From positions 5,704,001 to 5,768,000 of the forward strand of contig NZ_CP065373.1 of assembly GCF_015710575.1 (NCBI RefSeq): DNA of 64,000 bases, written 5' to 3'. Source of the DNA: Mycolicibacterium mengxianglii (GTDB lineage Bacteria > Actinomycetota > Actinomycetes > Mycobacteriales > Mycobacteriaceae). Positions 1 through 64,000 of the stretch are shown here, one piece after another. The notes under the pieces were generated by a model. The model was not told where the DNA came from, did not search any database, and saw only the letters and a program-made list of their open reading frames with translations. Made by a program: the position numbers and the translations under genes. The first letter of the stretch is position 1. Each line of letters starts with the position of its first letter.

Positions 1-237
1 GCGAGCTTGCGCCGGGGTGGTCAAGTCCCGACACCGCCGACCGATGACGATCGCCAGTTCCCCCTCGGCGACGACGCACTGGGCCACGCTGCCCGTCAGC
101 GGCAACGGCTCGTCGGGTCCGATGACGGCATGGGGGTTTTTGACGAATAACTGGGGCGTATGCGGTGGGTCTCCGGCGCCGACAGGAAAGTTCCTGGCCG
201 TACCCCAGATGGTTTTCACGTCAAATGGTCGGTTCAC
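1..237 (-). CDS. Fumarylacetoacetate hydrolase (FAH) family protein, partial (N-terminal part)
   Basis: A minus-strand frame opens at GTG (235-237), with GGAGG about six bases upstream, and runs off the left edge. Only the first 79 codons are present. The reading includes LFVKNPHAVIGP and VVAEGELAIVIGRR, which match the conserved start of the FAH fold (F-K-P...iGp, then EGELavVIG). This family cleaves or tautomerises 2-oxo acid products of ring and imide catabolism. It diverges from the MFS gene at 363, across a 125-base region holding paired palindromes, so it is probably co-regulated with the rightward operon. The catalytic part lies outside the window, so the substrate is unknown. Confidence 0.75.
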   Translation of the reverse strand, partial: MNRPFDVKTIWGTARNFPVGAGDPPHTPQLFVKNPHAVIGPDEPLPLTGSVAQCVVAEGELAIVIGRRCRDLTTPAQAR

Positions 238-321
238 GCAAGCCTCCAGCAGTGGGTCGCATCGTTAACAAAGTGGTTACACCGGGGACTTGTCGTCAGC
301 CCCGCGTCACCCTAGTTTGTT

Positions 322-346
322 TTGGAATACCAAATCGGTATACCAA
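322..346. promoter_or_regulatory. Tandem palindromic operator, probably for the local GntR regulator
   Basis: Two 12-base near-palindromes lie in tandem in the divergent intergenic region: TTGGAATACCAA (322-333) and TCGGTATACCAA (335-346), 13 bases apart. The second contains a perfect GGTATACC. The TGGT...ACCA style resembles sites of FadR-type GntR repressors, and such a regulator is encoded at 3798. The pair ends 16 bases before the MFS start codon, so occupancy would block transcription of the rightward operon. Confidence 0.55.
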
Positions 347-362
347 GTCGTAGGAGGATTAG

Positions 363-1664
363 ATGTCCAACACCCGTTGGCGCATGTTCGCCCTGCTACT
401 CCTCCTGGTGACGGTCAACTACGTCGACCGCGGGTCGCTGTCGGTGGCGCTGCCCGCGATCAAGGAGGAGTTTCACATCAGCGCCGAGGTCACCGGCCTG
501 CTGCTGTCGGCGTTCTTCTGGGCGTACGCGGCGATGCAGATCCCGGCCGGCTGGCTGATCGACCGTTTCGGCCCGCGCAAGCTCATCACCCTTGCGTGCA
601 CCGGATGGGGGGCGGCAACAGCCGTGTCCGGCATGGCCCCGAACATCGCCACGATGGCCATCGCCCGGGGGGCCATCGGCATCACCGAGGCGCCCATCAT
701 GCCCGCCGGCGGAAAACTCAACGCGGTATTTCTCACCGAGAAGGAACGCGGCCGCGGCGCAACAATTCTCGACGCGGGAGCTCCGCTGGGCTCCGCAGTC
801 GGCGGCATCGCGATCGCCACTCTGATCGCCGCAACCGGAAGCTGGCGATGGGCGTTCATCGTCGCCGGCGCAGTCACCATGCTCCTGGGCATCTGGGCGT
901 GGCGGGCAATCCGCGATACCCCGGAAGAACACCCGAAGGTCAACGAGGCCGAGCGGGAGTACCTGCTGAATGCTCATCGCGAAGAGAACGCGCGTCATCA
1001 GTCCACCGGGAAGCGCGCAGGTCTTGTCTACTACATGAAGTACCGCAGCTTCTGGGCAATGTGCCTCGGCTGGCTGGGGTTCAACGGCGTGTTCTACGGC
1101 CTGTTGACATGGGGCCCGCTTTTCCTCTCGGAAAGTAAGGGTTTCAACCTCAACGCCATCGGCTGGTCCACCTTCGCGATCTTCGGAGCCGGCTTTGTCG
1201 GCGAGATCATCGGCGGTCAGCTCGCGGACCGCCTCAAGGAGAAGGGTTACGACACCAACCTCGTCATGCGCTCGCTGCTCGGCTTCGCCGGCACCTGCGT
1301 GGTCGCAGGACTGGTAGGCGTTGTGCTCATGCCCAGCCCGCTCGCGGCGATCCTGCTGCTGTCCATAGTGCTGTTCTTCCTCCGCTGGGTCGGCTTGTTC
1401 TGGTCGGTTCCGGCCATCCTCGGCGGACGCGAGGATGCCGGGGTGCTGGGCGGAGCAATGAACCTGGCGGGCAACATCTCTGGGTTCGTCACGCCCATGG
1501 CGGTGGGCTTCATCGTCGGCGCGACCGGCGCCTACACCTGGGCGCTGATCTACTTCGTGGGGGCCGGGGTGATCATGACCGCGGCGGTCCTCGTTCTCGA
1601 CTACTCGAAACGACTCGCCCCCAGAGCGACACCTGAAACCGCCACCGAGGGAGCTTCGGCATGA
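363..1664 (+). CDS. MFS transporter, anion:cation symporter type
   Basis: This 433-residue, very hydrophobic protein has about twelve membrane segments. It carries the MFS loop 2-3 signature as GWLIDRFGPRK and the early NYVDRGSLSVALP segment typical of the anion:cation symporter group (glucarate, phthalate and hexuronate transporters). It probably imports an organic acid. A strong TAGGAGGA ribosome site lies six bases before ATG 363. Its 3' end overlaps the next gene by four bases (ATGA), so it is the first gene of an operon with the decarboxylase-like fusion and NodB-fold hydrolase. It is probably controlled by the tandem palindromes just upstream. Confidence 0.85.
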   Translation: MSNTRWRMFALLLLLVTVNYVDRGSLSVALPAIKEEFHISAEVTGLLLSAFFWAYAAMQIPAGWLIDRFGPRKLITLACTGWGAATAVSGMAPNIATMAIARGAIGITEAPIMPAGGKLNAVFLTEKERGRGATILDAGAPLGSAVGGIAIATLIAATGSWRWAFIVAGAVTMLLGIWAWRAIRDTPEEHPKVNEAEREYLLNAHREENARHQSTGKRAGLVYYMKYRSFWAMCLGWLGFNGVFYGLLTWGPLFLSESKGFNLNAIGWSTFAIFGAGFVGEIIGGQLADRLKEKGYDTNLVMRSLLGFAGTCVVAGLVGVVLMPSPLAAILLLSIVLFFLRWVGLFWSVPAILGGREDAGVLGGAMNLAGNISGFVTPMAVGFIVGATGAYTWALIYFVGAGVIMTAAVLVLDYSKRLAPRATPETATEGASA

Positions 1665-2821
1665 CCCGCATCGGGATGATTGTCCCGTCGTCGAATACGG
1701 CATTGGAGCCCGCGACGACACAACTGATCCAGAACCGCCCCGACATCAACGTCCATTTCACGCGAATCCCAGTGCGTGCCATCACCCTCGACGGGGGCGG
1801 TGCCGCGTTCGATATCGACACCATGATGTCGGCGGCTCGGCTCCTCGCCGACGCCAAGGTGGACTGCATCGCATGGAACGGCACTGCGGGTTCCTGGCTC
1901 GGCCTCGAGCACGACCGGCAGATCTGCGCGGCAATCACCCAGGAAACCGGCATTGCGGCCACCACTTCCACGCTCGCGATCCTGCAGGCGTGTCAGGATT
2001 TCGGGGTCAGCGCTCTTGCCTGCGCCACGCCTTACACTCGTGATGTCGTCGACGCCATCACGCAGGAATATGGTCGCCACGGCCTCGATGTCGTTTCCCA
2101 CGCGGAATGGGAGCTCACCGACAACACTTCCTTCGCCGAGAAGACCGCCGGTGAGATAGCCGAGTTGTTGCTGGCCGCATCGAAAGACGCACCAGAAACA
2201 CGAGCGGCGCAGGCGGTGGCACTCATCTGCACCAACGTCGACGGCACCACGGTTCTGAGCGAGGTCGAAAAGAACCTCGGCATCCCCGTGATCGACAGCA
2301 TCGCGGCCACGCTGTGGTGGGCGCTGGAGCTCACCGGCACCGATGCACGCGTTCCCGGCGCAGGCATGCTTCTGCAACAGGGTTGGCTGCGCCACCGTGC
2401 GAAGACGCTCGTCACCGAGTTGCGAAACCGGACCGGATGCGATCGGACAACCGTGCGGATCGACGATGCTGCCCTTGGTCTGCACGTCGATCTGTGCGCC
2501 GCTGAATCCTGCGCCCCGGGCGTGAGGTCCATTCAGCACGATCCCTCGCTGGATCAGCGCAAGCTCGAGACCGTGAGCTGGGTGGAAGAGCACCGGAAGA
2601 TGCTGGTACAGCCGGCATTCACCGAGCCGCCGTATCCCCCGCAAGCCCTGCGCGAGGTCTACGGGGTGAGTGCCCAAGTCCTGGGCCCGGTCGAACGCGA
2701 AGGCCAGCTCGCTGCCTGGTTCTCCGCACACAGCATCGCTGAACGCCCTTGGACCGATGAGGATCTCGCGGCGATGACGCAGGCGCAACGGGAACTGTCC
2801 ACACTGCTGAACGACAACTGA
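1661..2821 (+). CDS. Arylmalonate decarboxylase / Asp-Glu racemase superfamily protein fused to a GAF-like domain
   Basis: 386 residues. Residues 1 to about 255 match the Asp/Glu racemase - maleate isomerase - arylmalonate decarboxylase fold ([13 protein letters not shown] at the start). The first catalytic-cysteine position is Gly74 in WNGTAGSW. The second cysteine is kept as Cys190 in LICTN, with Tyr125 in ATPYTRD. A Gly/Cys pair is the arylmalonate decarboxylase arrangement, while racemases and maleate isomerases have Cys/Cys. Family members are usually about 240 residues. The extra 130 residues ([13 protein letters not shown]...[12 protein letters not shown]) look like a GAF domain. ATGA overlap with the MFS gene shows translational coupling. 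Decarboxylase rather than isomerase activity is inference. Confidence 0.7.
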
Positions 2822-2834
2822 GGAAGAGCGTTTC

Positions 2835-3746
2835 ATGACAGACAAGAAGATCCAGATCAGCGTCGGTATCGACGTCGACTCCTGCGCCGGATGGCTTGGG
2901 TCTTACGGCGGGCAGGATTCACCCAACGACATGCAGCGCGGCGTGTTCGCCGGCGAAGTAGGTGTACCTCGCATGTTGAAGCTGCTCGAACGGCGCAACA
3001 TCGTGTCCACCTGGTTCTGGCCTGGCCACTCCATCGAGACCTTCCCCGAACAAGCCAAGATGTGCGTCGACGCCGGACACGAGATCGGCGCGCACGGGTA
3101 CAGCCACGAAAATCCCCGCTCATTGACTCAAGAGCAGGAACGCGACGTGATGGCCAAGAGCGTCGAGCTTGTGGAACAGCTCAGCGGGGCGAGGCCCAAA
3201 GGCTATGTCGCACCGTGGTGGGAGATGAGCGAACACACCGCCACGATCCTCGAGGAGTACGAGTTCTCCTACGACCACTCGCAGAACTACAACGACTTCG
3301 TACCGTTTTACGCGCGGGTGGGCGACGAGTGGACCCCCATCGACACCACCAAGCCGGCGGCGCACTGGATGACACCGCTCAAGCACGGGCAAGAGATCGA
3401 TCTGGTCGAGTTCTGCGGCAACTGGTATGTCGACGACTTGCCCCCGATGATGTTCATCAAGGGCCACCCGAACTCGCACGGCTTCGTGAACCCGCGCGAT
3501 ATCGAGCAGATGTGGAACGACCAATTCGATTGGGTCTACCGGGAACTCGACTACGCGGTCATCCCGATGACACTGCACCCCGATGTCTCTGGACGCCCCC
3601 AGGTGCTGCTGATGCTCGAACGGCTACTGGATCGCTGGGCGAGTTTCGACGGCGTCGAGTTCGTCACCATGGCCGACGCCGCCGATGAGTTCCGTGCGCG
3701 GTATCCCTTCGGGCAGCCGACGCGCCCCGACTGCGTGGGACGCTGA
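2835..3746 (+). CDS. NodB-fold (polysaccharide deacetylase / PuuE-like) hydrolase
   Basis: 303 residues. The NodB motifs are visible: VGIDVDSC with Asp13 and Asp15, the metal-binding HGYSHENP with His87 and His91, and APWWE near residue 127. There is no signal peptide, so it acts in the cytoplasm and is unlikely to modify cell wall. The closest functional analogues are cytosolic family members that open cyclic imides or ureides (PuuE allantoinase, cyclic imidase). It starts 13 bases after the fusion gene, behind GAGGAAGAG. Company with FAH-like and decarboxylase-like enzymes suggests degradation of a cyclic imide or malonyl-type compound. The substrate is not determinable here. Confidence 0.75.
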
Positions 3747-3797
3747 CGCTCGCACCGACGTCGGAGCGCTACCGACACTGGCTAAGCTGAGGGCACC

Positions 3798-4484
3798 ATG
3801 TCCTCGACGCCATCCGATGACGAGAGTTCGGCCGGCAATCTACTGCGCGGTCGGCTCATCGACGCGTTGCGCTCCGACGTCATTCGCGGGCGATATCCGC
3901 CCGGTTACCGGCTGGTGGAACGGGACGTCGCCGACACCTACGGGGTGTCGCGACTTCCCGCCCGCGAAGCCCTCCAAGCGCTGCGATCCGAGGGTTTCCT
4001 CGAAGTGCGCAAGACCCGGGGTCTGGTCGTGCGTGGCTGGACAGAACGAGACGTCAGTGAGCTCTTTGACATCCGCCAGGCGCTCGAGGCGATGGCATGT
4101 CGCGACGCCGCCGGCAATCGGACCGACGAGGACATCACCGGACTGCGCAACGCGGCCGACGCCGCCGATCGCGCTGTCGAACAAGGAGATTTCTCGGCGG
4201 CTCACGATGCGAACGCGCTCTTCCACCAATTGCTCGTGACCGCATCGCACAACCGGACCCTGGGTGAAATCATGGCGCCGATCCTTTACCGGGTGCAGTG
4301 GTTGGTGCGGCAGATCCCCGATCCTCACACCGTCTCCGACGATCACCACCGACTGTTGGATGCGATTGCTGAAGGCGACGCGCGCGGCGCCGAGCAGATC
4401 GCCAAGGACCATGCCGAACGGAACCGCACGACGACGTTGCAGACCCTGTTCGGGGACACCCCTCGCTGGTCTCAGCTGGGCTGA
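3798..4484 (+). CDS. GntR family transcriptional regulator (FCD domain)
   Basis: 228 residues. The N-terminal winged helix-turn-helix (about residues 17-85) contains PGYRLVERDVADTYGVSR. The C-terminal FCD-type effector domain includes spaced histidines (HDANALFH, SDDHHRLLDAI, AKDHAERN) that often bind a metal and a small organic acid. It lies 51 bases after the hydrolase on the same strand and ends the first cluster. It is probably the repressor acting at the palindromes at 322-346, which have the right symmetry for this subfamily. That assignment is inference. Confidence 0.85.
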   Translation: MSSTPSDDESSAGNLLRGRLIDALRSDVIRGRYPPGYRLVERDVADTYGVSRLPAREALQALRSEGFLEVRKTRGLVVRGWTERDVSELFDIRQALEAMACRDAAGNRTDEDITGLRNAADAADRAVEQGDFSAAHDANALFHQLLVTASHNRTLGEIMAPILYRVQWLVRQIPDPHTVSDDHHRLLDAIAEGDARGAEQIAKDHAERNRTTTLQTLFGDTPRWSQLG

Positions 4485-4635
4485 GCCCCGACCGAGGCCA
4501 CAGTGGAGCGCTCACGGTTCCAAGGTCATGCCAGGCGCAAGTGAGCCGACGGGCGTGGCCCCGAACCGATTCCGAGGACGATTTTGCGATTCCGGTTGCC
4601 GCAGCCCCGCGGCGCGCTTAGTGTCACACACCACC

Positions 4636-4670
4636 GAACACTACGTTCGCCGATACCGAACTCTTGGTTC
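4636..4670. promoter_or_regulatory. Tandem GAAC-N5-GTTC operators upstream of the XRE-cupin gene
   Basis: GAAC-actac-GTTC (4636-4648) and GAAC-tcttg-GTTC (4658-4670) are identical in arms and spacer length and lie 22 bases apart, about two helical turns. They end 27 bases before the GTG start of the XRE-cupin gene, so they are good candidates for autoregulation of the polyamine operon. No second pair was noticed elsewhere in the window. Confidence 0.5.
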
Positions 4671-4697
4671 TGCCTACAGGAGAATGGAGGTTCGCTC

Positions 4698-5285
4698 GTG
4701 GCCCTGACTGGCGACGAACGTGACTCCACCGCGGCCAGCACCGAAGACGAAATGGGCGCCCGTGTACGCGAGTTCAGGAACATGCGGAAGCTGAGCCTGC
4801 GCGACCTCGCGAGCCGGGCGAAGATCTCAGCCGGCTTTCTCAGTGAGCTGGAGCGCGGACAGGTCAACGCCAGTGTGGGTACGTTGCGTCGGCTTGCTGA
4901 AGAACTCGGGGTCAAACTCCCCGATCTCTTCGGCGACCATCCCGCCAATGGCGCGAGGATTCTACGGAAGGCAGAGCGGCCGGAGATCCACGTTTCCGAC
5001 CTCAGCGCCAAGTATCTGCTATCCCAGAAGCCGCTGATGAACCTCGAGGTCTACTCCGCCGAGTTCGCCCCGGGAGGTACTGCAGGGCAGGCGTACGTAC
5101 ACGGGGACGCCCAGGAGGTACTCGTCGTCATCACAGGCAGCCTGATCCTCGAACTCGACAGCAAGAACCACCAGCTCGATGCCGGCGACTCCGCCGAGTA
5201 CCGCACCTCGATACCGCACACCGTGCACAACCACAGCGACTCCCCGGCCGAGCTGCTGTGGATCGTCAGTCCCCCGACAGGATGA
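4698..5285 (+). CDS. XRE-cupin transcriptional regulator (PuuR-like)
   Basis: 195 residues from the GTG at 4698, chosen because a strong GGAGAATGGAGG lies just upstream; longer in-frame starts would add an unrelated leader. The N-terminal HTH_3 domain (LSLRDLASRAKISAGFLSEL, about residues 25-80) is followed by a C-terminal cupin domain (AGQAYVHGDAQEVLVVITG), the architecture of PuuR and related polyamine or amino-acid responsive repressors. It is immediately upstream of the polyamine-type ABC operon and a PuuB-like oxidase, so it probably senses the transported amine. The paired GAAC-N5-GTTC sites probably bind it. Confidence 0.85.
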   Translation: MALTGDERDSTAASTEDEMGARVREFRNMRKLSLRDLASRAKISAGFLSELERGQVNASVGTLRRLAEELGVKLPDLFGDHPANGARILRKAERPEIHVSDLSAKYLLSQKPLMNLEVYSAEFAPGGTAGQAYVHGDAQEVLVVITGSLILELDSKNHQLDAGDSAEYRTSIPHTVHNHSDSPAELLWIVSPPTG

Positions 5286-5352
5286 AGGCCAGACCGAAAT
5301 GACCTACCGCGTAAGCGTTTCCCGCGAGCAACCTTCCACAGGAGGAGTCCAC

Positions 5353-6465
5353 ATGTCCACTGCACTCAAGGCCATCGGATGCGGCGTGGCGGCCGTCATG
5401 CTCACCGCGGGGTGTTCCTCGGGACCAGCTCCCAGCACCGACATCGACCTGGGAAGCGGGCCGCCTCAGGCAGGCACCGTGAAGGCCGACGCGCTCAAGG
5501 GCGTGACGCTGACCTTCGTGTCCTACGGCGGCATCTTCCAGGAGGGCCAGACCGAAGCCGCGATAGACCCGTTCGCGAAAGAGTCCGGTGCCCGCATCCT
5601 GCAGGACGGACCCACTGAGAGCACCAAGATCAAGTCGCAGGTCGAGTCCGGAAACGTCACCTGGGACGTCATCGACACCACCAACGTCTTCACTGCCCAA
5701 CACTGTGGTGAACTGTTCATGCCGCTGGACACCAGCATCGTCGACATCAGCAAGATCCCCGCAGGCGCGAAGACCGATGACTGTTCCATCCCCGCAATGG
5801 GTTACGGCCTCATCGTGGTCTACAACACGGAGAAGTACGGACCCAACCCGCCCCAGACGTGGGCCGACTTCTACGACACCACGAAGTTCCCCGGCAAGCG
5901 GGCCGTCCAGGGCATCGCGGGCGAACTCGACCCGGGTGTGCTCGAGGGTGCACTCCTGGCCGACGGGGTCGCTCCGGACCAGATCTATCCCATCGACGCC
6001 GACCGCGCACTGGGCAAGCTGTCGTCGATCCGCGACGACATCGTCTTCTGGAACAGCGGCGCCCATGCTCAGCAGCTCATCGAGGCCGGACAGGTGGACA
6101 TGGCGCTGGTGTGGAGCGGGCGCGCCTACTCCGCGGTGAAGAACGGCGCGCCCTTCGCCCCGATGTGGGATCAGTGGATGCCCGCCGCCGACACGATCGC
6201 GGTGCCCAAGGGCGCGAAGAACCCGAAGGCATCGATGGCGTTGATCAACTACTACCTGGGCGCGCAGCAGCAGGCCAAGCTGACGGAGCTGACCTCATAC
6301 AGCCCGATCAACGTCGACGCCAAGCCACAACTCGACGAACTGGCCAGCAGTTATCTCACCACCACCCCAGAGCGCCTCGAAGACCGTTTCCCGGTGGACC
6401 TCGCCTGGTGGTCGAAGAACAACGACGACATGGTCGGGGCGTACACCGATTGGCTTGCCAAGTAG
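5353..6465 (+). CDS. ABC transporter substrate-binding lipoprotein, spermidine/putrescine type
   Basis: 370 residues from ATG 5353, which follows GGAGGAG and gives a proper lipoprotein signal. The lipobox is LTAGC (Cys near residue 21). The rest matches PotD/PotF-like periplasmic binding proteins (LTFVSYGGIFQEGQTEA, VTWDVIDTTN, VWSGRAYSAVKNG, the last lobe ending in PEAERLEDRF-like sequence). It binds a polyamine or similar cationic compound outside the membrane and hands it to the permeases encoded next. An earlier in-frame ATG at 5299 would spoil the signal-peptide length and has no good ribosome site. Confidence 0.85.
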   Translation: MSTALKAIGCGVAAVMLTAGCSSGPAPSTDIDLGSGPPQAGTVKADALKGVTLTFVSYGGIFQEGQTEAAIDPFAKESGARILQDGPTESTKIKSQVESGNVTWDVIDTTNVFTAQHCGELFMPLDTSIVDISKIPAGAKTDDCSIPAMGYGLIVVYNTEKYGPNPPQTWADFYDTTKFPGKRAVQGIAGELDPGVLEGALLADGVAPDQIYPIDADRALGKLSSIRDDIVFWNSGAHAQQLIEAGQVDMALVWSGRAYSAVKNGAPFAPMWDQWMPAADTIAVPKGAKNPKASMALINYYLGAQQQAKLTELTSYSPINVDAKPQLDELASSYLTTTPERLEDRFPVDLAWWSKNNDDMVGAYTDWLAK

Positions 6466-6478
6466 GGATTGACGCGTC

Positions 6479-7375
6479 GTGACCGTCGTCGATGTTCTCT
6501 CCGGAGGTGCGGCACCGCCGCGATCACGCGCGGAGGCAGCAGGGGCGAAGCGTAGGCGTCGCAGCGCCTACGGCTTGCTGGCACCCTCGCTCGTGCTCGT
6601 CCTCGGAATCTTCGCGGTCCCACTGGCCGTGATGCTGTGGCGGTCATTCACAGATCCTGCCGTGGGTTTCGACAACTTCGCCTGGTACGCCGGTGACGCC
6701 GTACAGCGGGAGGTGCTGCTGCGAACATTCACCACCGGCCTGCAAGTGACCGTCATCTGCTTGCTGCTCGGCTACCCCTATGCGTATGCGATGGTCGCCT
6801 TCGGCCCCAAAGTGCGGGCAGCACTGACCCTTCTGGTGCTGGTTCCGTTCTGGACCAGCCTGATGGTGCGCACGTTCGCGTGGGTGATCCTGCTGCAGGA
6901 CAACGGCCCGGCCCATGCGGTGCTGAGCCTGATCGGCCTCGACGAGGTGCGATTGATCCGGACCAACCTGGGTGTGGTGATCGGCATGAGCCAGATCCTG
7001 TTGCCTTTCATGGTGTTACCGCTGTATGCGGTGATGTCGGGCATCGACCGCCGACTGGTGCTGGCCTCCTCGAGCCTGGGTGCCCGACCGCTGACGTCGT
7101 TCGCACGCATCTGGGTCCCGCTGACGATGCCCGGGGTGGGGGCCGGATGTCTGATGGTGTTCATCAGCAGCCTCGGCTTCTACGTCACACCGGCACTGCT
7201 CGGCGCGCCCGACAACGCCCTCATCAGCCAGCAGATCTACGTCCAGGTCAACGGTCTGCTGCAATGGGGCCGAGGCGGCGCGATGGGCGTGGTGCTACTC
7301 CTGCTGACATTGCTGGTCCTCGCGGTGCTGATGATGGTGTTGCGCCGCGCTTCCCGACAGGGGCAGCCGTCGTGA
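6479..7375 (+). CDS. ABC transporter permease, PotB-like
   Basis: 298 residues. About six membrane helices follow a basic N-terminal tail (RSRAEAAGAKRRRRSAYG). The EAA-type loop reads SSLGARPLTSFARIWVPLTMPG, as in PotB-type permeases of polyamine importers. It begins with GTG 13 bases after the binding-protein gene. Its stop overlaps the GTG of the second permease (GTGA), as expected for a heterodimeric channel made in equal amounts. Confidence 0.85.
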   Translation: MTVVDVLSGGAAPPRSRAEAAGAKRRRRSAYGLLAPSLVLVLGIFAVPLAVMLWRSFTDPAVGFDNFAWYAGDAVQREVLLRTFTTGLQVTVICLLLGYPYAYAMVAFGPKVRAALTLLVLVPFWTSLMVRTFAWVILLQDNGPAHAVLSLIGLDEVRLIRTNLGVVIGMSQILLPFMVLPLYAVMSGIDRRLVLASSSLGARPLTSFARIWVPLTMPGVGAGCLMVFISSLGFYVTPALLGAPDNALISQQIYVQVNGLLQWGRGGAMGVVLLLLTLLVLAVLMMVLRRASRQGQPS

Positions 7376-8169
7376 TCCGACGCAGCGCGGTGTGGCGCGG
7401 CCTGCTGCTGGTGTTCTGCGCCGCCGTTGCGGCCTGGTTGGTGGCACCGTCGCTGATCGTCATCCCACTCAGTTTCACCGATCGTCCATCGTTCAACTTT
7501 CCGCCGACCGGCTGGTCCACGCAGTGGTACGTCAACTTTTTCACCGATCCGTCGTGGTTGTGGTCTCTGGAAGCCAGCATTCGCGTCGGGCTACTGGTCA
7601 CCGTCGTTGCGACCGTGTGTGGAACCGCCGCAGCGGTGGCGTTCAGCCGGACGCGGTTCTTCGGCGACCAAGGCCTACGTGCTCTGCTGCTCTCGCCGAT
7701 GATCGTGCCGGTGATCGTGGTGGCGATCGGCATTTATGCGATCTACCTGCGACTCAACCTGCTGGGCACCACAACCGGTTTTGTTGTGGCACACAGTGTC
7801 CTGGCGCTGCCCTTCGTGATCATCCCCGTGAGCGCCAGTCTGCAGGGGTTCGACCGACGGCTGGAGGATGCGGCGGCGATCTGCGGAGCGAACCGGTGGA
7901 CCACGTTCCGCACTGTCATACTGCCGCAGGTGGCACCAGGCGTGCTGTCGGGGGCGCTGTTCGCCTTCGCCACCAGCTTCGACGAGGTGGTGCTGTCGCT
8001 GTTCATCCAAAGTCCTTACCTGCAAACCCTTCCGGTCCGGATGTACGCCTCGATCACCCGGGATACCGATCCCACCATCGCCGCCGCAGCCACCGTGATC
8101 CTGGCGATCACCACGGCGCTGACCATCCTTGCCAGCATCTTCGCCATCAGGAGGAATCGTGTCGGATGA
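7372..8169 (+). CDS. ABC transporter permease, PotC-like
   Basis: 265 residues from the GTG at 7372, which overlaps the preceding stop codon (GTGA). Six hydrophobic segments are seen, with an EAA loop (DAAAICGANRWTTFRTVILP) that docks the ATPase. The sequence around FATSFDEVVLSLFIQSP is characteristic of PotC-type permeases. It forms the second half of the membrane channel. Its last codons overlap the start of the ATPase gene by 11 bases. Confidence 0.85.
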   Translation: MIRRSAVWRGLLLVFCAAVAAWLVAPSLIVIPLSFTDRPSFNFPPTGWSTQWYVNFFTDPSWLWSLEASIRVGLLVTVVATVCGTAAAVAFSRTRFFGDQGLRALLLSPMIVPVIVVAIGIYAIYLRLNLLGTTTGFVVAHSVLALPFVIIPVSASLQGFDRRLEDAAAICGANRWTTFRTVILPQVAPGVLSGALFAFATSFDEVVLSLFIQSPYLQTLPVRMYASITRDTDPTIAAAATVILAITTALTILASIFAIRRNRVG

Positions 8170-9304
8170 CCACAGGCCGCACGGCGCTTCCATCACGATG
8201 CGGGGGCTGGTCAAGCGGTACGGCTCCGTCACCGCCGTCGACGCCATCGATCTCGACGCACACCCGGGTGAGTTCCTCACCTTGCTGGGTCCCAGCGGCT
8301 CGGGCAAGACGACAACACTGAACATGATCGCCGGGTTCGTCGACGTCACGGAAGGTGAGTTGTCGATCGACGGCAGGTCCGTCACCAACCTGCCGCCCTA
8401 CAAGCGCGACATCGGCATGGTGTTTCAGCACTACGCGCTGTTCCCTCACATGAGCGTCGCCGACAACGTCGAGTACCCCCTGCGGCAACGGTCGATCGGT
8501 AAGTCGCAGCGCGCCACCATGGTGGCCGATGCACTGGAGATGGTCGGACTCGGACATCTCGGGCGGCGCAAGCCCAAAGAGTTGTCGGGTGGTCAGCAGC
8601 AGCGTGTCGCTCTGGCGCGCGCCGTGGTCTACAACCCGCGGGTGCTGCTGATGGACGAGCCACTCGGAGCGCTGGACAAGAAACTGCGTGACACTCTGCA
8701 GTTGGAGATCAAGCGCATCCACGCTGATCTGGGCACCACCTTCGTCTACGTCACACACGATCAAGACGAGGCACTGGTGCTCTCCGACCGGGTGGCAGTG
8801 TTCAACGACGGACGTATCCAGCAGATCGGTACCCCGTCGGACCTCTACGAGCACCCCAACAGCCTCTTCGTGGCGCAGTTCCTGGGTGAATCGTCACTGT
8901 TCAAAGGCACGTTGGAGGACGGACGGGTCGGCTCCAATGGTCGTGCGTTGACTGCGACCCGCGGAACGCTGCCGGACACGCGCGATGTCGCCGTCGTCGT
9001 GCGCCCCGAGCGCATCGACATCCATCCCGGGGAGGCAGAACCCCTGGCCGACAATGCGGTACCCGGCCGCGTCATTCAGCAGATCTACTTCGGCAACGCC
9101 CGTAAGGTCGAGGTACGCCTCGATGACGGCAGCACGGTCCTGGTTCGCGAAAGTGCCGGTGCCACCCTGACACCCGTAAATCGCGACGATCCCGTCTGGT
9201 TGACCTTCCGCGCAGCCGACGCGTCCGTCCTGGCCACCACACCAGATGTCACCACCCCGAACGCCGTCACCTCAGCGCACGCCGCTACGGCCTCATCGAA
9301 GTAG
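8159..9304 (+). CDS. ABC transporter ATP-binding protein, PotA-like
   Basis: 381 residues from GTG 8159, with GGAGG four to five bases upstream. Walker A is GPSGSGKTT, the signature is LSGGQQQR, Walker B is VLLMDEP, and the switch histidine is in YVTHDQDEA. A C-terminal TOBE-type regulatory domain (about residues 250-360, VVVRPERIDIHPGE) is typical of PotA and other CUT1/POPT ATPases. It powers the importer formed with the two permeases. Confidence 0.9.
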   Translation: MSDDHRPHGASITMRGLVKRYGSVTAVDAIDLDAHPGEFLTLLGPSGSGKTTTLNMIAGFVDVTEGELSIDGRSVTNLPPYKRDIGMVFQHYALFPHMSVADNVEYPLRQRSIGKSQRATMVADALEMVGLGHLGRRKPKELSGGQQQRVALARAVVYNPRVLLMDEPLGALDKKLRDTLQLEIKRIHADLGTTFVYVTHDQDEALVLSDRVAVFNDGRIQQIGTPSDLYEHPNSLFVAQFLGESSLFKGTLEDGRVGSNGRALTATRGTLPDTRDVAVVVRPERIDIHPGEAEPLADNAVPGRVIQQIYFGNARKVEVRLDDGSTVLVRESAGATLTPVNRDDPVWLTFRAADASVLATTPDVTTPNAVTSAHAATASSK

Positions 9305-9316
9305 GAGAAATCAACC

Positions 9317-10711
9317 ATGGCTACCTCAGGCCGGCAGCCCGTCAACGGCGGCGTGTCCTTCTGGTACCGGTCCATCGGGCTGCCCGAACCGCGCCCCGCG
9401 CTCGCGGGTGACCTGGAAGCCGATGTCTGCATCGTCGGCGCAGGATTCACCGGCCTGTGGACGGCCTACTACCTCAAGCGTCAGCAGCCGGACTTGCGGA
9501 TCGTTCTGCTGGAGAAGGAGTTCGCGGGCTTCGGCGCATCGGGCCGCAACGGCGGATGGCTGTCGGCGGAACTGGCCGGCAAGCGGGACGCCTACGCCGC
9601 CACGCACGGTCGCCAAGGCGTCGTCGACCTGATCCGCGCGATGCGCGATGCCGTGGACGAGGTGATCGACGTCGCCAAGAACGAGGGCATCGAAGCCGAC
9701 ATCGCCAAAGACGGGCTGTTGCACGTGGCGCGTAATCAGGCACAGCTGCAACGGCTCAAGGCCGGTCTGCGTTACGAACGTGACTGGGGCGCCGGGCCCG
9801 AGGACGTCGTCGAACTGGGCCGCTCCGAGATGGACGACCGGATCCGTGTCGCTGGATCGCTCGGCGGAGTTTTCAGTCCGCACTGCGCCCGCGTGCAGCC
9901 CGCCAAGTTGGTGCAGGGGTTGGCGGACACCGTGGTTGGGCTCGGTGTCACGATCTACGAGAAGACCACCGTCAGCCGTATCGACCCCGGCCGTGCCGTC
10001 AGTGACCGGGGCACGGTGCGTGCACCGACAGTGCTGCGATGCCTCGAGGGGTTCACGGGCAGTATCGAGGGCCAGAAACGCAGCTGGCTGCCGATGAACT
10101 CGTCCATGATCGTCACCGCCCCGCTGCCGCCGGACGTACACGACCAGATCGGTTGGCGCGGTGCAGAACTGCTCGGCGACTACGCGCACGGGTACATGTA
10201 TGCCCAGCGCACCGTCGACGACCGTATCGCCTTGGGCGGTCGCGGCATCCCCTATCGCTACGGCTCCCGGCTGGACGACCGGGGGGCCACTCAGCAGTGG
10301 ACCATCGATGCACTCACGGCCCTGACCCGCGACATGTTCCCCGCCACTGCCGCGGTGCCGATCGAGCATGCCTGGTGCGGCGTGCTCGGTGTACCGCGGG
10401 ATTGGACGGCCACGGTCGACTTCGACCGCACCACCGGGCTGGGCACGGCGGGCGGCTATGTGGGCAGCGGGTTGACCACCACCAACCTCGCCGGTCGTAC
10501 TCTGGCGGACCTCGTCCTCCACCGCGATACCGAACGCACCCGGCTCCCCTGGGTGGGGCGGCGGGTACGGCGGTGGGAGCCCGAACCCCTGCGCTGGTTG
10601 GGTGTGCAGAGCATGTACGCGCTGTATCGGACTGCGGACCGCCGCGAGTCGAACGGCCTCGGCCACACCAGCCGGATCGCCAATATCGCCAACAAGATCA
10701 CCGGCCGCTGA
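9317..10711 (+). CDS. FAD-dependent amine oxidase/oxidoreductase (PuuB-like, DAO family)
   Basis: 464 residues. The N-terminal dinucleotide-binding motif is CIVGAGFTGLWTAYYL (about residues 38-53), followed by GASGRNGGWLSAELAG, a hallmark of the gamma-glutamylputrescine oxidase / glycine oxidase-like DAO group. The C-terminal FAD loop is GGYVGSGLTTTNLAGRTLADL. It starts 12 bases after the ATPase gene behind TAGGAGA, so it is the catabolic enzyme of the polyamine-type operon. It probably oxidises the imported amine or its conjugate to an aldehyde. No glutamylputrescine synthetase is nearby, so the exact substrate is open. Confidence 0.85.
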   Translation: MATSGRQPVNGGVSFWYRSIGLPEPRPALAGDLEADVCIVGAGFTGLWTAYYLKRQQPDLRIVLLEKEFAGFGASGRNGGWLSAELAGKRDAYAATHGRQGVVDLIRAMRDAVDEVIDVAKNEGIEADIAKDGLLHVARNQAQLQRLKAGLRYERDWGAGPEDVVELGRSEMDDRIRVAGSLGGVFSPHCARVQPAKLVQGLADTVVGLGVTIYEKTTVSRIDPGRAVSDRGTVRAPTVLRCLEGFTGSIEGQKRSWLPMNSSMIVTAPLPPDVHDQIGWRGAELLGDYAHGYMYAQRTVDDRIALGGRGIPYRYGSRLDDRGATQQWTIDALTALTRDMFPATAAVPIEHAWCGVLGVPRDWTATVDFDRTTGLGTAGGYVGSGLTTTNLAGRTLADLVLHRDTERTRLPWVGRRVRRWEPEPLRWLGVQSMYALYRTADRRESNGLGHTSRIANIANKITGR

Positions 10712-10729
10712 CCGTCGTCCTGGATCGCG

Positions 10730-10888
10730 GTGGAGATCCGCAAGTTCCATGATCTGGCCGAGATCCCGGACGGCGGCCTGCCACCCGGCGGGGTCGGCCC
10801 GCCCACCAACGCTGAGCTCATGCGCAAGCTGCTCGATATTCAGCGCACAGTGAGCAAGATCCCAAAGGGTCTCAGCAACGGCGGCTGA
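10730..10888 (+). CDS. Small protein of unknown function, 52 residues
   Basis: A GTG-initiated frame of 52 codons (starting MEIRKFHDLAEIPDGG, ending PKGLSNGG) lies 18 bases after the FAD oxidase stop and has high third-position GC. It is not recognised. It is acidic-basic mixed, without a signal or membrane segment, and has a Pro/Gly-rich middle (GGLPPGGVGPP). A short 6-base-stem hairpin follows it, consistent with the last cistron of the polyamine operon. Confidence 0.4.
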   Translation: MEIRKFHDLAEIPDGGLPPGGVGPPTNAELMRKLLDIQRTVSKIPKGLSNGG

Positions 10889-10908
10889 CTCTCACTCCGC
10901 GATATCAC

Positions 10909-10927
10909 CCCCGGGGAGATGCCGGGG
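10909..10927. terminator. Possible terminator hairpin after the polyamine operon
   Basis: CCCCGG (10909-10914) and CCGGGG (10922-10927) form a 6-base GC stem with a 7-base loop, 20 bases after the last ORF of the operon. There is no T tract, which is common in mycobacteria. It is a weak candidate. Confidence 0.3.
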
Positions 10928-10988
10928 CCGCGGAACCGCCTGCTCCGCCGCAGGTTCTCGGCGGGATCCAGTGCGCTAGGTTCTCCCC

Positions 10989-11432
10989 ATGAGCGCCCCC
11001 GACGGAAACATCGCCTTCGTGCAGGCCACCTGGCATCAAGACATCGTCGACCAGGCCCGCCATGGGTTCACGAGCGAAATCAAGAACCTCGGCTTCGCAG
11101 AATCTCAACTCGAATTCTTTCAAGTGCCGGGGGCATTCGAGATACCCCTGCGCGCGAAGCGGCTGGCCGGCACCGGCAGGTACTCCGCTATCGTTGCCGC
11201 GGCCCTTGTCGTCGACGGCGGCATCTACAGGCACGAGTTCGTCGCCACGGCCGTCATCAACGGGTTGATGCAGGTCCAACTCGACTCCGACGTTCCCGTC
11301 TTCTCGGTCGTCCTCACACCACACCACTTCCACGAACACGACGAACACCTGACGTACTTCCACACGCACCTGAAAAAGAAGGGCGTCGAAGCGGCACGGG
11401 CATGCGCGTCCGTGTTGTCCGACGGGGTCTGA
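10989..11432 (+). CDS. 6,7-dimethyl-8-ribityllumazine synthase family protein (type II, RibH2-like)
   Basis: 147 residues with the lumazine synthase fold: NIAFVQATWHQDIVDQA at the start, VPGAFEIPL and AAALVVDGGIYRHEFVATAVINGL in the middle. The FVQATWH opening and GGIYRHEFV segment resemble type II synthases (RibH2 of Brucella and Mesorhizobium) rather than the FN-rich type I riboflavin enzyme. The reaction would be condensation of the ribitylaminouracil with dihydroxybutanone phosphate. It stands alone, without ribA/ribB/ribE, so it is an accessory paralogue. A specialised flavin-related role beside the FAD oxidase is possible but unproven. Confidence 0.8.
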   Translation: MSAPDGNIAFVQATWHQDIVDQARHGFTSEIKNLGFAESQLEFFQVPGAFEIPLRAKRLAGTGRYSAIVAAALVVDGGIYRHEFVATAVINGLMQVQLDSDVPVFSVVLTPHHFHEHDEHLTYFHTHLKKKGVEAARACASVLSDGV

Positions 11433-11474
11433 CCCTCTGGGTGAGTTCGCCGGTCCGGCCCAGCTCGGCCGGTC

Positions 11475-11760
11475 CTACGGTGCGCAGGTGTTGAGCGCGC
11501 GGCGGATTTCCGGTTCGGTGGGTGCCGGCGGTGCCTCGACATCCCCATGCGAGATCACGCCGGCCATCCACAACGCGACCAGGCGGGCGCTGGACCGTGG
11601 AGCGTCATCAGCGGTCCGGTGGATCAGCCCAGCGTTGGCGATCAACAGCACCGCGAGGTCGACGGGAGAGACGTCGTCCCGGACCTCGCCGGTGCGCACC
11701 GCCCGCTGAAACAGCGTGGAGATGGCGCGGTGGTGACGGGCCCGGAGTTCTTCGACATCG
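11475..11760 (-). pseudogene. TetR family regulator, C-terminal remnant
   Basis: The minus-strand frame reads ELRARHHRAISTLFQRAV, VSPVDLAVLLIANAGLIH and LVALWMAGVISHG, the ligand-binding C-terminal half of a TetR regulator. No helix-turn-helix precedes it. Upstream the frame passes into sequence that on the plus strand encodes a zinc/quinone oxidoreductase, so the N-terminal half has been lost. The breakpoint is within about 11730-11765. It cannot work as a repressor. Confidence 0.65.
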
Positions 11761-12104
11761 TCATCGACAACGTCGGTGGCGCCACCCTCGACGCCTCGTT
11801 CACCGCGGTGAAGCGCTACCGCGGCCACGTCGTCAGCGCCCTGGGCTGGGGCACTCACAGTTTGGCGCCCCTGTCTTTTCGCGGAGCCACCTACTCAGGT
11901 GTGTTCACCTTGATGCCGCTGTTGACCGGCCACCGCCGCGAACACCACGGCCACATCGTGGCGCAGGCCGCCGCGCTCGCCGACAGCGGCCGGCTTGTCC
12001 CGCGGCTGCACTCGATGACCTTCACGCTCGAAGAGGTCCATGATGCCTACCGTGTCGTCGAGAATGGTGGCGCAGGCAAAGTGACGGTGCTGCCACAGAT
12101 CTAG
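11740..12104 (+). pseudogene. Quinone oxidoreductase/zinc-type alcohol dehydrogenase, C-terminal remnant
   Basis: The plus frame carries FFDIVIDNVGGATLD, LMPLLTGHRREHHG and FTLEEVHDAYRVVENGGAGKVTVLP. This is the last third of an MDR-superfamily reductase: the end of the Rossmann domain and the C-terminal substrate domain. The N-terminal GroES-like domain and the GxGxxG motif are absent. It abuts head to head with the TetR remnant, so one deletion appears to have removed the 5' halves of a divergent pair. Confidence 0.65.
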
Positions 12105-12169
12105 TGCTGACCGCCGATGTTGTCGCCGCATTTCAGGCTGCGCATCACCCGATGAAAGGCAAGAATTCG

Positions 12170-13099
12170 ATGACACTGTTCTCGACCCCATTCGGGTTCA
12201 CCTCGACCGCTTCCGAGGTCCTTGCCGATGTCGACCTGTCCGGGCAGCGCGCCATCATCACCGGCGCCACCTCCGGCATCGGATTGGAGACGGCGCGCGC
12301 GTTGGCAGCTGCCGGGGCAGACGTCGTACTCGGTGTCCGTCGGCTTGACGCCGGGCGCCAGATCGCGGCCGAAATCGCAGTATCCGCAGGTAATCCGGCG
12401 GTGACAGCTGCACTCCTTGATGTCGCAGACCTGGAGTCCGTGCGCGATTTCGTTTCCGGTGTCGGCAACAAGCCGGTGCACATGTTGGTCAACAATGCCG
12501 GGATCATGGCGCTGCCCGAATTGTCGCGCACCAAGGAAGGCAGGGAGATGCAATTCGCCACCAACTTCCTCGGGCACTTCGCCCTCACCCTCGGGCTGCA
12601 CCCCGCGCTCGCGGCTGCCGGCGGCGCGCGTGTCGTATTGGTCAGCTCCAGCGGACACCTCTTGTCCCCTGTCGTTTTCGACGACCTCGACTTCCGCTTC
12701 CGGCCCTACGACCCGTGGACGTCATATGGTCAATCCAAATCTGCCGTCGCGTTACTCGGCGTGGGCGTCACCCAGCGGTGGCGCGATGACGGCATCGTGG
12801 GCAACGCCCTCAATCCCGGCGCGATCGCCACTGGACTTCAGAAACACACCGGAGGACTGAAAACCCCTGTCCACCAACGGAAGTCCACCGAGCAGGGTGC
12901 CGCGACCTCCGTGCTGCTGGCCGGGTCGCCACTGCTCGACGGGATCGGCGGACGCTACTTCGAAGACTGCACCCAATCGCCGGTCGTCACCGAACGCCCC
13001 ACCGACTTCAGCGGCGGCGTCGCACCGTATGCCCTTGATCCCGACAATGCCGCCCGGCTGTGGAACGTCGGACTTGCCTTCGCTGGACTGACCAGGTGA
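12170..13099 (+). CDS. Short-chain dehydrogenase/reductase (SDR), retinol-dehydrogenase-like
   Basis: 309 residues from ATG 12170. The NAD(P)-binding motif is TGATSGIG (Thr-Gly-x3-Gly-x-Gly), NNAG is in LVNNAGIMALPE, and the catalytic motif is SYGQSKSA (Tyr-x3-Lys). The long C-terminal region and the leading STASEVLADVDLSGQR segment match the WW-oxidoreductase/retinol dehydrogenase-like SDR group common in actinobacteria. It lies 65 bases after the oxidoreductase remnant. A sister copy is at 14628. Substrate unknown. Confidence 0.8.
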   Translation: MTLFSTPFGFTSTASEVLADVDLSGQRAIITGATSGIGLETARALAAAGADVVLGVRRLDAGRQIAAEIAVSAGNPAVTAALLDVADLESVRDFVSGVGNKPVHMLVNNAGIMALPELSRTKEGREMQFATNFLGHFALTLGLHPALAAAGGARVVLVSSSGHLLSPVVFDDLDFRFRPYDPWTSYGQSKSAVALLGVGVTQRWRDDGIVGNALNPGAIATGLQKHTGGLKTPVHQRKSTEQGAATSVLLAGSPLLDGIGGRYFEDCTQSPVVTERPTDFSGGVAPYALDPDNAARLWNVGLAFAGLTR

Positions 13100-13151
13100 C
13101 TCGCCGGTCGGGCTGCATCGGCCAGCGGCCCGTAATCGGATCGGACTGCCC

Positions 13152-13712
13152 TTAGTGACCGGATGCCGCTCCGGGCCAGCCCGCCAATGCCAGATCCGCG
13201 ACGGCATGTAGATCGGCCCGGGTAGCTCCACTGCGGGCCTGAACGGCGATCCCCTGACACACGGCGGCGATCCAGCGCGCCAGCAGCAGGGTGTCTACAG
13301 CGGTCAATTCGCCTTCGGCGACCGCGGCGTCGAAGCGCTCGGCGAGCCGATGGACGGTTGCGTCTCGGAACTCAGGCAGGCCCGGGGCCTCTCCGACGGT
13401 CAGGCAACCCGGAACCTCGCCACTGACGGTGTCGGCCGCACCGTGCACCATCGCCTCGGCGACCTCACGGGCCGTCGGCCGGGTCAGCGCTTCGGACGCG
13501 TAGACGCTCGGGCCCGCAGCATAGCGCTGTAGGGCCCGTTCGAAGAGATGCTCCTTGGAGCCGAATTCGGCGTAGATGCTGCGCCGGTTCACCCCGGTCG
13601 CCGCCGTCACGTCGGAAATGGACACGCCGTCGAAGCCGTGCTCCCAGAACAGCTTCATCGCGACGTCCTCGACCTCATCGGGGTCGAACTCCCGTGGCCG
13701 GCCGACTGTCAT
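13152..13712 (-). CDS. TetR/AcrR family transcriptional regulator
   Basis: 186 residues from ATG 13712, with AAAGGGG upstream. The helix-turn-helix lies at about residues 25-50 (VSISDVTAATGVNRRSIYAEF), followed by FGSKEHLF, the typical TetR transition. The ligand domain contains GEVPGCLTVGEAP, like the group of regulators controlling neighbouring SDR or reductase genes. It is divergent from the SDR at 13827. The 114-base gap contains the palindrome GTGAT-N4-ATCAC (13729-13742), a possible operator. Confidence 0.8.
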   Translation of the reverse strand: MTVGRPREFDPDEVEDVAMKLFWEHGFDGVSISDVTAATGVNRRSIYAEFGSKEHLFERALQRYAAGPSVYASEALTRPTAREVAEAMVHGAADTVSGEVPGCLTVGEAPGLPEFRDATVHRLAERFDAAVAEGELTAVDTLLLARWIAAVCQGIAVQARSGATRADLHAVADLALAGWPGAASGH

Positions 13713-13728
13713 CGCGGGCCCCTTTCTT

Positions 13729-13742
13729 GTGATGCCGATCAC
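13729..13742. promoter_or_regulatory. Short palindrome in the TetR/SDR divergent region
   Basis: GTGAT-gccg-ATCAC is a perfect inverted repeat beginning 16 bases upstream of the TetR start codon (13712), in the only promoter region shared by the TetR and SDR genes. It is short, so chance occurrence is possible. Confidence 0.3.
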
Positions 13743-13826
13743 ATAGGGAATGCGGGGTGTACCAATTGGCTTGACCTCAGCATACTAAGTAACGCACCGG
13801 TTCGTAATTACGAGGAGGCCATCACG

Positions 13827-14573
13827 ATGAGCACCACACCCCTGAACGGACGGCGAGCACTGGTGACCGGAGGATCGCGCGGGATCGGCGCGGAAATCGT
13901 CCGCCGCCTGACCACGGACGGCGCCGCGGTGGCGTTCACCTACGCGGCCTCGGGAGCCAACGCGGAAAAACTCGTCGCCGAACTGACCGCAGACGGCGCC
14001 ACCGTGGTGGCCATTCAGGCCGATGCCGCCGACCCGGCCCAAACTTCGGCCGCGGTCGAGCAGGCCGTCGCCGAACTCGGCGGTTTGGACATCGTGGTGA
14101 ACAACGCTGCCGTCGCGCACATTGCATCGATTGACGACTTCCCGGCCGAGCAGTTCGAACGCCTGATGGCCATCAACATCGGCGGCATGTACTGGACCAC
14201 CCGCACCGCGATCAAGCACCTCGGCGAGGGCGGGCGGATCATCAACATCGGCAGCATCAACGCCGACCGGATCCCAGGGCCCGGGCTGTCGGTGTACGGC
14301 ATGACCAAGGGTGCGGTGGCCTCGTTCACCCGTGGACTGGCCCGCGATCTGGGCTCGCGCGGTATCACCGTCAACAACGTGCAGCCGGGTCCGATCGACA
14401 CCGATGCGAACCCCAACGAAGGCGACTTCGCCGAAAGCCTCAAGCAGGTCACCACGCAGGGCCGCTACGGGCACACCACCGACGTTGCCTCCCTCGTGAG
14501 TTTCATCGCCGGCCCGGAGTCCGGCTACATCACCGGTGCGCACTTGAACGTCGACGGCGGCTTCACCGTCTGA
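13827..14573 (+). CDS. SDR family oxidoreductase, 3-oxoacyl-reductase-like
   Basis: 248 residues from ATG 13827, preceded by GAGGAGG. Classical SDR motifs: TGGSRGIG, NNAA in VVNNAAVAHI, Ser-Tyr-Lys in SIN...SVYGMTKGA, and PGPIDTDANP. Length and motifs fit the FabG-like group, using NADP(H). It diverges from the TetR gene at 13712, the usual arrangement for a TetR-controlled reductase. The real substrate cannot be read from sequence. Confidence 0.85.
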   Translation: MSTTPLNGRRALVTGGSRGIGAEIVRRLTTDGAAVAFTYAASGANAEKLVAELTADGATVVAIQADAADPAQTSAAVEQAVAELGGLDIVVNNAAVAHIASIDDFPAEQFERLMAINIGGMYWTTRTAIKHLGEGGRIINIGSINADRIPGPGLSVYGMTKGAVASFTRGLARDLGSRGITVNNVQPGPIDTDANPNEGDFAESLKQVTTQGRYGHTTDVASLVSFIAGPESGYITGAHLNVDGGFTV

Positions 14574-14627
14574 CGATCACCGATCCGGTCGAAATAATCA
14601 CCACCGCAAGCGAAGTGAGGATATAGA

Positions 14628-15590
14628 ATGACCGCGAATTTCGGCGCGAAGTCCACTGCCGACGAAGTACTCTCCGATGTCGATCTCAACGGCAAACGCT
14701 TTCTCGTCACCGGCGCATCGTCGGGCATCGGACTCGAGACAGCACGCGCACTGGCCGCCCGGGGCGCTCACGTCGTCGGCACAGCCAGGAATCTCGCGAA
14801 GGCGAAAGCGGCCGCGTCGGCCCTCGGCGTCGCATCTGGCATCGGCGGGCTGGATTGGGTCCAGCTGGATCTGTCTTCACTGCGCAGCGTCCGAGCCGCC
14901 GCCGACACATTGTTGGCCGACGGCCGACCGTTCGATGCCATCATCGCCAACGCCGGCGTCATGGCCACCCCGTTCGGCCAGACCGCCGATGGCTTCGAAA
15001 CCCAGTTCGGCACCAACCATCTCGGCCACTTCGCGTTGGTGACCCGACTCGAGCCCCTGCTGGTCGACAACGGGCGCCTGATAGTGCTGTCTTCACAGGC
15101 TCACCGAGTCTCCGATATCGATCTGGAAGACCCGAACTTCACCGCCCAGGAATATGACCCGATGGTCGCCTACGGTCGATCCAAGACCGCCAATGCGCTC
15201 TTCGCTGTCGAATTCGACCGGCGCCACCGCGACCGCGGCATCCGGGCCGCCGCCGTGATGCCCGGCAACAGCCTCACCGACGTCGCGCGGCACTTCTCCC
15301 CGGAGGATCTACAGAACCTCTTCAGCACCGTCGGCAAGGCCCGCGCCGATGCCGGCCTTCCGCCAGGAGAACTGAAAGAGGTCTCGCAGGCTGCGGCCAC
15401 GTCGGTCTGGGCCGCGGTTGTCGCCGACAAAGACGAGATCGGCGGGCAGTACCTCGAAGACTGTGCCGTCGCACCGGCCGATGACATTCCCAACCCGTTT
15501 GCCGACGGGGTACGCTCCTACGCCCTCGACCCCGGCAGCGCCAAACAGCTGTGGGCCAAGAGCGAGGAACTGATTGCCGCGGTACCGTGA
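14628..15590 (+). CDS. Short-chain dehydrogenase/reductase (SDR), retinol-dehydrogenase-like
   Basis: 320 residues. TGASSGIGLETARAL at the start is almost identical in layout to the SDR at 12170, and both begin with a ...STA(S/D)EVL(A/S)DVDL(S/N)G segment. The catalytic motif is AYGRSKTA (Tyr-x3-Lys). NAGVMATPFG is the NNAG equivalent. The two genes are evidently paralogues flanking the TetR/SDR pair. It lies 54 bases after the preceding SDR, probably in one transcript, and ends 61 bases before the convergent catabolic cluster. Confidence 0.85.
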   Translation: MTANFGAKSTADEVLSDVDLNGKRFLVTGASSGIGLETARALAARGAHVVGTARNLAKAKAAASALGVASGIGGLDWVQLDLSSLRSVRAAADTLLADGRPFDAIIANAGVMATPFGQTADGFETQFGTNHLGHFALVTRLEPLLVDNGRLIVLSSQAHRVSDIDLEDPNFTAQEYDPMVAYGRSKTANALFAVEFDRRHRDRGIRAAAVMPGNSLTDVARHFSPEDLQNLFSTVGKARADAGLPPGELKEVSQAAATSVWAAVVADKDEIGGQYLEDCAVAPADDIPNPFADGVRSYALDPGSAKQLWAKSEELIAAVP

Positions 15591-15633
15591 TCACCTCGCC
15601 GCAGCTCGGATAATGTTGTGGTGCAGTACTTCC

Positions 15634-15658
15634 CACCTAGGCTGGTCTGATCTAGGTG
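15634..15658. terminator. Convergent-gene hairpin (possible bidirectional terminator)
   Basis: CACCTAG (15634-15640) and CTAGGTG (15652-15658) pair perfectly around an 11-base loop. It lies between the convergent SDR and QuiC-type genes and overlaps the TAG stop of the latter. No T-run follows. Confidence 0.4.
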
Positions 15659-17490
15659 TGAGCCTTAGCTCTTCGCGCCGCGACATGTGCGGCCATCCGG
15701 ACCGGACCATCTGCAAGTGGGCGGCCCCGGTAGTCGCCTCGCCGCTCGATGATCTCGAAGTAAACCTGGGAGCCGATCACCGTGGTGTAGGCATGCAGGT
15801 ACTCGCCGTCCGGGCTGCAGTCGTAGAGAATGTTCCGGCGCTGAAGGTCCGCCACGAAGTGATCCGCGAGGTTCAGTCGAGCCTGCAGATCGAGGTAGTA
15901 GTTGGCGGGTATCTGCAGTATGGGGGCGTCCGCTGGAAACGTGCTCAGGGTGCCGAAGATGTCGTCGGTGGTGAACGCGATGTGTTGCGGGTTCACCACA
16001 CCGGGAGACCACTTCCCTCGTCGTAGCAGCGGCCCGTTGAGCGCCACCCCGAATCGGGACGGCTGGGGCACGCGAAGGAGGTGACTGCGCACCAGTCCGT
16101 AGGGGCCGGGGTACTCGGCGACCTCCTCGGTACGCATCCCCAGCACTGATCGATAGAACAACACGCTTTCGTCGTAGCGATCGAAGGGCGCGGTAACGGA
16201 AACGTGGTCGAGGCCGGTTATCCCCGCACTGGCCTCCGTGTCGATCGTCGGCACCAGATCGAAGTCCCGTCGCCAATCCAGGCCACCACCCTCGGTGGAG
16301 ACGAAGAAAATAGACACACCATCCGGTGCTGCGACAGCGGGCAGATCGGCTTCGCCCGGCCGCACCACGCGCGGCAGGGCAGCCACATTGAGACCCTCGG
16401 CCGAAGCGGCGAATCCCGTTGGATCCTCGGCATCTAACCCAATCGCGGCCACCGCCAAGGAGTCGTCCTCGGGTGCATCGGCCGCGACGGTCAGCAGGAT
16501 GGTGGCCTCGGCCTGCGTCCACGCCGTCACCTTCTTCGAACGGTGCGTCGCCGACCGCGAGAAGCCCAGCGCGGCCAGCGCATGCTCTGCGCTGGCGAGA
16601 TTCGTCGGAGTGGCAGTCAGTTCGACAAAGGCTGCATCGATCTGCTGCTGCGGGCGGTGGCCGTCCAGCCCCGCTTCGAGCGCCCCCAGCGAGCGCACCG
16701 CATCGATGGCGGTCCGTACGGGTGACGACTGACGGAAGACGTCGTTGAACACCTCCAGCGACAGCGGGCCCCGGTACCCGGCGTCCAGTACCGCTGCGGT
16801 GAAGGCGACGAGGTCGAATGCCCCTTCACCGGGGAACAGCCGGTAGTGCCGACTCCACTGCAGGACGTCCATGTCCTTGTGCGGCGCGTCGGCGAGTTGG
16901 AGGAAGAAGATCTTGTCCCCCGGTACGTCGCCGAGCTCACCCACCGTGGACGCTCTGGACAGGATGTGGAAACTGTCCAGGCAGAGGCCGACGGCAGGGT
17001 GATCCGCTCGGCGGACCACCTCCCAAGACTGCCGCCAGAGATCGACCGTGCGCCCCCACGCCAATGCCTCGTAGGCGATTCGCATCCCGCGACGGCCCGC
17101 ACGGTCCCCCGCCGCACGCAATTGTGCGGCCAGCTCATCCATGTCGGCGACGGCGTCGGCCGACGCGTTGGAGCACACCAGGATCAGGTCGACCCCGAGT
17201 TCCGCCATGACGTCGAACTTGCGGTCGAGTCGGCTCAGGTTGCGCTGGAACTGCTGTGGATCGGTGCTGTCGAGATCACGGAACGGTTGATACAGGACGA
17301 TCTGCAGACCGAGTTCCTCACACCGCTCGCGGATCTGTTTCGGGCTCGACGTCGAGGCCACGAGATCGGGCTCGAAGAGTTCGATTCCGTGAAAGCCCGC
17401 ATGAGCCGCGGCGATGAGTTTGTCCTCGAGCGTCCCGGACAAGCACACCGTCGCGATGGTCTTCACGTGGCAATGCGGGGCGAGAGTCAT
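15652..17490 (-). CDS. quiC: 3-dehydroshikimate dehydratase, QuiC type (TIM barrel fused to HPPD-like domain)
   Basis: 612 residues. Residues 1 to about 275 form an AP-endonuclease-2/xylose-isomerase-like TIM barrel (KTIATVCLSGTLEDKL, FHGIELFEPD, LSLEVFND). The rest is a two-part vicinal-oxygen-chelate region like 4-hydroxyphenylpyruvate dioxygenase, with a retained metal triad: His in GLDHVSV, His in PQHIAF and Glu in YFEIIER. This fusion is the known QuiC1-type dehydratase, which turns 3-dehydroshikimate into protocatechuate. It is the last gene of the minus-strand operon, 73 bases after pcaDC, and feeds the PcaHG dioxygenase. What the HPPD-like half does is not clear from sequence. Confidence 0.85.
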   Translation of the reverse strand: MTLAPHCHVKTIATVCLSGTLEDKLIAAAHAGFHGIELFEPDLVASTSSPKQIRERCEELGLQIVLYQPFRDLDSTDPQQFQRNLSRLDRKFDVMAELGVDLILVCSNASADAVADMDELAAQLRAAGDRAGRRGMRIAYEALAWGRTVDLWRQSWEVVRRADHPAVGLCLDSFHILSRASTVGELGDVPGDKIFFLQLADAPHKDMDVLQWSRHYRLFPGEGAFDLVAFTAAVLDAGYRGPLSLEVFNDVFRQSSPVRTAIDAVRSLGALEAGLDGHRPQQQIDAAFVELTATPTNLASAEHALAALGFSRSATHRSKKVTAWTQAEATILLTVAADAPEDDSLAVAAIGLDAEDPTGFAASAEGLNVAALPRVVRPGEADLPAVAAPDGVSIFFVSTEGGGLDWRRDFDLVPTIDTEASAGITGLDHVSVTAPFDRYDESVLFYRSVLGMRTEEVAEYPGPYGLVRSHLLRVPQPSRFGVALNGPLLRRGKWSPGVVNPQHIAFTTDDIFGTLSTFPADAPILQIPANYYLDLQARLNLADHFVADLQRRNILYDCSPDGEYLHAYTTVIGSQVYFEIIERRGDYRGRPLADGPVRMAAHVAARRAKAHT

Positions 17491-17563
17491 TGTTGGCAGC
17501 CTTCTTTCACGACGATTACGCTGCTTCCAGCCACCGCCTCTTGGGCATCTTCAGCGGCCGGGG

Positions 17564-18739
17564 TCATCCGGCACCGGTGTCGTACTCCGACAACACCTTC
17601 GAAGCGATGCGAAACGCGGTGTTGGCATCGGGAACGCCGCAGTAGATGGCAGCCTGCATGATCAGCTCCTTGATCTCGTCGTTGCTCAAGCCGTTGCGGC
17701 GGCCCGCTCGAAGATGCATGGCGAGTTCTTCGTGGTGCCCGCGCGCGATGAGGGCGGTCAGTGTGATCATCGAGCGGCTTCGGCGGTCCAAACCGGGCCG
17801 GGTCCAGATACTGCCCCATGCGTACTCGGTGATCATGCGTTGAAAGTCGGCGGTCAGGTCGGTGGTGGCGGCCACGGCGCGGTCGACGTGTGCGTCGCCG
17901 AGCACCTCGCGCCGCACCACCATCCCAGCCCGGTAGACGTCCTCGGTGGTGACGGTCGCGGTGGAGTACGGGAATCCGGCGAGCTCACGGATCAGCGCGG
18001 CCACCCGGTCGGGCGCCTCCGCCGGTGCGAGGTGGCCCACACCGTCCAGCACCACGAGGTTTCCGTCCTGGACTCCGGATGCGATGCGCTGCAGTGAGTC
18101 CGGAGGAGTAGGTATGTCGTCGCGACCGGCGACCGCCAGCACGGGCGTCACGATCTTGGGCAGCTGCTCCGCAACGTCGAAAGCGGCCAGCGCCTCGCAC
18201 GTCAGCGCGTAACATTCCGGATCCGTGTGGCTCAAGCTGTCGAGCAGCGCTGCGCCGACGCCGGGTTCACGCTCGGTGAAGCCCGGCGCGAACCAGCGTT
18301 GAGGGGCCGCGGCGACCATCGGGGCAATGCCCTCGGCGCGCACGGTGGCGGCTCGGTCGCGCCAGCCGTCGGGGGTCCCGATCACCGCGCCGGTGCACAG
18401 CAGCGTCAGCGTGGCCACCCGATGCGGCACGTCGAGTGCGAGCTGCAGGCCGACACACCCTCCCACGGAATCTCCTGCATAGTGGAACTTCTCGGCGCCA
18501 TGTCGGTCCGCGAGTGCCACCACAGCCGTGGCGAGTTCGGCGATGGTAAACGGCTGGGCGCGGCCGCTTCGTCCGTGTCCGGGAAGATCCCATCCGACGA
18601 CCCGGGCATGTGTGGTCAGCCCTCGAGCAACCCCACCCCACAGCGTGGCCGCCGACGTGCCCAGCGACGAGCCGAGCAGGATCAGTGGTCCGGTGTCGGG
18701 TCCGCCGAAGTTGACGGTAGCCAAGGAGGGAACGGTCAC
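17564..18739 (-). CDS. pcaL: Fused 3-oxoadipate enol-lactonase / 4-carboxymuconolactone decarboxylase
   Basis: 391 residues. The N-terminal half is an alpha/beta hydrolase with nucleophile Ser in GDSVGGCVG and catalytic His in GVGHLAPAEAP. The C-terminal half (about residues 262-391) is a carboxymuconolactone decarboxylase domain (YAWGSIWTRPGLDRRSRS, ARGHHEELAMHLRAG, EIKELIMQAAIYCGVP). The PcaD-PcaC fusion (PcaL) is typical of actinobacteria. Together the domains convert 4-carboxymuconolactone to 3-oxoadipate. The start overlaps the pcaB stop by four bases. Confidence 0.9.
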   Translation of the reverse strand: MTVPSLATVNFGGPDTGPLILLGSSLGTSAATLWGGVARGLTTHARVVGWDLPGHGRSGRAQPFTIAELATAVVALADRHGAEKFHYAGDSVGGCVGLQLALDVPHRVATLTLLCTGAVIGTPDGWRDRAATVRAEGIAPMVAAAPQRWFAPGFTEREPGVGAALLDSLSHTDPECYALTCEALAAFDVAEQLPKIVTPVLAVAGRDDIPTPPDSLQRIASGVQDGNLVVLDGVGHLAPAEAPDRVAALIRELAGFPYSTATVTTEDVYRAGMVVRREVLGDAHVDRAVAATTDLTADFQRMITEYAWGSIWTRPGLDRRSRSMITLTALIARGHHEELAMHLRAGRRNGLSNDEIKELIMQAAIYCGVPDANTAFRIASKVLSEYDTGAG

Positions 18740-19935
18740 GTCGGGTCCTTGACGAATCGGCGCGCCCGACTCAATGTCGAGTCGATCAACCGGTCCACCG
18801 CGCCGGTGTACTCGGGAAGCTCTGAGCGACCCGTCAACTCAGCCATGCTGCGTTGTTCGGACAGCAGCCCCGCTGCAGCGGCGAGGTTGGCGGCGGCTCG
18901 AGCCTCGTCGATCCGTAGCCCTGAGACCAGTTCGGAGGTGTGCGCGGCGGCGACGACCGTGTGCCGCGCCAGGGTACGCAGGGTGCCCCATTCCGCGTGC
19001 CAGGCGCCGTCGGAGCGTTCGTCGACGCTTGCGGCGGACGCGGCGTGCAGCGTGGCGCTCAGCGGTGCCGCAGTGAGCGCGGCTCGTCGGATCAACACCG
19101 ACCGGACCGGATTGTGCTTGTGTGGCATGGTCGATGAGCCGCCGCCACTGCCCTCGGTCATCTCGCCGACCTCGGGGCGACTCCCCGTCGCGACATCGGC
19201 GGCGATGTGTCCCCAGGCGTCGCAACAGGTCACCAGCGCATCTCCGATCCGGGTGATCGGAGAGCGGGTGGTGTGCCAAGGCAGTGCGGGCTCCAGTCGC
19301 AGTTCGTCTGCCAGGGCATCGCTCAGGGCGATGGCGCCGTCCACCGAACCTGCCAGTTCGGTGGCCGCCGCGAGGGTCCCCGCCCCGCCACCTACCTGCA
19401 CCGGGAGCTCAGACATCAGCCCGGCCAGAGGCTCGGCGGCGTCCAGAACGCCATCGAGCCAGCGGGCGACCCTCGCACCCAGCGTGCTTGGCAGCGCCGC
19501 CTGTGTCAGGGTGTGTGTCAATGCCGGTGCACTGCGGTGCCTTTCGGCGAGATCGGTCAAGGACCGGACCTGGGCGGCGCACTCGTCGGCAATCCTGCTG
19601 AGGGCGGCCCGCGCACAGACGATCAATGCGGTGTCGAGCACGTCCTGGCTCGTCAGACCGCGGTGCAACCAGCGGGCCGTTGGCGTGTCCGAGCGCTCCC
19701 GCAGCAGCGCGACCAAGGCGCTGACGGGGTTGCCGTCAGCGTCGGCGCGGCGGGCGATCGTCTCGGCGTCATCGGCCATCAGGGAAAGTTCGGCGCGCGC
19801 GTCCGTCGGGGCGATGCCCGCGGTCACCAGGCCGTCGAGCCACGCCTGCTCCACGGCCACCATCGCGGCGAGAAAGGCCTGGTCGCTCATCAGGTCGCCC
19901 GCAAGGTGATCCCCCGGCCAGAACAGATCGGTCAC
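18736..19935 (-). CDS. pcaB: 3-carboxy-cis,cis-muconate cycloisomerase
   Basis: 399 residues of the fumarase/aspartase superfamily. The signature loop is GGSSTMPHKHNPVRS; earlier motifs are LHRGLTSQDVLDTA and TLTQAALPSTLG. PcaB cyclises 3-carboxymuconate to 4-carboxymuconolactone. The protein is somewhat shorter than the usual 450 residues; the C-terminal end looks trimmed but all active-site loops are present. Four-base overlaps link it to pcaG and pcaL. Confidence 0.9.
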   Translation of the reverse strand: MTDLFWPGDHLAGDLMSDQAFLAAMVAVEQAWLDGLVTAGIAPTDARAELSLMADDAETIARRADADGNPVSALVALLRERSDTPTARWLHRGLTSQDVLDTALIVCARAALSRIADECAAQVRSLTDLAERHRSAPALTHTLTQAALPSTLGARVARWLDGVLDAAEPLAGLMSELPVQVGGGAGTLAAATELAGSVDGAIALSDALADELRLEPALPWHTTRSPITRIGDALVTCCDAWGHIAADVATGSRPEVGEMTEGSGGGSSTMPHKHNPVRSVLIRRAALTAAPLSATLHAASAASVDERSDGAWHAEWGTLRTLARHTVVAAAHTSELVSGLRIDEARAAANLAAAAGLLSEQRSMAELTGRSELPEYTGAVDRLIDSTLSRARRFVKDPT

Positions 19936-20500
19936 CGCGGGTGTCCCGGGTAGCGCAGGAAAACTGTCTCGGGTTTGCCTGGGGCGCTCTGCAATTGGAT
20001 GTCGAAGTGCAACCCGTCGGCCTCGCGGGTGGCAATGAGGGTGCTGCGCCGTTCCGGGGGCAGCGACGCGAGCAGCGGCTCGTCGTCGAGGTGCTCGCCG
20101 GGTACGTAGGCGCGGGTGAACAGCCGGTTGAGCAATCCACGCGCGAACACCGTGACCAGGATGAACCGCGCCGCTCCGGGCCGAGGTGCGCCGGGGACGA
20201 CGGTGGAGAAGCTGTACCGCCCGTCGTCACCGGTGCTTGCGCGACCCCACCCGGTGAAGGTGAAGCCGTCCCGGTGAAGGGAGCCGGGTGATGAGGGGAC
20301 CGCGCCGTCGGCGCCTGCCTGCCAGATCTCCAGTAGTGCGTCGGGGACGGGCCGGCCGTCACCGTCGCCGACGACGCCCGACAACTGCACGGCATCGGGC
20401 GAGCCGGGCGGTACCAGTTCATTGCACCGGTCGTACGGCAGGGCGTAGCCGAAGAAGGGGCCGACAGTCTGCCCCGGGGTGGGAGCCAACAGCGCTGCCA

Positions 20501-20501
<1 letters not shown>
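19932..20501 (-). CDS. pcaG: Protocatechuate 3,4-dioxygenase, alpha subunit
   Basis: 189 residues from the ATG at 20501, chosen because it overlaps the pcaH stop (TGATG) and gives the canonical start APTPGQTVGPFFGYALPY. The beta-sandwich core includes LEIWQAGADG and GWGRASTGDDGRYSFSTVVPG. The alpha subunit pairs with PcaH but does not bind iron. It shares the ring-opening reaction on protocatechuate. Confidence 0.92.
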
Positions 20502-21307
<806 letters not shown>

Positions 21308-21344
21308 GTTGGTGGCTCCGGATTGAACTGGTGGAATGCGGGTT

Positions 21345-22703
21345 TCAGTGGTCGACGAGTTGCCGTGCAGAGCCGGGAGTCTTGTCGCCCAGCTGCGCAG
21401 TCGGCACGTCCTTGGTCTCCTTCGCCGTGAGTGCGGCAGCCGTGGCGATGAGGCAGACGACGGCAGTGAAGATGCTGATGACCACCCAGCCGCCTTCCTG
21501 TACCCCGCCGAGTGCGGTGACGATTGCCGGCGCGAAACCGGCTACCAGGAAGCCCAATTGGGTGCCGATGGCGAGCCCCGAGAATCTGACCTGGGTCGCG
21601 AACATCTCGCCGTAGAACGAGGGCCACACCGCGTTGGCCGCCGCGTATCCGAACGAGAAGGTGGCGATCGCCAACGCGAACATCAGCACCGTGTTCTCGC
21701 CGCTCATGGACAGCAGGTAGAAGGGCATGAGCGCTGCCGAGGAAAGCGCGCCGTAAATGAACACCGGCTTGCGTCCGATGCGATCTGCGAGCTTGCCGAA
21801 CAGCGGCTGGGTGAACAGGGCGACGATGTTCGCCACCACGACCAGCCACAACGTCTCGTCAGCGTCGAGGCCCATCTTCTTGCCGTAGGCAATGGCCAGG
21901 TTGGCGAACACGGTCGACACCGCGGCGATGAAGGCGCAGAAGATCACCCGGATCACATCGCGCCAGTGGTTGCGCATCAACGGCACCAGTGGCATCCGCG
22001 CGATGGTGCCTGCGGCCTTGGCGTCCTCGAATTCCGGCGTTTCGTGCAGGCGCCGACGGATGAAGTAAGCGACCACCACGACGACGGCGCTCAGCCAGAA
22101 CGGAACCCGCCATCCCCAGGAGTACAGCGCCTCGTCGGGCAGCGCCACGATCGGGATGACGACGATCGACGCGAGGATGAGGCCGCCCTGGGTGCCCGTC
22201 AATGTCCACGAGGTGAAGAAGGCTCGCTGGTGGTTGGGGGAATGTTCCAGGGTCAAGGAGCTGGCGCCGGCCTGCTCGCCTGCTGCTGAGAAGCCTTGCA
22301 ATAACCGGCACGTCACCAGGAGCAGGGGTGCAATTGCGCCGACCGTCGCATACGTCGGCAGGCACCCGATGGCGAACGTCGACACGCCCATCAGGATCAG
22401 GGTGAACATCAAGACGTTCCGCCGGCCGATCCGGTCGCCGAAGTGACCGATCACGAAAGCACCGACCGGCCGGGCTATGTAGGCCACACCGAGAGTGGCA
22501 AACGACTGCGCCAGCGCAACCGTCTCATTGCCCTCGGGGAAGAAGACCTTCGGGAATACCAGTGCCGCAACGAAACCGAACACGAAGAAGTCGTAGTATT
22601 CGACGGCACTGCCCATGAAGCTGGCCAGCGCTGCCTTCTTCGGCGTACGTTCAGGTGCCCCTGTCGGCGTACCGTCGGGCGGACTGCTGTTCGTGATGCT
22701 CAT
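21345..22703 (-). CDS. MFS transporter, metabolite:H+ symporter (MHS) family
   Basis: 452 residues with twelve predicted membrane segments. MHS hallmarks: SAVEYYDFFVFG at the first helix, GHFGDRIGRRNVLM in loop 2-3, SSLTLEHSPNHQRAFF and GWRVPFW. The family includes the shikimate permease ShiA and proline/betaine transporters. Position between shikimate dehydrogenase and pcaH makes quinate, shikimate or protocatechuate the likely cargo. A strong AGGAGG precedes the start, nine bases after the dehydrogenase gene. Confidence 0.88.
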   Translation of the reverse strand: MSITNSSPPDGTPTGAPERTPKKAALASFMGSAVEYYDFFVFGFVAALVFPKVFFPEGNETVALAQSFATLGVAYIARPVGAFVIGHFGDRIGRRNVLMFTLILMGVSTFAIGCLPTYATVGAIAPLLLVTCRLLQGFSAAGEQAGASSLTLEHSPNHQRAFFTSWTLTGTQGGLILASIVVIPIVALPDEALYSWGWRVPFWLSAVVVVVAYFIRRRLHETPEFEDAKAAGTIARMPLVPLMRNHWRDVIRVIFCAFIAAVSTVFANLAIAYGKKMGLDADETLWLVVVANIVALFTQPLFGKLADRIGRKPVFIYGALSSAALMPFYLLSMSGENTVLMFALAIATFSFGYAAANAVWPSFYGEMFATQVRFSGLAIGTQLGFLVAGFAPAIVTALGGVQEGGWVVISIFTAVVCLIATAAALTAKETKDVPTAQLGDKTPGSARQLVDH

Positions 22704-22712
22704 GGGTTCCTC

Positions 22713-23642
22713 CTACATTCCTCGTTGAAGTGGGGTTTGCATCGCGGATTGCTCAGCGAGAGTGCGAAAATGGCGCGACATTCGGCCGGTATCCGGCGTG
22801 ATCCCGGTGATCAGCTCGAAGGCGATGCTGGCTTGGTGCACGGCCATGTAACCGCCGTCGAGCGTTCGGCAACCAGCCCGGCGTGCCGCGGTGAGCAGCG
22901 CGGTGTCCAATGGCCGGTAGACGATGTCGGCCACCCACAGGCCGGGGTGCAGCAGTGCTGCGTCAAAGGGCATGCCCGGGTGATCCGCCATGCCGGTGGG
23001 CGTGCAGTGCACGACACCGTCGCTGTGCGGCAACAAGATCGACAGCTTGTCGAATGCCGACGCATCGACTCGCGCGTCACGATGCCGCGCGGCGAGTTCC
23101 TCGGCGAGCACGACAGCGCGGTCGACGTCGAGATCGACGACGGTCAGGTGCTCGGCGCCCAGATCCAGGAGCGCATGTCCGACGGCCGCACCCGCTCCCC
23201 CGGCTCCCAGCAGCACCACGTTGGTGGTGACGGCGCCGGGCAGACCTTCGACGAATCCCCTGCCGAACCCCGGCGCGTCGGTGTTGTAGCCGACGGTGCG
23301 GTCGCAGTGCCCCTCCCCCGATGGCTGCGCTCCTGCATGCGGTTCGAAGACCACGGTGTTCACCGCGCCTAGCGCGGCCGCGTCGTCATCGAGTGCGTCT
23401 AGATGTGGAATCACCAGCTGCTTGCACGGGTGCGTGATGTTGAGCGCGTTGAAGCCGAGAGTGCGCGCCCAGGTCAGGATCTCCCCGATCCGGTCGGGGG
23501 CGAGGCCGACGGCGTTGAGGTCGATGGCGCGGTAAACGTAGTCGAGCCCGTTGGCGCGGCCCTCGGCCATGTGCAGCGCCGGGGTCAGCGACGGACCCAC
23601 ACCCTGTCCGACGAGACCGACCAGATACGGGCTGGGAGACAC
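22713..23642 (-). CDS. Quinate/shikimate dehydrogenase (AroE family)
   Basis: 309 residues. Substrate motif PSLTPALHM replaces the S-x-S-P-x-M-H of biosynthetic AroE, as seen in quinate/shikimate dehydrogenases. Catalytic Lys is in NITHPCKQ and Asp in YNTDAPGF. The nucleotide motif GAGGAGAAVGHALL is followed by VVDLD, an acidic residue favouring NAD over NADP. It oxidises shikimate or quinate to dehydro forms that QuiC then dehydrates. It is the first gene of the operon, starting with GTG at 23642 just downstream of a nested palindrome. It is most probably catabolic. Confidence 0.88.
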   Translation of the reverse strand: MSPSPYLVGLVGQGVGPSLTPALHMAEGRANGLDYVYRAIDLNAVGLAPDRIGEILTWARTLGFNALNITHPCKQLVIPHLDALDDDAAALGAVNTVVFEPHAGAQPSGEGHCDRTVGYNTDAPGFGRGFVEGLPGAVTTNVVLLGAGGAGAAVGHALLDLGAEHLTVVDLDVDRAVVLAEELAARHRDARVDASAFDKLSILLPHSDGVVHCTPTGMADHPGMPFDAALLHPGLWVADIVYRPLDTALLTAARRAGCRTLDGGYMAVHQASIAFELITGITPDTGRMSRHFRTLAEQSAMQTPLQRGM

Positions 23643-23654
23643 CGGCCACCGTCC

Positions 23655-23691
23655 TACTCAATGTACTAACTAGTACGTTCGCAATTGAGTA
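23655..23691. promoter_or_regulatory. Nested palindromic operator upstream of the shikimate-protocatechuate operon
   Basis: Outer arms TACTCAAT (23655-23662) and ATTGAGTA (23684-23691) are perfectly complementary. Inside lies GTACTAACTAGTAC (23663-23676), itself palindromic except at its centre. It sits 13-49 bases upstream of the dehydrogenase start codon, in the short gap after the TetR gene. It is the natural binding site for the TetR-type regulator at 23740. Confidence 0.6.
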
Positions 23692-23739
23692 CAGCACTGT
23701 GACCTACGTCTCGTCAAGCAATTTCTGTGAGCTGGGCCG

Positions 23740-24381
23740 TCAGGTGGCGGTCAGCCAGCCGACAACGACGTCGCCGATCATGCGGCGGAGGTGGGCTCTG
23801 CGCATCACCTCGGTCAAGTCCACGTCGAACAGGAACCCAAAGGTGTACTGGTTGGCCACCTGGAACACGCAGTAGGAGCTGATCAGGAGGTGCACGTCGA
23901 GTGCCTCGACATCAGCGCGGAAGACCCCCTGCTCGCGCCCTCGGGCGAGGATCTCGTCCAGGAGTGAGGTTGCGGGCTGCGCCAGGCTGCGGAGGGAGTC
24001 GAGACGGCCGATGTACTCACCGCGGTGGATGTTCTCGATCGCCACCAAACGTATGAAGGCCTGGTGATCAAGGTGATGATCGAAGGTCAGTTCGGCCAGT
24101 CTGCGCATGGCGATCACCGGGTCGACGTGATCGACCTGTAAGCGCTGCTCGGCCTCCCGGATCCCTCGGTAGGCGTTCTCCAGCACGGCCATGTACAGGC
24201 CCTCTTTGCCGCCGAAGTAGTAGTAGATCATCCGCTTGGTGGTACGGGTGCGTAAGGCGATCTCGTCGACCCGAGCACCCGAAAAACCCGACTCCGCGAA
24301 CACCTCGGTGGCAACAGCAAGAAGGTCGGCGCGGGTGCGCTCGGGATCGCGCTGCAGCTCGGGGCGGGGTTCGCCAGTCAC
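23740..24381 (-). CDS. TetR family regulator of the shikimate-protocatechuate cluster
   Basis: 213 residues. The helix-turn-helix is ARVDEIALRTRTTKRMIYYYFGGKEGLY in outline (about residues 38-66), and the C-terminal domain includes HLDHQAFIRLVAIENIHRGEYI, resembling the TetR_C group of aromatic-catabolism repressors. Same strand as and upstream of the operon, 97 bases from the dehydrogenase start. Known regulators of pca genes are mainly IclR, LysR or LuxR types, so a TetR here is a less usual choice. Binding to the nested palindrome is inferred. Confidence 0.85.
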   Translation of the reverse strand: MTGEPRPELQRDPERTRADLLAVATEVFAESGFSGARVDEIALRTRTTKRMIYYYFGGKEGLYMAVLENAYRGIREAEQRLQVDHVDPVIAMRRLAELTFDHHLDHQAFIRLVAIENIHRGEYIGRLDSLRSLAQPATSLLDEILARGREQGVFRADVEALDVHLLISSYCVFQVANQYTFGFLFDVDLTEVMRRAHLRRMIGDVVVGWLTAT

Positions 24382-24434
24382 GTCGCGAGCTTACTGATGA
24401 ACCTGTCTGTCGCTCTGACGGGGACATTCCGCCC

Positions 24435-24470
24435 GCATGGGGCCCGGTCCACGACCGGGCAACCCCATGC
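24435..24470. terminator. Strong hairpin terminator between MHS transporter and TetR genes
   Basis: GCATGGGG-CCCGGTC (24435-24449) pairs fully with GACCGGG (24453-24459) and CCCCATGC (24463-24470), apart from a CAA bulge, leaving a 3-base loop. It lies 58 bases downstream of the MHS transporter stop on the minus strand, so it probably ends the HisD-like/MHS transcript. It has no T tract. Confidence 0.6.
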
Positions 24471-24527
24471 TTAACGGTATCTACCGGCAGACGAGTCTCG
24501 CGTAGACATCGGATTCCGGACCGAGGG

Positions 24528-25886
24528 TCACGTCGCCGATTTGGCCGGCGCCGCGAGTTCTGCCGTCAGCTGCGTGTCGATCTCATCGAGCTCCAGGTGC
24601 CTGCGGTCACGGGCGAACGAGATGGCAACCATGGCGATCAACGTGGTCACGATCGCGAAGGTGATGACCATCCAGAGTCCCCCGTCGGCCCACAGGACCA
24701 TGGCGCTGGCGAGCGCCGGGGTGAAGCTGGCCAGCAGGATCGACGCCATCTGGTAGCCAATGGAGATTCCCGAATAGCGCAGGGCCGTCGGGAACAACTC
24801 GCAGTACAGCGCCGGCAGCGGTGCGTAAACCATCGCGTGCCCCAGAGCCAGGAAGATCGTGACGCCGGCGATGATGCCCCAGAGTTGACCGGTGTGCACC
24901 AACTCGAAAATCGGCCAGGCCGTGACGACGATGATCGCACCGCCGATGAGGAAGGTCTTCACCCGACCGATGCGGTCCGAGAGCCGTCCGAACACGGGGA
25001 TCATGATGATGTTCGCCGTGGCACCGACCATGGAGGCGATCAGACCGTACGACCGTGGCGCGCCGAGCGTGGTGGTCACATAGGACAGCACGAAAGTGGT
25101 GAACAGGTAATAGTTTCCAGCTTCGGCGAAGCGGCCGAAGATGGCGATCAGCAGCGGCTTCTTGTAGTTGCGGAGCAGAACCACGGCGGGGGCTTTCCGC
25201 TTCTCGAGCTCAGCCTCCATCTTGGCTTTCTCCGTCAGGAAGGCTGGGCTCTCAGCGGCCCGCAGCCGGATGAACAGGCCGACGAAGGCCAGCACAATGG
25301 CCAACAGGAACGGGATTCGCCATCCCCACTCGTCGAATGCGTCACCGGAGATCCAGGACGACAGCGAGACGACGGCAGTCCCGAGCAGCAGTCCTGCGGA
25401 GACACCGATCTGAGGCCAGGAGCCGAACAATCCCCGCTTCGCCCGAGGTGAGTTCTCGACCGCGATGATCGCCGCGCCACCCCACTCGCCGCCGACGGCG
25501 AAGCCCTGCGCCAGTCGCAGCACGCACAGCAGCAGCGGTGCGGCGACACCGATCTGTGCGTAGGTGGGCAAGAATCCGATGGCCGCGGTCGCCGCCGTCA
25601 TGATCGAGAAGGTCATGATGAGCGTGGCTTTCCGGCCGATCCGGTCGCCGAGATGACCGGATACGAAGGCGCCGACCGGCCGGGCCAGGAATCCGACACC
25701 GAAGGTGGCCAGCGAAACGATCTGACCGATGGAACCGGGCAGGTTCGGGAAGAAGAGATGTCCGAAGACGAGCGCGGCGGACGTTCCGTAGACCGTGTAC
25801 TCGTACCATTCGACAATTGCGCCGATGGTGCCGGACTGCACAGATCGTCGGCGGAGCTTCTCCGGCGTGAGGGTGGCGGTGGCCAT
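24528..25886 (-). CDS. MFS transporter, metabolite:H+ symporter (MHS) family
   Basis: 452 residues from the ATG at 25886 (MATATLTPEKLRRRSV); a longer in-frame leader exists but is not MHS-like. Signatures: TIGAIVEWYEYTVYG, SGHLGDRIGRKATLI, VGGEWGGAAIIAVENS, GWRIPFLLA. It resembles the proline/betaine/shikimate symporters. It follows the HisD-like gene by 206 bases on the same strand and probably imports that enzyme's substrate. It is clearly different from the MHS protein at 21345. Confidence 0.87.
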   Translation of the reverse strand: MATATLTPEKLRRRSVQSGTIGAIVEWYEYTVYGTSAALVFGHLFFPNLPGSIGQIVSLATFGVGFLARPVGAFVSGHLGDRIGRKATLIMTFSIMTAATAAIGFLPTYAQIGVAAPLLLCVLRLAQGFAVGGEWGGAAIIAVENSPRAKRGLFGSWPQIGVSAGLLLGTAVVSLSSWISGDAFDEWGWRIPFLLAIVLAFVGLFIRLRAAESPAFLTEKAKMEAELEKRKAPAVVLLRNYKKPLLIAIFGRFAEAGNYYLFTTFVLSYVTTTLGAPRSYGLIASMVGATANIIMIPVFGRLSDRIGRVKTFLIGGAIIVVTAWPIFELVHTGQLWGIIAGVTIFLALGHAMVYAPLPALYCELFPTALRYSGISIGYQMASILLASFTPALASAMVLWADGGLWMVITFAIVTTLIAMVAISFARDRRHLELDEIDTQLTAELAAPAKSAT

Positions 25887-26092
25887 GATTCTCCGATCGG
25901 ATGGGGCGACGTCACCGTCGGTGACGTTGGTTCGGGGTTGGTCCTCGCTGCTTGGGACCCTCGGGTGTGGCGAGATCAGCGGGTGGTGCATCCGCCGTCG
26001 GTGATGGAGTGCCGGTGGCCGGCACTGCGGAGCGCCGCCGTGTCGGTTCTCTCGACGGTTGCTGTCCGATCAATGCCGGCCATGCGTCTTTG

Positions 26093-27439
26093 CTAGCCGG
26101 TGAATTCGTGGTCCGACCAGGCCAGCTTCTCGCCGCGGTATTTCGCGGCCCGCACGTCGCCGGACCGCGCATGACCCTCGAAGAGCTCCACCCGGGCGGC
26201 ACGCCCGCACACCTCGCCGAAGAAAGCGCTCGAGTCGGTGTTCGTCACTTCCTGATAGGTCACGGTGCGCAGGTACTTGCCCACCCACAGACCGCCGGTG
26301 TAGCGGGCCGCACCCCGGGTGGGAAGGACGTGGTTGGTACCGATCACCTTGTCTCCGTAGGAGACACAGGTCCCCTCGCCGAGGAACAGAGCGCCGTAGT
26401 CGTGCATCTTGTCCAACGCTTCGCGCGGGTTCTCGGTGAGGATCTGCACGTGTTCGAAGGCGTACTCGTCGGCCAGCGCGTACGCCTCGTCGAGCGTCTG
26501 CACGACGCGAACCTCGCCCCAGTCACGCCAGGCCGGATCGGCGAAGTCGCGGGTGGGCATATCGACGAGGATGGTGTCGATGTGCTCGATGACCGCGCGG
26601 CCCAGCTCTTCGCTGGTGGTGATCAGCACGGCCGGGCTGTCGGGCCCGTGCTCCGCCTGCGAGAGCAGGTCGACCGCGACGATGAACGGGTCGGCATGCT
26701 CGTCGGCCACGATCAGGACTTCCGTCGGACCGGCGAACAGGTCGATGCCCACCTCACCGAACAATTGGCGCTTGGCTTCTGCGACAAAGGCATTGCCGGG
26801 ACCCGCGAGCATGTTGACCGGGCGGATGGTCTCGGTGCCGACAGCCATGGCCGCAACCGCCTGGATACCGCCGAGCAGATAGATCTCGTCGGCACCCGCA
26901 AGGTGCATGGCGGCGACCGTCGCGTCCGGAACCTCTCCGCGGATCAGGGGCGTGCAGGCCGCGACGCGCTCCACACCGGCCACCTTGGCGGTGACGATCG
27001 TCATGTGGGCGCTTGCCAGCAGCGGGTACTTCCCGCCGGGGATGTACGCACCGGCCGCCTGGATCGGAACGTTCTTCTGTCCGAGGAAAACCCCTGGGTG
27101 CGTTTCGATCTCGAAGTCTGTCAGCGATTCGAGCTGCTTCTGGGCCATCACCCGGACCTGCTCCTGGACGAACTCGATGTCTTCGATGACCTGGCGCGGA
27201 ACGCGCGCCATGATCTCCTCGATCTTCTCGGGAGAGAGCAGATAGCTGTCAGCTGAGTAGTTGTCGAACTTCTCCGAGTACTCCCGCACGGCGGCGTCGC
27301 CGCGGGTGCGGATGTCCTCGATCACGCTCTCCACAGTGGAACGCACCGAGGTCGTGCTGCCCCGCTCGACGCTGTCACGCTGAGGAGCTTTGAGATCCAC
27401 TGTCGGGATCGCGGTTCGGGGCGCGGTGGCCATCGTCAT
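26093..27439 (-). CDS. Histidinol dehydrogenase family protein, catabolic type (HpsN-like)
   Basis: 448 residues with the full HisD active site: Zn ligands in LLSQAEHG, Asp in SYGDKVIGTNHVLPT, the Glu-His pair in YAFEHVQIL, and the C-terminal His in ELFEGHARS. NAD-binding core: AGPGNAFVAEAKRQLFG. It is not with other his genes but with an MHS transporter and LacI regulator, an arrangement typical of HisD paralogues used for catabolic alcohols, such as sulfopropanediol dehydrogenase HpsN. It probably oxidises a polyol or amino alcohol to an acid with two NAD. Start ATG 27439 follows GGAGA. Confidence 0.82.
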   Translation of the reverse strand: MTMATAPRTAIPTVDLKAPQRDSVERGSTTSVRSTVESVIEDIRTRGDAAVREYSEKFDNYSADSYLLSPEKIEEIMARVPRQVIEDIEFVQEQVRVMAQKQLESLTDFEIETHPGVFLGQKNVPIQAAGAYIPGGKYPLLASAHMTIVTAKVAGVERVAACTPLIRGEVPDATVAAMHLAGADEIYLLGGIQAVAAMAVGTETIRPVNMLAGPGNAFVAEAKRQLFGEVGIDLFAGPTEVLIVADEHADPFIVAVDLLSQAEHGPDSPAVLITTSEELGRAVIEHIDTILVDMPTRDFADPAWRDWGEVRVVQTLDEAYALADEYAFEHVQILTENPREALDKMHDYGALFLGEGTCVSYGDKVIGTNHVLPTRGAARYTGGLWVGKYLRTVTYQEVTNTDSSAFFGEVCGRAARVELFEGHARSGDVRAAKYRGEKLAWSDHEFTG

Positions 27440-27526
27440 GGGCTTCTCCGTTGGGTCGTCGTCGGGCAGTGGTGCCGCTCAGGTCACTCGAGGCGGGAAA
27501 GGTGTTCCCGATCGCTCGGTACGGTC

Positions 27527-27544
27527 AGTGTATACGTATACACT
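27527..27544. promoter_or_regulatory. Perfect 18-base LacI-type operator
   Basis: AGTGTATAC-GTATACACT is a perfect 18-base palindrome without spacer, centred in the hisD-like/lacI divergent region, 88 bases upstream of the hisD-like start codon. Central CG symmetry is the classical LacI/GalR operator form. Two related TACGTA cores follow at 27621 and 27693. Confidence 0.7.
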
Positions 27545-27617
27545 CAGAATCAAAACCCCCGATTTGACAATTCCTTGAACAGGCTTTTGAACTGGCACAA
27601 AGTGCATCTATAGGTGT

Positions 27618-27701
27618 GGTTACGTATCCGATCTCGCCGGAGGTGGGATGATGCGCTCGCAACAATGTCCGACGCCCTACAGAAGAAGTGGATACGTATG
27701 T
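27618..27701. promoter_or_regulatory. Two auxiliary LacI-type half-operators, one over the lacI start codon
   Basis: GGTTACGTATCC (27618-27629, core TACGTA 27621-27626) and GGATACGTATGT (27690-27701, core 27693-27698) share the TACGTA centre with the perfect operator at 27527. The last one overlaps the ATG of the LacI gene (27698). The spacing (88 and 72 bases between cores) could allow looping and autorepression. Confidence 0.45.
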
Positions 27702-28729
27702 CAACGAGCCGAGACGTCGCTCGCGTCGCCGGCGTATCTCAGGCGACGGTGTCTCGTGCGTTGAGTGGCGGAAGTGTCAGTCCCGCGACTCGGGACAAGA
27801 TCCTGCAGGCGGCGAAGACGGTCGGCTACGTGCCCAATCTGGGCGCCCGCGCGATGAAGACCGGCCGGGTCGACACCATCGGCGTCGTCGTCGCCGACCT
27901 CACCAATCCGTTCTACCCCGAGATCCTCAACGCGTTGACCGAGTACCTCGACGCTGCCGGCAAGAAGGTGACGTTGTGGAACTCCGATGGTCCGGGAAAC
28001 GATGCCGCGCTCGAGGCCATCAACGCCGGATCCGTCGACGGCGTCATCTTCACCACGGTCACCGAGGCATCCGCACCACTGCGTGCCGCAATCGACAGGC
28101 ACAGTCCGGTCGTGCTCATCAACCGCACGGTCGAAACGTTGGCCTGTGACCAGGTCTCCAGCGACAACCTCACCGGCGGCCACGCCGTCGCCGACTACTT
28201 CCTCGACAACGGGCACCGCCGGATCGCCTTCATCGGGGGACCTTCCACAGCCAGTACCGCCCGTTACCGGCGACTCGGATTCGCCGTGCGTCTGAGCGAG
28301 GCCGGGGTGCCCCTCGACGCCGAAAGGACGCTCGAAGGGCCGTTCAGCCACGACTTCGGCTACAGCGCGACAATGCAATTGCTTCGCGCCGAGGATCCGC
28401 CCACCGCCATCTTCTGTAGCAATGACCTGATCGCCTTCGGCGCACTCGACGCGGCCCGGGCTGCCCGGGTGGCGGTACCAGAGGACCTGTGGATCGTGGG
28501 GTACGACGACATCGCCATGTCCGCCTGGCCGGCGTTCGACTTGACGACAGTCCATCAACCGAGTCGGGCCATGGCGGAGGCGGGCGCCCAGGCCTTACTG
28601 GACCGCATCGACAATCCGACAGCTCCCTACAAAACCCTCACCTTCCGTTCGCACCTGGTGGTGAGAGGTACGACCACGCCGCTCGCCGATACGCCCGAAA
28701 CCGCCCGGCCCTCGATGGCCGCGGAGTAG
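27698..28729 (+). CDS. LacI family transcriptional regulator
   Basis: 343 residues from ATG 27698, which puts the helix-turn-helix at the very start (STSRDVARVAGVSQATVSRALSG) as in all LacI proteins; an upstream GTG frame start would add about 28 unrelated residues. The hinge and PBP-like effector domain follow (IGVVVADLTNPFYPEI, AIFCSNDLIAFGALDAA, VGYDDIAMSAWPAFDLTT). It diverges from the HisD-like/MHS operon and is probably its repressor, through the TACGTA sites. Confidence 0.9.
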   Translation: MSTSRDVARVAGVSQATVSRALSGGSVSPATRDKILQAAKTVGYVPNLGARAMKTGRVDTIGVVVADLTNPFYPEILNALTEYLDAAGKKVTLWNSDGPGNDAALEAINAGSVDGVIFTTVTEASAPLRAAIDRHSPVVLINRTVETLACDQVSSDNLTGGHAVADYFLDNGHRRIAFIGGPSTASTARYRRLGFAVRLSEAGVPLDAERTLEGPFSHDFGYSATMQLLRAEDPPTAIFCSNDLIAFGALDAARAARVAVPEDLWIVGYDDIAMSAWPAFDLTTVHQPSRAMAEAGAQALLDRIDNPTAPYKTLTFRSHLVVRGTTTPLADTPETARPSMAAE

Positions 28730-28789
28730 CCAGATACCAACGCAGAAAGCCGGACGCCCCACAGGTGAGGGTGAGCCGCTAGCGGCATT

Positions 28790-28913
28790 GGCGATGCAGG
28801 GGTATCGCCGCGTCGGACAGATAGATCGCGCTGTTTACCGTGCGGCCATGGTGCGTTGGTGACCGTGCCGCTTCACCTTCCCACCATGTGTCCGTTGGCG
28901 GTATCGGATCGCC
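28790..28913. other. LacI-dctA intergenic region with two GGCGAT-type inverted repeats
   Basis: The 199 bases between lacI and the dctA-like gene hold GGCGAT-N8-ATCGCC (28790-28809) and GGCG-N9-CGCC (28897-28913), the second ending 15 bases before the dctA start. They could be a terminator hairpin for lacI and an operator for the LysR downstream, respectively. No clear ORF was seen. Confidence 0.3.
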
Positions 28914-28928
28914 GCGTAAGGACGGACC

Positions 28929-30335
28929 ATGACACAGCAACCAGCAGCCGGAGCAGCGAACTCCGTTGCAGCAAGGCGGACCCCGTGGTACCGCCATCTC
29001 TATGTGTGGGTATTGATCGCGATGGCGCTCGGCACCACGGTCGGCCTCCTCTGGCCGACGACCGGCAAGGCGTTGAAACCCCTGGGTGACGCGTTCGTCG
29101 GTCTGCTGACGATGGCGCTGGGTCCGCTCGTGCTGTGCATGGTGGTCGCCGGGATCGGCGCCGTTGCGAATCTGGCCTCGGTGGGCAAAGTTGCCCTGCG
29201 CTCGATCATCTACTTCGAGGTGGTCACCACGATCGCCCTCGCGCTTGGGCTGCTGGCAGTCAACGTGATCCGCCCCGGCGCAGGCATGCACGCCGACGTC
29301 GATTCGCTCGAGATGACCGAGAAAGTGGCCGACGGGGTGGCAGCCGGCCAGGACCTGGCCTGGTATGACTACTTCCTGCAGATCATCCCGACGAACATCG
29401 TGGCCAGCCTCGCCGATGGGGCGATCCTGCCGATCCTGGTTTTTGCGATCCTGTTCGGAATCAGCCTCCAGTTGATCGGTGAGCGCGGCCGCGCCATCGC
29501 CCACGGTGTGGAACGCCTGGGCGAGGCCCTGTTCCAGGTTGTGCGCATCGTCGTATGGGCTGCGCCGGTCGGCGTGTTCGGCGCGATGGCCTTCACTGCC
29601 GGCAACTTCGGCGCAGCATCGCTGGGCTCCTTGCTCGAGCTCATCGCCACGTTTTACGCCACCTCCATCGTGTTCATCGTGGTCGTCCTGGGTGGGATCC
29701 TGCTGCTCGTCGGGCTGCGGCCCTGGCGAGTGCTGCGCTACCTCAAAGATGAGGTCCTGCTCGCCCTGGGCGCCTCATCCTCAGAGGTGGCGCTGCCGGG
29801 CATCGTGCGGAAACTGGAGAACCTCGGTGTCTCGAAGGGCACTGCCGGGATCAGTGTCACCGCCGGCTATTCGTTCAACCTCGACGGCACGTGCATCTAC
29901 CTCACATTGACAACGGTGTTCATCGCCCAGGCGCTCGGCATCGATCTGTCCATCGGCCAGCAAGTCTTACTGCTGCTGGTGATGCTGCTTGCCTCCAAAG
30001 GCACCGCGGGGGTCACCGGAGGCGGGTTCGTCATGCTCACCACCAGCGTCTCGTCGCTGAGCCTCATCCCGGTCTCCGGTGTCATGTTGGTGTTCGGGAT
30101 CGATCGGTTCATGTCCGAGTGCCGTGCCGTGGTGAACTCGCTGGGCAATGCGGTAGCCGGCCTGGTGGTAGCCCGTTGGCAAGGCGAAATCCAACCAGCC
30201 CAGGTGCACGCCATCATGGCCGGACAGGTACCCGGTTTCGTACCCGAGCTCGACCCCTCCGCAGTTGCCCCCGCAGGCGCGCCGCTGTCCGCGAACCCCA
30301 AGGAGACCGAACCCTCAGCCGCCGGGTCTCGGTGA
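28929..30335 (+). CDS. Dicarboxylate/amino acid:cation symporter (DctA/GltP family)
   Basis: 468 residues. The transport core is evident: SSSEVALPGIVRKLENLGVS, SFNLDGTCIYLT and the GTAGVTGGGFVML helical hairpin, as in DctA and GltPh. It is an Na+ or H+ coupled uptake carrier for dianionic acids. AAGGA precedes ATG 28929. The stop overlaps the LysR start (GTGA). Because the transcript continues to phosphonoacetate hydrolase, phosphonoacetate is a possible cargo rather than C4-dicarboxylate alone. Confidence 0.88.
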   Translation: MTQQPAAGAANSVAARRTPWYRHLYVWVLIAMALGTTVGLLWPTTGKALKPLGDAFVGLLTMALGPLVLCMVVAGIGAVANLASVGKVALRSIIYFEVVTTIALALGLLAVNVIRPGAGMHADVDSLEMTEKVADGVAAGQDLAWYDYFLQIIPTNIVASLADGAILPILVFAILFGISLQLIGERGRAIAHGVERLGEALFQVVRIVVWAAPVGVFGAMAFTAGNFGAASLGSLLELIATFYATSIVFIVVVLGGILLLVGLRPWRVLRYLKDEVLLALGASSSEVALPGIVRKLENLGVSKGTAGISVTAGYSFNLDGTCIYLTLTTVFIAQALGIDLSIGQQVLLLLVMLLASKGTAGVTGGGFVMLTTSVSSLSLIPVSGVMLVFGIDRFMSECRAVVNSLGNAVAGLVVARWQGEIQPAQVHAIMAGQVPGFVPELDPSAVAPAGAPLSANPKETEPSAAGSR

Positions 30336-31231
30336 CTCTGCCGAGCCTGCACCGGCTTCGGGTGTTCGCCGCCATCGCCGACGCAGGCAGCGTGTCGGCA
30401 GGCGCCCGTGCACTGGGAATCACCCAATCGACCGCATCAACGCATCTCCGGCAGCTGGAGACCGAGGTCGGATCCCTGCTGATCGAGCGAACCGGAAAGC
30501 AGTTCAGGCCAACAGAAGCCGGCACCGTACTGCTGGGGTACGCACAACGCATGATCGCCATCGCCGACGAAGCGGTCGACGACCTTGCCGGGATCAGCCT
30601 GCGACCACTGACCGGGGCCCTCACGGTCGGGGCGACCACGACGACAACCGAGGGCCGGTTCCTGCCTACCGCACTGCACCGCTTCGCCGCCGCCTACCCT
30701 GAAGTCACGCTCGATCTGCGCGTCGACAATTCGACGACACTGCTGCGCAGCGTGCTCGACGGCGTGGTCGGTGTCGCGATCATCGCCGCAGACGTCGACG
30801 ATCCCGCCCTCACCGTCATGGCGCTGGCGCCAGAGGACCAGACCGTCATCGTCTCCGGCAACCACCCGCTCGCCGGCTCGCATGTAGACACGCGGGTGTT
30901 ACGCGACTCGGTAGTGCTGTTGCGCGAACAGGGTTCAGCGACACGGACCTATCAAGAACAGCTCCTGAGCCGATGGCGGATCCCGGGTGCGCGCACCTGG
31001 ACCCTGGCCAGCACCAGTGCCATCATCGGGGCCGTTGCGGCCGGCCTGGGCCTCTCGTGCTTACCACGCGTGGCCTGCCGAGACGCCCTGGCGCTGGGCC
31101 GGATAGCCGAACTCACCCTCGATCCACCGCCACCCGCGCGTCCGGTTTGCTTGGTCCGGCGCACCGACCACCACCTCACCCGAGCCGAAGAACACTTTCT
31201 GACACTGATCACTGAAAGCCAGCAGCCCTGA
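30332..31231 (+). CDS. LysR family transcriptional regulator
   Basis: 299 residues from GTG 30332, overlapping the dctA-like stop. The winged HTH is LRVFAAIADAGSVSAGARALGITQSTASTHLRQLE in outline (about residues 8-45). The substrate-binding domain follows (LTVGATTTTTEGRFLPTAL). Unusually, the LysR gene lies inside the operon and in the same direction as its presumed targets. A LysR (PhnR) is known to control phosphonoacetate hydrolase genes in Pseudomonas, which fits the next gene. Confidence 0.87.
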   Translation: MTLPSLHRLRVFAAIADAGSVSAGARALGITQSTASTHLRQLETEVGSLLIERTGKQFRPTEAGTVLLGYAQRMIAIADEAVDDLAGISLRPLTGALTVGATTTTTEGRFLPTALHRFAAAYPEVTLDLRVDNSTTLLRSVLDGVVGVAIIAADVDDPALTVMALAPEDQTVIVSGNHPLAGSHVDTRVLRDSVVLLREQGSATRTYQEQLLSRWRIPGARTWTLASTSAIIGAVAAGLGLSCLPRVACRDALALGRIAELTLDPPPPARPVCLVRRTDHHLTRAEEHFLTLITESQQP

Positions 31232-31328
31232 TCAGGACCGCGTGACAACAACTGAAGCCCAGACACCGCGGACTGGCTGTTGTCAGCACCACCGACCACC
31301 GCACGACCACCGAAAAAGGATTGACACC

Positions 31329-32696
31329 ATGAACTCTCGCGCATTCAGCGTTAACGACCGAACCTATGTCATGCCCGGAGCACCGGTGGTGGTGATCTGC
31401 ATCGACGGCAGCGAGCCTGACTACCACATCGAAGCGATCAAGGCCGGGCGGATGCCCTGGCTCACCCGAGTCCTCGGCGGCGAGTCCAGTTCATGGCCGG
31501 CGCACTGCGCGATGCCCGCGCTGACCAACCCGAACAATGTGTCCATCGCCACCGGCCACCCACCCAAGGTGCACGGCATCAGCGGCAACTACATCTTCGA
31601 CAATGCCACCGGCGAAGAAGTACTGATGAACGACAAGCGTTTCCTGCGCGCCCCCACCGTATTCGCCGCAGCCAACGAGGCGGGCCTGGACGTGGTTGTG
31701 GTCACGGCCAAAGACAAACTACGCCGCCTGCTGGGCGCCGGCCTGGTCGAAGAAGGCCCAAATCTGAATCGCGGCAGCGCGTTTGTGCCGCCATCGCGCA
31801 CCGGCATTTGTTTCTCGGCGGAGAAAGCCGATCAGGCCACTCTCACCGACAACGGTATCGACAACGTGCTCGAACTCGTGGGCAAGCCCTTGCCACAGGT
31901 ATATTCGGCTGATCTGTCGGAGTTCACGCTAGCGGCGGGCGTTGCGATCCTCGAGACCCGCGGTGCCGACCTGATGTACCTCTCGTTGACCGATTACATT
32001 CAGCACAAACACGCCCCCGGCACCGAGACCGCCAACGCGTTCTACGCGATGATCGACTCCTACGCCGCCCAACTCGACGCCCTCGGCGCCATCGTCGTCC
32101 TCACCGCCGACCACGGAATGAGCGCAAAAACCGATCACAACGGCGTGGCCAGAGTGATCTACGTCGAAGACGAAGTCCGACGCATCCTCGGGGCTCCCGC
32201 CGCTGTCGCCGACAATGACGGCGCAGAAGGGATCCGGGTCATCCTGCCGATCACCGACCCCTACACCGTGCACCACGGCGCGCTTGGCTCGTTCGCCAGC
32301 ATCTACCTGCCTGCCACAGCCGACCGGAACCTCGTCATCGAAGAGTTGCGGACCATCAAGGGCGTACAGGTCGTGCACAGTCGCGAGGATGCAGTCGCCA
32401 CCTACAGTCTGCCGGCCGACCGCATCGGCGATGTAGTGCTGTTGGCCGAAGCCGGCACTGCCGTAGGTCGTTACGCAGAATGGCACGACCTCAGTGGTCT
32501 GGACGCCCCGCTGCGTTCCCACGGCGCCCTGGGCGAACTGCAGATCCCGTTCATCATCAACCGGCGAATCCCCCGCCCCGACCTGCTCGACGAGCCCTAC
32601 GGTCAGCCGGCGTACGTGCACAACTACGACGCGTTCTGGGTAGCCACCACGCTTGTTTCCCAGCACCAGACCTCCCCTGCGGCGTCGCTCGCATAA
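31329..32696 (+). CDS. phnA: Phosphonoacetate hydrolase (alkaline phosphatase superfamily)
   Basis: 455 residues from ATG 31329. Zinc ligands and nucleophile are visible: Asp26 in ICIDGSEP, Thr66 in LTNPNNVS, Asp222 and His226 in TDYIQHKH, Asp261-His262 in TADHGMS, and His398 in SHGALGELQIPF. The string HGISGNYIFDNATGEEV and TAKDKLRRLLG are hallmarks of PhnA (phosphonoacetate to acetate plus phosphate). Other phosphonate genes (phnW, phnX, phnY) are missing, so only ready-made phosphonoacetate could be used. It ends the dctA-lysR-phnA group. Confidence 0.88.
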   Translation: MNSRAFSVNDRTYVMPGAPVVVICIDGSEPDYHIEAIKAGRMPWLTRVLGGESSSWPAHCAMPALTNPNNVSIATGHPPKVHGISGNYIFDNATGEEVLMNDKRFLRAPTVFAAANEAGLDVVVVTAKDKLRRLLGAGLVEEGPNLNRGSAFVPPSRTGICFSAEKADQATLTDNGIDNVLELVGKPLPQVYSADLSEFTLAAGVAILETRGADLMYLSLTDYIQHKHAPGTETANAFYAMIDSYAAQLDALGAIVVLTADHGMSAKTDHNGVARVIYVEDEVRRILGAPAAVADNDGAEGIRVILPITDPYTVHHGALGSFASIYLPATADRNLVIEELRTIKGVQVVHSREDAVATYSLPADRIGDVVLLAEAGTAVGRYAEWHDLSGLDAPLRSHGALGELQIPFIINRRIPRPDLLDEPYGQPAYVHNYDAFWVATTLVSQHQTSPAASLA

Positions 32697-32980
32697 GCCA
32701 CCGGGCACCAGAGAAGTTACCTCTCAACCCGCAGGTTGCGAGGTTTCTCCCGAAGCCCCAAGCCCAAGTTGCACTCGATGACGTTGAGACCTGGGATGTG
32801 GGTCGGCCGGTCCCAATCCTAGGTTCCAGGATCAACGAGTCACCCTTGCTCACCACCGCCGCAGCGTCGACTGACGGCCGACCGTGAATGTATGCGAGCC
32901 GATTGGCGTTGAACCTGTTGTAGACATTCCGCCGAGCTTGGTTGTGACGTGCCGTGTACGGCCGTGAAACGAGGAGAGCC
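32697..32980. other. Intergenic region, no gene recognised
   Basis: 284 bases between phnA and the next SDR. Neither strand has a convincing ORF start with a ribosome site; the longer minus frames through it are continuous with shadows of the SDR. No clear hairpin or operator was found. The promoter of the SDR should lie here. Confidence 0.4.
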
Positions 32981-33838
32981 ATGAAAATTCGCCACGGGGA
33001 CGTAGCGCTCATCACGGGTAGTTCCCGTGGGCTTGGTCGCCATATCGCGCTGGCGTTGGCGGGCCGAGGAATGAACGTGGTGCTGGCGGCGCGTAGCCAA
33101 GATGGCCTGGACACCGTCGCCGCACAGGTGCGCGCCGCGACCGGCGTCACCGTGTCCACAGTGGTGGTCGACCTCGCCGACCGCACGCAGGCGGCTTCTC
33201 TGGTGCAGCGGGCAACTGAAGTGGCCGGACCCGTCGACGTGCTGGTGAACAATGCCGGGATCGAAAGCACCTGTCAGCCAGAGGAAGCCGAGCTCGACGA
33301 CCTTGGCGCAATGACCGACGTCAATCTCCTGGCTCCGATGCTGCTCACCAGAACCGTGCTGCCCAGCATGATCGAACGCGGCCGGGGTCACGTCGTCAAT
33401 GTGTCATCGATGGCAGGACTGGTTGTCTCCCCCTACGAGGAACCCTACAGCGCCACCAAGGCCGGCCTCATCGCATACACGCGCGCCCTACGCATGACGG
33501 CACAGGATCGGGGCTGGAACCTGAGCGCCTCGGTGATCTGCCCGGGGTTCATGGCGGACGAAGAGGGGATGTATGCGGACATGCAGAGCGAATTCGGGGC
33601 GTCCGCACCCAGATCTGTCGGAGACATGCCCGCTGGTGCGGTGGGTAAGGCGGTCGTCGATGCCGTGGAAAAGGATCTGCCTGACGTACTCGTGATGCCG
33701 GGCGCGCCCAGGGTCTTCGCCCTGGCTTCGATCGCGACACCCAGGCTGTTCGAGCGCATCGCCCGCAGCGCCAACCTCGGCGCACCGTTTCGCACGGTTG
33801 CCGAGCAACGCAGCGCCCAGCGAAAAGCAGGAAGCTGA
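32981..33838 (+). CDS. SDR family NAD(P)-dependent oxidoreductase
   Basis: 285 residues from ATG 32981, behind GAGGAG. Motifs: ITGSSRGLG, NNAG in LVNNAGIES, active-site Ser in VSSMAGLV and Tyr-Lys in PYSATKAG. The C-terminal tail (FALASIATPRLFERIARSANLG) resembles the DltE/YohF-like SDRs of mycobacteria. It begins a small set of redox enzymes with the two MDR reductases following. No specific substrate can be named. Confidence 0.83.
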   Translation: MKIRHGDVALITGSSRGLGRHIALALAGRGMNVVLAARSQDGLDTVAAQVRAATGVTVSTVVVDLADRTQAASLVQRATEVAGPVDVLVNNAGIESTCQPEEAELDDLGAMTDVNLLAPMLLTRTVLPSMIERGRGHVVNVSSMAGLVVSPYEEPYSATKAGLIAYTRALRMTAQDRGWNLSASVICPGFMADEEGMYADMQSEFGASAPRSVGDMPAGAVGKAVVDAVEKDLPDVLVMPGAPRVFALASIATPRLFERIARSANLGAPFRTVAEQRSAQRKAGS

Positions 33839-33953
33839 AACATGATCGGTTCGCGCGGCGCTGCGGGAACACACCACGAGCTACGGACGTTGCAGCCCAG
33901 GTCATTTCACGAGATCTGACACCGAACGTTTCTGCACAGAACAGAGCACGCCC

Positions 33954-34973
33954 ATGAAGGCAGTAACGTACACCCGGACCGGCGGCACGTCCGTACTGAA
34001 TTACGTGGACCGGCCAATATCTGAGCCCGCGCCAGGAGAGGTTCGGGTCAAGGTCATCGTTTCCGGTGTCAATCCCACCGACTGGAAGTCACGTCAGGGC
34101 TCCGGATTCGGCGGGGGCGGCTTCGATGAAATCGTGCCCAATCAGGACGGTGCGGGCGTTGTTGACGCCGTCGGGCAGGGGGTGCACGGCGTCGAGGTCG
34201 GGGACCGAGTGTGGATGTACCTGTCGGCGCACCAACGCCCGACCGGTACAGCCCAGGAGTACACCGTGGTCCCGGCTCAGCGCGTCGTAAAGTTGCCCGA
34301 GAACGTCAGTTTTGATGTTGGGGCGAGTCTGGGGGTCCCCGCGATGACGGCGCATCGAGCGCTCACCGTGTCCGAGGATGGTCCGTCGCGGCTGTATCCA
34401 GGCGCACTGCAGGGCAAATTTGTGTTGGTAGCCGGCGGCGCCGGGGCTGTCGGCCACGCCGCGATTCAGCTCGCACGATGGTCGGGTGCCACAGTTGTCA
34501 CCACGGTCAGCAGTGCCGAAAAGCGCGACCTCGCAATCGCGGCCGGAGCCGATCACGTCGTCAACTACAAGACCGGTGATGCCGCAGCCGAGATCCGGGA
34601 GATCGCGCCGAACGGCGTCGACCTCGTTGTCGAGGTTGCCCCGGCGCAGAACGCGAAGCTCAACGCAGCCGTGACGGCGCCCCGTGCATCGATTGCGGTC
34701 TACGCCACCAATGGCGGCGACACTGTCACCCTCGACGTACGGCAGAGCATGACGTTGAACTCCCGGTATCAGTTCTTGCTCCTGTACACCGTCGGCGACA
34801 AGGCGCTCGAAGCGGCCAGAGACGATGTCACTGCTGCCGCAGCAGCGGGCGCGCTCGAAGTCGGGTCGGCATGGGGTCTACCAGTTCATCGATTTTTGTT
34901 GTCTGACACCGCATCTGCTCATGCCGCGGTCGAGAACGGCGTTACCGGGAAGGTGCTCATCGATGTGCAATGA
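33954..34973 (+). CDS. NADPH:quinone reductase family protein (zeta-crystallin-like MDR)
   Basis: 339 residues. The GroES-like N-terminal half contains NPTDWKSRQG and NQDGAGVVDAVGQGV. The Rossmann motif is AGGAGAVGHAAIQLA (about residues 160-174). No structural or catalytic zinc cysteines are seen, as in zeta-crystallin. It would reduce quinones or enones with NADPH. A 115-base gap separates it from the SDR. Confidence 0.83.
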   Translation: MKAVTYTRTGGTSVLNYVDRPISEPAPGEVRVKVIVSGVNPTDWKSRQGSGFGGGGFDEIVPNQDGAGVVDAVGQGVHGVEVGDRVWMYLSAHQRPTGTAQEYTVVPAQRVVKLPENVSFDVGASLGVPAMTAHRALTVSEDGPSRLYPGALQGKFVLVAGGAGAVGHAAIQLARWSGATVVTTVSSAEKRDLAIAAGADHVVNYKTGDAAAEIREIAPNGVDLVVEVAPAQNAKLNAAVTAPRASIAVYATNGGDTVTLDVRQSMTLNSRYQFLLLYTVGDKALEAARDDVTAAAAAGALEVGSAWGLPVHRFLLSDTASAHAAVENGVTGKVLIDVQ

Positions 34974-35127
34974 GCCCAGATGATCCGTTTCCTGCTTCAG
35001 CGGAACGCAGCCAAGTCTCGTTGCTGAGGGAAGCCGGCCGGCTCATCGCGGGTTCTCATCCCTTTGCCAGGGCGCGCACATTCGCCGTCCGGTTTACCGG
35101 CGAGCGTTACCGGGGTATGCGCCTCGA

Positions 35128-36051
35128 ATGGTAAGAGCATTTGGATACACCCGTAACGGCGGACCCGAGGTGGAGGAGTTCCTCGACCTGGAGATGCCGA
35201 CGCCGCTCGCCGGTGAGCTGCTGGTGGAGGTCCGTGCCGCAGGTGTGAATCCGGTGGACTGGAAGATCCGCTCGGGACACTACGGCGGGGCCACTCAGGA
35301 AGGTGTGCCCATCGCGATGGGTCGCGAGGTCTCGGGAGTGGTGCGCGAGGTTGGTAAGGACGTCGAGGGCTTCACCGTCAACGACGAGGTTTTCGGCACC
35401 GTCGCCACCGGTTCTGGTGGTTATGCCGAGTACACGGTCCTACCTGCCGAAGCCGCTGCCAAGAAGCCGCCGCAGGTGTCGTTCACCGACGCGGCGACGC
35501 TGGGGATTGCTGCCGCGACTGCCTACGACGCCGTCACCCAACTCGCCCTCAACGAGGGGCAGACTCTTCTCATCAACGGCATCGGGGGCGGCGTGGGCGT
35601 CGCGGCCGCGCAGATAGCCCGGGGCCTCGGCATCAACGTGATCGGCACAGCGAGCGAGGACAAGCGCACACTGGTCGAAACTCTCGGCGCCACGCTGGTG
35701 GTCTACGGCGACGGCGTGAGCGACCGGGTCAGGCAACTGATGCCCGGCGGTGTCGACGCGATATTCGACCTGGTGGGCGGTGACGGCCTGCGCGCCGTTG
35801 CTGATCTGCTCACCGACCGTGACAAATTGGTCAGCGCCGGCGATCCAGAGACCGTCAGTGAACTGGGCGGGCATATGGTCGAGCGGGATCGCACCACTCG
35901 CGTGCTCGAAATCGTGGGCGCGATGGTCGCCGACGGCAAGCTCGATCCCCATGTCGAGGACATCCGTCCACTCGACGAAGCCGCCGAAGCCGTCGCCGCG
36001 GTGGAGACCGGCCACGCCAGGGGAAAAGTCGTGATCGAGGTCAGCTCCTAG
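35128..36051 (+). CDS. NADP-dependent MDR oxidoreductase, zinc-independent
   Basis: 307 residues with NPVDWKIRSG, a cofactor motif NGIGGGVGVAAAQIA, and the final HARGKVVIEV common to quinone-oxidoreductase-like MDR proteins. It is related to, but clearly different from, the protein at 33954. A 154-base gap with no recognised feature precedes it, and the ribosome site before ATG 35128 is weak. It is convergent with the epimerase gene. Confidence 0.83.
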   Translation: MVRAFGYTRNGGPEVEEFLDLEMPTPLAGELLVEVRAAGVNPVDWKIRSGHYGGATQEGVPIAMGREVSGVVREVGKDVEGFTVNDEVFGTVATGSGGYAEYTVLPAEAAAKKPPQVSFTDAATLGIAAATAYDAVTQLALNEGQTLLINGIGGGVGVAAAQIARGLGINVIGTASEDKRTLVETLGATLVVYGDGVSDRVRQLMPGGVDAIFDLVGGDGLRAVADLLTDRDKLVSAGDPETVSELGGHMVERDRTTRVLEIVGAMVADGKLDPHVEDIRPLDEAAEAVAAVETGHARGKVVIEVSS

Positions 36052-36127
36052 TCGCGGGTCGGCGCGGAACACGTAAACCTCCTGGAAGTAGCCGCGCCTA
36101 CGTTTCTGGCCTGACTGCCGGGGACAC

Positions 36128-37036
36128 TCAGCCGTCTTGCTCACCCTGCAGGTGAGCCAGGTATCGAGTGATGCCTTCGCGTAAGCTCACCTTCGGCTCG
36201 AAACCGAGAAGCTCCTTGGCGCGGTTCAGGACGAACGGGCCCTGGATGTCGTCGTCATCGGGGTCCGGGCCTTTGCCGAATTCGATTCGCGTCTGGGGTA
36301 GAAGGTCGGTCACGATCTCGGCGATCTCGCCGACCTTGAGCATCTCGGCACCCGAGACATTGATCGGTTGGCCATCGAGTTCGGAACCGGGAGCCAGCGA
36401 GCACATGACAGCCCGCACCACGTCGTCGATGTAGACGTACTGGCGGGCTAAATCCGGTCCGAAAGCAGGGCGAGAAACCCGGTGCGCCAGTGCATCTCGA
36501 ATGAACGATGCGATGATGCAGTGGGTGCTCCGCCCAGGGCCGTACACCGCAGAGATACGCAGCGAACAGGTCGACATGCCATACCTGCGGCCGTACACCG
36601 CCAGCAGACTCTCGCCGGCGACCTTGGTGGCACCGTAGACGCTGGATGCCCTCAACACCGTCGCTTGCTCGTCCAGTGGCCCCGGGTTGTTGCCGTAGAC
36701 GGCGTTCGACGAGGCCAACACGACTCGCGCTGTGCCGGTGATGCGCGCGGCCTCGAGCAGATTGGCCGTGCCCCCAATGTTCACGTCGACGATCGACCAC
36801 GGGCGGTCCCGCGACACCATCGGCCCGGAGATTCCGCCCAGGTGCACCACGGACCCGGGTTTGAATCGAGTGAACACCTCATGCACCTGATGCGGGTCGG
36901 TGACGTCAAAAAAATCTCCGACCGTATCGGCCGCGCCGACGACATCGACACCTGCAGCTCCAAGGGATTCCACCAGGTGTCGGCCGACAAACCCGCTGGC
37001 ACCGGTAACCAATACCGGACTCGGTAGATCTGTCAT
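36128..37036 (-). CDS. NAD-dependent epimerase/dehydratase (extended SDR)
   Basis: 302 residues from ATG 37036. GASGFVGRHL is the NAD motif, and SVYGATKVAGE the Tyr-x3-Lys catalytic motif. Downstream sequence (VYGPGRSTHCIIASFIRDAL, YVYIDDVVRAV) fits sugar-nucleotide epimerases and related lactone/uronate enzymes. It lies 89 bases after the dioxygenase gene on the same strand and may be in its transcript. There is no sign of a cell-wall sugar cluster, so it may act on a catabolic intermediate. Confidence 0.8.
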   Translation of the reverse strand: MTDLPSPVLVTGASGFVGRHLVESLGAAGVDVVGAADTVGDFFDVTDPHQVHEVFTRFKPGSVVHLGGISGPMVSRDRPWSIVDVNIGGTANLLEAARITGTARVVLASSNAVYGNNPGPLDEQATVLRASSVYGATKVAGESLLAVYGRRYGMSTCSLRISAVYGPGRSTHCIIASFIRDALAHRVSRPAFGPDLARQYVYIDDVVRAVMCSLAPGSELDGQPINVSGAEMLKVGEIAEIVTDLLPQTRIEFGKGPDPDDDDIQGPFVLNRAKELLGFEPKVSLREGITRYLAHLQGEQDG

Positions 37037-37125
37037 GTTTGGGGCCCCTTCACCGTCGACGGGACATTCCGACTCACCTGGCATCCCGATACCGCTACCC
37101 CCGAACAGAGCCGGACCCTGGACGG

Positions 37126-38214
37126 TCAGGCGATGTTGGTGTACGGGACACCGCCGCGGGCGACACCGTCATGGTTGACCCCACGGTCGAAGTCAAACGG
37201 CAGCGGACGGCCGTTTTCCATTGCGAGCCAGAGTCGTACGAGCAGGCGACGTTGAGATTCGTCTTCGGAGTCGATGAACTCGGAGCGGCCGTGCATGACG
37301 CTGTAGTTGTTGGCGATCACCAAGTCACCCGAGCCGAATCCGACTTCGACGCCGCCTTCGTTGGAGATCTCGTCGAAGACCTCCATGAGCTTGAGCTGAC
37401 GCTCGGTCAGCGGCGGACAGTCACCGCGCTGCTGCGCTGCGTCGATGAGCAGTCGCACATAGCGGCTGGTGATCTTGCCGTTGACGATGGTGCACAGCCG
37501 GGTCAGGTAATAGCTGGTGTCACCTTCCAGGATCTCCATCTGACGATCGAAGGGGAAGTAGTCCTCGAAGAGGGAGGGCAGCAGTTCGGGGTAGCGACGG
37601 GCAATCTCTTTGACGGTGCGTGCCGAACTCGAAACCACCGAGTTGCCGCCCACCATGGCCTGGCGAATGCACATGAGCATCAACAGGTCGGAACCGTCGG
37701 TGTGGTAACCCAGACCCTCGTTGGTGTTCTCCGGCCGAACAATGTCAGCCCGGGCCTTCTTGCGTTGGGCCAGGGAGGCGAGCAGGGTGCCGCCGCCCAT
37801 CTGGTTGACGGGTTGACCGATGGCGGCGCCGATGAGCCAGAGCAGGTTCTCGTTATAGGGCAGTTCGGCGTCCGGGGTGCGCACCGGCAGGTTGCGCAAC
37901 AGAGCGATACCGGTACCCCCCTCGAGGGAATGCTCGACCCCGGCAAAGTACTTGGTCAGTGGTTCGGCGAGTTTCTTCCACTCTTCGCGCGTGCCTCTTC
38001 CTTCCGACCACTGTCCGAACTTCTCGGTTGCTTCCACGGTGAGTTCACCGAGCAGGGCGCTCTCGGTGGCGGTGAGGGCGAGATCCCAGGTATTGCGTCG
38101 GGATTCGAGTTCTTCGGCATTCCAGGCGGCAGGCTCGTCCAAGTTGAGGATGTAGTTACGTACCCGATCCAGACCCGAGGTGATCAGCGGGGTTGGGCTG
38201 AAGGAGGTCGTCAT
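37126..38214 (-). CDS. Fe(II)/2-oxoglutarate-dependent dioxygenase, TauD/TfdA-like
   Basis: 362 residues. The iron triad is His171 and Asp173 in GYHTDGSD and His308 in NNYSVMHGRSEF; the 2-oxoglutarate Arg is in QRRLLVRLWL. This fits the clavaminate synthase/TauD group. The substrate is unknown. A truncated second copy of its first 85 or so codons lies 280 bases upstream (38493), next to the end of the long operon. An IclR-type element at 38443 lies between them, so the enzyme probably works in the same pathway. Confidence 0.83.
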   Translation of the reverse strand: MTTSFSPTPLITSGLDRVRNYILNLDEPAAWNAEELESRRNTWDLALTATESALLGELTVEATEKFGQWSEGRGTREEWKKLAEPLTKYFAGVEHSLEGGTGIALLRNLPVRTPDAELPYNENLLWLIGAAIGQPVNQMGGGTLLASLAQRKKARADIVRPENTNEGLGYHTDGSDLLMLMCIRQAMVGGNSVVSSSARTVKEIARRYPELLPSLFEDYFPFDRQMEILEGDTSYYLTRLCTIVNGKITSRYVRLLIDAAQQRGDCPPLTERQLKLMEVFDEISNEGGVEVGFGSGDLVIANNYSVMHGRSEFIDSEDESQRRLLVRLWLAMENGRPLPFDFDRGVNHDGVARGGVPYTNIA

Positions 38215-38255
38215 GTCTGGGTCCTACTTTCACTTTTCGGTTGGGTGGTTCGTTG

Positions 38256-38340
38256 GCGTCTTCGAGGGTGCGGGCGGCGCGGTAGTTGCGTTTCGCGCAG
38301 TGCGCTTCGCGGCGATCTGCGCAAGCAAGCGTGGCCTCGT
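38256..38340 (-). pseudogene. Remnant of the 3' end of a second ABC substrate-binding protein gene
   Basis: The minus-strand reading contains AKRNYRAARTLEDA, which parallels the C-terminal tail YAHRNYLDAARILEAA of the binding protein at 44707-46071. The DNA is visibly similar there too: both have GGTAGTTGCG in the same place, about 70% identity by eye over 85 bases. No start or upstream coding part remains. With the truncated dioxygenase it suggests a decayed duplicate. Confidence 0.45.
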
Positions 38341-38415
38341 TCTGCCTCAGGTGGGATGCAGTTCCACTGACACCTACTTTCCTGGTCCGCTGTTACGAAT
38401 CAATCGCCGATCTGA

Positions 38416-38459
38416 TTACGGTATGTAAAATCCGAACAGGGCTGTGCAGAATATGCAAC
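38416..38459. promoter_or_regulatory. IclR-type operator element upstream of the dioxygenase (copy 1)
   Basis: TGTGCA-gaata-TGCAAC (38443-38459) preceded, 27 bases earlier, by TTACG (38416). Exactly the same order and spacing occurs at 47444-47487 in front of the IclR gene, with a shared AAATCCG between. The flank CCGAACAGGGCTGTGCAGAA also matches the third copy at 47361 read on the minus strand. It sits about 230 bases upstream of the dioxygenase start. Confidence 0.6.
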
Positions 38460-38492
38460 GGAGACAACTGATTTGCGGGTTGCTGGTCTACG

Positions 38493-38777
38493 TCAGCCGA
38501 CCCCGGAAAAGCACGTGGTCAGTGGTTCGGCGAGTTTCTTCCACTCTTCGCGGGTGCCTCTTCCTTCCGACCACTGGCCGAACTCCTCGGTTGCTTCCAC
38601 GGTGAGTTCACCGAGCAGGACGCTTTCGGTGTCGGTGAAGGCCAGATCCCAGGTATCGCACTGTGATTCGAGTTCTCCTACGATCCAGGCCGGCGGCTCA
38701 TCCAGGTTGAGGATGAAATTGCGTACCCGATCCAGACCGGAGGTGATCAGCGGGGTTGGTGACACTGAAGTAGTCAT
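38493..38777 (-). pseudogene. Truncated duplicate of the TauD-like dioxygenase (N-terminal fragment)
   Basis: 94 codons. The first 88 or so match the N-terminus of the dioxygenase at 38214 almost residue for residue (SPTPLITSGLDRVRN, GELTVEATE, SEGRGTREEWKKLAEPLT) and then stop, before any iron ligand. DNA identity to 37960-38214 is about 85% by eye. It starts 16 bases after the MFS gene of the long operon, so the ancestral operon probably ended in an intact copy. It has no catalytic function. Confidence 0.75.
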
Positions 38778-38792
38778 GGATGACTCCGTAAT

Positions 38793-40034
38793 CTAGTTTC
38801 GGATCAAGGTGGTTCTCAGACGGCCTTCAACTGAGGGGAGCTGGGAGCGGTCAACGGCCGCACGAGGTATCAGCGACCACTGCGCGATTGCGACGAGGAC
38901 GAGAACAACCCCCACTGTGGCAACGGCATCAATTCCGTGCCACGCGTACATAAGCGGTCCCAGCAGCCCCCCGATTCCACCTCCTAGGAACACGATGAAG
39001 CTGAACACCGTGTTGAGCTGGGCGGACCGCTCGGGGTCGGTCGCCAGGGCTCGAACTTGATTGCCCGACAACGCTGATTGGTTCGCCCACGTCGCGACGA
39101 ACATGACAGCTCCGAAAGCGACAGGCGTGTTGCTGGTCAGCAGTATGGCCATCATCGCCGTCAAGAGAACGAGCAGGAAACATCCCGTCATACGCCTGGC
39201 CCCGTGTCGGTCGATGAGGCGGCCCGCATACGGTGTGAAGAAACCTGCGACCAGTCCGACCAGCCCGAAAAGGCCGGCCTCGCCGAGGGTCCAAGAAAGC
39301 TCGGGTCCGGTGAGATGGAGAACCATCACTGTCCAAAGCGCATTGAACGTCGCCAGCACGCATGCCTGGGTCAGTGCTGATCGCACCAGGATCGGGTTGG
39401 ACGACGCCCGCCGCAACGTCGCGAGCACGAGGCGACTGTGCGTCAGTACACCGCCTTCCGGCAGCGGCGCTTTCCGCAGTGCCCAGCGTGTCGAGGGAAT
39501 CGAGGCCGCCACCGCCAGCGCAGAGACGACTACGGTGCCGCGCCAACCGATCCATTCGGTGCACAGGCTGGCCACCACTCTGCCGCCGAAGATTCCGACG
39601 AGCAACGCTCCCACCAGCACGGAGTTCGTTTTGCCTCTACGGTCATCAGCGCTCATCCGGTTTGCCGCTGGAATCAGCACTTGTGAGACGTTCGCGACCA
39701 GTCCGACAGCGAGGAACGCCGCGATCGCGGCGAACACATTCGGTACCACCGCGGCCAACAGCAGCGTGCAGGTGAGGGCGAGCGTCTGGTAGGTCACCTG
39801 CTTTCTGACCTCGAGACGTGCGGCGAGCGGCACGAGGAGCAGGATCCCGACGGCATAACCGACTTGGGTGATGGCCGCAAGGACACTCGCGAGCCCATGC
39901 GATACGCCGAGGTCGCCGGCGATGCTGGTGAGCAGGGACTGCGGGATGTAGATGACGCTGACGGTCAAGCTGCAGGCAACCGACAGAGCGAGCAATCGCA
40001 ACCAGCCCAGTCCCGCGGGAGCGGAATCGGTCAT
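38793..40034 (-). CDS. MFS transporter, drug:H+ antiporter-like
   Basis: 413 residues, about twelve membrane segments. Typical motifs: VSVIYIPQSLLTSIAGDLGVS at the first helix and PLAARLEVRKQVTYQ in loop 2-3. It resembles the YgaY/nimT-type MFS subgroup. The start overlaps the M20 stop (ATGA), so it belongs to the long operon. Whether it imports a second substrate or exports a product is not evident; import already seems served by the ABC genes. Confidence 0.83.
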   Translation of the reverse strand: MTDSAPAGLGWLRLLALSVACSLTVSVIYIPQSLLTSIAGDLGVSHGLASVLAAITQVGYAVGILLLVPLAARLEVRKQVTYQTLALTCTLLLAAVVPNVFAAIAAFLAVGLVANVSQVLIPAANRMSADDRRGKTNSVLVGALLVGIFGGRVVASLCTEWIGWRGTVVVSALAVAASIPSTRWALRKAPLPEGGVLTHSRLVLATLRRASSNPILVRSALTQACVLATFNALWTVMVLHLTGPELSWTLGEAGLFGLVGLVAGFFTPYAGRLIDRHGARRMTGCFLLVLLTAMMAILLTSNTPVAFGAVMFVATWANQSALSGNQVRALATDPERSAQLNTVFSFIVFLGGGIGGLLGPLMYAWHGIDAVATVGVVLVLVAIAQWSLIPRAAVDRSQLPSVEGRLRTTLIRN

Positions 40035-41230
40035 GACGCACCCGTCACCGCAGCGCGGAACTGGGATTCCACCTCCGTACGGATATCTGGATTACTCGCG
40101 AACTCTGCAGCCATGGAAGCCAGTGCGATCGCAGCATCAAAAATGCAGGACTCGGAATCCGGACCGATGCTGGCCTCGTGGAAAGCGTGCGAATGCGGCG
40201 GGATCGACCGCGGCGTCATCTTGACCTGCGGCTGTAAATAGGGCACGCGTCGGCTGAGTGTGCCGGCGTCAGTGGACCAGGCGCCGGAAACCTCGTCGGT
40301 GGGTGTGGGCGAACGTCCCACAGCGCACAGTGCTGCGTCGAAGAGGGACGCCAACGCCTCGATGCCGACAATCGCTTCAGCACACCGTTCGGCAGGTGTC
40401 ACGGTGCATGTCGCACCGACTGCCTCAACGGCCTGCTGGAACGCGTAGGTGACCCGCGCTCGGATCTCGGCGAGCTCGGTGAGGTCTGCGGCCCGCACGA
40501 CGACGGTTGCCCGCGCGTAGTCGGGGACGACCTGCGGGTGGATACCGCCCTCGTTGATGATTCCGTGAATTCTTGCCGTGGGCGGCAGATTCGGACGCAG
40601 CATCGCCATCGCGGAAAAGCCCAGCACGATTCCGTCGAGCGCATTGATACCGAGTTCCGGATGCGCTGCGCCGTGGGCCGGCTTCCCGAAAGACTCGACG
40701 GTCAGCCGTTGCGCCGCAAGGGTGCGCGAGGCGGAGATGTCGTCCATTCCGGGATAGATCGACGTGGCGAAGTCCACGTCGTCGAAAATTCCGGCGTCGC
40801 CGAGGATGTACTTCCCGCCGACACCCTCCTCAGCCGGAGTACCGATCACCAGCAGTCGGAGGTCGAGGTCGTAGGCAAAGGGCCGCAGTGCCAGGGCCGC
40901 TCCATAGGACGCTGCGGCCACAACGTTGTGTCCGCAGCTCTGCCCGTAGGGAGGAAGCCCGTCGTATTCGCAGACAAACGCGACAGTGGTTGCAGCGGAA
41001 TCAGATCCGAACGAAGCGCGGAACGCCGTGTCCATTCCGGCGATTCCACGTTCGACCGCAAACCCATGATCTTCCAACTCCACCACCAGGCGAGCACAGC
41101 AGTCGAACTCTTTCGAGGACTCTTCGACGTGCGAGTGGATGAACTCGCTCAGCTCGACGACGTTGTGCCAGTCCTGCTCCAGTGCCGCTCGGATCTTCGG
41201 TGCGAATATCTCTGCAATGCGGTTGTTCAC
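40031..41230 (-). CDS. M20 family metallo-amidohydrolase (M20D, AbgB/carboxypeptidase-like)
   Basis: 399 residues. Metal sites are visible: Cys-Gly-His in SCGHNVVAAA, Glu-Glu in GTPAEEGVGGK, and His in HSHAFHEAS near the C-terminus. The dimerisation lid lies around residues 185-300 (KPAHGAAHPELGINALDGI). Such enzymes hydrolyse N-acyl, N-carbamoyl or aminobenzoyl-type amides. It starts at a GTG overlapping the PuuE-like hydrolase stop (GTGA), strongly suggesting consecutive steps. Exact substrate unknown. Confidence 0.85.
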   Translation of the reverse strand: MNNRIAEIFAPKIRAALEQDWHNVVELSEFIHSHVEESSKEFDCCARLVVELEDHGFAVERGIAGMDTAFRASFGSDSAATTVAFVCEYDGLPPYGQSCGHNVVAAASYGAALALRPFAYDLDLRLLVIGTPAEEGVGGKYILGDAGIFDDVDFATSIYPGMDDISASRTLAAQRLTVESFGKPAHGAAHPELGINALDGIVLGFSAMAMLRPNLPPTARIHGIINEGGIHPQVVPDYARATVVVRAADLTELAEIRARVTYAFQQAVEAVGATCTVTPAERCAEAIVGIEALASLFDAALCAVGRSPTPTDEVSGAWSTDAGTLSRRVPYLQPQVKMTPRSIPPHSHAFHEASIGPDSESCIFDAAIALASMAAEFASNPDIRTEVESQFRAAVTGAS

Positions 41231-42132
41231 GGAGCGGGATGGTGCTCGAGCCAGTGGTCAGCGATGTCCATCCGGCGGGCGAACCACACCTTTCCCTTCG
41301 CCTGCGCATGTTCGATGAACTCGCGCAAGGCGTTGGCGCGCGACGGTTGTCCGACGGTGCGGGGATGCAGGCCCACCGACATCATCTTGGGTGAGCCGTT
41401 CTCCCCCTCACGCCACAGCTCGTCGAAGGCGCGGGTGATGTAGTCGGAGAACAGGCTGGGGCTCTTGTCGCCCTGGAGGTCGTTGTTGGTCAGGCTGTAC
41501 GGAATGACCAGCTGCTGGTGTTCGCCCATCTTCTTGTAGTAGGGCAGATCATCGTTGTAGGCGTCAGAGTCGTAGACGAATCCGCCTTCCTCGACGACTA
41601 GTTCGCGGGTGTTGACCGAGGCACCGTAGCGGCAGTACCAGGCGCGGGGGCGTTCCCCCCACGTCCGTTCGAAAGACTCGATCGCCAACCGGATGTTCTG
41701 ACGCTCCTCATCGCGGGTGTAGCGCCACACCTCGTTCCATCGCAGTCCATGGCTGAGCAGGTCGTAACCGGCGGCGCGGGCATGCTTGGCGACGTCGGGA
41801 TTCTTCTCGAAGGCTTCGGCGCAGGCGTAGAAGGTGCACGGTACGTCGAGCTCATCGAACAGCCGCATCAGCCGCCAGATGCCCGCGCGGCTGCCGTACT
41901 CGTACATCGACTCGCGCGACAGGTCGCGCGTATCCAACGGGAAGTTGTACGCCGCCTCGACGGGCACGTCGTTCTCCCCATCGCGGTCGAACGAGTACTC
42001 GGACCCTTCCTCGTAGTTGACCACGAGGTTGATCGCGACGTTCGCACCGTTCGGCCACGTCACTTTCGGCGTGTGCTGGCCGTAGCCGACGAAGTCGCGG
42101 ACGGTGCCGGCGCCGGCGGGCGGGGTGTTCAC
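41227..42132 (-). CDS. NodB-fold hydrolase, PuuE (allantoinase/imidase)-like
   Basis: 301 residues from the GTG at 42132, chosen because AAGGAG is 7 bases upstream. The sequence LVVNYEEGSEYSFDRDGEND and GIWRLMRLFDELDVPCTFY is typical of PuuE-type cytosolic deacetylase-fold enzymes, with LLSHGLRWNEVWRY and HPRTVGQPSRA. PuuE relatives open the rings of allantoin and cyclic imides without a signal peptide, as here. Placed between the ABC permease and the M20 gene, it is the likely ring-opening enzyme of the pathway. Confidence 0.8.
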   Translation of the reverse strand: MNTPPAGAGTVRDFVGYGQHTPKVTWPNGANVAINLVVNYEEGSEYSFDRDGENDVPVEAAYNFPLDTRDLSRESMYEYGSRAGIWRLMRLFDELDVPCTFYACAEAFEKNPDVAKHARAAGYDLLSHGLRWNEVWRYTRDEERQNIRLAIESFERTWGERPRAWYCRYGASVNTRELVVEEGGFVYDSDAYNDDLPYYKKMGEHQQLVIPYSLTNNDLQGDKSPSLFSDYITRAFDELWREGENGSPKMMSVGLHPRTVGQPSRANALREFIEHAQAKGKVWFARRMDIADHWLEHHPAP

Positions 42133-42161
42133 TTGCACGCTCCTTATCTGAAACTGCTTGA

Positions 42162-43049
42162 TCAGTCGACCCACCGGGTCAGGTGATTGAGGACCTTCGC
42201 GAGGAGAAGGTGGGTACATCCGGCGACGATGACCACCACAAGTGCGGTGACGGCGACGATATCGGTAGCGGCATAGAGCAACGCGAAATTGAGAATGCGG
42301 CCCAGTCCGTACTGCTTACCGATCACTTCGGCTGCGAGCACGGCGCTCCACGCGAACGGAATGGCGAGGAGAACGCCCACCTTCAGCTGCGGTGTGACCG
42401 ATGGAACGATAACGGACATGTAGATGCGGGCCCGGCTCGCGCCGAGTGAGGTGGCTGAGTCGCTGTAGATCCGAGGGACGTTGTTCACTGCGGCGACCGT
42501 GAGTACGAACAGTAGGACGGCGACCGCGAACGCGGTGAACGAGTAGGTACCGAGTTCGGAGTTACCGAACCACAGACTGAACAGTGGCAGCATCGCGAGC
42601 AGCGGCATCATCCGGAAGAAGTGCGCCGGAAAGGACACCGTGCGCCGGGCTATCGGCGACCAGCTGACGAGCAGCCCTGCCCCGATCCCGACTGCCACTC
42701 CCAAAACGAAACCGATCAGGAAGCGGGACAATGAAATTGCGACGTTGTAACCCAAGCCGAGTGTCGCGCCCCACACGGTCGGTTCGGCGCCGCCCACCGT
42801 GCGCTCGGCGCCGAGCCCGCCCGGCCAGTAGTCGGCGAAGACCATGAACGACGACAGGACATCGGAGATACCGGGCACCAGCCGCATTCCGGAATCGTCT
42901 TCCCCGATGACAACTGACGCGAGCTGCCACACCACCAGGATGAGCGCCAACGACGCTGCACCCCAGTACAGGTCGGCTCTGTTGCGCTCGGGTTTCGACG
43001 CCGACTCGGACTCGAGTGCCGCAGCGACCGGTGCCAGCGTTGCCGTCAT
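42162..43049 (-). CDS. ABC transporter permease, SsuC/TauC-like
   Basis: 295 residues with about six membrane segments and the EAA loop SATSLGASRARIYMSVIVPSVTPQ, as in nitrate/sulfonate/taurine permeases. The N-terminal tail is longer than usual. Its start overlaps the ATPase stop (ATGA). It is the second permease of this importer; the first is at 43843, so a heterodimer is likely, whereas TauC and SsuC are normally homodimers. Confidence 0.85.
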   Translation of the reverse strand: MTATLAPVAAALESESASKPERNRADLYWGAASLALILVVWQLASVVIGEDDSGMRLVPGISDVLSSFMVFADYWPGGLGAERTVGGAEPTVWGATLGLGYNVAISLSRFLIGFVLGVAVGIGAGLLVSWSPIARRTVSFPAHFFRMMPLLAMLPLFSLWFGNSELGTYSFTAFAVAVLLFVLTVAAVNNVPRIYSDSATSLGASRARIYMSVIVPSVTPQLKVGVLLAIPFAWSAVLAAEVIGKQYGLGRILNFALLYAATDIVAVTALVVVIVAGCTHLLLAKVLNHLTRWVD

Positions 43050-43846
43050 CGCGAGAACTCCTCCAGAAGCTGCCTACGCAGTGCGTTCGCCTCGGGACCG
43101 GTGATGTCGTCGGTCAGGCGCGGCCGCGGCAGGTGGACCTTCAAGTCGAGTGCCAGCCTCCCGTGCTTGATCACGAAGATGCGGTCGGCGAGTGTCAACG
43201 CCTCATCGATGTCGTGGGTGACCATGAACACCGCCCGCTTCTCTGCCTCCTGCCACAGGTCGAGCAGGACCCCGTGGAGTTGAGCCAGTCGGAGATAGTC
43301 GATCCCGACAAACGGCTCGTCCATCAGCAGCACCTCGGGCTTGTTGGCGAACACTGCGGCGATCGCCACCCGACGCCGCATACCGCCGGAGAGCTGCTTG
43401 GGCCAGGCGTTGGCGAACTTCTCCAGGCCGATGATCTTGAGCATCTCGGCCACAACGGCCTTGCGTTCATCTTTCGGTATGCCCCGAGCCTTCAAGCCGA
43501 ACTCGATATTCTGTGCCACGGTCTTCCAGAGGAACAGCGTGTCCCGCTGGAAAACAACACCGCGGTCGGGCCCCGGCTTTGTCACCGGGGTTCCTCCGAC
43601 TGTGACGGTACCGCTGGTCGCGGGAAGGAACCCGGCGATCATATTGAGCAGGGTCGACTTACCGTGCCCCGAAGGCCCGATCACACAGATGAATTCACCG
43701 GGCTCGATCCGGAAGGACACCGAGTCGACGCTGGTGACCACCTCGCCCGACTCGAGCCGGAAGTCCTTGGAGACGCTGTCCAGTTCAATCGCCGCGGGTT
43801 GCGTTTTCCCACCCGCGAGTTGATGAGCAGTGGTTTCGACTGTCAT
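43046..43846 (-). CDS. ABC transporter ATP-binding protein, SsuB/TauB-like
   Basis: 266 residues from ATG 43846, preceded by GAGGTGG. Walker A is GPSGHGKST, the signature is LSGGMRRR, Walker B is EVLLMDEP, and the H-loop is in MVTHDIDEA. Signature arrangement and length fit the nitrate/sulfonate/taurine ATPases. Overlaps by four bases with both flanking permease genes. Confidence 0.9.
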   Translation of the reverse strand: MTVETTAHQLAGGKTQPAAIELDSVSKDFRLESGEVVTSVDSVSFRIEPGEFICVIGPSGHGKSTLLNMIAGFLPATSGTVTVGGTPVTKPGPDRGVVFQRDTLFLWKTVAQNIEFGLKARGIPKDERKAVVAEMLKIIGLEKFANAWPKQLSGGMRRRVAIAAVFANKPEVLLMDEPFVGIDYLRLAQLHGVLLDLWQEAEKRAVFMVTHDIDEALTLADRIFVIKHGRLALDLKVHLPRPRLTDDITGPEANALRRQLLEEFSR

Positions 43847-44631
43847 TCGTTCCACCTCACAATCCAACGGCCGGCGAGGCCGATCAGGGCATCAACTACA
43901 ACGGCGACGATGCCGACGACAATCAGGACGCCGATGGCTCCAGCCGTTTGGGTGGCATCAGAGAATGACCGGATCAGACGCCCCGCACCTTGGCTGCCAC
44001 CGAGCACCTCGGCGATGCACTGGAAACCCCACCCGAATGCCGTTGCGGCACGGACAACACCGATGGTGGACGGAACCAATGCGGGCAGGACGACCGACAT
44101 TGTGGTCCGCCTCGTCGAAACACCCAGTGTGGCAGCGTAATCGGCATACCGGGTCTCCGCCACACCCGCCGCCGAATGAACCGTGCTGGCCACGGTGAGG
44201 GCAGTGAAGAAGATCACCAGGCCGTTGGTCGCAAGCGCAGAGTTGCCGAACCACAGTGTCAAGAACGGCAGAATGGCCAGGACCGGGACGGTCCCGAGAA
44301 TGGCCACCGGAAGTCGGCCCAATCGGTGGAACCATTCGATCCGCGCCAGAGCCAGACCCGTGCCGAAGCCGATGACCAGGCCGGTCGTCACACCGAGGAG
44401 CACGTTCTGTGCTGTCCACAGCACGTTGGACCAGACACCCCCTACCCCGAATGTGGTGTAGGCCAGGATCGGTGCCACGTCGAGGTTGTCGACTATCGCG
44501 CCGAAGATGGCGGGGATGCTGGGGAATCGAGCTGCCGTGCTGTTCGCCGACAACGCCGTCCAGATCAGTGCGACCGCCAGCACGCCCGCGATCCCACCCG
44601 CGACCGTAGGACCAAATGTCCTGACGCGCAT
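43843..44631 (-). CDS. ABC transporter permease, SsuC/TauC-like
   Basis: 262 residues. EAA loop: AATLGVSTRRTTMSVVLPALVPS. Five or six hydrophobic helices. It starts 75 bases after the binding-protein gene and overlaps the ATPase start. It shares the LFGNSALATNGL-like WFGNSxL segment with the permease at 42162 (WFGNSEL), so the two are distant paralogues. Confidence 0.85.
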   Translation of the reverse strand: MRVRTFGPTVAGGIAGVLAVALIWTALSANSTAARFPSIPAIFGAIVDNLDVAPILAYTTFGVGGVWSNVLWTAQNVLLGVTTGLVIGFGTGLALARIEWFHRLGRLPVAILGTVPVLAILPFLTLWFGNSALATNGLVIFFTALTVASTVHSAAGVAETRYADYAATLGVSTRRTTMSVVLPALVPSTIGVVRAATAFGWGFQCIAEVLGGSQGAGRLIRSFSDATQTAGAIGVLIVVGIVAVVVDALIGLAGRWIVRWNE

Positions 44632-44706
44632 GTCATTCTCCTTTCACTGACTGGATCTCACTGTCATGTGGATGTCGGCATTGCCACCGGGCTCAGACGG
44701 TCGACA

Positions 44707-46071
44707 TCATTTGACGGCGGCCTCGAGGATGCGGGCAGCGTCGAGGTAGTTGCGGTGCGCGTACTGGGTCGCAGCGAGCTCGGCGAGCTTGGCCTGGTCT
44801 CCGGTCAATCCTTGGGCCTGAGGCAGCAGCGCATCGTACTGTTTTTTGTATTCGACGAGCTCCATGTAGACGTCATCGGCGATGATGAAGTCGGAAGCAT
44901 CGAGGTCGGGGTTGGTGATCACCCCTGCCTCTTGTGCGGTCTTGATCTGCTGGTTGTAGGTCGACTTGTAGTAGTACGGCGATTCTGTGTTGACCCACCA
45001 GTCAGCCTGGTCTTCGAACGAGGCGAACGGGCCGATCTCTTCGAAGACGATCCGAAGAGCATCGGCGGATGTGTCCACCGACGCGGCCGACTCGATAACC
45101 GGCACCAAGGTGTCGATGGCCTCGGTGGTGCCGTTGTTGATGTCGGCAAGGACCGCGTCGGTGATTCGGAAGGCGACCGACGACACGCGCAACATGGTGT
45201 CGTGGTTCTCCTCGATCCACTTTTCGTCGGCGGCGTGACCGACGTGGCCGAGGCCGGATACGGCCCGGGGGTCACCGGCAGGAAGATTTTCGATGAGATC
45301 CTGGAGGCCGATGACGGGGTACCACCCGTCCTCGATCAACTCCGCGGTCTGGACAGCACCGATCGGCTTGGCGTAGTCGAGCTTTCCGCCACGGGCCAGC
45401 AGGAGGGTCTGGGAATCGTCGACAACGCTGACGTTGCCGAAGTCTGCCTGGGAGAATCCGCTGATTCCGTAAACGGCGTCCAGGAAGCTGCGGTGCGCGC
45501 CGAGATCATCGGTTGCGAAGCGCGATCCCTTCATCTCGGTCATGACACTGGTAACCGCGTCCTCGAAGCTCGCGCCGTCCCCCATCAGGTCCGACACAGA
45601 GGATTTGGCCGAGCCCGGAGCGGCGAGGATGGCGAGCCCGCTGGTGACGTCGACGAAGTTGAAGATCTTGATCGACGGTGCGCCCTCCGCGTTGCGAACC
45701 ATGTTGGGGCCGTAGGCGGCAACGACGTCGTAGTCACCGTTCAGGGTAAGCGGAATCTGCTGTTCATCGGAGATGCTCGCGAACTTCGCCGGACCAATGT
45801 CGATACCGACTTCCTCGAACCAGTCGTTGGCCATGCCGATCGACAAAATCATGTTGTCGGCGTACGGCATCATGCCTACGTTCACGAGCTCCTGCGGGAT
45901 CTCAACACCGTACTTCTTGAGCAGCTCGTTGTCGGTGACCGTGCTGGGGCCCGCGGCGACCGGCCCGCCGCTGCTGTCATCGCTTGAGCACGCGACGAGG
46001 GCGCCGCCGAGAGCAACGCATGCCGCGAGCGCAACTCCACGAGAGAGAGTGCGCCGAGAGGTTAATGTCAT
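44707..46071 (-). CDS. ABC transporter substrate-binding lipoprotein, NMT1/SsuA-like
   Basis: 454 residues from ATG 46071 after AAGGAC. Twin-arginine-like basic start (SRRTLSRG), hydrophobic stretch and lipobox LVAC place it as a lipoprotein. The body has LTLNGDYDVVAAYGPNM and FNFVDVTSGLAIL, typical of NMT1/THI5-like and nitrate/taurine binding proteins. It is longer than the usual 330 residues; the extra part is C-terminal. Decayed similarity to its last 30 codons is found at 38256. Ligand unknown. Confidence 0.83.
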   Translation of the reverse strand: MTLTSRRTLSRGVALAACVALGGALVACSSDDSSGGPVAAGPSTVTDNELLKKYGVEIPQELVNVGMMPYADNMILSIGMANDWFEEVGIDIGPAKFASISDEQQIPLTLNGDYDVVAAYGPNMVRNAEGAPSIKIFNFVDVTSGLAILAAPGSAKSSVSDLMGDGASFEDAVTSVMTEMKGSRFATDDLGAHRSFLDAVYGISGFSQADFGNVSVVDDSQTLLLARGGKLDYAKPIGAVQTAELIEDGWYPVIGLQDLIENLPAGDPRAVSGLGHVGHAADEKWIEENHDTMLRVSSVAFRITDAVLADINNGTTEAIDTLVPVIESAASVDTSADALRIVFEEIGPFASFEDQADWWVNTESPYYYKSTYNQQIKTAQEAGVITNPDLDASDFIIADDVYMELVEYKKQYDALLPQAQGLTGDQAKLAELAATQYAHRNYLDAARILEAAVK

Positions 46072-46105
46072 GACTGTCCTTGTCTTCGCGAGGGTTGGTC
46101 GTGCA

Positions 46106-47299
46106 TCACAGTTCGACGAATGCGGATGTGAGCTGTTGATCATTCGTCATCCATCGGCCGCCACCGGGTGTCACAAGGATGTTGTCGGTGAGGCCGAAGA
46201 GGCCGAACTTTGCTGTCTCTTCAGGTGTTCCGAACAGCCGGTGGGGATGGATGTTCACAACTTCGTTTTCGATGAGAAGTCGGTCGTTTCCACTGACCCA
46301 CACTCCCTGGATCGCGTCCGTTCCGATGCCGTGAAGATGGAACGAACGGTGCTGGTCTGCGGGGGTGGTGTAGTCGAGCTCGATTCCATGTGAGCGGAAT
46401 GAGGTGGCTACACCTTCGACGAATTCGCTTGCCATGGCGCCCGGTCTCATCGCCGCGACGCCGGCCTGATGGGCTTCGATGCAGATCTGCCACATGTCGC
46501 GGTACTCCGGGGAAACAGGCCCGACAGAGTACATGCGGCGATACTCCAGCCACGTTCCGTTGGGGCCCGCGGATTCGATCCAGACTGTCACCACGTCACC
46601 GCTCTCGATGACCTTCTGCGTCCCGAACGTCGTGGCCCCCTTGAAAGGGGTTGAGTCGAGGACGACCATGGGATCACGGACTCCGTGCTCACGGCAGATC
46701 CGATGCGCTTGGGCCGCCAGCCGGATTTCGGTCACACCGGGCCTGACAAACGCTTCGAGCTCCGCGTATATCGAGTTCCAGCACGCCGAGGTGCCCGTCA
46801 GCGCAGCGAGGGACTCGGCACTGTTGACCTGCCGGCACTTTTCGAAAAGATCGGTGGCATCGCTGATCTGGGCGTTCGGTAGCGCATCGCTGAGCTGCAT
46901 GTAATGGCTGTAGGCGAAACCCCCGTCGTCCAGTCCTACGACACCGATTTTTCCGGCCGACACCCTCTGCTCCGCGAGAACGTTGCCAATCTCGGTGCCA
47001 GGAGTGCCACTGAGACGACACTCCGAGATCCAATCGGACTGGCGAGCCTGCGAGATGCCCCATACGGTGCCCCCGATCAAGACCGGGCCGGATGAGTGCG
47101 TGAGCACGACGTGACTATCGGCGAAGAGCTGCCAGTAGTCCGTTGCATAGAAGACCCTGCCGCGGAACCGAATATCGTCGCGACCCGCAATGACCAACGC
47201 GTCGAGACCGTGCAAAGTCATCGCGGCACGGAGTGCGTCGACGCGTCGTGCGCGCTCTGCGTTCGTGGTGAAGCGATGATCCGCAACTAGCTGCGTCAT
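46106..47299 (-). CDS. M24 (creatinase/Xaa-Pro peptidase) family protein with degenerate metal site
   Basis: 397 residues from ATG 47299. An N-terminal creatinase-like domain (DALVIAGRDDIRFRG, FADSHVVLTHSSGPVLIGG) is followed by a pita-bread domain (about residues 155-397). Canonical metal ligands look altered: the usual D-x-G...Y-x-S-D-x-T-R region reads WIESAGPNGTWLEYRRMY, and the final E-P becomes NIHPHRLF. The catalytic-type His of HLHGIGTD stays. This recalls creatinase, which cleaves a C-N bond without metal. First gene of the long operon, divergent from iclR. Confidence 0.75.
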   Translation of the reverse strand: MTQLVADHRFTTNAERARRVDALRAAMTLHGLDALVIAGRDDIRFRGRVFYATDYWQLFADSHVVLTHSSGPVLIGGTVWGISQARQSDWISECRLSGTPGTEIGNVLAEQRVSAGKIGVVGLDDGGFAYSHYMQLSDALPNAQISDATDLFEKCRQVNSAESLAALTGTSACWNSIYAELEAFVRPGVTEIRLAAQAHRICREHGVRDPMVVLDSTPFKGATTFGTQKVIESGDVVTVWIESAGPNGTWLEYRRMYSVGPVSPEYRDMWQICIEAHQAGVAAMRPGAMASEFVEGVATSFRSHGIELDYTTPADQHRSFHLHGIGTDAIQGVWVSGNDRLLIENEVVNIHPHRLFGTPEETAKFGLFGLTDNILVTPGGGRWMTNDQQLTSAFVEL

Positions 47300-47360
47300 G
47301 TAGTGGTTCCTCGTCTCGGCTCGACCGTCGCAAATCTGTAGCAGTTCCGACAACCAAAGG

Positions 47361-47377
47361 TGTGCATTTTCTGCACA
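47361..47377. promoter_or_regulatory. IclR-type operator element (copy 2), M24-proximal
   Basis: TGTGCA-ttttc-TGCACA is a perfect 6+5+6 inverted repeat 61 bases upstream of the M24 start. On the minus strand its flank reads CCGCACAGGGTTGTGCAGAA, which matches CCGAACAGGGCTGTGCAGAA at copy 1. Confidence 0.65.
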
Positions 47378-47443
47378 ACCCTGTGCGGCGTTGAGCAAGA
47401 ATGACATTGGAGGCTGAACGTTACGAAGACGCTTCCTAATTCG

Positions 47444-47487
47444 TTACGTTGTGTTAAATCCGCGCAGTGATGTGCACCAGCTGCAAC
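47444..47487. promoter_or_regulatory. IclR-type operator element (copy 3), iclR-proximal
   Basis: TGTGCA-ccagc-TGCAAC (47471-47487) with TTACG 27 bases upstream (47444) and AAATCCG between, the same layout as at 38416-38459. It lies 111 bases before the iclR start codon and is a likely autoregulatory site. Confidence 0.6.
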
Positions 47488-47597
47488 AGTTGAGGGCAAG
47501 TACGGCTATCTTCATCTACGCTGCGAACGAGATCGCGTAAGCGAGATTCAGCCGCTTACAACTCAATTGACGCAGGCATGTTCATCGAAGGAGAGCG

Positions 47598-48329
47598 GTG
47601 ACGCAAGTTACTCTCCGCGCAGCGGAGATCATCGAACGCATCGCGGAGCAGCCGATGTCGGTGGCTGAACTCGCAGAGGAGTTCGATGTTCATCGATCAT
47701 CGATGTTCCGCCAGCTGAAGTCGTTGGAACACATTGGCTATGTCAGACGTCGCGACGATGCTCGGTTCGTGGTAGGGGCGAAACTAATCGCGCTGGCCCG
47801 ACTGAGCTTCGACGATGTTGATCTACGTCAGGCGGGCTACCAGCACGTGCGAAAGCTGCACGCGAGAGTCGGCCACACAATCCAGTTGGTCGCGCTGATC
47901 GGCGACAGCTTGATTTACGTCGACAAAGTCGAGAGCGCATCGGGTGTCGGTATGTACTCCCGCATCGGCCGTGAGGCACCCGCCTACTGCAGTGGGGTGG
48001 GGAAAGTCATCCTGGCGGCGCTCGACCCCTATCGTCGGGATGCGATCCTCGATTCGACTCCTTGGAAGCAGTTCACCCCCAACACGTTCACCACGCGCGC
48101 GCAACTCGACGCGGCGTTGGACCTAGCGGCCGAACGCGGCTGGGCAGTGGACGACCGCGAGCTCGACATGATGATCAACTGCCTCGCCGTCCCTATTTCC
48201 GGCCCCCCCGGGGTGGTCGGTGCGGTGTCCGTGACAGCGGTATCGAGCGTCGAAGACATCGAATCGCTCATGAAGTATCTGCCTCTTCTGCGGGACACCG
48301 CCGGCGCGATCGAGCGCGATCTAGGGTGA
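47598..48329 (+). CDS. IclR family transcriptional regulator
   Basis: 243 residues, starting with GTG 47598 behind GAAGGAGAG. The N-terminal winged HTH contains SVAELAEEFDVHRSSMFRQLKSL in outline, and the C-terminal effector domain has VGMYSRIGREAPAYCSGVGKVILA and ELDMMINCLAVPISGPPGVVGAVSV, the conserved effector pocket. It diverges from the long operon and overlaps the amidase start (GTGA). The three TGTGCA-N5-TGCA elements are the probable binding sites. Confidence 0.88.
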   Translation: MTQVTLRAAEIIERIAEQPMSVAELAEEFDVHRSSMFRQLKSLEHIGYVRRRDDARFVVGAKLIALARLSFDDVDLRQAGYQHVRKLHARVGHTIQLVALIGDSLIYVDKVESASGVGMYSRIGREAPAYCSGVGKVILAALDPYRRDAILDSTPWKQFTPNTFTTRAQLDAALDLAAERGWAVDDRELDMMINCLAVPISGPPGVVGAVSVTAVSSVEDIESLMKYLPLLRDTAGAIERDLG

Positions 48330-49645
48330 CCTATTCTAGCTATCATCGGAGTCGTTCCCTGTTCGACGACATCCAGTATCGCGCTGTCGCAGAACAAGTT
48401 CGGGCAGTTCAGTCGCGATCAGTTTCGGCACTCGACCTTGCTGTCCGCGTTCGGCGAGACATTGAGTCAGAGGAGCCCAGGATCCACGCATGGGTGGCCC
48501 TATCAGAAGATGTGGAACAGCATGCGACCGCGGTCGACGAGAGTCCGGAGGCCCTTCCGCTCGCGGGGGTATCAGTCGGCGTCAAGGACATCATCGACGT
48601 CGAAGGACTTCCCACCCGAGCAGGGACTATCCTCACCGGCTCGGAGCCCGCCTCCTCCGATGCTGCGTGCGTGATGAGGCTGAGGTCACTCGGTGCCGTG
48701 GTTCAAGGAAAGACGGTTACGACGGAGTTCGCCTATCTGCACCCTGGCCCCACGCGCAATCCGCACGCGCTCGACCGTACTCCGGGTGGGTCTTCGAGCG
48801 GTTCTGCCGCAGCGGTCGGTGCTCGGACGATTCCGGTGGCCCTTGGCAGTCAGACGGCGGGGTCATTGACGCGACCCGCGGCGTACTGCGGCGTGGCGGG
48901 GCTGGTTCTCCCGTCGGGTTCCGTCGACATGGCAGGAGTCGTCGGCCTGAGTCAGAGCCTGGACTCGCTCGGTCTGATGACTCGAACTGTCGATGATCTC
49001 CGCTACGTGCATGCGACCTTCACGACGGGTGACCCCCCGGCTGATACGGCGGCTGCGTCTCAGGTCCGGGTGTGGGATGGCGACGGCCTGGCCGACCTCG
49101 CCCCGGAGATGTCAGCACTGGTCGCGTCGGTTCCTGTGTTGATGGCGGAACTCGGTGTTCAGACCCAGAGATTGGATTGGGCGGAGCACGTCCGCCGACT
49201 CACCAAAAAGCACCTCGACGTCATGTCGTACGAGGCACTTCAAATCCGCCACCGTGAGTACGCGGACCATGCCGCGCAGCTCAGTGAGCCGCTGCTCGAA
49301 CTCCTCCGTGCCGGGGAGAAGGTCTCCTTTGAACAGCACGCATCGATATTGAGATACCGCAATGAGACCTTGGACAGGCTCACGGACCACTTGGGCGAGG
49401 AGGCGGTGATCGTCGGACCTGCAACTCCCGGCCCCGCACCGAGGGGACTGCAGTCGACAGGCGTGTCGGTATTGAGCCGCGCCTGGCAACTTCTCGGATT
49501 GGCTGTGGTGGTGGTGCCCGGCGCGCGGACACCCTCGGGCCTGCCGCTGGGACTACAGATCATCGGACTACCTGGAGCCGAATCGAGGATGCTCCATCTA
49601 GGCGCAAAGCTCGAGCAAGCACTTCACGACCGCTATCGGTGGTGA
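48326..49645 (+). CDS. Amidase (amidase signature family)
   Basis: 439 residues from GTG 48326, coupled to iclR. The Ser-cisSer-Lys triad is complete: Lys87 in VGVKDIID, the GGSSSGS loop around Ser157-158, and Ser180 in GSQTAGSLTRPAA. Such enzymes hydrolyse carboxamides, including half-amides from imide ring opening, to acid plus ammonia. It is slightly shorter than typical 460-500-residue members. Co-regulation with the divergent PuuE-like and M20 hydrolases is inferred from iclR and the shared elements. Confidence 0.85.
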   Translation: MTYSSYHRSRSLFDDIQYRAVAEQVRAVQSRSVSALDLAVRVRRDIESEEPRIHAWVALSEDVEQHATAVDESPEALPLAGVSVGVKDIIDVEGLPTRAGTILTGSEPASSDAACVMRLRSLGAVVQGKTVTTEFAYLHPGPTRNPHALDRTPGGSSSGSAAAVGARTIPVALGSQTAGSLTRPAAYCGVAGLVLPSGSVDMAGVVGLSQSLDSLGLMTRTVDDLRYVHATFTTGDPPADTAAASQVRVWDGDGLADLAPEMSALVASVPVLMAELGVQTQRLDWAEHVRRLTKKHLDVMSYEALQIRHREYADHAAQLSEPLLELLRAGEKVSFEQHASILRYRNETLDRLTDHLGEEAVIVGPATPGPAPRGLQSTGVSVLSRAWQLLGLAVVVVPGARTPSGLPLGLQIIGLPGAESRMLHLGAKLEQALHDRYRW

Positions 49646-50162
49646 CCACCTTTCTGAGGCGCCAAACACCCCTGCACGTCGACTTTCTCCTACGCGCTGG
49701 GTGACGTGCAATGGATGCTGAAATCGCCACGGCCCCGACGCATCATGCGACCGCGGGCTGCGCTCAGCCGGGCGCTTCCTGAATCAGTACGCCGTCGGCT
49801 TGGATCACCAACGGTGACGATAGGTCCGTGGGGCGACTACCGGACGCCAGCCTGTGGACCCTTATGCCGATCAGACGTATGTTCGTGATATCTGCATTCC
49901 GAGCGTTGAGCGGGCCAAGGAGACCAGCGGCACAGGGGCGAACGGGGGGAACTCGTCGCCGCCGACCTGCCGGGGCTGGCGGCGAAATCATGCGGTGGTG
50001 GATGGCACTGTGCGGCCCGCGGCTGGGCCACCATGACCTCCCCCGTGGACTCACCGTTGCATACCTGGTGCTCGTCGACGCCCGCAGCGGTAGCGATACC
50101 CACCGCATGCGCCGCCGCACCGCCCGCTTCGAGCGCCTGTCCGTCGCGGCGAGAGGTGTGCC
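49646..50162. other. Region before the metal ATPase: only doubtful small ORFs
   Basis: About 517 bases between the amidase and P-type ATPase. A plus-strand frame (49828-50166, with internal ATG starts) overlaps the ATPase start as GTGA, and another (49854-50036, beginning MDPYADQTYVRDI) has protein-like composition at first. Neither gives a recognisable protein, and the frames seem to shift. This could be a decayed gene or a coupled small ORF. No hairpin or operator was clear. Confidence 0.3.
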
Positions 50163-52496
50163 GTGAGCCTTCATGAACTGATCACGCGGTGCGGCCGATA
50201 CTCGGAGCCGGCATTGACGGTGTTCACCGTCGTTGCCCTCGCCTCGGGTGGTGTCGCGTGGTTCGCCGGCCACCCGACGGCCGCCGACCGATGTTGGATG
50301 ATCGGAACCGCCGTCGCACTGATCCCGGCGGTGTGGTGGGTCCTCTCGGCGCTGCGGCGAGGCCAGGCGGGCGTCGACCTGATAGCGGTTCTCTCACTGG
50401 TCGGCACTCTCGCCGTCGGCGAGTATCTCGCCGGCGCCGTCATCGCCGTGATGCTCGCCGGTGGCCGGGCCCTCGAGAGCGGGGCCGAACGTCGTGCAAC
50501 CCATGACCTGCGCGCCCTACTGGAGCATGCTCCTCAGTTCGCCCGCCGCCGGGTCGGCTCGACAGTCACCGTGATCCCGTTGGAGGAGGTTGCACTCGAC
50601 GACACCCTGGTCGTGGGGCCCGGTGAAGTGGTGCCGGTCGACGGACGAGTTACCGACTCCGTAGCCGTCCTGGACGAGTCGGTGCTCACCGGAGAGCCGC
50701 TGCAGGTTGAACATGGTGTCGGCGACACCGTCCGTAGCGGTGCGGTCAACGCAGGCGGGGCGTTCGAATTACGCGCCACCGCCAGCGTGGCCGACAGCAC
50801 CTACGCCGGCATCGTGCGGCTGGCCGAGGAGGCCGGCGCAGAGAACGCGCCGCTGGTCCGGATAGCCGACCGGCTCGCGGCATGGTTTCTCCCGCTGACC
50901 TTGGTCACCGCCGGCGCGGCGTGGGCGCTCAGCGGCTCAGCGGTACGAGCAGTCTCGGTACTGGTGGTCGCCACACCTTGCCCCCTGTTGCTCGCCGCCC
51001 CCGTGGCCATCGTCTCGGGACTGTCGCGCGCATCGCGTATCGGGGTGGTGATCCGTGGTGGCGGGGCGCTGGAGAACCTCGGCAATGCGCGCACTCTGGT
51101 GCTCGACAAAACAGGCACCCTCACCGAGGGCCATCCCAAGGTCATCGAAATCCTCTCCGCACCAGGGACATCGACCACAGATGTGTTGCAGACGGCCGCG
51201 TCAGTCGATCAGATGTCTTCCCACGTTCTGGCCGAGTCCATCGTCACCGAGGCGCTCGGCCGCGGCCTGCAGATGACGTTGCCCGCCAACGTGGTCGAGG
51301 AGCCCGGTCGAGGAGTCAGTGCGACGATCGACGGTCGCGTGGTCAGTGTCGGCAAACTCCCCACCGAAGCACTTGGCGCGCCCTGGGCCAAGGCCGCTCT
51401 CAACCGGGCTCGTCTCGACACCGCGGCGATTTCCTGGGTATGTGTCGGTGACGAGGTCGTTGGTGCGATTCTTCTGCGCGACCCGTTGCGGCGCGATGCT
51501 CCACGGACCATCCGACGGTTGCGTGCGGCTGGGTTGTCCCGGGTGGTCATGCTGACCGGCGACCGTGCGGCACCCGCTCGCGAGGTCGCCCTGGTACTCG
51601 GACTCGATGAGGTCTACGCCGAACAGAGCCCGGCAGACAAAGTCGCCGCCGTGCGTGCCGAACGTGAGTCCGCAGTGACCGTGATGGTCGGCGACGGGGT
51701 CAATGACGCCCCAGCGCTGGCCGCGGCCACCGTCGGAGTAGCGATGGGAGCGCGAGGAGCCACAGCCTCGTCGGAAGCCGCTGACATCGTGTTGACCACC
51801 AACCGTCTGGACCGACTCGCCGATGCGATGGACATCGCGCGGTGGTCGAGGCGGATCGCGCTACAGAGCGCGGGAACGGGGATGACCCTGTCGGTCATCG
51901 CCATGGTGGTGGCCGCCGTGGGTTGGCTGCCGCCGGTGTGGGGCGCCGTGCTGCAGGAACTGATCGACGTCACGGTGATACTCAACGCACTCCGCGCCCT
52001 CGGCGCCAATCCCGCTTCGAAGGTAGACCTACCCGCCAGTACCGTGAATCTGCTGCGCCGGTTCGCCTTCGAACACGATCAGCTCCGCGATGCAGTGAAT
52101 CTGCTACGCGATGCCGCTGATCGTTTGGTGTCCGAGGATCCCACCGCTTTGCAGGCACTCACCCAGGCGTACTCGTTCCTGACCGAACGGCTCCTCCCCC
52201 ATGAGTCCGCCGAAGAGACGCAGCTCTATCCGGCACTCGCTCAGCCACTGGGCAGCGAGGCCACCGCGACGATGAGCAGATCACATGCCGAGATCACTCG
52301 ACTCGCCGACCGGATCGGCACCCACGTCTCACTGGCCCAGTCGGGCAAGGGAATCCAACCCGACCAGGTCGAGGACCTACTTTCCTGCCTGTACGGCCTC
52401 TACGCCCTGCTCCAACTGCACTTCCTGCAGGAGGAGGAGAACTACTTCACTCTCGACGACGCCGCTGCGGATTCGCACGGGACCCAGGCGAAGTGA
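50163..52496 (+). CDS. P1B-5-type heavy-metal P-type ATPase with C-terminal hemerythrin domain
   Basis: 777 residues. Phosphorylation site Asp315 in DKTGTLTEG; actuator LDESVLTGEP; hinge GDGVNDAPAL. The membrane metal motif is Thr271-Pro-Cys273 in VVATPCPLLLAAP rather than CPC or SPC. There is no N-terminal heavy-metal-associated domain. From about residue 629 a hemerythrin-like four-helix region follows (His638 in FEHDQ, LLPHESAEE, SRSHAEI, LHFLQEEENYF). TPC plus hemerythrin defines P1B-5 pumps such as Sinorhizobium Nia, which export Ni and Fe; metal and redox sensing here is inferred. Confidence 0.85.
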   Translation: MSLHELITRCGRYSEPALTVFTVVALASGGVAWFAGHPTAADRCWMIGTAVALIPAVWWVLSALRRGQAGVDLIAVLSLVGTLAVGEYLAGAVIAVMLAGGRALESGAERRATHDLRALLEHAPQFARRRVGSTVTVIPLEEVALDDTLVVGPGEVVPVDGRVTDSVAVLDESVLTGEPLQVEHGVGDTVRSGAVNAGGAFELRATASVADSTYAGIVRLAEEAGAENAPLVRIADRLAAWFLPLTLVTAGAAWALSGSAVRAVSVLVVATPCPLLLAAPVAIVSGLSRASRIGVVIRGGGALENLGNARTLVLDKTGTLTEGHPKVIEILSAPGTSTTDVLQTAASVDQMSSHVLAESIVTEALGRGLQMTLPANVVEEPGRGVSATIDGRVVSVGKLPTEALGAPWAKAALNRARLDTAAISWVCVGDEVVGAILLRDPLRRDAPRTIRRLRAAGLSRVVMLTGDRAAPAREVALVLGLDEVYAEQSPADKVAAVRAERESAVTVMVGDGVNDAPALAAATVGVAMGARGATASSEAADIVLTTNRLDRLADAMDIARWSRRIALQSAGTGMTLSVIAMVVAAVGWLPPVWGAVLQELIDVTVILNALRALGANPASKVDLPASTVNLLRRFAFEHDQLRDAVNLLRDAADRLVSEDPTALQALTQAYSFLTERLLPHESAEETQLYPALAQPLGSEATATMSRSHAEITRLADRIGTHVSLAQSGKGIQPDQVEDLLSCLYGLYALLQLHFLQEEENYFTLDDAAADSHGTQAK

Positions 52497-52561
52497 CGAC
52501 GGTGCAGCTATTGGGTCGGAGTGATTACAGCGGTGGCTCGGCGGTCGCAGGCCTCTGGCGG

Positions 52562-54424
52562 TTACTCCGAGTCGGATGCCGAACTGGCGTCCGAGCGCGA
52601 ATTTGAGTCCGAATCGGCGTCCTCCGACTGGCGTTCTGCCTTCTGGGCGTCACGCTCGCTGCTGTTGGCGGTGTAGCGGCCGTTCTCGCCGGCGGCGTCG
52701 GCGCCGGATTCAGTGCCCTCGGAGCCAGTTCCCTGCTCGGCCGTGGCGTCATCGACGCCGGTCGTCTCATCGTCCGTCGTCTGCTCGTCCGTCGTCTGAT
52801 CGCCGGTCGTCTGATCGTCCGTCGTCTGCTCGCCGGTCGTCTGCTCGTCCGTCGTCTGCTCGCCGGTCGTCTGCTCGTCCGTCGTCTGCTCGCCGGTCGT
52901 CTCATCGTCTGCAGTCTGGCCGTCAGCCGATTGGCCCTCGGCAGCGCTCGACGTCTCATCACCTGCGCCCTGGTCCTCAGCCGCCGGCCCATCGGAGTCC
53001 TCGGTAAGCGGAACCGGGCCCCCTGACGGCCCGCCCGATGCTTCCAGGGCGGGTTTCTCGAAGCTGGGAACTGCCTGTGCCGGCGAAGGATTGGCGCTGG
53101 GCTGCAGCGGGCCGAGGAGGGCGTCCTCGACCGCATTAGATACCCCGATGACGACCGCGGTGCTCGCACCGATCGCGCCGGAGGCCACGTCGAGTCCCTC
53201 GACCACCAGGCCTGCCCCGCCGCTGATGACCGTCTCGACCGCCTCGGCAATCGCGTACGGCAGGTTGGCTGTGTCCTCCGGAAGCCCTAGGGCGTCAAGT
53301 ACTCCGGCGAATGCCTCGGCCAGAGCCTGGGTTTGGCCCACGATCACTTCAGCGGTGTCTTCGGTCACGCTGGAGGCCACGCTGAACGGAATCTGGGCGA
53401 CGCTACCGATGGTCCCGACGGTCGTGTTGAAGGCATCAAATCCGCTGGCAGCGACGAGGGCAGAAGCGATCAGGTAACTGGTCGGGTCGAGCGGGTTCGC
53501 GCCGATGGCGCCGAGTCCGGTCTGCAGGTTGGTCGAAGTGGAGGTGACCAGGTCCTGCACATTGTCGATGACGGTGCTGAACCCTCTCTGGAACCCCACG
53601 AGGACATCGGCGGCCGCACCGAACGAGATGTCGAGGGCGGCCTGGGCGGGTCCGATCACGATCTCTTGTGCCGCTGCGACAACGGCGGAGATCAACTCGC
53701 TGCCGGGGATCCCCGCGCCCAAATTGATCAAGTTGCGGACGGTCTGGATGGCATTATTGATCTGGTCCTGCGCCAACGTGATGCCGGTGTCGACAAGCAC
53801 GAACCCGGCGTTGCCCAGGTTCTGAACGATTTCCAGCCCGTTGTCGGCGATCAATTCACCGGTGGCAACGCCGGCACCGAGCAGCCCGATGTAATTGGCG
53901 AAATTCATGGGGTCGTTGGCGACCGCTACGACGGCGGACAGCACGTTCGACAGCGATCCGGTCAGCGTGCCGGTCACCAGATCGGCGATGTCTCGCCCAG
54001 TCGCAACCAAAGCGTTGACGTTCACGAGCGCGTCGACAAGCGAAGTCAGACCGGTGTCAACGCTGTCCTGGAGGATGTTAAACAGCGTCAGCAGTGTGGG
54101 GTTGTTCGTTGACTCGCGCAGGGCGTCGTAGAGGCCGTCATTCAGTTCGGTCGCAAGCTCCAGAGCGAGGATCACCGCCGCGCCCGGAATCCCGGCCAGC
54201 ATTGCGACGGCGGTATTGAGGATTAGGAGCTGCTGGTCAAGCTCCCTGAAGAAACTGACGACCTCTTCCGGTGTGACGGCCAATTGGATGTCTGAAACGG
54301 TGACATTTGGAATGGCGACCGTATCTTGGCTTTTTGCAGGCACCACCAAGGGAGTCAGCGCAATCGCGGTTGCAGCAGTTAGCGACACACCGGACATCAG
54401 GTACGAACGGGCTGAAATTTGCAT
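52562..54424 (-). CDS. Large secreted/cell-surface protein with acidic Thr-Gln-rich repeat tail
   Basis: 620 residues. Signal peptide: SARSYLMSGVSLTAATAIALTP with likely cleavage after VVPA. Residues 40 to about 445 are a hydrophobic, Val/Ala/Leu-rich region resembling mycobacterial exported proteins of unknown function (AIPNVTVSDIQLAVTPEEVV near the start). The last 175 residues are low-complexity and acidic, with TTGEQTTDEQ repeats, and end in a Ser/Asp-rich tail. No enzyme motif was seen. It is monocistronic, converging with the ATPase gene. A surface or envelope role is likely. Confidence 0.7.
   Translation of the reverse strand: MQISARSYLMSGVSLTAATAIALTPLVVPAKSQDTVAIPNVTVSDIQLAVTPEEVVSFFRELDQQLLILNTAVAMLAGIPGAAVILALELATELNDGLYDALRESTNNPTLLTLFNILQDSVDTGLTSLVDALVNVNALVATGRDIADLVTGTLTGSLSNVLSAVVAVANDPMNFANYIGLLGAGVATGELIADNGLEIVQNLGNAGFVLVDTGITLAQDQINNAIQTVRNLINLGAGIPGSELISAVVAAAQEIVIGPAQAALDISFGAAADVLVGFQRGFSTVIDNVQDLVTSTSTNLQTGLGAIGANPLDPTSYLIASALVAASGFDAFNTTVGTIGSVAQIPFSVASSVTEDTAEVIVGQTQALAEAFAGVLDALGLPEDTANLPYAIAEAVETVISGGAGLVVEGLDVASGAIGASTAVVIGVSNAVEDALLGPLQPSANPSPAQAVPSFEKPALEASGGPSGGPVPLTEDSDGPAAEDQGAGDETSSAAEGQSADGQTADDETTGEQTTDEQTTGEQTTDEQTTGEQTTDDQTTGDQTTDEQTTDDETTGVDDATAEQGTGSEGTESGADAAGENGRYTANSSERDAQKAERQSEDADSDSNSRSDASSASDSE
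52759..52911. repeat. 15/30-base coding minisatellite
   Basis: About ten degenerate 15-base units encode T-T-(G/D)-(E/D)-Q/E repeats in the secreted protein, with a higher-order 30-base period (TTGEQTTDEQ). GTCGTCTGCTCG motifs recur on the plus strand. Copy number in such arrays often differs between strains. Confidence 0.75.
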
Positions 54425-55005
54425 GGTTTACGCCCCCCTCGGGTCAACGGATGCTGTGAGGTAAAGCGTACGCGTATTCGCAGGTTACGTTCAGAAAAGT
54501 CCACCCCCCTTCTTCGAATTCACGGCGCTTTCGAGGCCGCTTGCGTCATTGACCACCCGTTGTCTCACCCTTTGCTCTGACGACTGTCAACATATCTCTC
54601 GCCTCAGGCCGATGGGCGTCAGATGTTTGCTAGTTGGACTTTCGCCTGCGAGTTCCACAGGCACTCGCTATTCGCGTCCGCTCCAAACTGATAACCGTCA
54701 TTCTGAGGCCGCGGAATGCGGCTGATGAATCCAATTATTTGTGTTGGTGAACGCAATTAATTCGTGAACGAGTTGGCAGGGGAAACCAGTTGCACGGGGT
54801 CCGATGATGAAGTTCTAATCGACTCCAGACGAACCGCTCGATCAGTCGCGGCGACCACCCCGCCCGCTGAGCAGTCGTGCGGCGACCCATGCCTTCTTCT
54901 GGACCGCACGTCGGCGACGCATTCTGGCCGGCATCGCCATCCTCGAGCACCAGGGCCTCCCCCTGAGATGTCGAGCGCAAATCGTCTCTGGCACATCCGA
55001 TCTCA
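54425..55005. other. Intergenic region of 581 bases, no gene supported
   Basis: It lies between the start of the secreted protein and the end of the alpha/beta hydrolase gene. Lower GC than its surroundings (for example AATTATTTGTGTTGG near 54733). Short ORFs exist on both strands over 54735-55063 but their products are not protein-like. It should contain the promoter of the secreted protein gene. Confidence 0.4.
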
Positions 55006-55869
55006 TCACTGCGTACGGACGGAGGCCTTCTTCTGCAGAACTTCGAGCGCCTGCAGTAGATAGGTGCGGAACACCGCGTGGTTTTCGCTCATCGGGAAAT
55101 GGCCGATGTCCTTCATCTCGATGAACTCACCACCCTTGATTTGCTTTGCGGTTCGCGCGCTGTCCTCAGGGGTGGTCAGGTAGTCGTAGTCACCTGTGAG
55201 CATCACGACCGGGCACTGATCACCGTCGATGTCGCCGAGGCGCTCGCGCAGATCGTGATCGACGGAGTAGAAGTACAGGTCGCCCTTGAACGCCTCCGAG
55301 CCCTGGCTGTAGTAGAACCAGGTCTTCCAGCGGTCCGCCTCAGGAGACTGCGGAGCCATCAGATCCCACACGCCGCTGGCGCACACCTGAGCAGCATTGG
55401 CGTGCGGATGCTGCCACCAATCGAGGTAGAACCCGGGCGAGTAGTCCGCTCCTTCCACCGGGATGACGCCGGCGAAGCGGTCCGGATGGCGCAGGGCCAG
55501 TTGCAGGGCGATGTTGCCGCCGAAGGAGGAGCCCATGAAGATCGGGTTTTCCAGCTCGAGTGCGTCGACCAGCGCGACGATGAAGTTCGCATAGTGGTCG
55601 GCGGAGAGCCGGTACTCCTCGGTCCACCACTTGGTGTTCTCGGGCGGATCGGATTTACCGTGCCTGGGCAGGTCGTAGGCGATGACGCGGTAATCCTTCG
55701 TGATGTCCTCATCTTCGAGCAGCCCGCGCCACTGGTGGTTGTGACAGCCTGCGGTGTGCTGGCAGACCAACGGCTGGCCTTGGCCATTCTCCAGATAGAA
55801 AACTTTGTACTGCAGCCCGTCGACGTCGATGTCGACGTAATGCCCGGTGACGGGAGAAATTCTGCTCAT
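55006..55869 (-). CDS. Alpha/beta fold hydrolase
   Basis: 287 residues from ATG 55869. Nucleophile Ser in MGSSFGGNIAL, Asp in LTGDYDYLTT, and His in DIGHFPMSE complete the triad; the oxyanion region is QHTAGCHNHQWRG. It resembles carboxyl-ester or C-C bond hydrolases of catabolic pathways, with a Trp-rich lid (WWTEEYRLSADHYANF). It follows the small protein gene by 44 bases on the same strand, probably as its partner. Confidence 0.82.
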   Translation of the reverse strand: MSRISPVTGHYVDIDVDGLQYKVFYLENGQGQPLVCQHTAGCHNHQWRGLLEDEDITKDYRVIAYDLPRHGKSDPPENTKWWTEEYRLSADHYANFIVALVDALELENPIFMGSSFGGNIALQLALRHPDRFAGVIPVEGADYSPGFYLDWWQHPHANAAQVCASGVWDLMAPQSPEADRWKTWFYYSQGSEAFKGDLYFYSVDHDLRERLGDIDGDQCPVVMLTGDYDYLTTPEDSARTAKQIKGGEFIEMKDIGHFPMSENHAVFRTYLLQALEVLQKKASVRTQ

Positions 55870-55913
55870 GGGTGTGCCCTTCGGGGGATTGAAAGTGCTG
55901 GCTGACAAGCGAT

Positions 55914-56321
55914 TCAGACGGGGACGCCGACGGCGCGGAGTAGTTCGAACTGGCGGGTGAAGCACCGCAGGTTCTGCATCAACACGAGGATGTCGCCCTC
56001 GAGTTTCAGGTCGCGCTGGAAGCTTGCGGACCAGATTCCGTGGTACATCGGCGCCGGTACCGGGACGCCGAAGTGTCGCCAGGTATCCGCGCTGGCACGC
56101 AACGCGAACTCATAGGCCACGTCCAGCGGACCTGGGTCGATGGCGACGTTGACAACCTTGCCGCGGCTGACCTCCACCACGAAGGTTCGTTCCTCCATAT
56201 CGAGCAGGTAGGAACAGGTGAAGTACTTCCCGTGCGCCTGGATTTCCGGGTCTTCATTACTCGCACGAGCGAACGCGTCGGCCCAGTCGGTAGCAGTAGT
56301 CGTCGATGTGGTGACAGTCAT
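55914..56321 (-). CDS. Small protein, possibly SCP2-like/lipid-binding
   Basis: 135 residues. It reads YFTCSYLLDMEERTFVVEVSRGKVV, then DVAYEFALRASADTWRHFG and FQRDLKLEGDILVLMQNLR. The pattern of a short beta-strand part followed by a hydrophobic LEGDxxxLMxNL region is like SCP2 sterol-binding domains. No catalytic motif. It leads the alpha/beta hydrolase transcript and diverges from a LysR gene. Family assignment is tentative. Confidence 0.6.
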   Translation of the reverse strand: MTVTTSTTTATDWADAFARASNEDPEIQAHGKYFTCSYLLDMEERTFVVEVSRGKVVNVAIDPGPLDVAYEFALRASADTWRHFGVPVPAPMYHGIWSASFQRDLKLEGDILVLMQNLRCFTRQFELLRAVGVPV

Positions 56322-56460
56322 GACGGATCCTTAACGGAAGATCAACCGGGACAGGATTTCTGCTCGGCTATGCGGGCGGGGCGGCCCAGAACGGGCCGTC
56401 CCAGCGAACCCTCTTGCACGACACCCATGACACTCCGGACCGACCTGAGACGTCCAATAC

Positions 56461-56481
56461 CTATCGGCAACCGATCGATAG
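56461..56481. promoter_or_regulatory. LysR-type operator in the divergent region
   Basis: CTATCG-N9-CGATAG (56461-56481) has T-N11-A-like geometry, and inside it ATCGG-caa-CCGAT (56463-56475) is also perfect. It is 46 bases before the LysR start, 140 bases before the divergent small-protein gene. Confidence 0.55.
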
Positions 56482-56527
56482 TCAGGAACTAATGGTGGTC
56501 AGAGACCTCCTCAACTACGGTTGACCT

Positions 56528-57526
56528 GTGCTTCCCTCGCTGGACCTGCGACTATTGACGTACTTCGTCGCGGTCGCCGAGGAACTGCACTTCGGGCACG
56601 CCGCTGCACGCCTGCATATCGCGCAGCCGTCCCTGAGCATCCAGATTCGCAAGCTCGAGCACTCCCTGAACACGCCCTTGTTCGTCCGGACGAGTCGCCA
56701 CGTCGAACTCACACCCCCGGGTGAACTGCTTTTGGACGGCAGCAGGCGGCTCCTCACCGAGGCTGAGCGGTTGGCTTGGCAAATACAGGACGCCGGCCGC
56801 ACCGGGTCTGAGCGACGGCTCGTGATTGGCTTCCAGGCCAACGCCGCCGCCGAGCTCACGCCGAAAATCCTCACTGCCTTCCACGACCTGCACCCTGGCG
56901 TCGAGGTGGAGATGCGCTCCCACGACTTCAGCGATCCCTACGTGGGACTGGCAGACGGTTCCGTCGATATCGCGTTCCTCCGCCCACCGGTGCCCGTTGA
57001 GGACTGGCTGGGGATCGAGACACTCTTCATTGAGCCCCGAGTCCTCGTGGTGTCGGCCACCTCACCGCTGGCAGGCCTCGGTAGAATCAGTGTCGAGCAA
57101 GTTCTCGACCAACCCTTCGTTGCTCGCAAGTCTCCCGATGCATGGCGCACATTCTGGCTCGCCACCGACCACCGTCAGGGAACACCTGTTCAGCTCGGCG
57201 CCGAGGTATCAACCGTCGATGAATGCTTCGAAGCGATCCTCGCTGAGCGCGGCATGGCCTTCTCCCAGGCCTCCACCCAGCGTTTTTACGATCGGCCGGG
57301 GCTGGCCTTCGTCCCCGTCACCGACATCGCCCCAACCATGCTGTCAATCGCCTGGCGCACCGATGTGGACTCCGTCGTTGTGAGAGATTTTGTGGACACG
57401 GCGAAGGCGGTCGCCTCGCTGAGCTCCCTGCCCGACGCCTGGATTCCCAGCAGATTCTCCAGAGAACAGTCCCTTGTCGAACCCGTCGCCCAACAACAGG
57501 TTTCACACTTGCGACACGTCCAGTAG
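56528..57526 (+). CDS. LysR family transcriptional regulator
   Basis: 332 residues starting with GTG 56528. Winged HTH: LRLLTYFVAVAEELHFGHAAARLHIAQPSLSIQIRKLE in outline. Effector domain: RLVIGFQANAAAELTPKIL and SVDIAFLRPPVPVEDWLGIETL. It is slightly longer than usual at the C-terminus. No clear ribosome site precedes the start, so translation could be leaderless. It diverges from the SCP2-like/alpha-beta hydrolase genes and is probably their activator. Confidence 0.87.
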   Translation: MLPSLDLRLLTYFVAVAEELHFGHAAARLHIAQPSLSIQIRKLEHSLNTPLFVRTSRHVELTPPGELLLDGSRRLLTEAERLAWQIQDAGRTGSERRLVIGFQANAAAELTPKILTAFHDLHPGVEVEMRSHDFSDPYVGLADGSVDIAFLRPPVPVEDWLGIETLFIEPRVLVVSATSPLAGLGRISVEQVLDQPFVARKSPDAWRTFWLATDHRQGTPVQLGAEVSTVDECFEAILAERGMAFSQASTQRFYDRPGLAFVPVTDIAPTMLSIAWRTDVDSVVVRDFVDTAKAVASLSSLPDAWIPSRFSREQSLVEPVAQQQVSHLRHVQ

Positions 57527-57591
57527 ACGCCGGGTCCTGCAACAACATCGACCGGGTTTCGCACTGCCGTTGCCAGTGCGGGCATAAGGGT

Positions 57592-57708
57592 CTACAGCCC
57601 GTTTGCATCCTTGAGGAGCTGTGCTGCACGCTCCCCGATGATCACGCAAGGTGCCATGGTGTTGCCTGTCGTGACGCGGGGCATGATCGACGCGTACTTC
57701 ACCGACCG
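57592..57708 (-). pseudogene. GMC oxidoreductase C-terminal remnant
   Basis: The minus strand encodes YASIMPRVTTGNTMAPCVI and GERAAQLLKDANGL before a stop at 57592. This is the conserved end of GMC oxidoreductases (D-A-S-I/V-M-P-x-x-x-x-G-N-T...A). The frame upstream of about 57708 has no similarity, so only about 38 codons of a gene of some 500 remain. Confidence 0.7.
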
Positions 57709-57939
57709 TCGCTTCCCGCAACAGGGGCGATACCGCCATTGACGACTTCCGCGGAATGCAATATATTGGCCTGGCGTTGTCGCACGTGAAGGTCGACGGT
57801 CCCGAAGCCGGGGCGAAGCCTTCGGGGGGTGCTGGCCATCAAGACCGGCACTCCTCTGCACCCGCCCCGCGCTGCAAGGGTTTCTCCCTCGGCAACCGTG
57901 GCGACGTGCGATAACTGCGATGTGCGTGGGAGATTCAAA

Positions 57940-58596
57940 ATGAGCTGTGACCTCGCCAAGGGTGGCGTCGACGACGATCCGGCTGAATGGTTACGACAGT
58001 TGCTGGACGAGTGGTGCCGAGGCCACCGCTCCGCCGTGACGCGGATGCACGACTTCTTGGTCAGAGTCGCCCGGCGCGAACTCTATCGGGGCAGCATGCG
58101 GTTCACCGACAAGGAGATCGACGACATCGCCACTCAGGTGGCAGCGGACGCACTGCTGGCGGTGCTGGCCAAACTGGGAAGCTTTCGCGGCGAGAGCAAA
58201 CTCACCACATGGGCGTACCAGTTCGTCGTCCTGGAACTGTCCAACAACCTAAAGTGCCGTCGCCGCCACTCGTGGGCGCCCCGAGTCCAAATGGACCACG
58301 CCGATTGGGACCTGTTCGCCGACCGGTTACACCACAACCCGAGCCGCCACGCCGAGGCCCATGAGATGGTGGCGGCGATCGGGCAGGCGGTCACGACAGT
58401 GCTCACCGATCGACAGCGACGGGTGTTCATTGAAACTGTCGTCGAAGGTGCTCCGGCGAATGCAGTGGCCGACAAGTACGGCATGTCACGAAATACCCTG
58501 TACAAGTGCATTTTCGACTCGCGCCGTAAGATCCGCAGCTTCCTGACTGCAAATGGGTTCGAAGTCGATGGTGCCCCGCTGACCGACTCAGCGTGA
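57940..58596 (+). CDS. ECF-type RNA polymerase sigma factor
   Basis: 218 residues from ATG 57940. Region 2 includes DFLVRVARRELYRGSMRFTDKEIDDIATQVAADALL and TTWAYQFVVLELSNNLK; region 4 has LTDRQRRVFIETVVEGAPANAVADKYGMSRNTLYKCIFDSRRKI, all in outline. A flexible linker lies between. The typical DAEDLVQ is replaced by EIDDIATQ. No anti-sigma gene lies directly beside it; the next gene is another ECF-type reading. Confidence 0.8.
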   Translation: MSCDLAKGGVDDDPAEWLRQLLDEWCRGHRSAVTRMHDFLVRVARRELYRGSMRFTDKEIDDIATQVAADALLAVLAKLGSFRGESKLTTWAYQFVVLELSNNLKCRRRHSWAPRVQMDHADWDLFADRLHHNPSRHAEAHEMVAAIGQAVTTVLTDRQRRVFIETVVEGAPANAVADKYGMSRNTLYKCIFDSRRKIRSFLTANGFEVDGAPLTDSA

Positions 58597-58765
58597 CCTC
58601 TTTGGGTCACACAGGCTGAACCGTTTTCGCGAGTACAGGGCTCTCGCCTCGGCTTCGCGCGTCAAGCAGCCGCTTGGCCCGGTCAGACATGCTGCGCACC
58701 CGCTCTCGGTGAATTCACCGAGTGCCGATTCGCGCACGAAATTCACTACGAAACAGGGCAATTCG

Positions 58766-59412
58766 ATGCTACCCGTCCTTCAAGGCACCGTCGCGCGCGA
58801 AGCGGTGCAGAACGCCGCCACTTCGGAGGTGCGCTTCGCTTCCGAAGCCGCCCCCTACGTGCGGATCTACTCCGCTCCGCATACCGCTACACCCGCCACA
58901 AACACGACGCCGAGGACCTCGTTCAGGAGACCTACGCCAGAGCATGGATGAACTACGAATCGTATGAGCAGGGAACAAACATCCGCGCGTGGATGTCCCG
59001 CATCATGGTGAACATCTGGATGAATGCGCATCGGAAATCAACACGGCGGGTACAGGAAACGCTTGCCGGGTCCTTCACGGAACAGGACTACTTCGCCGGG
59101 GTTCTCTCCGCCACGCCATCAGCAGAAGACGTGGCATTACAGGGTCAAACCGACGATGCCGTCAAGCAGTGCTTCGGGGCGTTGCCATCAGGGTTCCAGT
59201 CAGTCGTCTTCTACGCGGACGTCTGCCAGTATCCCTTGAAAGATGTCGCAGAAATCGCGTGTATCCCGCTCGGAACGGCGATGTCTCGCCGCCACCGGGC
59301 GCACCGTCGACTCCGCGCAGCACTCATCTCGAGCGGTCACCAGCGTCGCGCAGAGACGGACGCCGGCTCCCGGCCGGGTCCGGATGGGGGCGAAGACGTT
59401 GTTTCGCCGTGA
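58766..59412 (+). pseudogene. SigH-like ECF sigma factor, apparently frameshifted in a C tract
   Basis: The N-terminal frame from ATG 58766 (MLPVLQGTVAREAVQ...VRFASEAAP) and the second frame (LRADLLRSAYRYTRHKHDAEDLVQ, then ARAWMNYESYEQGTNIRAWMSRIM) would join into one normal ECF sigma factor if the run of five C at 58851-58855 had six. Region 4 (ALPSGFQSVVFYADVCQYPLKDVAEIACIPLGTAMSRRHRAHRRL) is intact and SigH-like. Total length would be about 216 residues. It may be a mutation, sequencing slip or ribosomal frameshift; a downstream ATG 58948 would give only the second half. Confidence 0.7.
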
Positions 59413-59503
59413 CACTGACCCGCTGTATCGGTCCGCACGCTCATGCGCGTTCACTGTGGGGCTCATGGCGATACTGGTCGCGGTGGTTATCGCGTGGTGT
59501 TGA
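59384..59503 (+). CDS. Small membrane protein, 39 residues (possible)
   Basis: ATG 59384 overlaps the end of the SigH-like frame by 29 bases and gives MGAKTLFRRDTDPLYR followed by a single hydrophobic helix (CAFTVGLMAILVAVVIAWC). Gene position is that of an anti-sigma factor but the product is far too short and lacks the His-Cys motif of RshA-type proteins. It could be a small membrane regulator, or a chance ORF. Confidence 0.35.
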   Translation: MGAKTLFRRDTDPLYRSARSCAFTVGLMAILVAVVIAWC

Positions 59504-59546
59504 TGCCCTGTCATCGCCAGGCCGCAGGTCTTCGGCAGAAACCGGC

Positions 59547-59588
59547 GAGTGCCCGCCGTAACCACTCACAGCGGTACGGCGGGCACTC
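59547..59588. terminator. Perfect 14-base-stem bidirectional terminator
   Basis: GAGTGCCCGCCGTA (59547-59560) pairs with TACGGCGGGCACTC (59575-59588) without mismatch around a 14-base loop, exactly between convergent sigma and SDR genes. It is the strongest stem in the window, and serves both strands. Confidence 0.75.
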
Positions 59589-59637
59589 AATCGGAGCTCG
59601 AGCGACAGCTGGCCCGGCTCGAGAGGTTCGCTGCGTC

Positions 59638-60405
59638 TCACGCCACGTCGCGGAACATCCTCTCGGCGACGCGCAATCCGAGCCGCTTGGGGACCACCCG
59701 ATCCAACAGCATGATCAGGATTCTGTTGGCGGCACCGTCGACCACCGACGGGGCATGGCCCGACATCGCCCCCCAGGTCGTATCGACAACCTGTTCCGGT
59801 TTTCTGGCGTTCTTGGCTCGCGTGCTCATGGGCGTATCGGTGTCACCGGGAGCGACGGCGAAGATGCGCAGGCCGTACCGGCGGTTCTCCTCGTACATCG
59901 CCTCCGTGAACATCAAGACGTAGGACTTCGACGCCGAATACGCCGCCATGTGCGGCATCGGCTGATAGCCGGCCGCGCTCGCGACATTGACGATGGTTCC
60001 CGTACCCGCCGCACGCATCCGGATGATCGCGGCGCGCGTCAGCAATGTGAGTGCAGTGATGTTGAGGGCGATCATCTGCTGCAGCGCCGCCTCGTCGGCG
60101 TTGGCGAGGTCACCGTTCATGGCGGCGCCTGCGCAGTTGACGAGGTGATCGACGCGCGGGAGCTCTGAGGTCAGCTTCTTCACCAGGATCGCCACAGCTT
60201 CGGGGTCGGCGAGATCCGCGGAGTGGACGTCGACGTAGATCTGGTGTGCTGCGGCCAGCTCGACGGCCAGGGACTGCAGCACCTTCTCCGAGCGGGCGAC
60301 GAGCACCAGGTCGAAGCCCTCGCGGGCATAGCGCCGGGCGTACTGCTCGCCGATGCCGGAGCTGGCTCCGGTGACAACGGCGATCGGGCGGGAGGAAGTA
60401 GTCAT
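59638..60405 (-). CDS. SDR family NAD(P)-dependent oxidoreductase (DltE-like)
   Basis: 255 residues from ATG 60405. Motifs: TGASSGIGEQYARRYAREGFD, NCAG in LVNCAGAAMNG, catalytic Ser in VASAAGYQ and Tyr-x3-Lys in AYSASKSYV. It is of the DltE/YqjQ-like mycobacterial SDR group. It diverges from the TetR gene at 60484 across a 78-base region filled by two nested palindromes, so it is likely repressed by that regulator. Confidence 0.85.
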   Translation of the reverse strand: MTTSSRPIAVVTGASSGIGEQYARRYAREGFDLVLVARSEKVLQSLAVELAAAHQIYVDVHSADLADPEAVAILVKKLTSELPRVDHLVNCAGAAMNGDLANADEAALQQMIALNITALTLLTRAAIIRMRAAGTGTIVNVASAAGYQPMPHMAAYSASKSYVLMFTEAMYEENRRYGLRIFAVAPGDTDTPMSTRAKNARKPEQVVDTTWGAMSGHAPSVVDGAANRILIMLLDRVVPKRLGLRVAERMFRDVA

Positions 60406-60426
60406 TGACAGTCCTTTCGAGTGTGA

Positions 60427-60480
60427 CCCACTATAACCGGATAGTTTATCCGTTCGGATTCTCTGTCCGGTTAGAGTGGG
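60427..60480. promoter_or_regulatory. Nested inverted repeats, TetR-type operator region
   Basis: Arms CCCACTATAACCGGA (60427-60441) and TCCGGTTAGAGTGGG (60466-60480) match at 14 of 15 positions. Inside the left part lies CGGATA-gtt-TATCCG (60438-60452). The whole SDR/TetR divergent promoter is covered, ending three bases before the TetR start codon. Confidence 0.65.
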
Positions 60481-60483
60481 CAC

Positions 60484-61032
60484 ATGGTTGCTCTGCGCAG
60501 TGACGCTGCCCGCAACCGCGCTCGCATCCTCGAGGCGGCGCGCGACCTTGCAAACCGCAGCGAGACGCTGGCGCTGAATGCGGTTGCCCAAGCCGCCGGG
60601 GTAGGCGTGGGGACGGTCTATCGGCACTTCACGACGGTGGAAGAGCTGGAGGAAACCCTTGTCTGGGAGCGGTTCGACGAGCTCGCCGAAATTCTGGACA
60701 GCACAGGTCCGACGCACCTCGAACGGGTGCTTACGGCGCATTTCGCACTGCTGGTTGAGGACGTACTTTTTGAGAGGGTGACCTCGCGGGCCAACCCGGC
60801 ACTCGAGCAGACCACGGCGCTGATCACCGAGCTCACTGACCGAATGGCGAAGTTGATGGATCGGGCCCGCGCCGAAGGTGCTCTACGCGACGATATCGAT
60901 GCGGCGGGGGTGCTGACGCTTGTGTGTGGCGTTGCGCGCGCTGCGCGCACCGCCGACCTCGCGGCCGAGGGCCCGCAGGCTCAACTTCTCCTGCGCGTAG
61001 TGCTCGACGGGTTGGGTACGCGGCCTACCTGA
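60484..61032 (+). CDS. TetR family transcriptional regulator
   Basis: 182 residues. The helix-turn-helix is LALNAVAQAAGVGVGTVYRHFTTVEELEE in outline (about residues 29-57). The short C-terminal domain ends with LVCGVARAARTADLAAEGPQ, like the SbtR-type group. Divergent from the SDR gene, with nested operators between. No ribosome site lies before ATG 60484 because the operator ends three bases upstream, so it may be leaderless. Confidence 0.87.
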   Translation: MVALRSDAARNRARILEAARDLANRSETLALNAVAQAAGVGVGTVYRHFTTVEELEETLVWERFDELAEILDSTGPTHLERVLTAHFALLVEDVLFERVTSRANPALEQTTALITELTDRMAKLMDRARAEGALRDDIDAAGVLTLVCGVARAARTADLAAEGPQAQLLLRVVLDGLGTRPT

Positions 61033-61150
61033 TCAGCGCACAGCCTGCGCGGGGTACGCCAGTTCCGAGACGGCGCCCGCGGCGCCGGCAGTCACAAGCA
61101 TCCGAAAACTCAAAGTCGTTTTCACACAAGGGATACCGTGATATACCGCC

Positions 61151-61459
61151 TCATCGGCTGAGTGCCGGTCCACAGCCCGCGGCGAAGGTCGGGTCAGACA
61201 TGGCTGAGTCGGCCGAACGGCGCCCACCGTTTGATGGTGGACCGGAGGCCGTCGCCGGGTCAGTTCGGCGCTGCCGTGACCGCTCAGGTGGGCCGGCAAC
61301 ACCCGGGGTGTTGGTGTCGGCGGCCACGCCGCGGACGCTTCCGGGCGTTGCCCACGCCTCGGCGGGGTACTTGCAGCAGCAACTGTTGGTATCGGGTTCG
61401 ACGAACTGCAGCGGCGTGTGGAAGATGTTGCGGCCCGTGCCGATACCCAGTCGGTTCAT
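61151..61459 (-). CDS. Hypothetical protein, doubtful, Cys-rich segment
   Basis: A minus-strand frame from ATG 61459 (MNRLGIGTGRNIFHTPLQF) continues through NSCCCKYPAEAWATP for 102 codons. The first 55 codons have strongly GC-rich third positions as expected for coding DNA, the rest less so. No family is recognised. It lies in a 589-base gap between TetR and the quinone reductase, which otherwise shows nothing. It may be a shortened gene. Confidence 0.3.
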   Translation of the reverse strand: MNRLGIGTGRNIFHTPLQFVEPDTNSCCCKYPAEAWATPGSVRGVAADTNTPGVAGPPERSRQRRTDPATASGPPSNGGRRSADSAMSDPTFAAGCGPALSR

Positions 61460-61621
61460 CGGGAGGGAAGATTCCACCTATAAGCAGCGTTGGCGTTGAC
61501 GGGTTGGCTGATGTCTGTGCGACAACGTTCGTTGCGAGCGACGTCGTCCGAACTCGATCCGCCCGTCCTTCTGCCCAAATACCCACGGTCTCTTCGCCGC
61601 CGACAACATCCAAGGACAGCC

Positions 61622-62629
61622 ATGCCCCTCGCCGTACGCTTTCACACACTCGGAGGCCCGGAAGTGCTGGAACTCGAAGAAGTCGAAGTTCCGCCGCCGG
61701 GTAACGGTGAAGTACGGATCCGCACCCGGGCGTTGGGACTCAACCGCGCCGAAGCGATGTTTCGGACCGGCGATTATCTGGACGATCCGGTGCTTCCGCA
61801 GGGTCTCGGATATGAGGCTGCGGGGGTGGTGGAATCGATCGGTCCCGAGGTGACCGGCTTTTCCGTCGGCGATGCGGTCAGCGTCATTCCCGCGTTCAAG
61901 ATGACAGATTATGCGGTTCACGGCGAGCTCGTCTTGGCGCCGGCGCGTGCGGTGGTCAAGCACCCAACCCATCTTTCATGGGAAGAGGCCGCTTCGATTT
62001 GGATGCAGTTCATCACCGCCTACGGTGGCCTGATCGACCTCGCGGAGCTACGCCGCGGCGATGTGGTGGTCATTCAGGCCGCCTCCAGCAGCGTGGGGCT
62101 TGCCGCCATTCAGATCGCCAACATGGTCGGCGCCCGGCCGATCGCGCTGACCAGGACCGGGGCGAAACGTGCCCAACTCATGGCGGCGGGGGCTTCGGCC
62201 GTCATCGCCACGCAGGACGAAGACATCACCGAGCGCCTCGATGAACTCACCGGCGGGGTCGGCGTCCAGGTCATCTTCGACCCGGTAGGTGGGCCGATCC
62301 TGACCCGTCTCGTCGAAGCTGCTGCCGCGTATGCCAACGTCATCATCTACGGTGCGCTTGACGACGAACCGACACAGTTGCCGGTGCTGCCGCTGATCGG
62401 CAAGCGCATCACAATCCGTGGCTTCAACATGTTCGACGTGACGTGGGACCCGAGCCGGTTGGAGCGAGCTGTCACCTTTGTCCGCGACGGCCTCGAATCC
62501 GGGGCACTCAAGCCCACGATCGACGTGGTCTTCGAACTGAGCGAGATCGTGGCTGCGTTCAAACACCTCGAGTCCAACGGGCAGGTCGGAAAAGTTGTCA
62601 TCACTGTGCCGGAGGTGAATGCCGCCTGA
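61622..62629 (+). CDS. Zinc-independent MDR oxidoreductase (quinone reductase-like)
   Basis: 335 residues from ATG 61622, behind AAGGACAG. The GroES-like half (PPPGNGEVRIRTRALGLNRAE, GYEAAGVVESIGPEV) is followed by a degenerate Rossmann motif, AASSSVGLAAIQIANMVGA, and IIYGALDDEPT. It has no zinc-binding Cys. It would reduce a quinone or enone with NADPH. It stands alone; a regulator remnant follows it. Confidence 0.85.
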   Translation: MPLAVRFHTLGGPEVLELEEVEVPPPGNGEVRIRTRALGLNRAEAMFRTGDYLDDPVLPQGLGYEAAGVVESIGPEVTGFSVGDAVSVIPAFKMTDYAVHGELVLAPARAVVKHPTHLSWEEAASIWMQFITAYGGLIDLAELRRGDVVVIQAASSSVGLAAIQIANMVGARPIALTRTGAKRAQLMAAGASAVIATQDEDITERLDELTGGVGVQVIFDPVGGPILTRLVEAAAAYANVIIYGALDDEPTQLPVLPLIGKRITIRGFNMFDVTWDPSRLERAVTFVRDGLESGALKPTIDVVFELSEIVAAFKHLESNGQVGKVVITVPEVNAA

Positions 62630-62642
62630 CGGGTGCGTTCCT

Positions 62643-62792
62643 GAGCGATGGGCCGAGCGCTGCCGCCGATTTGTGCAGCACGAGCTGTTCATGACCACGG
62701 ACGCAGTCTCACCGGAGACGATTGTGCAGATCGTTGACGACGTATTGTTGCCGTTGGCAACGACATTCGGGCGGGTCGTCGACGAAGGCTGA
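62643..62792 (+). pseudogene. Short remnant, possibly the C-terminus of a TetR regulator
   Basis: An in-frame stretch reads RWAERCRRFVQHELF, then DAVSPETIVQIVDDVLLPLA, and stops at 62790-62792. The amphipathic VSPETIVQIVDDVLLPL end is like the last helix of TetR regulators. No upstream coding part exists, since the reductase stop is directly adjacent. Tentative. Confidence 0.35.
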
Positions 62793-62953
62793 TCACCGTC
62801 CGTGCCCGTGACCTCGCGTCGAGCAAGATGACTCCGCACAGCCGTTTCCCGGTAGCTCACGATCAGCTCCGTCATGGTGTCCAATTATGTTGGGTAACCG
62901 GTAGGCGGAACGTTGACCGGATCCCGGTTCAGGACCTGCACTAAAGGAGACTT

Positions 62954-63883
62954 ATGCGTCGACAGCTGGTGAAATGGGCGATGACGAGATCGGCAATCGC
63001 CTGTGTGGCGCTGCTCGTAAACGGTTGTGCGGCGCAGGTCTGGGGCACGCCGCCGACCGCTGACGACACCCCTGGGGCAACTTCCGTGGCCCCGCAGGCG
63101 GCGGGTCCGGTGCTGCCCGAAGCCCCACCCGCCTCGCCGACTGCGGGACTTGACGGACTTGACGCCCGCGTCCGTCAAGCCACCGCCGACGCGGCCGCCT
63201 CCGGCGCCGACATAGAGACCGTCGTACTGGACCGCGACACCGACCAGACGGTCTCCAACGGGGTCACCAAGCCTTTCCCGATCGCGTCTGTGGTGAAGCT
63301 GTTCATCGCCGACGACCTGCTGCTACAGGAATCGGAGGGCAAGACAAAACTCTCCGCCGCCGACCGCAAGTCACTCGACATCATGCTGCGCTCCTCCGAT
63401 GACAGCGCGGCCCAGATGTTTTGGGACCGCAGCGGTCAAAACGCCATCATCGCGCGCGTCGTGGCCCGGTACGGGTTGACGGGCACGACGGCGCCCTACA
63501 ACGGGCACTGGGACGTCACGCAAAGCACCGCAAGCGATCTCGTCCGCTACTACGACATGCTGTTGGACGGCACCGGTGGGCTGCCACCGGAACAGGCCAA
63601 CGTCATCATCAGCAACCTCGCGCAATCCACGCCAACGGGAACCGACGGGTACCCGCAGCGGTTCGGCATCCCCGAGGGTCTGTATGCCGAACCGGTCGCG
63701 GTCAAGCAGGGCTGGTTCTGCTGCTGGAACGGCGGCAACCAGTTGCACGTATCCACCGGCATGATCGGACCCGAACACCGCTACGTGATGGCGATCAGCT
63801 CCCTGGACCCCACCGGCGCCGCCGCTGCCCGCGACAACATCACTCAGGCCGTCAAGACGATGTTCCTCGGCGGCAAGATCTAA
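62954..63883 (+). CDS. lppW: LppW-like lipoprotein, beta-lactamase/transpeptidase-like fold
   Basis: 309 residues. Lipobox LVNGC with Cys25 after a short hydrophobic signal. The serine beta-lactamase-like layout is kept: Ser112-x-x-Lys115 in ASVVKLF, SSDD at 147-150, and Lys251-Gln-Gly in place of KTG. The string DGYPQRFGIPEGLYAEPVAVKQGW is, from memory, nearly the same as in LppW (Rv2905) of M. tuberculosis. Function unproven; an envelope-located penicillin-interacting or degenerate enzyme. Ribosome site AAAGGAGA. Confidence 0.82.
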   Translation: MRRQLVKWAMTRSAIACVALLVNGCAAQVWGTPPTADDTPGATSVAPQAAGPVLPEAPPASPTAGLDGLDARVRQATADAAASGADIETVVLDRDTDQTVSNGVTKPFPIASVVKLFIADDLLLQESEGKTKLSAADRKSLDIMLRSSDDSAAQMFWDRSGQNAIIARVVARYGLTGTTAPYNGHWDVTQSTASDLVRYYDMLLDGTGGLPPEQANVIISNLAQSTPTGTDGYPQRFGIPEGLYAEPVAVKQGWFCCWNGGNQLHVSTGMIGPEHRYVMAISSLDPTGAAAARDNITQAVKTMFLGGKI

Positions 63884-64000
63884 TCGCCGTCCAGGGTCAC
63901 CGCGACGCCCACAAACCGTTCAATTAATAACCGCTGACAGCTGCACACCCGGTGAAATCGATTGGGCGAACGGACAATAGGCTAGGACGGGTTATCAAGT

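Follow-up and report, generated by a model that had tools for sequence, protein, structure and literature searches.

In Aspergillus, the HxnR nicotinate regulon includes, in the available part of its description, the imidase HxnM, the amidase HxnN and the dioxygenase HxnY (PMC9304392). The substrates of PuuE, DoeA and creatinase are small molecules, namely allantoin, ectoine and creatine (PMC3084791, PMC10967932, PMC3187862). Here we analyzed a 64,000-nt stretch of Mycolicibacterium mengxianglii DNA (contig NZ_CP065373.1, positions 5,704,001 to 5,768,000; the window), in which positions 37126 to 49645 of this environmental Mycobacterium/Mycolicibacterium genome hold a divergent IclR-amidase pair opposite a minus-strand operon for an M24-like protein, an NMT1-type ABC importer, a PuuE-like protein, an M20 enzyme and an MFS carrier, followed by a TauD-type dioxygenase gene (Table 1). 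A search of the open-access literature, by titles and abstract starts, returned no paper describing this gene set. The kinds of enzyme are known and what is new is their combination. As a catabolic island the locus is of an ordinary kind, so that the surprise is moderate. With about even confidence, we hypothesize that the locus is an IclR-controlled inducible regulon for scavenging one small, probably cyclic C-N compound (an amide, imide, ureide or amidine).

Table 1. Features of the locus, in window coordinates
Feature	Position	Strand	Evidence
TauD/TfdA-type Fe(II)/2-oxoglutarate dioxygenase, 362 aa	37126..38214	-	Pfam TauD 71.8 bits
N-terminal remnant, 93 aa, of second tandem dioxygenase gene	38499..38777	-	tblastn
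MFS transporter	38793..40034	-	Pfam MFS_1 105 bits
M20 amidohydrolase/dipeptidase-type enzyme	40031..41230	-	Pfam M20_dimer and Peptidase_M20 over cut-off
PuuE-like putative ring-opening hydrolase, non-allantoinase subfamily	41227..42132	-	TIGR03212, motif, tree, GTG start 42132
ABC permease 2	42162..43049	-	BPD_transp_1 56.3 bits
ABC ATPase	43046..43867	-	best models SaoA/nitrate/taurine type, all below cut-off
ABC permease 1	43843..44631	-	BPD_transp_1 54.6 bits
NMT1/SsuA/TauA-fold substrate-binding protein	44707..46143	-	fold; start maybe near 46071
M24-family hydrolase lacking the usual metal ligands, 397 aa (ectoine hydrolase/creatinase-like reading)	46106..47299	-	profile alignment, fold
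Putative IclR operator, TGTGCA-N5-TGCACA inverted repeat	47360..47378		conserved in 3/3 loci
Second, weaker operator-like repeat nearer iclR	47470..47488		3 mismatches; block partly conserved in 3 loci
IclR-family regulator	47598..48329	+	IclR_C 123.7 bits, HTH_IclR 37.2 bits
Amidase-signature amidase, 439 aa	48326..49645	+	Pfam Amidase 187.5 bits

Organization and conservation of the locus

The positions of the reading frames proposed in an earlier note on this DNA were confirmed, as was a single minus-strand operon from 47299 to 38793, which runs from the M24 ATG (47299-47297, fitting the 397-aa M24 orthologs) to the MFS stop. Between the longest ORFs, the gaps from M24 to MFS are -38, 75, -25, -4, 26, -4 and -4 bases with the PuuE-like start taken as 42135; with the start at 42132, the gap behind permease 2 is 29 instead of 26 bases. 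Two starts had been placed elsewhere: the likeliest start of the PuuE-like gene is the GTG behind an AAGGAG, not 42219, and that of the amidase gene is the GTG at 48326, not 48062. The iclR-amidase pair does diverge from the operon as described, with iclR opposite the M24 gene and overlapping the amidase start by GTGA. Four-base overlaps are present between the PuuE-like and M20 genes (41227-41230) and between the M20 and MFS genes (40031-40034); these suggest translational coupling and not, as had been read from them, consecutive reactions. The five C-N hydrolases counted earlier come to four between 37126 and 49645: the M24-like, PuuE-like, M20 and amidase proteins.

The gene order was found in 3 of 396 searched genomes of the genus, the window's own included. 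The other two are those among the 396 that carry the M24 gene; they have the same order, one (G862) without the amidase, and the surroundings of the cluster differ among the three genomes. That all genus genomes with the M24 gene keep the order, apart from this amidase, indicates more than chance. The core of M24, binding protein, ATPase, permease and PuuE-like genes recurs in the same order in five of the best 80 PuuE loci, on five contigs, Acidimicrobiia among them. The arrangement is thus not unique to this genome and, together with the conserved inverted repeat between the IclR and M24 genes, the conserved order supports the proposal of a catabolic regulon whose importer and several C-N hydrolases are inherited together.

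The association of the PuuE-like and M24 genes extends further. By rough gene calls and single-linkage clusters, 10 of the 13 non-mycobacterial loci fetched from the PuuE clade (16 tree rows, L023 included) have an M24 relative no more than 9 kb from the PuuE gene, against 0 of the 67 loci outside it, and all three Mycobacterium loci have one too; tblastn at E 1e-5 gave no M24 relative in the other 70 loci, some of them on short contigs. In a phylum sample searched at E 1e-40, M24 relatives occurred in 2 of 396 genomes, the window's own and G506; around G506 the only carrier among 24 genomes was G506 itself, where the gene sits on a 3.5-kb contig that has none of the other genes of the set. 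In a family sample searched at E 1e-20, binding-protein relatives occurred in 2 of 301 genomes, the window's own and, as a 30% relative, G269, where a hydantoinase A gene is close to the ABC genes and no PuuE, M24 or M20 relative was found. In keeping with a cyclic substrate, genes for cyclic-amide chemistry are found repeatedly in the vicinity of relatives. A cyclic amidohydrolase-like gene cluster was present, by the same rough calls and clusters, in 12 of the best 80 loci (the two annotated members are hydantoinase-type, in L012, and Amidohydro_1, in L024); hydantoinase/oxoprolinase genes occur in L021 and L102, and in L033, L055, L057 and L060 an M20 gene follows a pair of PuuE-like genes. 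Genes of the fetched loci were called by a GC-based script that gave some wrong-strand or over-long ORFs, as in L016, L021 and L055.

Putative operator and the dioxygenase

The inverted repeat is kept in all three loci, with both arms altered symmetrically in L100, and is probably the IclR operator. It is the sole site in the genome with at most one mismatch; a backward control pattern also gave one match per strand, so uniqueness alone does not mark it as unusual. When up to three mismatches are allowed, eight sites in the window match (1.49 expected), and six of these lie outside the promoter.

The dioxygenase, whose nearest solved chains are 7n7v and FrbJ (5eqn), has H171-x-D173 and H308, which we take to be its characteristic motif. 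Its gene adjoins the MFS gene in all three Mycobacterium loci. Here the 578 bases between them hold the remnant of a second copy, 83% identical to the intact dioxygenase (tblastn, E 1.6e-50); L100 has two intact copies and L101 a 53-aa remnant. The remnant behind the MFS gene indicates that the dioxygenase is an ancestral member of the cluster. As to the co-regulation that had been suggested for it, no operator-like site was found in front of the gene.

A PuuE-like protein outside the allantoinase subfamily

PuuE-like proteins are commonly labelled polysaccharide deacetylase or allantoinase. The protein encoded here scores 320.8 bits against TIGR03212 (PuuE allantoinase), below the curated cut-off of 424.6, as do two mycobacterial orthologs (321.6 and 314.3 bits), while a paralog in the same genome (genome positions 3478407-3479291) reaches 516.8 bits. 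It carries the motif WYCRYGASVNTREL and a shortened loop, and in the tree the PuuE-like proteins and the allantoinases form separate clades, each with 100/99 support. As judged from its sequence, the protein is outside the allantoinase subfamily. Allantoin had been considered as leading substrate and was dropped, given the true PuuE paralog and the score of the operon copy.

By analogy with HxnM and HxnN, a PuuE-like imidase could open a glutarimide-like ring and the amidase cleave the half-amide, as in fungal nicotinate breakdown, where the available part of the description has a superfamily relative as imidase, then an amidase, and a 2-oxoglutarate dioxygenase in the regulon (PMC9304392). 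By the rough calls and clusters above, 11 of the 67 non-clade loci do have an amidase gene at most 9 kb from PuuE, but none of the 13 clade loci has one. The amidase is also missing from G862, and the same source places HxnM nearest HpPgdA (3qbu), whereas our protein is far closer to PuuE (1z7a/3cl6, E about 1e-76; 3qbu, E 1.3e-11). We consider this route unlikely.

An M24 protein without metal ligands

The metal site of M24 metallopeptidases consists of five ligands (D, D, H, E and E). In a profile alignment to prolidases, the corresponding positions of the operon protein are W276, E288, H359, H387 and T407, so that the His alone is kept and four of five ligands are lost; the first four are invariant in 18 alignment rows and T407 nearly so. 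A normal M24 peptidase, as assumed previously, is not what the gene encodes. For the second M24 type, loss of the metal ligands was seen in the L012 copy only. The sources of the relatives name them Xaa-Pro aminopeptidase or M24 metallopeptidase.

The protein has the two-domain fold of M24, DoeA and creatinase. Prolidases/PepE are nearest by sequence, and its model fits the ectoine hydrolase DoeA slightly better, with a Z lead over prolidase of only 1.8, while Foldseek puts prolidase first. The lead of prolidases by sequence and in Foldseek slightly lowers our confidence in the preferred explanation and slightly raises that in peptide use (below). The narrow Z lead and the Foldseek ranking also count against a cyclic amidine route by analogy with ectoine breakdown, in which the M24 protein would open the ring as DoeA and the M20 enzyme remove the acyl group as DoeB2. 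The scores are far under the equivalog cut-offs of 613 and 550 bits (TIGR02993, DoeA, 38.4 bits), no scanned operon gene reached the DoeA or DoeB2 cut-off, the locus does not qualify as a doeA, doeB, doeC, doeD cluster, which is marked by adjacent doeA and doeB homologs, and the PuuE-like enzyme is left without a role. We regard this route as improbable.

The remaining enzymes and the importer

The M20 enzyme belongs to its family, with C-G-H, E-E and H-x-H, read here as metal-ligand motifs, and is slightly below the TIGR01891 cut-off (146.4 against 153.75 bits). The amidase is of the amidase-signature family (PF01425, cut-off 27) and has K, GGSSSGS and GSxTxGS, presumably the Lys-Ser-Ser triad; its scores against the NCBIfam amidase models shown are all below their cut-offs, and orthologs are present in two of the three Mycobacterium loci. 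The binding protein has the NMT1/SsuA/TauA-type fold, and orthologs of about 454 aa suggest the later start. A search for its ligand via the model gave no specific match, a PDB sequence search only cellobiose phosphorylase-type matches (E 0.086 or worse), and a PF09084 search did not include it among the matches.

Two further readings are very unlikely. A second allantoin/ureide pathway, with the PuuE-like protein as allantoinase and the other hydrolases processing allantoate, is suggested by the family resemblance and the best solved relatives, but opposed by the sub-threshold score beside a true paralog, the different loop motif, the separate clades and, with profile PF01014 only, the lack of a PF01014-type uricase in the genome. 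Peptide or cyclic-dipeptide use, in which the PuuE-like protein would open a diketopiperazine and the M20 and M24 proteins act as dipeptidases, agrees with the M20 enzyme's nearest solved chains (HmrA and Xaa-Arg dipeptidase; 3ram, 8xzc), the prolidase/PepE likeness of the M24 protein and a dipeptide-type ABC ATPase near the PuuE-M20 genes of L033, but the lost ligands make prolidase-type chemistry unlikely, and we know of no NMT1-type importer for peptides.

Proposed pathway

For a scavenging regulon acting on one small C-N compound, the NMT1-type importer would bring the substrate in, and the PuuE-like enzyme, an allantoinase paralog with an altered active-site loop, would hydrolyze one C-N bond of the ring. 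The M24 enzyme, in its ectoine hydrolase/creatinase-like reading, may cut a second C-N bond in the ring or the opened product, and the M20 enzyme may split the remaining amide bond. Where present, the amidase would act on a terminal amide with release of ammonia; the dioxygenase could hydroxylate or dealkylate substrate or product, and the MFS carrier could transport the product or an analogue. The fixed succession put forward previously (ring opening, half-amide cleavage, N-acyl/carbamoyl cleavage) finds no support, as one of three genomes has no amidase ortholog and sequence fixes neither the substrate nor the order of the steps. More broadly, and with a confidence a little below even, a non-allantoinase PuuE subfamily and a DoeA/creatinase-like M24 protein without its metal site may together dismantle one class of N-heterocycle in Actinomycetota, served by lineage-specific importers, to which mycobacteria would add the M20 enzyme, the amidase, the tandem-duplicated dioxygenase and the IclR operator. 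The locus indicates that the PuuE-like and M24 subfamilies each do something other than their names say and belong together; identifying the substrate would correct annotations across Actinomycetota and could yield an enzyme pair that opens small C-N rings.

Comparison with known systems

The prolidases/PepE (e.g. 4ege, 5cdl) are the nearest solved relatives of the M24-like protein by sequence and differ in the metal ligands that it has replaced. With DoeA/EutD and creatinase it shares the two-domain fold, one His at a ligand position and candidacy for a non-peptide C-N reaction, but is only 16-18% identical to them in structural alignments. The PuuE-like protein and PuuE allantoinase (TIGR03212; 3cl6, 1z7a) share the superfamily and the NYEEG and SHGxRW motifs. 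The metal motif has the form HxxxH, and its second His is missing in both. They differ in that WYCRYG(A/P)SVNTREL stands here where allantoinase has WYTGRTGPNTRRL, with a five-residue loop deletion. The Arthrobacter-type clusters (L011-L014, L017) fall into the same PuuE clade and carry an M24 relative immediately behind PuuE, but no M20, amidase or dioxygenase relative was found in the fetched stretch; L012 instead has an SBP_bac_1 importer, two nucleoside hydrolases, a hydantoinase-like protein, SDRs, PfkB and glycerate kinase. The HxnR regulon, in the available part of its description, does not name an M24 or M20 protein or an NMT1 importer, and its imidase is not nearest PuuE, but it shares with this locus an imidase of the wider superfamily, an amidase and a 2-oxoglutarate dioxygenase under one regulator (PMC9304392).

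Gene set and operon organization

The window corresponds to positions 5704001-5768000 of a 5.96-Mb one-contig genome, and all of the genes that an earlier note had read from it as an amide/imide regulon were found, with four C-N hydrolases counted here rather than the five claimed. As neighbouring ORFs from the M24-like gene through the MFS gene are spaced by only -38 to 75 bases, this stretch fits a single operon. The GC content across 36001-50000 (59-64%) is slightly lower than that leftward (63-70%); that of 54001-60000 is about as low.

Genes of the cluster, with window coordinates
Gene	Position	Strand
Dioxygenase (TauD/TfdA-type)	37126-38214	minus
MFS	38793-40034	minus
M20	40031-41230	minus
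PuuE-like	41227-42132	minus
ABC permease	42162-43049	minus
ABC ATPase	43046-43867	minus
ABC permease	43843-44631	minus
Binding protein (NMT1/SsuA/TauA fold)	44707-46143	minus
M24-like (lacking the usual metal ligands)	46106-47299	minus
IclR	47598-48329	plus
Amidase	48326-49645	plus

The PuuE-like protein scores below the allantoinase cut-off

Against the allantoinase model (TIGR03212), the PuuE-like protein scored 320.8 bits, under the cut-off of 424.6. Its two mycobacterial orthologs (321.6 and 314.3) likewise fell short of it, as did all seven proteins taken from six further loci (304-355). A paralog at genome positions 3478407-3479291 (L094/L104), a separate PuuE-family allantoinase of this genome, scored 516.8 bits, over that cut-off. 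No PF01014 uricase was found in the genome. The PuuE-like protein has the loop WYCRYGASVNTREL where allantoinase has WYTGRTGPNTRRL; five residues are missing from a later loop. A 90-row tree groups the protein with those of Acidimicrobiia and Arthrobacter-type loci in a clade of 15 rows (100/99), and the allantoinases form a separate clade of three rows (100/99).

The cluster is rare but conserved within the genus

At an E-value of 1e-40, the M24 gene was detected in three of 396 genus genomes, the window's own included. In both other carriers, G862 (locus L100) and G857 (locus L101), the gene order IclR / M24-SBP-permease-ATPase-permease-PuuE-M20-MFS-dioxygenase is identical, with 75-94% identity to the window for the M24-to-MFS proteins and 87-96% for the intact dioxygenases. 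Close orthologs of the window's M24 and binding proteins are listed under Mycolicibacterium baixiangningiae, M. vaccae and Mycobacterium sp., which makes the source an environmental Mycobacterium in the broad sense. The amidase directly follows IclR in G857 (69% identity), while G862 has no amidase behind IclR, the best match anywhere in that genome being a 40% relative. The genes on either side of the cluster are different in G857; G862 shares an epimerase with the window on one flank, and an integrase-core gene lies past its iclR. Given its rarity in the genus, the differing flanks and the patchy amidase, the cluster looks like a rare, movable island. The NAD-dependent epimerase gene itself (36128-37084) adjoins the dioxygenase gene in the window; its counterpart in G862 is 78% identical, and none was found within the fetched G857 stretch.

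Between the MFS gene and the intact dioxygenase copy in the window lies the remnant of a second dioxygenase (38499-38777), an N-terminal piece of 93 residues (83% identity, E 1.6e-50). Both copies are intact in G862, where 318 of 363 positions are equal, stop included, and the second is cut down to a 53-residue remnant in G857. The ancestral arrangement was likely a tandem dioxygenase pair adjoining the MFS gene, linking the dioxygenase with the operon. A search for a separate dioxygenase operator found none.

A conserved repeat lies between the M24 and iclR genes

The intergenic stretch between the M24 and iclR genes contains GTGTGCATTTTCTGCACAA at 47360-47378, with a weaker copy at 47470-47488. 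Its counterpart is TTGTGCA-N5-TGCACAA in L101 and TTGTGCG-N5-CGCACAA in L100, a change that is symmetrical across both arms. Allowing at most one mismatch, the pattern matched only 47360-47378 genome-wide; because a backward control pattern likewise matched once, the case for an operator rests on conservation. We infer that IclR binds this repeat as a putative operator.

A five-gene core is found beyond the genus

Gene order in other genomes, the check proposed in the earlier note, proved to be kept in G862 and G857, with a five-gene core in five further loci. Among the best 80 of at least 573 confirmed PuuE relatives in genome contigs, the loci around which were surveyed, the order M24, binding protein, ATPase, permease, PuuE is kept in five (L015, L018, L020, L021 and L022), all from Acidimicrobiia or unnamed-bacterium MAGs. 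A second permease lies downstream in four of these; L020 stops at that point. The core loci carry extra genes, named here from L022 or, for the SDR, from L012: they encode a 2-hydroxyacid dehydrogenase, an SDR and a class III aminotransferase, and four of the five have an F420-type gene together with another M24 gene. Within the same best 80 of at least 573, M24 relatives are present in 10 of the 13 loci fetched for the clade of the PuuE-like protein, counted as 16 rows with L023, versus none of the 67 others. In four alphaproteobacterial/proteobacterial loci (L033, L055, L057 and L060), a pair of PuuE-like genes precedes an M20 gene whose product is 42-47% identical to that of the window.

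The function we consider likeliest, at about an even chance, is the uptake of a small cyclic C-N compound that is then hydrolysed stepwise. The earlier observation stands after corrections and its proposal of amide, imide or ureide use is reasonable, though unproven; the fixed order of hydrolysis steps that it gave is unsupported. A search of a mainly open-access collection of papers turned up none describing this gene set.

In five Arthrobacter-type loci, PuuE is flanked by an SDR and a second M24 type; the same loci carry nucleoside hydrolases and a hydantoinase-like gene. These Arthrobacter/Pedococcus-type clusters (L011, L012, L013, L014 and L017) possibly encode a modified-nucleoside breakdown pathway. 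Their gene set, as annotated for L012, where the cluster sits on a plasmid, comprises nucleoside hydrolases, a hydantoinase-like protein, SDRs, a PuuE-like protein, an M24 relative, PfkB and glycerate kinase. L102 (2976-10933), from another genus of the family, encodes a binding-protein relative (28-30%) together with ABC genes, near a hydantoinase A/oxoprolinase gene. Finally, in L030 (5868-10885), the PuuE-like gene adjoins genes for two isochorismatase-type hydrolases and a DAO-type FAD oxidoreductase, a group that resembles a methylhydantoin/carbamoylsarcosine route.
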